Shown: positions 1-26,153 of the stretch, one piece after another | Numbering within the stretch: the stretch's first letter is position 1 | Layout: every line of letters begins with the position of its first letter | From: a virus | Virus record (IMG/VR): IMGVR_UViG_3300006736_000079 | Span: 1-26,153 of that record | Reading direction: 5' to 3' (one strand) | DNA length: 26,153 nucleotides | Notes under the pieces: model-generated | Databases searched by the model: none | The model's input: the letters and a program-made list of their open reading frames with translations, nothing else | Told to the model about the DNA's origin: nothing | Position numbers and translations under genes: made by a program

Positions 1-75
1 TGCACAAAAGTCCGGTGTGCTGTGGAGCTAACGGCACACTGCGACATATGCGGTGAACTGTTTACCCTGCAGTAA
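1..75 (+). CDS. C-terminal fragment of a Cys-rich protein (5' end outside window)
   Basis: The first reading frame is open from the window edge to a TAA at 73-75 and encodes 24 residues. They include a Cys-x4-Cys pair followed by a CDIC pair, then an ordinary ending (GELFTLQ). This resembles the end of a zinc-ribbon protein, like several other small proteins in this early region. The stop lies immediately before the 20-bp palindrome at 76, the same arrangement as at 3018-3025. The fragment is too short for a family assignment, and it could be a chance open frame. Confidence 0.45.
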   Translation, partial: CTKVRCAVELTAHCDICGELFTLQ

Positions 76-95
76 GTTGTTGTTTAAACAACAAC
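76..95. promoter_or_regulatory. 20-bp perfect palindrome, copy 1 (putative operator)
   Basis: GTTGTTGTTTAAACAACAAC is a perfect inverted repeat with no spacer. An identical copy lies at 3025-3044. Both follow a stop codon (by 0 and 4 bp) and precede a new gene block. No T-run follows, so an intrinsic terminator is unlikely; a site for a dimeric DNA-binding protein fits better. I saw no third copy in the window. Confidence 0.6.
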
Positions 96-136
96 TCGGC
101 TGGTGCTGGCAGAGCTAGAAGAGAAGCCCAATAAGT

Positions 137-153
137 CCTGACCAAATGGCAGG
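137..153 (+). promoter_or_regulatory. Bulged-A RNA hairpin upstream of the first complete gene
   Basis: CCTG (137-140) pairs with CAGG (150-153). A141 is unpaired, CC (142-143) pairs with GG (148-149), and AAAT is the loop. The start codon at 173 lies 20 nt after the hairpin, with the Shine-Dalgarno AAGGAGGT at 161-168 between them. The same stem with a different loop lies at 516-533 before the next gene. It may be a translational operator or part of a shared leader. Confidence 0.45.
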
Positions 154-172
154 CAGGGGCAAGGAGGTAAAT

Positions 173-499
173 ATGAAATTTTCAGAGGATGAGATTATAT
201 GGAACGCTGAGTATTGGTTTGGTGTCTCACGAGATTCCTGCGATGAGGATGAGATTAGAGATATTCTCCATGACGAAGGGCTGCGGCCATCCCTCGTAGA
301 ACAATTCGAGGACTCCTGTTGGGATGAGGACTCCGGCGGGTATGTACGGCAGGCGGCGGACAGTGAGGACATCGAGTGCATAGCTAGGTGCATTTGCCAG
401 CTCGTGGAATTTCATCTGGCTGGAGATACGCCTGATATAGGTTCCCTCCATGCCGTCATCAATTTAGCGGCACTGGAGTTTGAGGCAAACCGCACCTAA
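173..499 (+). CDS. Hypothetical acidic small protein, 108 aa
   Basis: I do not recognise this protein. The start at 173 is chosen because AAGGAGGT at 161-168 sits just upstream of it; the in-frame ATG at 146 has no comparable site and would overlap the hairpin. The product is strongly acidic, with several Asp/Glu clusters in the first 60 residues. It also has four scattered cysteines and a helical-looking C-terminal half with no transmembrane segment. It is the first complete gene after the palindrome at 76 and is followed 54 nt later by another acidic protein with a similar leader. Small acidic early phage proteins often bind and modify host proteins, but nothing here shows a function. Confidence 0.75.
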   Translation: MKFSEDEIIWNAEYWFGVSRDSCDEDEIRDILHDEGLRPSLVEQFEDSCWDEDSGGYVRQAADSEDIECIARCICQLVEFHLAGDTPDIGSLHAVINLAALEFEANRT

Positions 500-515
500 T
501 TGAGGCTCTGTAAGA

Positions 516-533
516 CCTGACCGTGACGGCAGG
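516..533 (+). promoter_or_regulatory. Bulged-A RNA hairpin upstream of the second gene
   Basis: CCTG (516-519) pairs with CAGG (530-533). A520 is bulged, CCG (521-523) pairs with CGG (527-529), and TGA is the loop. It ends 21 nt before the ATG at 554. The outer stem, bulged A and downstream AGGGGCA match the leader at 132-161, while the loop differs and an extra base pair forms. That is the pattern expected if structure is conserved rather than sequence alone. Confidence 0.45.
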
Positions 534-553
534 CAGGGGCATGGAGAGGAAAA

Positions 554-976
554 ATGAATGACGAGCAGGAAGCACGGCTGGAGATCAACAGGGAGCTACG
601 CAACTACCTGTTGACACACTCTCATTTCAGCAAACCTATTGAGGTCGAGGAAACAGTGGAGGTGGCAGGAGCTGAAGGTCGAGGAACGAGAATAAGGGGT
701 AAGGAGATGGGGAAAATGGAAAAAGCTGGCCACACATATCATGACCGGAAGGTACTGCTAGCTATCATGATAGGGGATTTGGACATGGAAAGGGGGGCGA
801 TCAGGCAGGTCGCTGAGGACTGGATAGGCTCCAGTCAGGGACTGATGCCAGGGGAAATCATCGACAGAGAAGCCCTCGCAGAACAACTGCCCCTTTTCCC
901 CAGCTGGGCAAAAGAAGAGGTTGCCTCGACAATTGAGGAAATACTGGGAGCAGATAGCTCATACTGGGATGAATAA
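554..976 (+). CDS. Hypothetical acidic protein, 140 aa
   Basis: I do not recognise this protein. The ATG at 554 has a purine-rich site (GGAGAGGA, 543-550) just upstream. The sequence is predicted mostly helical and acidic at both ends, with a basic glycine-rich stretch near residues 40-55. There is no membrane segment or cysteine pattern. Near residue 63 it contains the heptapeptide YHDRKVL, which also occurs in the phosphoesterase encoded at 5051-6064 and is encoded by an identical 17-nt stretch; no wider similarity is evident. It lies downstream of the bulged-A hairpin at 516-533 and ends just before the promoter at 1010, so it probably closes the first small transcription unit. Confidence 0.75.
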   Translation: MNDEQEARLEINRELRNYLLTHSHFSKPIEVEETVEVAGAEGRGTRIRGKEMGKMEKAGHTYHDRKVLLAIMIGDLDMERGAIRQVAEDWIGSSQGLMPGEIIDREALAEQLPLFPSWAKEEVASTIEEILGADSSYWDE

Positions 977-1009
977 AAATGAATACAAATAAACAAACTC
1001 ATATTCCAG

Positions 1010-1038
1010 TTGACGTTTCAATCGGAACGTGCTATACT
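1010..1038 (+). promoter_or_regulatory. Sigma70-type promoter
   Basis: TTGACG (1010-1015) and TATACT (1033-1038) are separated by exactly 17 nt. Each differs from consensus by one base. Transcription would start near 1045, about 33 nt before the ATG at 1078. It lies in the 101-bp gap after the gene ending at 976, facing the recombination block, and is the clearest promoter in the window. Confidence 0.8.
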
Positions 1039-1077
1039 GTTAGGGTAATGGGGTAAAATGCAAAAAAAGGAGGGGAA

Positions 1078-1473
1078 ATGGTTCGGAATCAGCCGGTGCT
1101 CCATATAAGGGACACCAATCCGTGTGCGACTCTGGAGGAAATAGGCGGTATGACTGGACTGAGCAGGCAGCGAGTCCACCAGATTCTGCGGAAGGCGGGC
1201 AGGCCGACAGCTAGAACTCCGGTTCAGCGTTCTCTCTGCCGAACCTGCGGAGTCGACATCGGTACAAGCAGAACCAAACGCAGGCATTGCTCTCGGCAAT
1301 GCCAGTTTGAGGCTAAACATATGTGGCTGACCTGTACTGAGTGCGGACAGGAAAACCACTACCTAGTTTCCACCAAGGCTGCCAGTACCGCCAGCTATTC
1401 ATTTTGCAGTAGAAAATGCCAGGGGCGTTATCTGGGCAAACATTTTGGCAGAGGCCGAAAAAACGGGGTATAA
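1078..1473 (+). CDS. HTH plus double zinc-ribbon DNA-binding protein, 131 aa
   Basis: The ATG at 1078 follows AGGAGGGG. Residues 18-40 read ATLEEIGGMTGLSRQRVHQI, a sigma-region-4-like helix-turn-helix. Two treble-clef or zinc-ribbon units follow: C54-x2-C57 with C71-x3-C75, and C86-x2-C89 with C110-x3-C114. The C-terminus is basic. The expected role is sequence-specific DNA binding, so it is a candidate transcription regulator of the early region. It is transcribed from its own strong promoter at 1010-1038. HTH plus tandem zinc motifs are known in phage regulators and in homing-endonuclease DNA-binding modules. No nuclease motif is visible, so a regulator is preferred. Confidence 0.8.
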   Translation: MVRNQPVLHIRDTNPCATLEEIGGMTGLSRQRVHQILRKAGRPTARTPVQRSLCRTCGVDIGTSRTKRRHCSRQCQFEAKHMWLTCTECGQENHYLVSTKAASTASYSFCSRKCQGRYLGKHFGRGRKNGV

Positions 1474-1504
1474 GACCCGGGACATCAAAATAAAAGGAGG
1501 AAAA

Positions 1505-1849
1505 ATGGATAATCTACTGGATCAATTCCGGTCACGGGATGGGATAGCCCCGATGATTAATCGGCTCAATGCGGCGCAACGGTTTCTCATCAGCGTGGGC
1601 AACCACTACGAGCCCCACGCTGACCAGATACAGGTGCGCACCATCGCACCGAAAATCTCTGGGCCGGAGTGCCCGGAAATCAAACACATCGGATATAAGG
1701 GCATCGGGGACGAGTGGCTGCCATACTGCCAACTCAATGACACGGTATGTGAGCTGGAAAAAGGCCGTAGTTGCCCAACTTGGGATGAAATCCAGAACGA
1801 GTGGATGGAGGATGTGTCCCGGGAACAGAAAAGGGAGAGGGGGGTATAA
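1505..1849 (+). CDS. Hypothetical protein with four cysteines, 114 aa
   Basis: The start at 1505 is chosen for AGGAGG at 1495-1500; the in-frame ATG at 1445 lies inside the previous gene and lacks a site. I do not recognise the family. The N-terminal 35 residues look helical. The middle carries C56, C75, C82 and C90 around a Trp/Tyr-rich segment (DEWLPYCQ), which could hold a metal ion. The C-terminus is a charged helix. The stop TAA at 1847-1849 shares its last base with the ATG of the Rad52-like gene at 1849 (TAATG), so the two are probably translated together. Its partner gene suggests a recombination accessory role, but that is only context. Confidence 0.75.
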   Translation: MDNLLDQFRSRDGIAPMINRLNAAQRFLISVGNHYEPHADQIQVRTIAPKISGPECPEIKHIGYKGIGDEWLPYCQLNDTVCELEKGRSCPTWDEIQNEWMEDVSREQKRERGV

Positions 1850-2589
1850 TGGATATAAAAATAATACCTCCGGAAATGAGGGATGCACTCAGGGAGTCGT
1901 TTCCCACAGAGGCTATAGCAGAATATCCCAGCAAACCGTATCTCACTACAATAAAGGCCATGTGGGTGATAGAGCGGTTGAATACGGTGTTCGGAATAGG
2001 TGGCTGGACGTTGACTCACGAGATCATCAGTGATACTGATGATTATGTCACGGTCAGGGGCAGGCTGGTCCTGATAAATCATGGATTTACAACGCCCGAC
2101 CAGTATGGTGGGCATCAGAAGTCCGGCACTGGCACTGAGCCAGCGGACGGCTATAAGTCAGCGGTGACTGATTGCCTGAGCAAATGTGCCTCGTTGATCG
2201 AGATAGGGGTTGATGTATTCAAAGGGTTGGTTCAGCCCCCTAAACCCCCGGAACGCCGAGCCACTCGGCTCCATACAGAGGCATCCCCACCCCCCAGCCA
2301 GAAAACAGGTGGGGCTACCACTGCCACACAGGGCAGGCACTGGTGCGAGGAACACCAAACAGAGTGGTTCCAGCGAGGTCGGATGAAGGGGCACGCTCAC
2401 CCGATAGCCGATGGGGGCGGGAAGTGGTGTAATATGCCCGAAGATCACGAGGATAAGGATTGGATTGAGATCACTGATGCTGATGCGAAGGGCAGGGCAG
2501 AGCCAGCCCATATATCCCCGGTTCAAACTGGCCAGCAAATCTACGAGGCAGACGAACTGCCCCTGATTAAGGGAGATGAACATGAATAG
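1849..2589 (+). CDS. Rad52/DdrA-like single-strand annealing protein, 246 aa
   Basis: The ATG at 1849 overlaps the previous stop. Residues 1-127 match the Rad52_Rad22/DdrA type of phage annealing protein. Features are an IPPEM start, the YPSKPYLTTIKAMWVIERLN segment (26-45), the YGGHQKSGTG motif at 86-95, and the conserved helix around YKSAVTDCLSKCAS (102-115) ending in GVDVFKG. Such proteins form rings that anneal complementary single strands for replication-linked recombination. A Pro-rich linker (130-155) leads to a small Cys/His module with WCEEH at 165-169 and WCNMP at 193-197, possibly a zinc site. The acidic tail (EADELPL) may contact a single-strand-binding protein. No partner 5'-3' exonuclease is obvious, although the VRR-NUC nuclease at 4061 is in the same arm. 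Confidence 0.85.
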   Translation: MDIKIIPPEMRDALRESFPTEAIAEYPSKPYLTTIKAMWVIERLNTVFGIGGWTLTHEIISDTDDYVTVRGRLVLINHGFTTPDQYGGHQKSGTGTEPADGYKSAVTDCLSKCASLIEIGVDVFKGLVQPPKPPERRATRLHTEASPPPSQKTGGATTATQGRHWCEEHQTEWFQRGRMKGHAHPIADGGGKWCNMPEDHEDKDWIEITDADAKGRAEPAHISPVQTGQQIYEADELPLIKGDEHE

Positions 2590-2788
2590 GAAGGCACTAT
2601 CCATTAAGGAGGTAGGGGAATGTCTGAGCATTTCAAGGCCCACGGTTCTGAGGCTGAAGGAACAAGGTTTGCTGCCGTTCTTTCGTGTGGGGAAGCGGTG
2701 GCGACTGATGCCAAAGGATTTGGAACTCTTTGTATTGTCGAACACGGTAGGATGTATTCAGCCCGAAGACAAAGTCATGAGGGGGTGA
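2582..2788 (+). CDS. Excisionase-type (HTH_17, MerR-like) DNA-binding protein, 68 aa
   Basis: The start at 2582 is preferred because AGGGAG (2569-2574) is 7 nt upstream; the ATG at 2576 is too close to it. The protein has a winged HTH typical of excisionase-family domains: LSIKEVGECLSISRPTVLRL, then a turn, a wing around FFRVGKRWRL, and a final helix (PKDLELFV). These small proteins bend DNA in excision complexes or act as repressors or activators. With no integrase in view, regulation is more likely. It overlaps the end of the annealing gene by 8 nt. It is a reasonable but untested candidate to bind the palindromes at 76 and 3025 or the repeat array at 3051. Confidence 0.85.
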   Translation: MNRKALSIKEVGECLSISRPTVLRLKEQGLLPFFRVGKRWRLMPKDLELFVLSNTVGCIQPEDKVMRG

Positions 2789-2792
2789 ATTT

Positions 2793-3020
2793 ATGTCAGC
2801 TTTCAGCATCTGGCCGATAGAGTACATCTCCGTCCATGAGGACGAGGTGAATCTAAACCTGGCCGAGAAAGACCACCTCGATGCCTGGCGTAGCTGGAAA
2901 GAATCGCAAACGCCACCACCACGGCCATTGGCAGACAGGGAACTCTGGAGAGCAATATCTCACCAGGGCAGGGAGATTGCCACCCTTAAAAAACAACGGC
3001 AGAGGAGCGAAGCTTGGTAA
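2793..3020 (+). CDS. Hypothetical small protein, 75 aa
   Basis: GAGGGGGTG at 2779-2787 precedes the ATG at 2793. I do not recognise the protein. It starts with a hydrophobic stretch around Trp7, continues with an acidic helix (EDEVNLNLAEKDHLDAW), has a short run of prolines near residues 40-45, and ends in a basic helix (TLKKQRQRSEAW). There is no membrane segment or metal site. It is the last gene before the intergenic region with the second palindrome and the repeat array, with the palindrome beginning 4 bp after its stop. Confidence 0.65.
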   Translation: MSAFSIWPIEYISVHEDEVNLNLAEKDHLDAWRSWKESQTPPPRPLADRELWRAISHQGREIATLKKQRQRSEAW

Positions 3021-3024
3021 TTAG

Positions 3025-3044
3025 GTTGTTGTTTAAACAACAAC
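3025..3044. promoter_or_regulatory. 20-bp perfect palindrome, copy 2 (putative operator)
   Basis: This is identical to the palindrome at 76-95. It lies 4 bp after the stop at 3018-3020 and 6 bp before the GTCAYT array. The arrangement (stop, palindrome, repeats, ATPase start) suggests a control region or replication origin. Confidence 0.6.
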
Positions 3045-3050
3045 AACGCC

Positions 3051-3125
3051 GTCATTTAGCTGTCACTAGCTTGTCATTAGGTTGACACTGAGGTCACTGG
3101 GGTCACTGGGGTCACTGGGGTCATT
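3051..3125. repeat. Phased GTCAYT direct-repeat array (candidate origin iterons or operator cluster)
   Basis: Eight hexamers start at 3051, 3062, 3073, 3084, 3093, 3102, 3111 and 3120. Seven are GTCATT or GTCACT; the one at 3084 is GACACT. Spacing is 11, 11, 11, then 9, 9, 9, 9 bp, and the units at 3093, 3102 and 3111 are identical 9-mers (GTCACTGGG). An AT-rich stretch follows (about 3121-3135, containing TATTAT). With the palindrome on the left and a replication-type ATPase on the right, this fits an iteron origin, but multiple operator sites upstream of that gene would look the same. Confidence 0.6.
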
Positions 3126-3144
3126 TATTATCTTAGAGGTGAGT

Positions 3145-4038
3145 ATGTACGAAGAGGTGGAAATCCCCAAGGAGACTACGCGAAGGGAAATCGAGGAGTG
3201 CGTGGTCGCTCTTGAAAAATTTACCCGGTCGGAGATTGATAAGGAACTGAAAATATTCTCGCGGAGAGGGAAGAAATACAGGTCAGGGATTCTTGCCGAA
3301 CTCGTAGAGAAGAATATATTGGCGAGGGATGGGGACAGGTATCGAGTCCTGCAACTCGCAGACCAGGAAATCGACTGGCAAAATGCGAATGTGGACGATA
3401 CTCTGGATATCAAATGGCCGTTACGGCTACACGACTGGATCAGGCTGTATCCAAAGTCAGTCGCTGTGGTAGCAGGCTCACCGGGTGCTGGTAAAACAGC
3501 GTTCCTTTACAACTTCATTTTGCTGAATCTGGAGCGGGATGATATTATCCTCTGGACGAATGACATGGAGGCAGAGGAAATGCAGGAACGCTTCATCGCA
3601 TTCCAGACTCCCCTGCCCGTACCTGCACCGTGGAAAACGTACCGGAGATACGCTGACTTTGGCGATGCGATTAAAAAATACCCGGATGCAATCCATATCA
3701 TCGACTACCTGAGTATGCAGGAAAACTTCTGGGCTGCCGGAACAGAACTGGCAAAAATCGATGAGGCACTCGGTAGAGGGATGGCACTGGTTGCTATCCA
3801 GAAAAAGCCACAACAAAAACTTGGGGTAGGGGGTGTCCATACAGCGATGAAACCTAAACTCTACCTGTCAATGGAAACCATTGCAGTCAACGGTAGTAAA
3901 ATGGGACAATTAACAATCGAAAAGTCTAGGTCGAAGGCCTCTCCCACCCTAGAACCCAACGGTGTACGGTGGACATATAATATAGATAACGGAGCACGAT
4001 TTACCAATGTCCAGCGACAGGACAGGGGACATGAGTAA
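3145..4038 (+). CDS. RecA/DnaB-like P-loop ATPase, probable replicative helicase or loader, 297 aa
   Basis: The start at 3145 is chosen for GAGGTGAG just upstream. The longer frame from 3082 would translate the non-coding repeats into an unlikely Ser-Leu-Gly repeat. Residues 1-70 look like a winged-helix domain (REIEECVVALEKFTRSEIDK, then a short wing around RDGDRYRVLQ). The RecA-like core has Walker A GSPGAGKT at 111-118, a probable Walker B strand ending in IHIIDYLS (183-190), and a Gln/Lys sensor segment (AIQKKPQQ, 217-224). Such compact ATPases act as replicative helicases or helicase loaders in small phages and plasmids. The position directly after the repeat array supports a replication role. 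It is shorter than DnaB and lacks a DnaB-type N-terminal domain. Confidence 0.8.
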   Translation: MYEEVEIPKETTRREIEECVVALEKFTRSEIDKELKIFSRRGKKYRSGILAELVEKNILARDGDRYRVLQLADQEIDWQNANVDDTLDIKWPLRLHDWIRLYPKSVAVVAGSPGAGKTAFLYNFILLNLERDDIILWTNDMEAEEMQERFIAFQTPLPVPAPWKTYRRYADFGDAIKKYPDAIHIIDYLSMQENFWAAGTELAKIDEALGRGMALVAIQKKPQQKLGVGGVHTAMKPKLYLSMETIAVNGSKMGQLTIEKSRSKASPTLEPNGVRWTYNIDNGARFTNVQRQDRGHE

Positions 4039-4060
4039 ATCAATCAAGGGGGAATGCAAA

Positions 4061-4405
4061 ATGTCTGAGAGAGAGCTACAGGGCAGGACAATAGAGCTGG
4101 CACGGCTCTGCGGTTATTATGTTTACCATACGCATGATTCTCGCAGGAGCGAGCCGGGGTTTCCCGACATGATTGCGGTGCATGAATCCCGGCCGGTAGC
4201 TATAGTGGCTGAATTCAAGAGCGAAACGGGGAAATTAACCAAGGGCTGCACAGACCAGAGAGGACGGTATCACCCCGGCCAAGCTGACTGGCTACGCAGG
4301 TGGCATGATATCTCCACTAATCCTGAGAGCAGAATATACACCCGGCTGTGGAGGCCGGGACACACGGACGAGATAGAGGATATGCTCACGCAGGGGGGGC
4401 GATGA
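4061..4405 (+). CDS. VRR-NUC family nuclease, 114 aa
   Basis: The start at 4061 is preferred because AAGGGGG at 4046-4052 is 8 nt upstream. ATG 4031 overlaps the previous stop and is a less likely alternative. The protein is a compact PD-(D/E)xK nuclease of the VRR-NUC type, with GFPDMIAV at 33-40 (D36), EFK at 51-53 and the QADWLRRW helix at 74-81. Stand-alone VRR-NUC proteins of this size are common in phages and are thought to cut branched or structured DNA. Next to an annealing protein and a helicase-like ATPase, a role in resolving replication or recombination intermediates is likely. All expected catalytic residues appear present. Confidence 0.88.
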   Translation: MSERELQGRTIELARLCGYYVYHTHDSRRSEPGFPDMIAVHESRPVAIVAEFKSETGKLTKGCTDQRGRYHPGQADWLRRWHDISTNPESRIYTRLWRPGHTDEIEDMLTQGGR

Positions 4406-4686
4406 ACAGGGACGAATTAGCAGACGAGTGGGGTGGTGAATTGCTTTTTCTGTCCGAGGAATACTATGACAAATGCATTGTTGGGGCGGTAGAGATGTTT
4501 GGCAGGCCACCTTTGGTTTGCTACGATAAACAATTATTGCTGGCCACAATGGTGGAACGGGGGATGGAGAGCATGGAAGAAGCACTAGAATATTTTGAAT
4601 TCAATGTGCTTGGAGCATGGATGGGGGAATCAACTCCCGTCTTCCTTGTCGGTGACAGAATTATAGAAGAAAGGGGGGAACAATGA
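4402..4686 (+). CDS. Conserved-looking hypothetical phage protein, 94 aa
   Basis: The ATG at 4402 overlaps the stop of the nuclease gene (ATGA) and has a G-rich site just before it; an upstream in-frame ATG at 4348 lies inside the nuclease gene. The sequence is mostly helical and acidic, with a compact C-terminal part (MEEALEYFEFNVLGAWMGES followed by TPVF). A segment of this kind, Tyr-Phe-x-Phe-Asn plus Gly-Glu-x-Thr-Pro, is familiar to me from many unannotated small phage proteins. I know of no assigned function. It is translationally coupled to both neighbours. Confidence 0.75.
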   Translation: MNRDELADEWGGELLFLSEEYYDKCIVGAVEMFGRPPLVCYDKQLLLATMVERGMESMEEALEYFEFNVLGAWMGESTPVFLVGDRIIEERGEQ

Positions 4687-4895
4687 AACAGATCGGATAT
4701 ATTGAGAGTTGCCACAAGTCCGGGCGTCAGCCGGGGGAGATAATGGCATTGGGGCAACTCAAGGTAGACAGGAAATTTATGGCAGACTGGTTGCAGGCTG
4801 ACTGCGACTGTGATGAGGGAGTGGCCATATTACGGGCTCATTGCTCTCAGTGCCGGCTGGGAATGATTGAGTATCTTGTGGGAAGGGAGACATGA
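4683..4895 (+). CDS. Small Cys-rich protein, 70 aa
   Basis: The ATG at 4683 overlaps the previous stop (ATGA) and follows AAGGGGGG. Cysteines at 10, 41, 43, 54 and 57 include a CDC motif and a C-x2-C knuckle (CSQC) with a nearby histidine, consistent with a small zinc-binding fold. I do not recognise the family. It is one of several small Cys-pair proteins in this arm and is followed by another ATGA-coupled gene. Confidence 0.7.
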   Translation: MKQIGYIESCHKSGRQPGEIMALGQLKVDRKFMADWLQADCDCDEGVAILRAHCSQCRLGMIEYLVGRET

Positions 4896-5011
4896 GAATG
4901 CCTGAACGCATCGCCTGGATAGCCATATTGCCTGTATTCATCACCGGCATTATAGCACTGGGCTACGGATTATACAGGATAGTTAGATGGCTGGTTAGCC
5001 TGATTCCATGA
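4892..5011 (+). CDS. Single-pass small membrane protein, 39 aa
   Basis: An ATG at 4892 overlaps the stop of the preceding gene (ATGA), with GGAAGGGAG just upstream. It opens a 39-codon frame ending with TGA at 5009-5011. The product has a short charged N-terminus (MRMPER), one hydrophobic helix of about 20 residues (WIAILPVFITGIIALGYGLY), then an amphipathic Arg/Trp tail. Coupling, ribosome-binding site and membrane-like composition together argue that it is real although very short. Its role is unknown: membrane anchoring of an early complex, superinfection exclusion and an accessory lysis function are all possible. Confidence 0.6.
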   Translation: MRMPERIAWIAILPVFITGIIALGYGLYRIVRWLVSLIP

Positions 5012-5050
5012 TAACCGCCAGCCATCATGCGATAGAGCGGAGGTATAACT

Positions 5051-6064
5051 ATGGGAAGCAAACCATCAATCAAGGGTCAGAAGGTTATAGAATATCTGGA
5101 AAAATATCCTACCCTGCCTACCAGAACACTAGCCCGGATGGTATACGAAAACTGGGGCAACCTGTACAAGGATTTGGAGGATGCCCGGGCTATTGTTAAT
5201 TACTATAGGGGAACTTATGGGAATGCTAAACGAGAGTCTCTTGCCGATAACAGGTTCATGCTGCCGGAGGCTACAGAAACCAACACCTTTTCCCTGCCAC
5301 AACCCGCGCGGTATGACTGGACAAACTACCACATACCCAGAGAATTAACCAGGGGCGTTATACTGGGCGATATCCACATCCCCTATCATGACCGGAAGGT
5401 GCTGCAAGTTATTATGGAACATACCCAATGGTTCGGGGCAGACTATATAGTGTTAAATGGTGACATTATGGATTGCTACAGGCTCTCCAAATTCCTGAAA
5501 GACCCGTCCAAGGCATACATGAGGGATGAGGTGGATACTACCCGGCAGTTTCTCACCGTCCTGCGTGTATGCTTTCCAGACGCACATATCGTCTATAAAT
5601 TCGGCAACCATGATGACCGGATGTACAACTACCTGATGGACAAGGCACCGGAGCTATGGGACAAGGACGATAGCGTCATGGAGGTGGAGAACAGGCTGGG
5701 AATCCCAGACTTGGGTATTGAAACAGTAGGAGAAAAGCGTAGAATCTTTGCTGGTAAGCTGGCAGTACTGCATGGTCACGAGTTCTGGCAGAGTATTAAC
5801 AGGCAGGTTAACCCTGCAAGGGGCTTGTTCCAGAAAACTTTCTCCTCGGCAGTATGCAGTCACCTGCATCAGACATCAGAGCATTCAGAACCTAATATCA
5901 AGGACGAACTAATTACCACCTGGAGCTTGGGCTGTTGTTCTCAATTACACCCGGAGTATATGCCTATTAACAAATGGAATCATGGGTTTGCCACTATGGA
6001 GAAAACGCCCGGGGGAAACTTTAAACTGAAGAACTACAGAATCATAGACGGCGAGATGGTGTAG
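5051..6064 (+). CDS. Calcineurin-like metallophosphoesterase, 337 aa
   Basis: GGAGGT at 5040-5045 supports the ATG at 5051. The first 50 residues look like a helix-turn-helix (QKVIEYLEKYPTLPTRTLAR). The metallophosphoesterase core carries GDIH at 106-109, NGDIMD at 136-141, GNHDDR at 185-190, HGHE at 241-244 and SHLHQ at 270-274, so the two-metal site appears complete. Phage enzymes of this family hydrolyse phosphodiesters or phosphomonoesters; possible substrates are DNA ends, RNA or cyclic nucleotides. The N-terminal DNA-binding-like segment favours a nucleic acid substrate. Placement with recombination genes is compatible with nuclease activity, but a role against host nucleotide signalling cannot be excluded. 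Confidence 0.88.
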   Translation: MGSKPSIKGQKVIEYLEKYPTLPTRTLARMVYENWGNLYKDLEDARAIVNYYRGTYGNAKRESLADNRFMLPEATETNTFSLPQPARYDWTNYHIPRELTRGVILGDIHIPYHDRKVLQVIMEHTQWFGADYIVLNGDIMDCYRLSKFLKDPSKAYMRDEVDTTRQFLTVLRVCFPDAHIVYKFGNHDDRMYNYLMDKAPELWDKDDSVMEVENRLGIPDLGIETVGEKRRIFAGKLAVLHGHEFWQSINRQVNPARGLFQKTFSSAVCSHLHQTSEHSEPNIKDELITTWSLGCCSQLHPEYMPINKWNHGFATMEKTPGGNFKLKNYRIIDGEMV

Positions 6065-6066
6065 TC

Positions 6067-6219
6067 ATGGAAGCTAGGCAACTGAAAATGAACAAATACT
6101 TCAGCCTCAGAACCGCAGAAAGCCCTAGTCGCAACAGCCCCGTGAGGACAACCATCGCCAACTGGGCATTATACTTCCTCCGGTCCAAAGGTGCGCTGGA
6201 TAAATACGAGGTACAGTAG
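6067..6219 (+). CDS. Possible small protein, 50 aa
   Basis: An ATG at 6067, two bases after the phosphoesterase stop, opens a 50-codon frame ending with TAG at 6217-6219. The product is basic, with an N-terminal MEARQLKMNKYF, an Arg/Ser-rich middle and a short amphipathic helix (ANWALYFLRSKGAL). The ribosome-binding site is poor (GGCGAGATGG overlapping the previous gene's end), so coupling to the preceding gene would be needed. I do not recognise it. It is included because it neatly fills the gap, with moderate doubt. Confidence 0.4.
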   Translation: MEARQLKMNKYFSLRTAESPSRNSPVRTTIANWALYFLRSKGALDKYEVQ

Positions 6220-6291
6220 CCTTGAGAGGCTCTACAATCGCCATAGCGAGGACTTTGGCGGCAATGTGGTCTATCGGGCTGGGATGTTGTT

Positions 6292-6594
6292 ATGAACCCC
6301 ACAATTATAATTAAAAAACATGTACAGGGCTATGTGGATGCAGAGGTAGAGGTGCTGGATGTTAAATGGTACAAGGATTCCAGCATCTTTTACCCGCCCA
6401 CCGTCAAGTGTTGCGGGTGTCTGGTTGCTATCGGGGACAAGCCGTGGGCTCTGATGCGGGTATTGGAGGATGGGGGTGAAAAATATAAACGGATATGCAG
6501 TCAATGTGGGAGGCACTTAAAATGGGAAAAGAAGTTCAAGTCCGAATGGCCAATGGGAGAAAGAAGAAAAGGGGGAAGACGAGGATGCGCATAG
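6292..6594 (+). CDS. Zinc-ribbon protein, 100 aa
   Basis: The product carries two Cys-x2-Cys knuckles, C40/C41-x-C43 and C69-x2-C72 (ICSQCGRHL), about 26 residues apart, a standard zinc-ribbon layout. A beta-rich N-terminus precedes it and a very basic tail follows (KKFKSEW, RRKGGRR), which suggests nucleic-acid binding. The ribosome-binding site is weak (CTGGGATG), and the 72-bp gap before it contains two small hairpins (6219-6230 and 6239-6260). Its last bases overlap the start of the next gene at 6585. I cannot assign a specific function. Confidence 0.7.
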   Translation: MNPTIIIKKHVQGYVDAEVEVLDVKWYKDSSIFYPPTVKCCGCLVAIGDKPWALMRVLEDGGEKYKRICSQCGRHLKWEKKFKSEWPMGERRKGGRRGCA

Positions 6595-6938
6595 AACATA
6601 ATGAGGACGAGAAACTGCATTGCCCCATCTGCGATGGTACGCAGCTGGATGGCGGTCAATCTATTGAGAATATTATCACAGAGATATCTTCAACGCGAAC
6701 TAGCATCCTAAAGAAACTTGGGGATATAAACGGGATGCTGTCTCCCTTGAGGAAACGGCACCAGGAAATCATGTCATTGCACCCCAGTTGTGCTGCCTGC
6801 AGCATATTGATTGGGGCAGGGCATGTAGAGCAACATGCCGTGGAATATCAGGAACAGAGTTATTGCCCCAGCTGTGCAGCAGCCGCAGCTAAACGGGACA
6901 AACATGAGGAGGGAACTAAATGCGAAGAATCGGATTAG
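6585..6938 (+). CDS. Small protein with three Cys-x2-Cys knuckles and a coiled coil, 117 aa
   Basis: The start at 6585 is chosen for GGGGGAAG at 6571-6578; the in-frame ATG at 6495 lies inside the previous gene. Knuckles are CPIC at 13-16, CAAC at 69-72 and CPSC at 94-97. Between the first two is a helical segment with a heptad-like pattern (about residues 28-62), so two zinc sites may flank a coiled coil, possibly for dimerisation. The C-terminus is charged. Layouts of this kind occur in small phage regulators and nucleic-acid-binding proteins, but no family can be named. The gene overlaps both neighbours slightly. Confidence 0.7.
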   Translation: MRIEHNEDEKLHCPICDGTQLDGGQSIENIITEISSTRTSILKKLGDINGMLSPLRKRHQEIMSLHPSCAACSILIGAGHVEQHAVEYQEQSYCPSCAAAAAKRDKHEEGTKCEESD

Positions 6939-7207
6939 CAGACCTACAGGAACTGGTGGTGTCGGATGCTGCGGAGACAGCTCTAGAGGCCCAGAGAGCT
7001 TCATCCCGGCGACATGGGATATTGGCATTCGACTGCTTTAATACTATGGTCGTAGGACGGCGAGTGTATTGTCCTGTGGCCGAGGTCAGGCATGGTGGTT
7101 TTCAGGCAGGGGCTGCCGATGGGTCTCTGCCGGATATCAAAGTCCTGAAAGGTTATCGATTCTCAGAGTGCCAGGGTTGCGACCGGTACGATGGAGATGA
7201 CCCGTGA
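6920..7207 (+). CDS. Hypothetical protein, 95 aa, last rightward gene
   Basis: GAGGAGGG just upstream supports the ATG at 6920, which overlaps the end of the preceding gene by 19 nt. I do not recognise the protein. The N-terminal 30 residues are helical (LADLQELVVSDAAETALEAQ). The middle is beta-like with C39 and C51, and the end contains an ECQGC knuckle (C84-x2-C87), so zinc binding is possible. It ends at 7207, five bases before the stop codon of the leftward arm, with no clear terminator between them. Confidence 0.65.
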   Translation: MRRIGLADLQELVVSDAAETALEAQRASSRRHGILAFDCFNTMVVGRRVYCPVAEVRHGGFQAGAADGSLPDIKVLKGYRFSECQGCDRYDGDDP

Positions 7208-7212
7208 AGTCT

Positions 7213-7398
7213 CTAAGGAATAGAACTCCTGCCAATAATACCTTCTACTATCACAGCTGCAAAAATCAGGCACAGCATTGCTAGCACAGCATAGATAAGT
7301 TTATCGTGCCACTTCAGTTTGCTCATTATATGATTGCTGACAAAATGCTCCAGATCAGAGAGCCTTTCCTTGGTGGTGCGATTATCCCTATCTCCCAC
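7213..7398 (-). CDS. Small XhlA-like membrane protein (probable lysis accessory), 61 aa
   Basis: It starts with GTG at 7398, preceded by AAGGGGT. The N-terminal half is a charged, coiled-coil-like helix (KERLSDLEHFVSNHI). It is followed by a basic linker with Trp and a single hydrophobic helix of about 22 residues (LIYAVLAMLCLIFAAVIVEG). This layout of a short amphipathic helix plus one C-terminal membrane helix is that of XhlA-type phage lysis accessory proteins, which pair with holins. It is the last gene of the late arm, next to two other small membrane proteins, which fits. Family assignment is by architecture only. Confidence 0.65.
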   Translation of the reverse strand: MGDRDNRTTKERLSDLEHFVSNHIMSKLKWHDKLIYAVLAMLCLIFAAVIVEGIIGRSSIP

Positions 7399-7409
7399 AA
7401 TACTACCCC

Positions 7410-7571
7410 TTAATCTTTCTCGATCAGCTTATTGCTAACCGCTCCCAGGATGCCAATACACCCTGTAGCTATCTCTATGTATCCCAATTTTACAGAGTAG
7501 AGTGCCAGCCCTACTAATCCTATCACGACTATCAGAACCTGCGGCCTGACACGGGCTATCAATTCCTTCAT
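7410..7571 (-). CDS. Small membrane protein, possible holin, 53 aa
   Basis: The ATG at 7571 follows GGAGGT; longer versions of this frame lie inside the preceding gene and lack a site. A short basic N-terminus (MKELIARVR) precedes a strongly hydrophobic segment (VLIVVIGLVGLALYSV) and then a second, weaker apolar stretch (YIEIATGCIGILGAV), ending in a charged tail. One or two membrane passes are possible. Size, topology and neighbours suggest a holin or holin partner. The start overlaps the end of the upstream gene (ATGA-type, 7568-7571). Confidence 0.6.
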   Translation of the reverse strand: MKELIARVRPQVLIVVIGLVGLALYSVKLGYIEIATGCIGILGAVSNKLIEKD

Positions 7572-7819
7572 AGTAACCTCCACAGAACATAGCCCAGTAT
7601 TGCCAGCACCCCGATTACATTGCCAGCGACAGCACCATAATAATCCTTCCAGCGTCTGTCCTGGGTCCATTCATCCTCTGACCGCTGGTAAACAATAAAC
7701 AGGGCTGTCAGCCCCCACCCCAATACAGGGATAGCTGTCAGTATCCCGATGGGTATATGCAGCAGAACTCTCCCCTGAAAATCTCCTACCTTATCACGAC
7801 TATGTTTTATTATGGCCAT
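7568..7819 (-). CDS. Two-pass membrane protein, possible holin, 83 aa
   Basis: TAGGTGA lies just before the ATG at 7819. There are two apolar segments (LLHIPIGILTAIPVLGWGLT and GAVAGNVIGVLAILGYVL) separated by a charged, Trp-rich loop (QRSEDEWTQDRRWKDYY). The N-terminus is basic. Two membrane helices with a polar loop in a small late gene next to other membrane proteins is typical of phage holins. I do not recognise a specific holin family, and an unrelated membrane role is possible. Confidence 0.65.
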   Translation of the reverse strand: MAIIKHSRDKVGDFQGRVLLHIPIGILTAIPVLGWGLTALFIVYQRSEDEWTQDRRWKDYYGAVAGNVIGVLAILGYVLWRLL

Positions 7820-7827
7820 TGAATCAC

Positions 7828-8043
7828 CTAACTATTTTCGGCTTGCGGTATAACTATATCAGTGACATGACTAACGATTGCTGCCTCCTGGGCAGATGTG
7901 AGAATTATCGGAATGCCCCTCTTGGTTGACTGAGTGGGATATTCGGTGCTTGACATCTCTACCAGTGCAGTCTCTGTAATCCCTATGTCTCCAGTGAGGC
8001 TAACCTCTATTTTAACTTCCACGCTTTTTAACACCTTTGGCAT
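7828..8043 (-). CDS. Hypothetical small protein, 71 aa
   Basis: TAGGAGG upstream of the ATG at 8043 makes this a well-supported gene. The sequence starts with alternating hydrophobic residues (KVLKSVEVKIEVSLTG), suggesting beta strands, and contains no membrane helix or cysteine. The end is acidic. It sits between the tail-fibre gene and the membrane-protein cluster, so it could be a small virion protein or a fibre-associated factor. I do not recognise it. Confidence 0.65.
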   Translation of the reverse strand: MPKVLKSVEVKIEVSLTGDIGITETALVEMSSTEYPTQSTKRGIPIILTSAQEAAIVSHVTDIVIPQAENS

Positions 8044-8052
8044 AACAACCTC

Positions 8053-10752
8053 CTAACTAATTAGCAATCCTCTTTCCTCTAGCCTGTCAGCTACCTGCGG
8101 GAACTCGTCAACTATTACACCAATCAGGTTATCTATTCTGTTACGGTTCTGCTTGACACCGCCCCAACCCAAATAAATACCATTCTGGATGTTTAACATA
8201 TAGCCTGACCCTGTATCCTTTCTACTCATAACCCCAGCATCGCACAACGCACTAAAATCATTTTCCTTTACGCACATCAGGCTGAAATCATCGTAATCAT
8301 CGAACTCGCTAAATGCCCCGTCTGCCCCTAACGCACCTGCTCCCGATAGCGTCATCGCCGTGTTATCACTACCGGACAGGTGGTTGTGGAACTCCATTTT
8401 CCCGGCGTGGCTTCCATCTGTTGCATCTTCGATCTGGAGGCGAATCTCAGAGTATTCAACATCATTGAGTGCTGGGTGTTCGGTCTTGCCCTTTCCCATT
8501 ACCGACAGCAAGCTGTCGCCACCTGCCGGAGAGGCTGAATTAACATAAGCGAACAACCGGAACGCTCCTGCGCCATCGTGAGTATTCTGGAGTTTCAACC
8601 CTCTCCACTCTGCCGTAGTTGCAATATTGAAATCCCCTGAACCGGCATCAAAATTCTGGTTGTTCGTAGTTACCGTGCCGTCAAGGGTCACTGATGAAAT
8701 AGTCCCGGAGTCGATGTCCACATTAGTCATATTCTGGGAGTTGAAATTGATAGCTCCGCCAGCAGTCCACGCTGGCAGCGTCCAAGTGCCACTGGCTGTC
8801 CATGTGCCCTTCCCAACGCAGGCATTCAGGGTAGTACCACTATCCCACTCGCCTGATGTTAGGGTAGCTGTGCCATCTGAGAACGTAGTCGCAGTAACAA
8901 TAACACCTGCACCGGATGTAATGGTAAGATTGGTGTCATTGCCCTCTATCTTCTCGCCTGTTCCGAAAGTAATGCCGATATTGGCAGGAATAACAATGTC
9001 GGTGCTGGCCGTTAGATTGATAGCACCGCCACTATTAATAGTCATATCAGTGTTATCACTCTCTATCTTTTCAGCACCATCTCCGAAATGTAATCCAATA
9101 TTCACTGGCAGTACCACATCTGATGCGGCTGTTAATAATATCTCGCCACCCGAGTTAATGGTAAGGTCAGTATTATCTGATTCTATTTTTTCTGCACCGT
9201 CCCCGAAATGTAAACCTACATTAACAGGTAACACTACATCGGCACCGGCACTCAGCAGTATTTCGTTACCGGACGCTATCGTTAGGTCTGTACCGTCACT
9301 TTCAATATACTCACCGCCAGCGTCATAGAAGAAACTCTTGCCGAGTATCATGGTGTCAGTACCGGAACTCTGACTGGTCAGGGTAATGAAGGTCGTGCCG
9401 GATAACCCGCCTGACTTCAGAAGTAACGTAGTCCCGGCACCATCAACCGCTGCCAGTATGCTGCCATCAGTGAATGTCATATCACCAACGCCAGTGAAAG
9501 CCTGATCTCCACCTGCCACAGCACCAGCTAATGTGGTTGCTCCTAAAGTGCTGACGAAGCTTCCGCCTGTCATTGTTAGGGTATTTGACGAATGCGTTAG
9601 GACAACATCGCCAGCGTTGAAATTGATGGTTGCCCCGCTTGTGACAAGTAAAAGATCACTGGCACCGGCAATATCCTTTGCGACTCCTATGCCGCCATCG
9701 GTATGAATTGAACCGGTCGTACCACTAGTGGAATCTGTGGTATCATCGACTGAAACAGCCCCAGAGATAGTGAAAGCTGCGGTGAAGGTCATTACATTCC
9801 CTGCGGTGCTGGTGTTAATAACAGCCACATCAGCACTTCCGTCCGTGATACTCAAAGCATCAGCCAGGCCATTGACCAATACGATATCATTTGTTCCGGT
9901 TGTTCCTGTGAAATTCAAATCTGAATTGGCAGGAAGAACAAGCCCGCTCGCAGTAATGGATGCCTCGGCATTTCCAGCGATCTTAAACTGAAGCGTAGTT
10001 CCGCCAACAACATCTATATAGGCTGTAGTGCCATCGTGATTACCGATAGCCATGTAATCAGTTATTGGCGTAGTATTGGAGTGGATTGCCAGCTCTGGAT
10101 GTGTCCCTGCACTTCTGGCCCAGTCAGTAGCGACTGCACCAGCATCAGTAATATGAATTTGCTGGCTTGTATTCCCAACGCCTATTACAAAAGCGTGATT
10201 ACTGGCATCGCCAGTAGACCATCGCATTACCGCATCAGCACTGGCTCCCCAAGCCAGGTCAACAGCATCATTTACAGGGGCATTGGCTATAAATGCCCGT
10301 CTGTCCGTGATGGTAAAATTACTTGAGTTTGTTTCCCCGGCAGGTATGTATACCTCTGCTAGTAGTACATCGTCATCAGCCCCTATATCTGGTAGGGCGG
10401 GAGATGTCATAAGGCGAGGGGTTGTCTCGCTGGACGGTGTAGATAATGTCGGGTTGGTAATGGCAGCAGCCGTGCCAGCCACTACAGCCAGAGCCCCTGC
10501 TGACTGATCCCAAATAACAAGGTCTCGCCGCGGATTGGTAGCATTAGCTGTTCCGTGGGTAACATCAGCTCCACTTACCGCCTGTATTGAGCCGTCAAAT
10601 ACCACCGCTACTGCTACGCTGGTATTCATAGTCCCGGCAGATGCTGTGACAGCCCCACCGGATACCACTCCTATACCCATCGCCGCAGCTATTCGCGAAC
10701 CTTCCATAGCATGGAAATGTTTTTCATCGCTTATTGCTTTTGCTTGTGCCAT
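8053..10752 (-). CDS. Tail fibre or receptor-binding protein with 40-aa repeats, 899 aa
   Basis: AAGGAG precedes the ATG at 10752. The protein is long, Gly/Ser/Thr-rich, and composed of short alternating beta-strand motifs ending in polar turns, as in beta-helical phage fibres. Three near-tandem 40-residue units (positions 8941-9300) repeat the pattern EKIESDNTDLTINSGG followed by VVLPVNIGLHFG. The N-terminal 150 residues look like a virion-attachment part. The C-terminal 200 residues contain more complex sequence (EWRGLKLQNTHDGAGAFRLF onwards) and probably the receptor-binding tip. No catalytic or intramolecular-chaperone motif is evident. It is the last large gene before the lysis cluster, as is common for fibre genes. 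Confidence 0.8.
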   Translation of the reverse strand: MAQAKAISDEKHFHAMEGSRIAAAMGIGVVSGGAVTASAGTMNTSVAVAVVFDGSIQAVSGADVTHGTANATNPRRDLVIWDQSAGALAVVAGTAAAITNPTLSTPSSETTPRLMTSPALPDIGADDDVLLAEVYIPAGETNSSNFTITDRRAFIANAPVNDAVDLAWGASADAVMRWSTGDASNHAFVIGVGNTSQQIHITDAGAVATDWARSAGTHPELAIHSNTTPITDYMAIGNHDGTTAYIDVVGGTTLQFKIAGNAEASITASGLVLPANSDLNFTGTTGTNDIVLVNGLADALSITDGSADVAVINTSTAGNVMTFTAAFTISGAVSVDDTTDSTSGTTGSIHTDGGIGVAKDIAGASDLLLVTSGATINFNAGDVVLTHSSNTLTMTGGSFVSTLGATTLAGAVAGGDQAFTGVGDMTFTDGSILAAVDGAGTTLLLKSGGLSGTTFITLTSQSSGTDTMILGKSFFYDAGGEYIESDGTDLTIASGNEILLSAGADVVLPVNVGLHFGDGAEKIESDNTDLTINSGGEILLTAASDVVLPVNIGLHFGDGAEKIESDNTDMTINSGGAINLTASTDIVIPANIGITFGTGEKIEGNDTNLTITSGAGVIVTATTFSDGTATLTSGEWDSGTTLNACVGKGTWTASGTWTLPAWTAGGAINFNSQNMTNVDIDSGTISSVTLDGTVTTNNQNFDAGSGDFNIATTAEWRGLKLQNTHDGAGAFRLFAYVNSASPAGGDSLLSVMGKGKTEHPALNDVEYSEIRLQIEDATDGSHAGKMEFHNHLSGSDNTAMTLSGAGALGADGAFSEFDDYDDFSLMCVKENDFSALCDAGVMSRKDTGSGYMLNIQNGIYLGWGGVKQNRNRIDNLIGVIVDEFPQVADRLEERGLLIS
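8941..9300 (-). repeat. Three 120-bp repeats inside the tail-fibre gene
   Basis: Units 8941-9060, 9061-9180 and 9181-9300 each encode 40 residues with the same order of motifs (SDxTDxTIxSG, then xVLPVN-type, then GLHFG-type). The two units on the right side are the most alike. Nucleotide divergence is clear, so they are older duplications kept by structure, presumably successive coils of a beta-helix. Confidence 0.75.
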
Positions 10753-10763
10753 AGTATAACTCC

Positions 10764-12737
10764 TTAAGAAACACCTATTGGTGCCTCTAAAAACCTTAAA
10801 TGTACCCCTTCTGTAATGACACCGCCCTTCTGTGTTATCTTAACAGTCTCTGGAGTAGGTGACAGAACATCAGCGTACAGAGCCTTCTCTGTCAGGAAGT
10901 CCCATATCTTGACAGGGTAGTTTAGAGACTGCAACTCGAACAGCCGAGCATATAAATGCTGGGATGACACCTTGCTGATGGAGCCACCGGACATCTTCTG
11001 GGCTCCTGATGTCCTGATATGTAAATCTATTACACTCAGCTCGTCAGTTTCCAGCCTGGCCTTGATATTGACACCAGTTACTGTGGGCTGTGTTACAGTT
11101 GTAGGCCCACCGTAGGTTGCCGAGCCATAGGCCATAGTTCCGTAAGCGGCAGCACTCCGAACAGACGCAAGTCCATTCAGGGTCAGCCTTAACCTGACCC
11201 CGAACCCTGACACGTCCTTGGCAAACTCCTTGTCTTGCCGGGGAGACTCGCTGTAGGTAGCCAGAGATGTCCAGTCAGTATCCTCATCAAGCTTGTATTC
11301 CGCATCTACCGTGGTAGTATCACTGAGATTCTTGCTTTGAATCTGTAGTTTGAAAAATGCCTTCCTCACCAAGTCCAGGTCTTTAGTATTTTTCGACAAC
11401 TCGATCTTGCTGAACGGGTTGAGGAGATAGTTCCCGTCATCTTCTATTTCACTATAGTTTTTTGGTAACACTATATAGTATATCGCCGGTGTACCACTGA
11501 GTTCTCCCGCTATCCAGAGTTCAGGGTTGCTGGTAACGCCCGGAGAGAATACACGCATATGTCGCACATCATCCAGTTCTATCTGGGCAATAGCCCCATG
11601 CCATCTGTAATCTGTATCTCCGTCTACATCCTCCAATCTCACCTTTAACAGCTTGGTACTTTCTCCGCTAAGAGGTTCTGTGCAAACATATAACCATTCT
11701 GCATCCCCTGCCATAGCCATTGGCCTGCCTGTATGCCCCCTAGCATCCCTTGCATATAATGCAGGCGATATGAGAACCGGCCCCCCGGTGGTGGTAAATA
11801 CATGAAATCCGGCGTTGCCCATAGGATAGTACAGGGCACCCTGCCATTCCAGCATAGGCTTGTAGTTGTTGGTGGAAATATAAGGTGCCTTGTACAGCTG
11901 CCGGGCACTTCCCGATGTATCTATTATCCACATGCCGTTAGCCTTTCCAAAATACCATTCACCCTCATAGGGTTCAGCCCAGTTAACATTGTAGGCACTG
12001 CTGCCAATAGTGTTACTGTCCCCACCTATAAACTCAGCAACACTCCAGACAGGGGTGCTACTTGACGGGTCTATAGATACCCTGAACTCGTTAGGGTTTA
12101 TAATCTTGCCAAGGTAATGATCACGGACAGTAAATAAATCTGCCTTGCTGTCTGTATGAGATGCCTCTGTAAACGTGGACATGTCAGAACTAAAATAGAA
12201 TTTATTGCTGCCGCCCAAGGCTATATACACCTTGTCCAGCACCGCTACATCCGTGATAGTCTGGCCTGCCCCGGCCCATACCTCCGTGATAGTCCCTGAT
12301 GTCAGGCTGTATATCTTTTCCCCTGCTGCCACATAGTTAACCCCGCTGGCACTTTCAAATATCCTGACGGGAGTTCCGTCCAGCGTGGCACCGGTAGCCT
12401 GTTGCACCCTCGGCCCCGGTATAATCTTGTTCAGGGCACTGGCATCGCAGTTGTCAGCCTTCAGGTATCTCTGCCAGTTACTCCCAATAGTCCTGTCTCT
12501 GCCCATGCCCTTGCGCCAGTCTGTCTGGGGCATATTAATCTCTTGTTCGGGCGGTAGGGATGTCCAGTTGATATCCCCTGTCTGCAACTGGGGTACTAGG
12601 GTGGCACCCTGTCCCCGATAATACTTGGGAGACTTGGACTCCTCGTCATAAATTATCTGGAAGCCTATATCTTCGGCACCGAAGTCATCAGTCTCCGGAA
12701 ACTCTATTGTAAACTGTGCGTTAGCTAATCTTGCCAT
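10764..12737 (-). CDS. Probable tail or nozzle structural protein with beta-propeller-like repeats, 657 aa
   Basis: The N-terminal 100 residues form a distinct segment rich in acidic and aromatic residues (IEFPETDDFGAEDIGFQIIY; later TDWRKGMGRDRTIG). From about residue 110 to 430 the sequence repeats short strand motifs of the type VYIALGGSNKFYFSS, EWYFGKANGMWIID and ALYYPMGNAGFHVFT, resembling blades of a beta-propeller. The C-terminal 200 residues are beta-rich. In short-tailed phages such as T7, the nozzle protein contains a beta-propeller and its gene follows the adaptor gene. The same order here (439-aa protein, this protein, fibre) supports a tail-tip role, by inference only. The ribosome-binding site is weak. 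Confidence 0.6.
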   Translation of the reverse strand: MARLANAQFTIEFPETDDFGAEDIGFQIIYDEESKSPKYYRGQGATLVPQLQTGDINWTSLPPEQEINMPQTDWRKGMGRDRTIGSNWQRYLKADNCDASALNKIIPGPRVQQATGATLDGTPVRIFESASGVNYVAAGEKIYSLTSGTITEVWAGAGQTITDVAVLDKVYIALGGSNKFYFSSDMSTFTEASHTDSKADLFTVRDHYLGKIINPNEFRVSIDPSSSTPVWSVAEFIGGDSNTIGSSAYNVNWAEPYEGEWYFGKANGMWIIDTSGSARQLYKAPYISTNNYKPMLEWQGALYYPMGNAGFHVFTTTGGPVLISPALYARDARGHTGRPMAMAGDAEWLYVCTEPLSGESTKLLKVRLEDVDGDTDYRWHGAIAQIELDDVRHMRVFSPGVTSNPELWIAGELSGTPAIYYIVLPKNYSEIEDDGNYLLNPFSKIELSKNTKDLDLVRKAFFKLQIQSKNLSDTTTVDAEYKLDEDTDWTSLATYSESPRQDKEFAKDVSGFGVRLRLTLNGLASVRSAAAYGTMAYGSATYGGPTTVTQPTVTGVNIKARLETDELSVIDLHIRTSGAQKMSGGSISKVSSQHLYARLFELQSLNYPVKIWDFLTEKALYADVLSPTPETVKITQKGGVITEGVHLRFLEAPIGVS

Positions 12738-12761
12738 AATCTTTTACCGGGAATGATAATG

Positions 12762-14081
12762 TTATTCAGTGTATGTCCAGCCGTGGCTCATTTCTGTTCT
12801 CTGCGGTAATGCTACCCTTACTCTCCTCTTCCTCTCTGCTGCTATTGCCAGCCAGTCGTTTCTGTCCTTCTCATATTCTTCGCGTTCTGAGCCCACAGAC
12901 TGAAACATCCTGACTTGGGATAAGTCTGCCAATACAAGAGCATATAAATAATCCAGCATGGTCTCATCAGCCTCTACTGTTGAGGTAGGGCTGTTAGCCG
13001 ACAAGTCGGCAGCTATCAATCCTTTCCCTATCATACGGAGTCGCCTGTTCGCCGGAAGAGCATATGGGAAATACACCTCATGCCCTTCTGTCTGATAGTT
13101 CCAGTTCCTCAGCTGTGTCCAGCGTTTCATGTCGGCTAGGGTTTCGTCAGGATTGGTAGTAATGCTTTGTATGTTGTCAACATTAATAACCATAGCACCC
13201 AAGTCTGTAACATACTTGATTCCAACTGATATTATGGCATCCCTGCTAGTGGTAGCACCCGCATAGGATACTTCCACAACTTCCCACTTCCCGGCTACAA
13301 GAGCCGGTACATCAAGGGTTTCTGTGGCACTTGCACCGTTGGCAGTCTCGGATAATATAAGCTGCAAGTCCCCTGCCGTTGTCGCAATGTCCGACTTGAT
13401 AGAAAATCGAACCCCTATATGGTCAGATAAATCCATGCTGCTTACGTTGTCGGTTGCCAGTATATCACCGGCACTGGCAGCACTGGTCACCGTTATCTTG
13501 ACACTGCCATTGCCCCATTGGAAGTCTCGATTGTCCAGTGCCACTGTAACTCCCGTGCCTGTGCTTTCATCCCATGCATTGTCGCACTTATGTATCTCCT
13601 GATATGAAAATGTTCCGTTCTCTATCCAGATTTGATGAGGGTTGTTGATAATGGTGGATTTCACAGGGTATCTGTGCGTATTGTCCCTTGTCACTACCTG
13701 CGTGTCCGTTATTACCTGATGTATATCCTTCACCCTGACTCGCCACTCATTAATCTTGGCAGTAATGTCTGCAACTTTAAACGGGTGTATGGCATAGGTA
13801 ACACTGGAAGCTATCAGGTCGTCCCACGCTCTCCTGACAGTAACCGTGCTGGCAGCACCATTCTCGTTGAATCCGCTGATTTCCCGCTCATTACCATCTT
13901 CGTCACCAGACGTTGGCCGGGCAAATTTACCGAGTATTCGCCTGTCCTGATCTTCAAAGTCGGCCAAGGTGCTATCCATAAAGGTGGTGGTAGTTCCTGT
14001 GTTGGTAGTTGTACCTGATATAAAACCGCCTATCTCCTCTGATATCCTCTGCCATAATGCCGCTAGCGTTGGTGTTGCCAT
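12762..14081 (-). CDS. Putative head-tail adaptor with an inserted beta-sandwich, 439 aa
   Basis: AGGAGA precedes the ATG at 14081. Two helical parts, residues about 1-120 (LAALWQRISEEIGGF; ADITAKINEWRVRVKDIHQV) and about 350-425 (ETMLDYLYALVLADLSQVRM; EYEKDRNDWLAIAAERKRR), bracket a Gly/Ser/Thr-rich middle. That middle resembles a carbohydrate-binding-module-type beta-sandwich (WGNGSVKITVTSAASAGDIL, followed by paired strands). Helical ends resembling a ring-forming connector, plus the location upstream of the beta-propeller protein, suggest a head-tail adaptor whose inserted domain decorates the tail. I have no family match, so the name is an inference from layout. Confidence 0.5.
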   Translation of the reverse strand: MATPTLAALWQRISEEIGGFISGTTTNTGTTTTFMDSTLADFEDQDRRILGKFARPTSGDEDGNEREISGFNENGAASTVTVRRAWDDLIASSVTYAIHPFKVADITAKINEWRVRVKDIHQVITDTQVVTRDNTHRYPVKSTIINNPHQIWIENGTFSYQEIHKCDNAWDESTGTGVTVALDNRDFQWGNGSVKITVTSAASAGDILATDNVSSMDLSDHIGVRFSIKSDIATTAGDLQLILSETANGASATETLDVPALVAGKWEVVEVSYAGATTSRDAIISVGIKYVTDLGAMVINVDNIQSITTNPDETLADMKRWTQLRNWNYQTEGHEVYFPYALPANRRLRMIGKGLIAADLSANSPTSTVEADETMLDYLYALVLADLSQVRMFQSVGSEREEYEKDRNDWLAIAAERKRRVRVALPQRTEMSHGWTYTE

Positions 14082-14089
14082 AATATCTC

Positions 14090-14716
14090 CTAGTCCAAAT
14101 CTAGTTGTACTTCATACCAGTGGAAGCCGTGGGTAAACGTGTCTCCAACCAAGCCGGATACAACGTGCATTGACAAGCCCGCTGTAGGTGGAACTATGAT
14201 TCTGCCCCCTATAGGAGCACACATGATGCCACCGGGCAGAACACCTGCCTCTTCTGCTTCGCTGGAAACCCCCCAGGGAAACCACCCGTCATTTACTACT
14301 GTTGCCCCAACATCAAGCCTAGCCTTGCCTCCATAGTTAGTGCCGCCACAGGTACTTTTGATAGCTGTGATGTCAGCAGTAACTGCACTCATGCCTGTTG
14401 GGTGACTGCAAGCCCATATACCCGCATATGTCTGGGCTGCTGTAGATACAAGATTAAAGGCCATAATCCGCTCCACAACATACGACTTCCCGCCAGCAGC
14501 CTCACCGTTCCAGAGAGTAAAGGCGGCAGTTGTGCTGGGTCTTACAACCAAGGCGGCAATGGCAGATGTAGACATCGCCTGGTAGCCAATCCCCCTTTTA
14601 GTTAATGCTGCTCCGGCAGGCAGACCCTGAGCTACATGCAGGTCTCCGCTTCGGGTTCCCCTGATAGCCACGCGGCTTCCAATCGACAGCCTCTTGCCAA
14701 ATAATTCCAGTTCCAT
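14090..14716 (-). CDS. Beta-rich virion protein, 208 aa
   Basis: GGAGGGAG lies just before the ATG at 14716. The sequence is Gly/Ala/Val-rich with alternating strand motifs (AALVVRPSTTAAFTLWNGEA; RIIVPPTAGLSMHVV) and few charges, typical of a jelly-roll-like capsid decoration or tail appendage protein. There is no enzymatic motif. It is separated from the next gene upstream by a 117-bp gap holding a possible terminator and promoter, so it may head its own transcription unit. The exact virion role is unknown. Confidence 0.65.
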   Translation of the reverse strand: MELELFGKRLSIGSRVAIRGTRSGDLHVAQGLPAGAALTKRGIGYQAMSTSAIAALVVRPSTTAAFTLWNGEAAGGKSYVVERIMAFNLVSTAAQTYAGIWACSHPTGMSAVTADITAIKSTCGGTNYGGKARLDVGATVVNDGWFPWGVSSEAEEAGVLPGGIMCAPIGGRIIVPPTAGLSMHVVSGLVGDTFTHGFHWYEVQLDLD

Positions 14717-14725
14717 ATCTCCCTC

Positions 14726-14767
14726 CTAGTTATCTACCGGTTCTATATCAAACCATATAATGCTCAT
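14726..14767 (-). other. Possible 13-aa leader micro-ORF
   Basis: On the minus strand an ATG at 14767 opens MSIIWFDIEPVDN and ends with TAG at 14726-14728, just before the Shine-Dalgarno of the 208-aa gene. The predicted start of transcription from the TATAAT at 14774-14779 falls at or near this ATG. There is no independent ribosome-binding site, so it may be chance. Confidence 0.2.
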
Positions 14768-14773
14768 GCCTTA

Positions 14774-14779
14774 ATTATA
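14774..14779 (-). promoter_or_regulatory. Possible internal late promoter (-10 element)
   Basis: A perfect TATAAT on the minus strand lies about 58 nt upstream of the ATG at 14716 inside a 117-bp intergenic gap. No good -35 is present at 16-18 nt, so it would need a phage or host activator. It lies directly after the hairpin at 14804-14818. Confidence 0.35.
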
Positions 14780-14803
14780 CAACAGCTGGAGATAAGAGAA
14801 TAA

Positions 14804-14818
14804 CCTGGCCTCTCCAGG
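14804..14818 (-). terminator. Weak intrinsic-terminator-like hairpin
   Basis: CCTGG and CCAGG form a 5-bp GC-rich stem with a 5-nt loop, starting about 16 nt after the stop of the 181-aa gene. On the minus strand it is followed by T-rich TTATTCTCTTAT. The stem is short, so it is probably partial termination at best. Confidence 0.35.
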
Positions 14819-14833
14819 CTGCCGGTACTGCCA

Positions 14834-15379
14834 TTAATCTTCCACATCCCTTTCATTTATATTCTCGCCTGATATGCTGGCAAGGTGCAACTTGCTCTGC
14901 CTGCCTTCCATGAGTATCTTGTAGAGCAACTCGTTCTGCTCTGCCAGCTTATCTTTTAATACTTCTAGTTGCAAAGACATACCTCCTTCTCCCAGTATCC
15001 ACCACTCCGTACCATCACTGAAGATTTCAATAGATCGGTATTGCAGTCCCAGCTCCAGAGTTGTTTCACCGTCAACTGTCTCGTTGCTGAACGGGTCTAT
15101 GGCAACCCGGTTGTCGCTGGTATCTATCTTCTTGATTTTATACAGCCTGCCCACTACAGTGTCGGCCTCCAGCAGGTTTATTGTTACCGGCCCGCTGGCA
15201 GCGTCTACCAGTATTACCGTTTCATTGCCTGCCGTATACTCCGTTTTTACAGGACTGTTCGCTACCAGCTTTATACTGATACTGCCCTGTACACTCAGGA
15301 ACTTGGGATGTGTCAGTGCCCTCCATAGCTTCTCCCAGTTCAGCTGGAATACACGGCGGTCTGGTGTGCCTTGTGGCAT
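14834..15379 (-). CDS. Virion-associated beta-rich protein with C-terminal coiled coil, 181 aa
   Basis: Residues 40-128 carry a compact beta domain (ETVILVDAASGPVTINL; VVGRLYKIKKID; TDGETTLELGLQYRSIEIF-like strands; EWWILGEGG). Domains of this kind are often seen at the ends of phage fibre or baseplate proteins. Residues 132-155 form a short coiled coil (LQLEVLKDKLAEQNELLYKI), which suggests oligomerisation. The first 30 residues are basic and Trp-rich. The ATG at 15379 is 1 nt from the stop of the upstream gene. A role as a minor tail or spike component is likely but not proven. Confidence 0.6.
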   Translation of the reverse strand: MPQGTPDRRVFQLNWEKLWRALTHPKFLSVQGSISIKLVANSPVKTEYTAGNETVILVDAASGPVTINLLEADTVVGRLYKIKKIDTSDNRVAIDPFSNETVDGETTLELGLQYRSIEIFSDGTEWWILGEGGMSLQLEVLKDKLAEQNELLYKILMEGRQSKLHLASISGENINERDVED

Positions 15380-16048
15380 CTAGTTATCCTTTTTAGCCCC
15401 GGTCTTCCTGTCCCTGTCACTGACGTACAGAGGAGCTTCGGGCGTACCGACAGGCAAATCAGCATCTTCCTCTTCCGCGCTGCCGGCAACCGCAGTCGCA
15501 GTGTTGCCAGCCAACTTAACCAGACTGGTCATCTGGTCTTTCTGGAACTGCCTGTCTTCCTTTCGCTCCTTGTCCGTTCTTTCCCTCTCCAGTGTCTTCC
15601 ACTCCATCTGGTGGCGATGCTCCATATGTGAAGCTAATTGCATGGGAGTAGGGAGATTGGACTTGTTGCAGATAGGAAATCCCATAGTGGTATATAGCTT
15701 CCTGTTAGGATCGTCCTTGTGCAACAGGCACTTGATAGTTCCCGCCTTGGGCCTGATGCCGGGGTCTTTGTCAGTAAAACACAAAGTGCCATCTTCGGGC
15801 CTTCTTTTTCTCAACTGAAACCTTAGCATTACATCGTCTGCCCCGCGATTAATAATACTCTCCTCCCCAGTTCTGTTGTCCCAGACCCTGACCTTGCCGG
15901 GGTCTATCAGGGAACTCACTACCATCGGTATACCCGAATCGCCGGTATCAATAGTGTTCCCGACCTTGAAACTGCCCATTGCCTCTGCCGACAGCTCCTC
16001 GGCTATTTCCTGTGCCTCCGGGTCTAAAGTAACGGTTTGCTCATCCAT
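15380..16048 (-). CDS. Putative zinc-binding structural or accessory protein, 222 aa
   Basis: The ATG at 16048 follows GAGGTG and overlaps the upstream gene by 25 nt. After an acidic N-terminus, residues 105-150 contain C107, C127, H141 and H144/H146 in the order of a degenerate C2H2 unit. A charged helix at about 150-175 (KTLERERTDKERKEDRQFQK) follows, then a Gly/Ala/Pro-rich tail. The position among virion genes suggests an assembly factor or minor virion protein. I do not recognise the family. Confidence 0.55.
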   Translation of the reverse strand: MDEQTVTLDPEAQEIAEELSAEAMGSFKVGNTIDTGDSGIPMVVSSLIDPGKVRVWDNRTGEESIINRGADDVMLRFQLRKRRPEDGTLCFTDKDPGIRPKAGTIKCLLHKDDPNRKLYTTMGFPICNKSNLPTPMQLASHMEHRHQMEWKTLERERTDKERKEDRQFQKDQMTSLVKLAGNTATAVAGSAEEEDADLPVGTPEAPLYVSDRDRKTGAKKDN

Positions 16049-16425
16049 TTGTTTACACCTCTATCCTTTTTAGTATCCTGTATTTCCTGGTACATTGTTG
16101 CCATGTCGGCTACCGGCAACTCCGACCGGTCTGTTTGCGAATTTCTCAAGTCATCAGCTATATCTTTCAATTCTCCGACACTGTGGTATATTTCTATCTT
16201 TTCATTGTCTGTTATTACACCACCCGGAATACTGAAGGTTTCCGCTGCAAAGTTTTTCCTTGACCCTAAATCCCTTTCACTATCGGCAAACCAGTCTCCC
16301 CGTATGACACGAATAGTCTGGTATCGCCTGATGTCCTTGCCGTCCGGAGTGTTCCTGTTAATCTCTGTCAGGGCAAAACAGGGCTCGTCATCGGATATCC
16401 ACAGAGTGGCAGGTATTATCTTCAT
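16024..16425 (-). CDS. Hypothetical late protein, 133 aa
   Basis: GAGATAGAGG precedes the ATG at 16425, which overlaps the previous stop by 4 nt (ATGA). The N-terminal half is beta-like and contains IIPATLWISDDEPCFALTEI; the C-terminal half is helical and charged (ELKDIADDLRNSQTDRSELP). There is no known motif. It is sandwiched by overlap between two other unknown late genes, so the three are likely co-translated and may work together. Confidence 0.6.
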   Translation of the reverse strand: MKIIPATLWISDDEPCFALTEINRNTPDGKDIRRYQTIRVIRGDWFADSERDLGSRKNFAAETFSIPGGVITDNEKIEIYHSVGELKDIADDLRNSQTDRSELPVADMATMYQEIQDTKKDRGVNKWMSKPLL

Positions 16426-16820
16426 GCCTCTATCTCGACATACTTGTCCAGTAGTATTAAATGCTGGGTTTTTAAAACTGTATCCTTTGGAAGTTGTACC
16501 TTGTGGAACTTAATATCTGAATCCATGTTCATCAGTTCGTTATATTCACTGATAAACCCTCCCCAGTTTTCACATTGAGCGTCTATGGTATTTGAACCGG
16601 GATTATGCTTCGCTATCAACTTGTCCAGCTGGCTCTGGATTATCTCTACCTCGCTCCTTATTCCCTTGGCCAGCTTTACTACCTTCATGCCGCATGCTAC
16701 AGGAACATCCGCATCTATCAGGGTCTCCATTGGCGATAACAGGTCTTCCTTTCCAGCCCTCCGTATAGGTTGAAACAACAAGAACAGCTCTCCGTTTGTA
16801 ACTTTTCCGTTAGTACTCAT
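16422..16820 (-). CDS. Hypothetical late protein, possibly DUF1617-like, 132 aa
   Basis: AGTGAGGG precedes the ATG at 16820. The beginning (KVTNGELFLLFQPIRRAGKE) and a helical middle with LDKLIAKHNPGS, followed by a segment ending in LDKYVEIEA, recall small phage proteins of the DUF1617 type. These begin with a similar Asn-Gly-x-Leu segment and a helix of regularly spaced charges. The match is from memory of the pattern only. It lies after the hairpin region at 16859-16892, which separates it from the highly expressed capsid genes. Confidence 0.5.
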   Translation of the reverse strand: MSTNGKVTNGELFLLFQPIRRAGKEDLLSPMETLIDADVPVACGMKVVKLAKGIRSEVEIIQSQLDKLIAKHNPGSNTIDAQCENWGGFISEYNELMNMDSDIKFHKVQLPKDTVLKTQHLILLDKYVEIEA

Positions 16821-16858
16821 TCCCTCACTTCTTTTTTTATTGGAGCTTTTGAATGGAG

Positions 16859-16892
16859 CCCCTTTATGGGGTTCAATTAGTACCCGAACCCC
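16859..16892 (-). promoter_or_regulatory. Mutually exclusive hairpins (attenuator-like or mRNA 3' structure)
   Basis: GGGGTTC (16868-16874) pairs with GAACCCC (16886-16892) across an 11-nt loop. The same GGGG (16868-16871) can instead pair with CCCC (16859-16862) across a 5-nt loop. On the leftward transcript the two stems compete. No U-run follows, so this is not a standard terminator. It lies 20 nt after the stop of the 252-aa gene. Confidence 0.45.
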
Positions 16893-16912
16893 AAAGAGGT
16901 CATGTTATTCTA

Positions 16913-17671
16913 TTAGGCGTTGAAATCACGGTTTGCCGAGATGTAAATATAATCTACATCCATAGTCTTAACAGCCGTGGTTTTGGATTCGGTGATACAG
17001 TTAAAGCACAGGTCAACAGTGGTAGACACGGCACCAGTTACTGTTTTCTGGAGTGCGCCGTCTGTATACCAACGTGCAGTACCGTTAGGGTCAATTTCCA
17101 TTCGGAGTATTTGCCACTCACCAGCAACAGCGTCATCACCTAGATCGTTGCTTGTCGATACTGTTTGGCCAGTGGTAGTCCCGCCGTTATATACTGCGTG
17201 CCAGTCTGCTGAATCACTTAGATCAGTTGACATCAGGAACCCGCATATATCAGATGCGGTAAGGGTTAAAGTCGTGGTAGCACCATGACAAATAGCCCCC
17301 TCGATAATGGCCAGATTTGTGTTAACATCCGAGAATCCAATAAAGGATTCCCCAGTATTAATAGCGGCGAATCGTACCCGTGCCTCCATTACAATTGGTG
17401 CCATTAACGCCACATCAAACATGGTTGCTGTTTGAAGTCCTGCGGCATGAATATCCTCGTTAGTGGTGGTTAATTGAACAACCCCACTAAGGCCATCTGA
17501 ATCCAGCCTAGCAGCCCCTGAGTCTGTTTCTGCGATACCTTGCCCGACAACATTGAAGTAAGCCCCGAGTTGTACTGGGGGAGCGGTTGTTGCTGTCAGC
17601 AGTTGGCCTTGTCCAACAAAGTCGTCAAATATCTCGATTCTTCCTCTTCCTGATTGTCCGTTTATAGCCAA
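16913..17671 (-). CDS. Capsid-associated jelly-roll or lectin-like protein, 252 aa
   Basis: The protein starts with a short segment (IEIFDDFVGQGQL). It then shows the strand pattern of a concanavalin-type or jelly-roll fold: MEARVRFAAINTGESFIGF, GEWQILRMEIDPNGTARWY, ALQKTVTG, then DVDYIYISANRDF at the end. The Phe-x-Gly-Phe and Trp/Tyr-rich strands are typical of such domains. Placement two genes after the major capsid protein suggests a head decoration protein or short head fibre, possibly binding surface sugars. Function is inferred from fold-like sequence and position. Confidence 0.6.
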   Translation of the reverse strand: MAINGQSGRGRIEIFDDFVGQGQLLTATTAPPVQLGAYFNVVGQGIAETDSGAARLDSDGLSGVVQLTTTNEDIHAAGLQTATMFDVALMAPIVMEARVRFAAINTGESFIGFSDVNTNLAIIEGAICHGATTTLTLTASDICGFLMSTDLSDSADWHAVYNGGTTTGQTVSTSNDLGDDAVAGEWQILRMEIDPNGTARWYTDGALQKTVTGAVSTTVDLCFNCITESKTTAVKTMDVDYIYISANRDFNA

Positions 17672-17672
17672 G

Positions 17673-17885
17673 TTATTCTCCTTTCAGGAGCTTTAGCTCC
17701 CGTTCTAATTTTTTTATCCGCCCCACATAAGGGGCTGTGATCTGTCCCGTATGTTCGGGATACCTAGGTATGGCGGCAAGATTCTCGCTACGATTATCCT
17801 GCTTGTTGCCGTTCAGGTTATGGACAAGCCACCCTTTAGGGATTGGCCCATGTTCCTGTTCCCAGATTTCCCTGTTCTCAGCCAT
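17673..17885 (-). CDS. HNH-endonuclease-like small ORF, 70 aa
   Basis: Residues 12-40 (HGPIPKGWLVHNLNGNKQDN, then RSENLAAIP) match the core of HNH-type nucleases of the HNH_3 kind. The N-terminal DNA-binding portion of a full homing enzyme is missing. In place of the usual His-His the motif is His-Asn (VHNLNG), so activity is uncertain. The C-terminus is a coiled-coil-like basic helix (RIKKLERELKLLKGE). It sits tightly between the major capsid gene (2-nt gap) and the next virion gene (1-nt gap), as an insertion kept in frame with the operon. It could be a free-standing mini homing endonuclease or a domesticated remnant. Confidence 0.75.
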   Translation of the reverse strand: MAENREIWEQEHGPIPKGWLVHNLNGNKQDNRSENLAAIPRYPEHTGQITAPYVGRIKKLERELKLLKGE

Positions 17886-17887
17886 CC

Positions 17888-18763
17888 CTAACTTGTTGGC
17901 GTGGCTGCGTCACTCTTTATCTCATATACCCAGTTGCCAGAGCTTCTTTCGCCATAGGCATATTCATCATAATGGAACACTGATGTTCCACCGCCACCCT
18001 TCTGTGGCTCACGCCGCACCTCTGCTCTCGGCAGGAAGCCCTGCACCAGAATGATTCCCATCTTGGAAAAGACACCGCCAATGGCATCGTCTGCACTGTC
18101 GATGGTGATGTTGCCATTCTCGAAGACTTTAGAGCCTGCTATCGGCAGGTTAAAGTGTTCTTGGAACACTCTGGCAGTTGGCCCCTCAGTTACCACATAA
18201 GTGCCTACTCCGGCTACCAGCTCATCATAGATGTCCTTGATCTGGAAGCCATGCAGTACAATGTGTATTGGTTTGGGACCGGGTTCAGTTGCGTTACTGG
18301 ATATTCGGGTGCTGGCTGCTACCAGGTGCCCGCTTGTGAGCGTTGTACCCGCTCCGCACAGACTGGTAGTAGCTGCATCTAGCTGTGTAAGACCATCCTC
18401 GTCTTTCTTACGCTCCATAGCGTTCTGGGCTAATCCGCCCAGCTTGGCAAAGGACTTCTTGCTGATACGAAGTGCCACCCTGTCAGTGATAAAGGTTTGC
18501 AGACCGGTAACTGTTGGCGTTATGGTAATTGCCGAATCGGACAGCTGTTGCGGATTGTCCAGATTAGTGGTCTCCTGCACCGCCTGAGCCGTCAGCTGGG
18601 CAAGGTCTACTTCCTTCCATGCCAGCCCTGTTCCCTTTCCTAGTGTATGTTTGTCTACTAATTGAGTCATTACGCCTTCAAACTCCCGAACCTGCCTAGC
18701 AGATGCTACAACAGTATCCAGGCTGTCAGCTAATGACCCAGTGATTGTATCTCCAGTAGCCAT
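17888..18763 (-). CDS. Major capsid protein (probable HK97 fold), 291 aa
   Basis: AAGGAG precedes the ATG at 18763. It follows the scaffold-like gene and is of typical size for a phage coat protein. The N-terminal arm (ADSLDTVVASARQVREFEGV) is followed by a spine-helix-like segment (KKSFAKLGGLAQNAMERKKD), beta-rich A-domain-like sequences (IHIVLHGFQIKDIYDELVAG; VFENGNITIDSAD) and a final strand region (FSKMGIILVQGFLPRAEVRR). Sequence character and gene order are those of HK97-fold coat proteins; a specific subfamily cannot be named by eye. It would be the most abundant virion protein, and the HNH-like ORF directly downstream is an oddity of this locus. Confidence 0.82.
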   Translation of the reverse strand: MATGDTITGSLADSLDTVVASARQVREFEGVMTQLVDKHTLGKGTGLAWKEVDLAQLTAQAVQETTNLDNPQQLSDSAITITPTVTGLQTFITDRVALRISKKSFAKLGGLAQNAMERKKDEDGLTQLDAATTSLCGAGTTLTSGHLVAASTRISSNATEPGPKPIHIVLHGFQIKDIYDELVAGVGTYVVTEGPTARVFQEHFNLPIAGSKVFENGNITIDSADDAIGGVFSKMGIILVQGFLPRAEVRREPQKGGGGTSVFHYDEYAYGERSSGNWVYEIKSDAATPTS

Positions 18764-18781
18764 TTCATTCTCCTTGTTAAA

Positions 18782-19633
18782 TTATTGAGATACTAATGGG
18801 CCTTCTAGGTCCTCTAGAGCTTGGGCTCCCTTCTTGTAGTCTACCCTCTGACCAGTTGCCATTTTTGCTATAATGTCTGCGTCATTGGGGCTGGAACCCT
18901 TTGGTCCATTGGTACTCTCGTTGAAGGCACCTGTATCATTTAAGGTTTTCCGTGCCTTCTTTTCTGCCAGTTCGTCAATACGTTTTTCCTCATCTTCCTT
19001 GGAAGCAGCGGGAATAGCGGTAGCTGCTCTAGCCCGGATAGCATTACCCAAGTAGGTTTTGGCATTGTCAAACAAGCCATACTGCATAAGCTTCGCTACC
19101 TCCACCAAGTCCGGGTCATTTTGGTAGTTGCCCATTTTAACGCCGGAACGCGCTATTATTGCCTCCAGCTCATTGCCCACTTGTTTATACCGATTATTGT
19201 ATTCCTGATCTGCTTCCCTCTGCTCTGTTCCTGCAAGGGCTTGGTTCATCTGAGCTATTTCTCCAGCCAAATTATTGAAATGGTTCTCCTCGCCATCCAT
19301 GCTAGGATTAGCTTTTCCGTAGGTCTGGATTAGTTTACCCAGAATCTCTCCCTGCTGGTCTATCCTTCTGGTAAGCTTACTGGACTGCCGGTCTCTCTCA
19401 CTTAGATTTCTCTGATTGGATTGATACTGACTCTTCCAGTGTTCCGCTTCCTTTTGGGATGATTCCAGCTGTGCCTTCAGGGGTCCCAGTGCATCTTCGG
19501 CCTCTTTCGGCTCTGCCTGAGCTTCGGATGAAGTTTCCTCATCAGGCTTCTCAGTTAGCTCTGCTTCGGGTTCCTGAGTTTCTGTGATTAGTTGCCCATC
19601 CTCTACCTCATTAGTTTGCTCTTCATCAGCCAT
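18782..19633 (-). CDS. Capsid scaffold-like protein, 283 aa
   Basis: The first 50 residues are highly acidic and low-complexity (EAELTEKPDEETSSEAQAEP). A long coiled-coil-like helix runs from about 50 to 110 (LKAQLESSQKEAEHWKSQYQ) and continues through a helical middle (about 120-210). The charged C-terminal part (KEDEEKRIDELAEKKARKTL) ends with a short basic and glycine-containing tail. Acidic, helical, low-cysteine proteins directly upstream of the coat gene are the usual scaffolding proteins, which shape the procapsid and leave before packaging. Confidence rests on composition and position. Confidence 0.8.
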   Translation of the reverse strand: MADEEQTNEVEDGQLITETQEPEAELTEKPDEETSSEAQAEPKEAEDALGPLKAQLESSQKEAEHWKSQYQSNQRNLSERDRQSSKLTRRIDQQGEILGKLIQTYGKANPSMDGEENHFNNLAGEIAQMNQALAGTEQREADQEYNNRYKQVGNELEAIIARSGVKMGNYQNDPDLVEVAKLMQYGLFDNAKTYLGNAIRARAATAIPAASKEDEEKRIDELAEKKARKTLNDTGAFNESTNGPKGSSPNDADIIAKMATGQRVDYKKGAQALEDLEGPLVSQ

Positions 19634-19663
19634 TGGTTATATGATTCCCTCCTGATTATTATT

Positions 19664-22600
19664 TTAAATCTCCCTATACCACTGATCGACAGCCATTGCA
19701 CCCGCCGGATTAGAACGCTTCCAGTGAACCTTGGCGTTTGATATTAACCGCTCCACCGCTATTAATTGCGGGGCCGCCCGCTTCTTGGCATTTCCTCTTA
19801 TGGTAGGCCACATATGGGGAGGTATTTCTCGCCACCTGCTATCCAGCTGCTCGTTAAGGTCTGTGACTGTTTCTTTCCATGTCTCCCGTAGCGCATGAAT
19901 TCCCTTCCAGCCCGGAGATGCAGATACCTTCTCAAAAATTGCATCCTCTATTTCCCAGAATGGCTTGATTATATTTATGAGCTCTTGGCGTTCCTCCTCT
20001 ATTGCCACAGCGCGGGGAGACAGGTCGTTAATCCAGTCGTGCTGGTTTTCACTGATATATAGCCGTTCCCCGGGGGTCTTCTCACTCAGGAATGTCTCCG
20101 CAGCAGCATGTGTCGCCCCCCAATCAATTAGACCATTATCATCGCGCTTCATCTTAGCATCTTCATAAAAGTATTCGCGGTATCCCCGAAGTGCCTTGTC
20201 GTACGGGTGGTCGTCTTCCAGCCACCTTTCGAGACCCTCCCGGCCTTCCGGGTCTATCCAATCCTTCATCATGTGTGCTGTATAAACCCCCGAAAACTTG
20301 CTAGTCATATGCTTCTTACGAAGGTCGTTATAGGTCTTCCACGATATTTCGCCGCTTTGCTTTAACTCAGCAATTTTATTCATTTCTGTTTTGAACTCGC
20401 CATCGATCTCATCCCGGACTACGGCGAAGGCTTTATCAAAATCAGAGCCTTTCTGCCTGAGCCAGACTTGGGAAACCTCTTCATTTAATGCTATTAATTC
20501 GGGGTTAGCCTTTTCCAGTGAATTCTGTTCCTGAACGGTTAAGCCCTCAGTTAAACCTAGCGGGCCATCCTTGTTCCAGTCTTTATCATAATGCTCGTTG
20601 GCCAGCTCATTTCTAAGTTCGGTTCTTTTGCCGGCCGCAGACAGGGGATGACCACGGCCTCCAACAAACTCGGTGATACCCCTCAAAGCACGCTGCGCCA
20701 TATTCCCGCCCTCAAACAATACACTGTGTATCCATATCGGCACCAAGTTTTCGGCAACCACTGTATCGGTGAGATGCCAGAGAGAGTCCCTGGAAGGCTC
20801 CCCCACATAATCCTTGCCGGTCCAGATATCTATGATAGTTTTTAGTAAAGGGGCTGACTGGGCTCTACCAGTTTGAAGTAATGGGTTCTCCTGCCATCTA
20901 GGGTCAATAAAAACCGCTAGGTCTTTATCGTCAGGGTCATCAGTGATCTGGCCGCTGACGGCACCAAGTGTCTTGGCGAACATGCCAATCACAGAGCGTA
21001 CCTTGCCACCTGGGCCAATTCTTTGGCCCGCTATAGTCCATGTGAAGAAATCTGGATTATATACCCATGTTTCGCCCTGTTGCCTCATCGGGCTCAGGTG
21101 TCTCTCAATCTCCTCCTCGGTTCTGGCTCCCAACGCTATGGACACTGCCGTACCTAGTGCTGCCAGTCCCGCCATGCCATGTGCCATAGAATCCCTTGCC
21201 AGCTTGCCACGCAAACCACCCCGCCTAACAGCCCCCTGAGCCGCATCATACAACAATGCTGTTATAGCCCTTGTGTAATTTGGTGCCAGAGCTATGGCTG
21301 TTTGTATTTGCCTCCTTCGGCCGGTCATGCCGAGTCTGGCACTGTCTGCCAAACCCCTAAACTCATTAATGAAGGCATCCAGTTCAGCAACCTGCTTGGC
21401 AGCCAAGTTAGGGTCTGCGGCGGCAGTCAGATGCTCCAGAGACTTTTTGAGTTCTATGCCAGCTACATCCAAAGATGCTTCGTAGGCTCTGGCAAAAGGT
21501 TTTAATATAACATTGGCACCCTTTCCGTATATCCTTGGAACCGCCAGTAGCGAGGTCTTCGCAGCATACCCCAGGGGACCCTGCCCCTTTTCTCTGGGGG
21601 GGCGCAACATTTTCCCGAGAGGTGTTTTGGATGCCAAAAGTCCCCCCGGCCCGGTAATGGCTTCTGTTATCTCAACTTCCGGACCGCCACCCCTTGTCAG
21701 GATCAGATTTGGGGAGCTATGTATTCTATCTGCATTTTGAGCGAGAACCCGCGCATGGAACTCAGGATCAAGCATTGCCTGTACAAACCCCTTCATGGAT
21801 TTGCCCCAGACAGCAGGTTTCCATGTTGCCAGAAACAACAATTGGATAGTTGCCGTACTTACATCGCCAGCAAGCACAAACAACCTGGCGATAGCATTAA
21901 CCTTGTTGGTTGCCGTTAGTACTGAGTTGAACTTGGTTGGCTTAAAACTCTCCACCAGAAGATCCCCCACTTCCTTAGCATCCTTTCCCATCAGAATCTT
22001 GCCCCAGAGGGCTTCAGGTGCTTCGCCATGCTTAAATCCAAACTCGCCTACCCCTACTTTACCCAAGGTTTTTGGCTTCAGCTCCCTTTTCCATACCTTG
22101 TCCAGAACGTCCACATCTGCAATCTTCTGCTTCAGCCCAGCCTGAATTCTCTGTAGTTCGCCAAATATCTCCGGGCCTTGGCGGAGCGAGAGACCATAGG
22201 GAAGTTTCTGGAGGCTAGGGATATCAGATAGAATTCTGATCGGTGTTTTAGGTCCGTGCTTTCCAGTCATATACTTATCGGCTACTTTTCCAGCCACCGA
22301 AGCTGCTTTACTCAATTGAGCTTTAAGTTGTCTAGTAGCCTCACCGACAGCTTTAGCGGTTGTCTTTTCGAGAGGAATACTTTTCCACTCTACCCCCACC
22401 AATTCTTTGGAAAGCAGATTCCCTTTAACGCCAGTGATTTCTTGCAAAGTTTCCTCTAGCCGCTTAATGGCATCCATGTCAGCTCGAGCACGTATCTTTG
22501 TAATACTAAGGAAAGAATGATTACTAACAGGCGAGAACCTGTCCCACGCCGGGAATGTTTTAGGAAGGAGTGGCGGCAGCTTCCCTTTAACGCCGGCGAA

Positions 22601-24094
22601 TTGCGGGAAATTAGCGGGTAGTGGAGACTTAAAGCTTATGCCGGGTACCAGGTTATCATCCACCTGCTTTACAAACCACTCAGTCGCCTGCTTTTCAGCA
22701 ACCTTCCGATAGGCAGCCGCTATATTTTGCCTCAGAGCCTCTTCTTCCGGAAGATATGAGAAACCTGCATTCAAGGCTTCTTCCTGTGTTGCGAACACTC
22801 TGCGTTTTTGTGCGTTCAACATCCCTGACTTAGTTGAACTGGCGGCCTTGACGAATTCGGCATCCACAATCATCATATCGTAGGTTCCGTCATCGAGAAG
22901 CTTCCCGAAAACCCTACGACCTGCGTATTCTGTAGTTTCTCCGCCCTCTGCAAAGCTGAGTTTCTTGATTGGGATGCCGTTTCTTTCCAAAAACTTTAGC
23001 TTGGCATACTCTAATTCCCGGGCCGTTTTCACCCACTTTTTCTGGGTTGCGTCAAGGAGATTCTTGTACTTACCGGGGTTGCCCCTGATATCATTAGGGG
23101 CTATTTTTGCACCCCCTTTGGTGAATTGAGGGCTTCTTAAAAAGCCTTCTTTGTCCAGGGGGCCAAACACCTTTTCCTGCCCGCCGTACTGATCGAATAT
23201 AGACATTACTGTTTTGGTTTTCTGGCGGGATTCAGCAAAAGACATCTGCTTGCCGACTATCATTTGCGCTGCCGGGGTATCTGCCAATGCCGCAGGATTA
23301 AGACCAAAACCTGTATTGCCAAGTATTTCTCTGACAAAGGGCTGCTGGGCTATCTTTCTGCCCCCATCCTTCACAAAGTTAACAGCTACCAGGTTATCAA
23401 AGGACTGCAAGTCCGGCATCTTAACAGTGGCGGAGGTAGCAATCTTTTTTAGTTTCCCAATACCGGCCTTGCCCGCGGTGAACGGGAGCATCTCCACTTT
23501 GTCTACTACATTTGCAGCCTTGTGGGCCGCAGACCCTATCTTAGCTAACCCTGCGACCTTGGGCAGCAAACTTACACCCCTAAGTGGTGCAGATATCGGG
23601 GTAAACCCCCACCAATTCTCAGCCACAAACCTCTGTATCTTACCGGTTTCCGCTAAATCCTGTCTGGCTTCGTCCATATACCCGGCTTCCCACGGTAGCT
23701 TACTTAGAAATGAGCCAGCAGCAGCACCAGCCCCGAGACGATAGGGCGTACTGGAAAGTGCCCGATGTGCAATAGGGGCCACCCACTGCCGGTTAATGTC
23801 ATCAAATCTTGCCAATGCTTCTAACGCCATCCCCCAAGGACCCTGCCCCTTTCTCTCAGAATACGGTTGCAGTGATGGGGCGGGCGGAATGCCTGGCCCG
23901 GATGGCAAGGGGACGGGTCTTGCCGGAGACTTCGGCAGACTGGCACCAGGGGCACCAGCCGCTACGTCCTCGCCACCCCTCAAACGACTAAGCACCTGAA
24001 GTATTGTTGCGGTGGGCAATTTCCCAATTTCAGCCATCGCCTGATTTTTTGGCAACTGCTTAAGCCGGGACACTAAAGAGTCTATCTCTGCCAT
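19664..24094 (-). CDS. Giant LPD38-like polyvalent or internal virion protein, 1476 aa
   Basis: This is the largest gene in the window. After a short helical start and a Gly/Pro-rich linker (about residues 45-80), most of the protein is helical and basic. Residues about 930-1150 (ALAPNYTRAITALLYDAAQG, a hydrophobic segment MAGLAALGTAVSIALGA, FFTWTIAGQRIGPGGKVRS) resemble the LPD38 domain of phage polyvalent proteins, which are thought to enter the host with the DNA. The last 300 residues are highly charged helices. A KGQGPxGxA motif occurs twice, near residues 82 and 835. In short-tailed phages similarly large helical proteins are ejected internal virion proteins, which fits the position before scaffold and coat. 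The start has a weak ribosome-binding site. Confidence 0.65.
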   Translation of the reverse strand: MAEIDSLVSRLKQLPKNQAMAEIGKLPTATILQVLSRLRGGEDVAAGAPGASLPKSPARPVPLPSGPGIPPAPSLQPYSERKGQGPWGMALEALARFDDINRQWVAPIAHRALSSTPYRLGAGAAAGSFLSKLPWEAGYMDEARQDLAETGKIQRFVAENWWGFTPISAPLRGVSLLPKVAGLAKIGSAAHKAANVVDKVEMLPFTAGKAGIGKLKKIATSATVKMPDLQSFDNLVAVNFVKDGGRKIAQQPFVREILGNTGFGLNPAALADTPAAQMIVGKQMSFAESRQKTKTVMSIFDQYGGQEKVFGPLDKEGFLRSPQFTKGGAKIAPNDIRGNPGKYKNLLDATQKKWVKTARELEYAKLKFLERNGIPIKKLSFAEGGETTEYAGRRVFGKLLDDGTYDMMIVDAEFVKAASSTKSGMLNAQKRRVFATQEEALNAGFSYLPEEEALRQNIAAAYRKVAEKQATEWFVKQVDDNLVPGISFKSPLPANFPQFAGVKGKLPPLLPKTFPAWDRFSPVSNHSFLSITKIRARADMDAIKRLEETLQEITGVKGNLLSKELVGVEWKSIPLEKTTAKAVGEATRQLKAQLSKAASVAGKVADKYMTGKHGPKTPIRILSDIPSLQKLPYGLSLRQGPEIFGELQRIQAGLKQKIADVDVLDKVWKRELKPKTLGKVGVGEFGFKHGEAPEALWGKILMGKDAKEVGDLLVESFKPTKFNSVLTATNKVNAIARLFVLAGDVSTATIQLLFLATWKPAVWGKSMKGFVQAMLDPEFHARVLAQNADRIHSSPNLILTRGGGPEVEITEAITGPGGLLASKTPLGKMLRPPREKGQGPLGYAAKTSLLAVPRIYGKGANVILKPFARAYEASLDVAGIELKKSLEHLTAAADPNLAAKQVAELDAFINEFRGLADSARLGMTGRRRQIQTAIALAPNYTRAITALLYDAAQGAVRRGGLRGKLARDSMAHGMAGLAALGTAVSIALGARTEEEIERHLSPMRQQGETWVYNPDFFTWTIAGQRIGPGGKVRSVIGMFAKTLGAVSGQITDDPDDKDLAVFIDPRWQENPLLQTGRAQSAPLLKTIIDIWTGKDYVGEPSRDSLWHLTDTVVAENLVPIWIHSVLFEGGNMAQRALRGITEFVGGRGHPLSAAGKRTELRNELANEHYDKDWNKDGPLGLTEGLTVQEQNSLEKANPELIALNEEVSQVWLRQKGSDFDKAFAVVRDEIDGEFKTEMNKIAELKQSGEISWKTYNDLRKKHMTSKFSGVYTAHMMKDWIDPEGREGLERWLEDDHPYDKALRGYREYFYEDAKMKRDDNGLIDWGATHAAAETFLSEKTPGERLYISENQHDWINDLSPRAVAIEEERQELINIIKPFWEIEDAIFEKVSASPGWKGIHALRETWKETVTDLNEQLDSRWREIPPHMWPTIRGNAKKRAAPQLIAVERLISNAKVHWKRSNPAGAMAVDQWYREI

Positions 24095-24130
24095 GATTCA
24101 TCCATATATTATATGATTGCCTTACTATCC

Positions 24131-26153
24131 TTAAAACGTCTGTTGTCTGGCCACTCGCCGCCTTGGAAATGCCCTTCTGCTTATAGGAGCCGGAAGGGCA
24201 CCGCTTGGTTGCCCGAAGAACGGCTTCTGTGCTGCACCACTTGCTATTAAGCCCGATATCACATTTTGTACATCGGGGGATGCCCTCCGGAATGACGTGC
24301 CGCTGACGGCCGGCAGCTGTCGCTGCCCGGCACCTGTCGATAAGGGCGGACCGGTCGGAGCTATACCGAATGCAGACCCTAATGCTGTCCTTGGCTGTAT
24401 AAGTGTAGGATGCAATGTATTAAACTGCCTCTGTACTTCCTCCCTATCTAGTCTCGCTTGTTTGGCGGCTTCAGTTTCTACCCCTTTCACTACCGGCTTA
24501 CCAGCCTCATCGTATGTGGCTCCATACCTACCTGTTATCCCAGCTAGCTCCCTTTTAGCAGCTGCCCGCGCAAGCTCTGCCGCAAGGGTGTCTTCTTCGT
24601 TAAAAGTGCCCGTTACCTCAGCTCTCCGCATATCCCTTAAAAATTCCGCTTGTTTGGCGGCTTCAGTTTGGCCGATCGCATATACCGGCTCGCCAGCCTC
24701 GCTATAAATCGGCACCCCAAGCTCTGATAATTGATATTTATACCTGCCTGTTAATTGAGCCTCCTGCATTTCTCTTTGAAGTCTTGCCTCCCTAGCCGCA
24801 AGGGTTTCTACTCCACCTTCAGTTTCCCCAAGTGCTTCGGCAAGCCGCATAGCGTATTCCTTACCCGCAAGGGTTTCTCCCCCAGCCAATTTGCCCGTGG
24901 CTTCATACATGCCTGTTAGCTGGGCCATTCGGACTTCCTGCTCCAAGTCCATCTGTTGGCGGGCTAAAGTTGCCGTACCCTCACCACCCTCTATCCTTGC
25001 AGCGATCTCTCTAGGTGTCATTTCCGCAATCTGTAAGGGTGTCAATCCTTCCAAGCTCGGTTTACCACTGGGATAGAACCCCAACGCCTGGGCTAGTTGC
25101 AAGTCCTGCTGTTGTTGGGCTAAAGTTGGTACCTTGCCTGTCTCCCCTGCGTACATCCCTGTCAGCTCGGCCTCCAACTGTTTTCTACCTAAAGTTGGTA
25201 CCGGTCCCACCCTTAAGTCCTTATCAACGCCCTCTTGCCCGGGAGGCTGGTACATTCCGGACAGTTGAGCCTGTAGTTGGGCTCTCCGGATTTCAGCGTC
25301 CAAATCAAACTGCTGTGCCGCAAGAGTTTTCTTATCCGCTTCCTCTCCCCTGCCACTCAGCGTTCCACTTAGTTGGGCTCTCCGGATTTCAGCGTCCAAA
25401 TCAAACTGCTGCTTGTCCAGAGTAGCTTTCGTTTCTTTACCGTCCGCATCGTAATACTCTCCCGATAGCTTGGCGGCAGCAGTTCGAGCGTTAATCTCCA
25501 GCTGCTTTGCTTCAAGCGTTTGTATGTCGTCTGCCCCCTCTGTATCTGAAGGAAAATATCCTACCTGCCGGGCTATTTCAGCATTAATTTGGGCTCTTCG
25601 GATTTCAGCGTCCAAATCAAACTGCTGTCCTTCAAGGGTTTTAGTCCTTTCCAGCGGGAATCCCTCCGGGCCCATTTCTGTCTGCCCCGGTGGTGCGTAA
25701 AATCCAGTGAACTCAGCCTCCCCGAATGCCTGAGCCAACTCCCGCTCAGTCTTAGCTATTTCACGATCAGCTTTCGCCTCTTCTCCTTCCCATATCCGTC
25801 TCGCCTCCTCGGTTTCAGCAGATAGTCTCTGGTTTTCTGCCAGTACAGCAATTTGGCGTTTCTGCTCCAACGTGTTCTCAAGCTCCAACTTCTTCTGAAG
25901 TTCCTCATAGGTCTTCGGCACCCATCCTGGCTCCCAACCGCCGTCAGCACCGTCAGCACCAAGTTCCTTTTCAACATCCTTGATAGCCTCTGTCCTTTCA
26001 TCACCCCCTTCACCAGCCTCTTCACCAGCCCCTTTACCAGCACCATCCCCTTTACCAGTACCATCCCCTTCACCAGTACCAACCCCTTTACCATCCCCTT
26101 CACCAGTACCAACCCCTTTACCATCCCCTTCACCAGTACCAACCCCTTTACCA
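24131..26153 (-). CDS. Repeat-rich virion-type protein, truncated by the right edge, at least 673 aa
   Basis: The frame is open from the TAA-side end at 24131 to the window edge with no stop; the internal GTG at 25921 is therefore not the likely start. The edge-proximal part encodes perfect decapeptide repeats in which every second residue is Gly (GKGVGTGEGD), then an acidic Gly-rich linker. The main part has roughly a dozen degenerate units of the form TL-x3-Q-x6-9-A(Q/E)L-x-G-x-Y, several containing QQFDLDAEIRRAQ. The C-terminus is basic and Pro-rich. It overlaps no other gene and lies 36 nt upstream of the LPD38-like gene. Function is unknown; an internal or fibrous virion component is plausible. 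Confidence 0.7.
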   Translation of the reverse strand, partial: GKGVGTGEGDGKGVGTGEGDGKGVGTGEGDGTGKGDGAGKGAGEEAGEGGDERTEAIKDVEKELGADGADGGWEPGWVPKTYEELQKKLELENTLEQKRQIAVLAENQRLSAETEEARRIWEGEEAKADREIAKTERELAQAFGEAEFTGFYAPPGQTEMGPEGFPLERTKTLEGQQFDLDAEIRRAQINAEIARQVGYFPSDTEGADDIQTLEAKQLEINARTAAAKLSGEYYDADGKETKATLDKQQFDLDAEIRRAQLSGTLSGRGEEADKKTLAAQQFDLDAEIRRAQLQAQLSGMYQPPGQEGVDKDLRVGPVPTLGRKQLEAELTGMYAGETGKVPTLAQQQQDLQLAQALGFYPSGKPSLEGLTPLQIAEMTPREIAARIEGGEGTATLARQQMDLEQEVRMAQLTGMYEATGKLAGGETLAGKEYAMRLAEALGETEGGVETLAAREARLQREMQEAQLTGRYKYQLSELGVPIYSEAGEPVYAIGQTEAAKQAEFLRDMRRAEVTGTFNEEDTLAAELARAAAKRELAGITGRYGATYDEAGKPVVKGVETEAAKQARLDREEVQRQFNTLHPTLIQPRTALGSAFGIAPTGPPLSTGAGQRQLPAVSGTSFRRASPDVQNVISGLIASGAAQKPFFGQPSGALPAPISRRAFPRRRVARQQTF
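25279..25627 (-). repeat. Three nearly identical 37-bp blocks in the repeat-rich gene
   Basis: Blocks at 25279-25315, 25375-25411 and 25591-25627 encode QQFDLDAEIRRAQ. The first two are identical and the third differs by one base. The flanking codons diverge, so these blocks are the most recently copied or most strongly homogenised part of the repeat series. Confidence 0.75.
26061..26153 (-). repeat. Perfect 30-bp tandem repeat at the window edge
   Basis: Three exact 30-bp units (26061-26090, 26091-26120, 26121-26150) and the first bases of a fourth run into the edge. Related 15-bp half-units lie at 26041-26060. In the frame of the repeat-rich gene each unit encodes ten residues with Gly at every second position. 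The array length outside the window is unknown. Confidence 0.85.

Follow-up and report, generated by a model that had tools for sequence, protein, structure and literature searches.

DnaB-type helicases normally require a separate initiator and a loader at duplex origins, and in plasmids, regulatory and origin roles of iterons coexist. The RSF1010 (IncQ) replicon combines a RecA-fold hexameric helicase, a dedicated primase and iterons, with RepC binding 20-bp iterons. D5/DUF927-type helicases belong to the AAA+ superfamily, and geminivirus Rep is a HUH rolling-circle Rep of ssDNA viruses, unrelated to the helicase examined below. Among the closest described systems, SaPI Rep and SCCmec Cch2 are self-loading initiator helicases whose binding domain is C-terminal and whose origin follows the gene (PMC7581432). 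The accessible part of PMC4234260 presents RepA, RepB and RepC of RSF1010 as separate polypeptides, and the origin of pRN1 ORF904 as a stem-loop without iterons. For mobile-element proteins that join an AEP Prim-Pol, a helicase and a winged helix (WH), the accessible part of the source proposes that the WH, usually C-terminal, recognises the origin (Kazlauskas 2018, PMC5862659). Geminivirus Rep, as far as the available text of PMC12548392 extends, is paired with 5-6-nt iterons upstream of Rep through a cognate, sequence-specific interaction that differs between close relatives and involves an iteron-related domain.

Here, we analyzed 26,153 nucleotides of viral DNA (the window; IMG/VR record IMGVR_UViG_3300006736_000079), in which an array of short GTCAYT repeats precedes a predicted helicase gene. 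The data indicate that this array is quite probably an iteron origin bound by the N-terminal winged-helix (wHTH) domain of its own helicase, which would then act as initiator and replicative helicase in one. Comparison with relatives strongly supports this predicted role of the array: phased arrays occur at orthologous positions in relatives, and across about 100 related helicase loci, the motif and the wHTH recognition helix change together, and the spacing stays at about one helical turn.

The window array comprises eight sites, starting at 3051, 3062, 3073, 3084, 3093, 3102, 3111 and 3120, and its gaps of 11, 11, 11, 9, 9, 9 and 9 bp reproduce the two spacing classes described in the first-pass annotation. 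That annotation had listed eight GTCAYT hexamers; starts and spacings stand, but the motif is exact in only seven of the eight, the copy at 3084 reading GACACT. Specifically, the 11-bp-phased iterons (GTCATT at 3051, GTCACT at 3062, GTCATT at 3073, GACACT at 3084; 3051..3089, plus strand) retain the hexamer alone between diverged spacers, and the 9-bp-phased iterons (GTCACT at 3093, 3102 and 3111, GTCATT at 3120; 3093..3125, plus strand) form a near-perfect tandem repeat with nearly identical spacers (TRF 96%), likely the product of a recent tandem duplication. Seven GTCAYT copies on one strand within at most 80 bp compare with a maximum of two in 300 dinucleotide shuffles of the window. The phased-repeat chain score of 13 was matched by none of 200 shuffles of the local region, and 60 shuffles of the whole window peaked at 8. 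As tandem short direct repeats that lie near a putative initiator gene and exceed chance expectation, these sites have the layout of an iteron origin. A neutral tandem or coding repeat, in which 9-bp units produced by slippage would be translated as (Leu-Gly-Ser)n if the frame began at an earlier TTG, agrees with the near-perfect 9-bp block and with its location inside an open frame from 3070. Yet the 11-bp block has kept its hexamer and little else, an equal layout recurs with unrelated motifs in the related loci L409, L406 and L220, and private motifs return in distant second clusters. We therefore regard a neutral origin of the array as highly improbable, even if slippage may have supplied the 9-bp copies.

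Direct reading also confirms a perfect palindrome beside the array, GTTGTTGTTTAAACAACAAC (3025..3044; 20 bp with a TTTAAA centre), which is a candidate operator or piece of an unwinding region. The AT-rich stretch said to follow the array is present but short, consisting by direct reading of the 10 bp TATTATCTTA (3126..3135), located past the array and ahead of the start codon; it is a possible unwinding element and, together with the TTTAAA-centred palindrome, makes up the AT-rich DNA near the array, with nothing longer. The array occupies the gap between an ORF at 2793-3020 and the helicase ATG at 3145, which is preceded by a ribosome-binding-like AGAGGTG. If the helicase starts at this ATG, the array is intergenic; an alternative TTG start at 3082 gives a longer reading that covers the 9-bp block and is not required. 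Lying upstream of the ATG, the window array departs from the lambda O type, in which the origin is within the initiator gene. A cumulative GC skew minimum, predicted near 3.1 kb, did not materialize: the skew climbs through 3.1 kb and peaks at about 7 kb, where gene orientation flips, a result of little weight and uninformative on the origin, as the skew tracks gene direction and the record is a 26-kb fragment.

The earlier placement of the array between the palindrome and a replication-type ATPase is borne out by the next gene (3145..4038, plus strand), whose 297-aa product combines a winged helix with a RecA/DnaB-fold ATPase according to PHROG, AF2 and structure matches. It matches a PHROG DnaB-like helicase at E 1e-7 and Pfam DnaB_C at E 2.3e-4, below the cut-off. 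In the AF2 model (pLDDT 92), residues 80-297 resemble RadA, T7 gp4, DnaB and KaiC with Z of 18-20, and the Walker A motif reads AGSPGAGKT. With a RecA-like fold, a Walker A motif and a family profile match, the product is a predicted helicase of the SF4 (DnaB/RepA/gp4-like) type. N-terminal to the motor, at about residues 8-68 (3166..3348, plus strand), AF2 secondary structure and PDB matches, mostly to winged-helix proteins, place a wHTH with helices at 9-22, 28-34 and 40-55 and wing strands at 59-62 and 65-68; modelled alone, the domain yields identical elements. Residues 40-55 form its recognition helix, in which the specificity positions are taken by Ser47-Gly48. Predicted with confidence, this wHTH is a candidate sequence-specific dsDNA-binding domain within the helicase polypeptide.

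The neighbouring genes for a Rad52-like annealing protein (1849..2589, plus strand; Pfam PF04098, E 2e-4, above cut-off), an HTH_17 (excisionase-like) protein (2582..2788, plus strand; Pfam E 8e-10) and a VRR-NUC-like nuclease (4031..4405, plus strand; Pfam E 0.0095, below cut-off) suit a replication/recombination module. Further upstream lies a gene for an HTH/zinc protein (1078-1473; HTH by Pfam). Elsewhere in the window, a 1476-aa minus-strand ORF (19664-24094) is found amid virion genes, and the record ends in coding tandem repeats of 12-30 bp (25997-26153), of the GKGVGTGEGD type, which belong to a minus-strand ORF cut off by the record boundary.

Conservation of the array was assessed among relatives of the helicase rather than among close strains of the window virus. 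Peptide patterns derived from the window helicase alone retrieved no close relatives in viral or genome contigs, and the plasmid collection gave no match. In the annotated phage collection, homologues occur solely in two methanogen viruses, MetMV and vir555, in which an N-terminal Prim-Pol primase is fused to the helicase. A search with an alignment that included these two proteins yielded first 61 viral loci and then 36 loci in bacterial and archaeal MAGs, whose sources include Methanoperedens, Desulfobacterota, Planctomycetota and Dehalococcoidia, as well as 80 more viral matches, the sets overlapping. The family has three architectures, namely Prim-Pol-wHTH-helicase, DnaB-N-wHTH-helicase and the stand-alone wHTH-helicase of the window. 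L338, which at 39% is the nearest relative recovered, has a GCATCAT/ATGATGC cluster farther upstream and no other array. The helicase ORF L269:3973-6636 has its TGTCTACA array 1.2 kb before the motor rather than 0.2 kb; the extra sequence, maybe an intein, looks like a large in-frame insertion separating the wHTH from the matched motor region. The capsid-like protein of the window (MCP, 17888-18763) has relatives at 36-63% identity, in whose records (up to 47 kb, many of them fragments) the window helicase and phosphoesterase are absent, which is why the array comparison covered helicase relatives. The two modules, replication and virion, seem subject to exchange.

The related contigs had been expected to carry the same array upstream of orthologous ATPase genes. 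Phased arrays were indeed found upstream of or inside these genes, but the motif is not the same and about half of the relatives lack a clear array in the searched region. Specifically, of 50 distinct loci scored blind to the motif between -450 and -120 relative to the helicase core, 25 carry, within the wHTH coding region or shortly ahead of it, a phased array unmatched by any of 200 shuffles, and scores of at least 10 were reached by 22 of the 50 helicase loci versus 23 of 1433 control windows. The arrays lie immediately 5' of the wHTH coding sequence or inside it; among loci with none in the searched region, some have one further upstream or downstream and some have none in the DNA examined. 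Motifs differ by locus (TGTCTACA, TGTCGTCA, TGACCACA, TGTCCACA, CGTCAGCA, GTCAAGCA, CGTTACA, CGTATCA, ATGGACA and more), at a per-array mean spacing of 10.16 +/- 0.23 bp. In-gene arrays, present in many primase-fused genes, overlap the codons of the first wHTH helices. Because their sites (offsets 0, 21, 31 and 41) use all three codon frames and the encoded amino acids vary with the motif, protein constraint alone cannot create them; judged by this frame usage, the repeats are DNA-level features. Moreover, 15 of 23 loci have a second cluster with their own private motif, and foreign motifs scored as high in 0 of 182 tests. These second clusters are mostly about 250 bp further upstream (around -470), sometimes inverted, with individual positions of -511 (L258), -537 (L275) and about -1076 (L241).

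These positions also bear on whether the array is an autoregulatory operator only, through which the helicase would repress its own transcription while replication starts elsewhere. The window array and palindrome lie in the very interval that separates the upstream gene from the helicase ATG, as expected of an operator, but primase-fused relatives carry their arrays about 800 bp inside the gene and in two clusters, a poor place for a promoter-operator. A scan of 2700-3300 found no sigma-70-like promoter, an outcome that says nothing should the host be archaeal or rely on promoters of another kind. We consider an operator-only function unlikely. Operator and origin roles may go together, and the array could regulate the helicase gene in the window too; given the arrays deep inside the gene in fused relatives, regulation would probably not be its main role.

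The GTCAYT pattern itself was dropped as a query for the relatives' arrays, as the motif is not conserved; exact scans for such arrays returned about 200 loci, mostly unrelated or coding repeats. GTCAYT arrays also adjoin unrelated genes in other phages, so that the motif alone is not diagnostic. In several phages (L078:12596-12692, L107:691-742 and L047:12224-12293), 9-bp-spaced GTCATT arrays overlap the final part of a conserved 133-aa gene (MYSKE...), and L078 has a nearby 407-aa ORF that is maybe a terminase; these arrays are possibly related to packaging rather than replication. A dense TGTCAC/GTGACA array in both orientations (L013:6740-6885) sits where a Toprim-AAA_25 primase-helicase gene ends (6876-8867, minus strand); this replication ATPase is unrelated, and the hexamer is very similar to that of the window. 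A GTGACC array with 10-11 bp spacing (L208:4240-4325) lies near a stand-alone AAA_25 ATPase (4692-5648), a hint that short phased iterons next to helicases of the RecA fold are not confined to the window helicase family.

In 31 loci, similar motifs go with similar recognition helices: once ATPase identity is corrected for, identity at residues 44-50 of the helix rises with motif similarity (partial Mantel r=0.48, p=2e-4), and none of four ATPase segments shows a positive association in the same loci (r from -0.16 to 0.03). Residues 15-36 correlate with the motif as well, a correlation that is not independent because their codons overlap the in-gene arrays; the codons of residues 44-50 fall beyond nearly all arrays. 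Two pairs of loci illustrate the pattern: in L228 and L240, the helicases are 92% identical, the wHTH domains 53%, and the motif is switched (TGTCTACA in L228, TGACCACA in L240), and in L256 and L274, helicases of 34% identity with helices of 75% identity have a motif common to both. On loci not used in finding the pattern, the nearest neighbour by helix predicts the motif (permutation p=3e-4) and does so better than the nearest neighbour by ATPase (p=0.01). Among these new loci, NVSIILKR or NASIILKR helices accompany TCTACA (five loci), NLSK/NFSK helices GTCGTCA (three loci) and VMALLR or NMALLR helices ACCACA (two loci). The motif contains GTC in 26 of the 32 Ser47 loci with arrays, including the window, the exceptions being a SKKLYY subgroup (ATACAA) and L003; the pairing of R47 with GTTA fell short of significance when the new loci were taken by themselves.

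Either site-by-site coevolution or joint exchange of the wHTH and its sites as one cassette could give rise to this co-variation of helix and motif; since both origins imply that the wHTH reads the sites, such reading by the helicase is likely on this comparative evidence. The same data speak to binding by another protein, be it the HTH_17 product, the HTH/zinc protein or a host initiator. The genes of the first two are situated no more than 2 kb upstream, each with an HTH product, yet the motif changes with the recognition helix of the helicase and not with its ATPase, and a host protein would not yield a private motif per virus; another binder is thus very unlikely. Of the binders put forward by the first-pass annotation, the ATPase protein is the likely one, and the HTH_17 and HTH/zinc proteins have gained no support.

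The spacing pattern recurs beyond the window. In upstream arrays of stand-alone-type loci, gaps shrink from 11 to 9 bp toward the gene with unrelated motifs, as in L409 (CGTATCA; 11, 11, 10, 10, 9, 9, 10), L406 and L401 (ATACAA; 11, 11, 11, 20, 9, 10) and L220 (ATGGACA; 11, 11, 20, 10, 9, 10, 10, 9), and more weakly in L359. Arrays in the primase/wHTH linker drift in the opposite direction, from 9 to 11-12 bp, with L258, outside the tested set, as an exception. Within-array permutation gave p=0.0007 for the upstream arrays minus the window, and p=0.0007 was likewise obtained for the linker arrays, both values being optimistic because the array classes were defined after inspection. The recurrence of the drift with unrelated motifs is the stronger argument. 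Arrays within wHTH codons mostly comprise six called sites and otherwise five; six would suit one hexameric ring.

The available data favour a model in which the eight iterons serve as sites, about one per helical turn, for the wHTH of the helicase encoded directly downstream. Through their winged helices, several subunits would dock on a single face of the DNA, and their motor domains would thereby meet next to AT-rich DNA. There, the ring would assemble or load and a strand would be opened or captured, so that unwinding and replication begin; the drift from 11 to 9 bp probably matches the pitch or curvature of the assembled complex. From the array, its placement and phasing, and its co-variation with the helix, we infer that the helicase physically binds there, is loaded and starts replication, as well as what the drift is for. 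More broadly, we lean slightly toward the view that widespread viral DnaB-fold helicases are self-sufficient origin readers, with a small wHTH before the motor, 6-8-bp iterons once per turn, sites and recognition helix that make up a swappable specificity cassette whose amino-acid-to-base code can be read, and a conserved gradient of spacing (11 to 9 upstream, 9 to 11-12 in the linker, six near-even sites in wHTH codons) that encodes assembly geometry. If the helicase carries its own origin reader, it would offer a minimal model of origin recognition and helicase loading, with L228 and L240 as a natural specificity swap for testing. Candidate origins of uncultured phages and methanogen viruses can in practice also be located this way, with the sequence as the sole input, and the in-gene arrays present a rare case in which DNA-binding sites overlap codons of the very domain that presumably binds them.

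A search of the open literature found no description of such a helicase-linked array family, weak evidence given that most subscription papers lie outside it. In RSF1010, a separate RepC binds the iterons, whereas here helicase and putative binder form one polypeptide, often fused to Prim-Pol. Ori-lambda has its initiator iterons within the initiator gene and beside an AT-rich tract, much as proposed for many relatives of the window, but lambda O is not a helicase and its iterons are 19-bp imperfect inverted repeats rather than 6-8-bp sites once per turn (PMC7466680). Short iterons upstream of the gene that vary between close relatives, presumptively cognate in the window family, are shared with geminivirus Rep, for which the available text gives no helically phased array for a DnaB-fold helicase (PMC12548392). 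AEP Prim-Pol proteins and pRN1 ORF904 resemble the window relatives in fusing Prim-Pol to a helicase and a putative origin-reading winged helix; in the accessible parts of these sources, the WH is usually C-terminal, as opposed to its position before the motor here (PMC5862659), and no iteron recognition code is described (PMC5862659, PMC4234260). SaPI Rep and Cch2, in turn, are likewise element-encoded helicases with a dsDNA-binding domain of their own, presumptive in the window family, and short repeats beside the gene (PMC7581432). Their motor is of the D5/DUF927 type, whereas that of the window family has the RecA/DnaB fold, and their C-terminal domain and downstream origin contrast with a wHTH N-terminal to the motor and sites upstream of or inside its codons. 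By analogy, the window helicase may work like SaPI Rep and Cch2 without being a member of their family.
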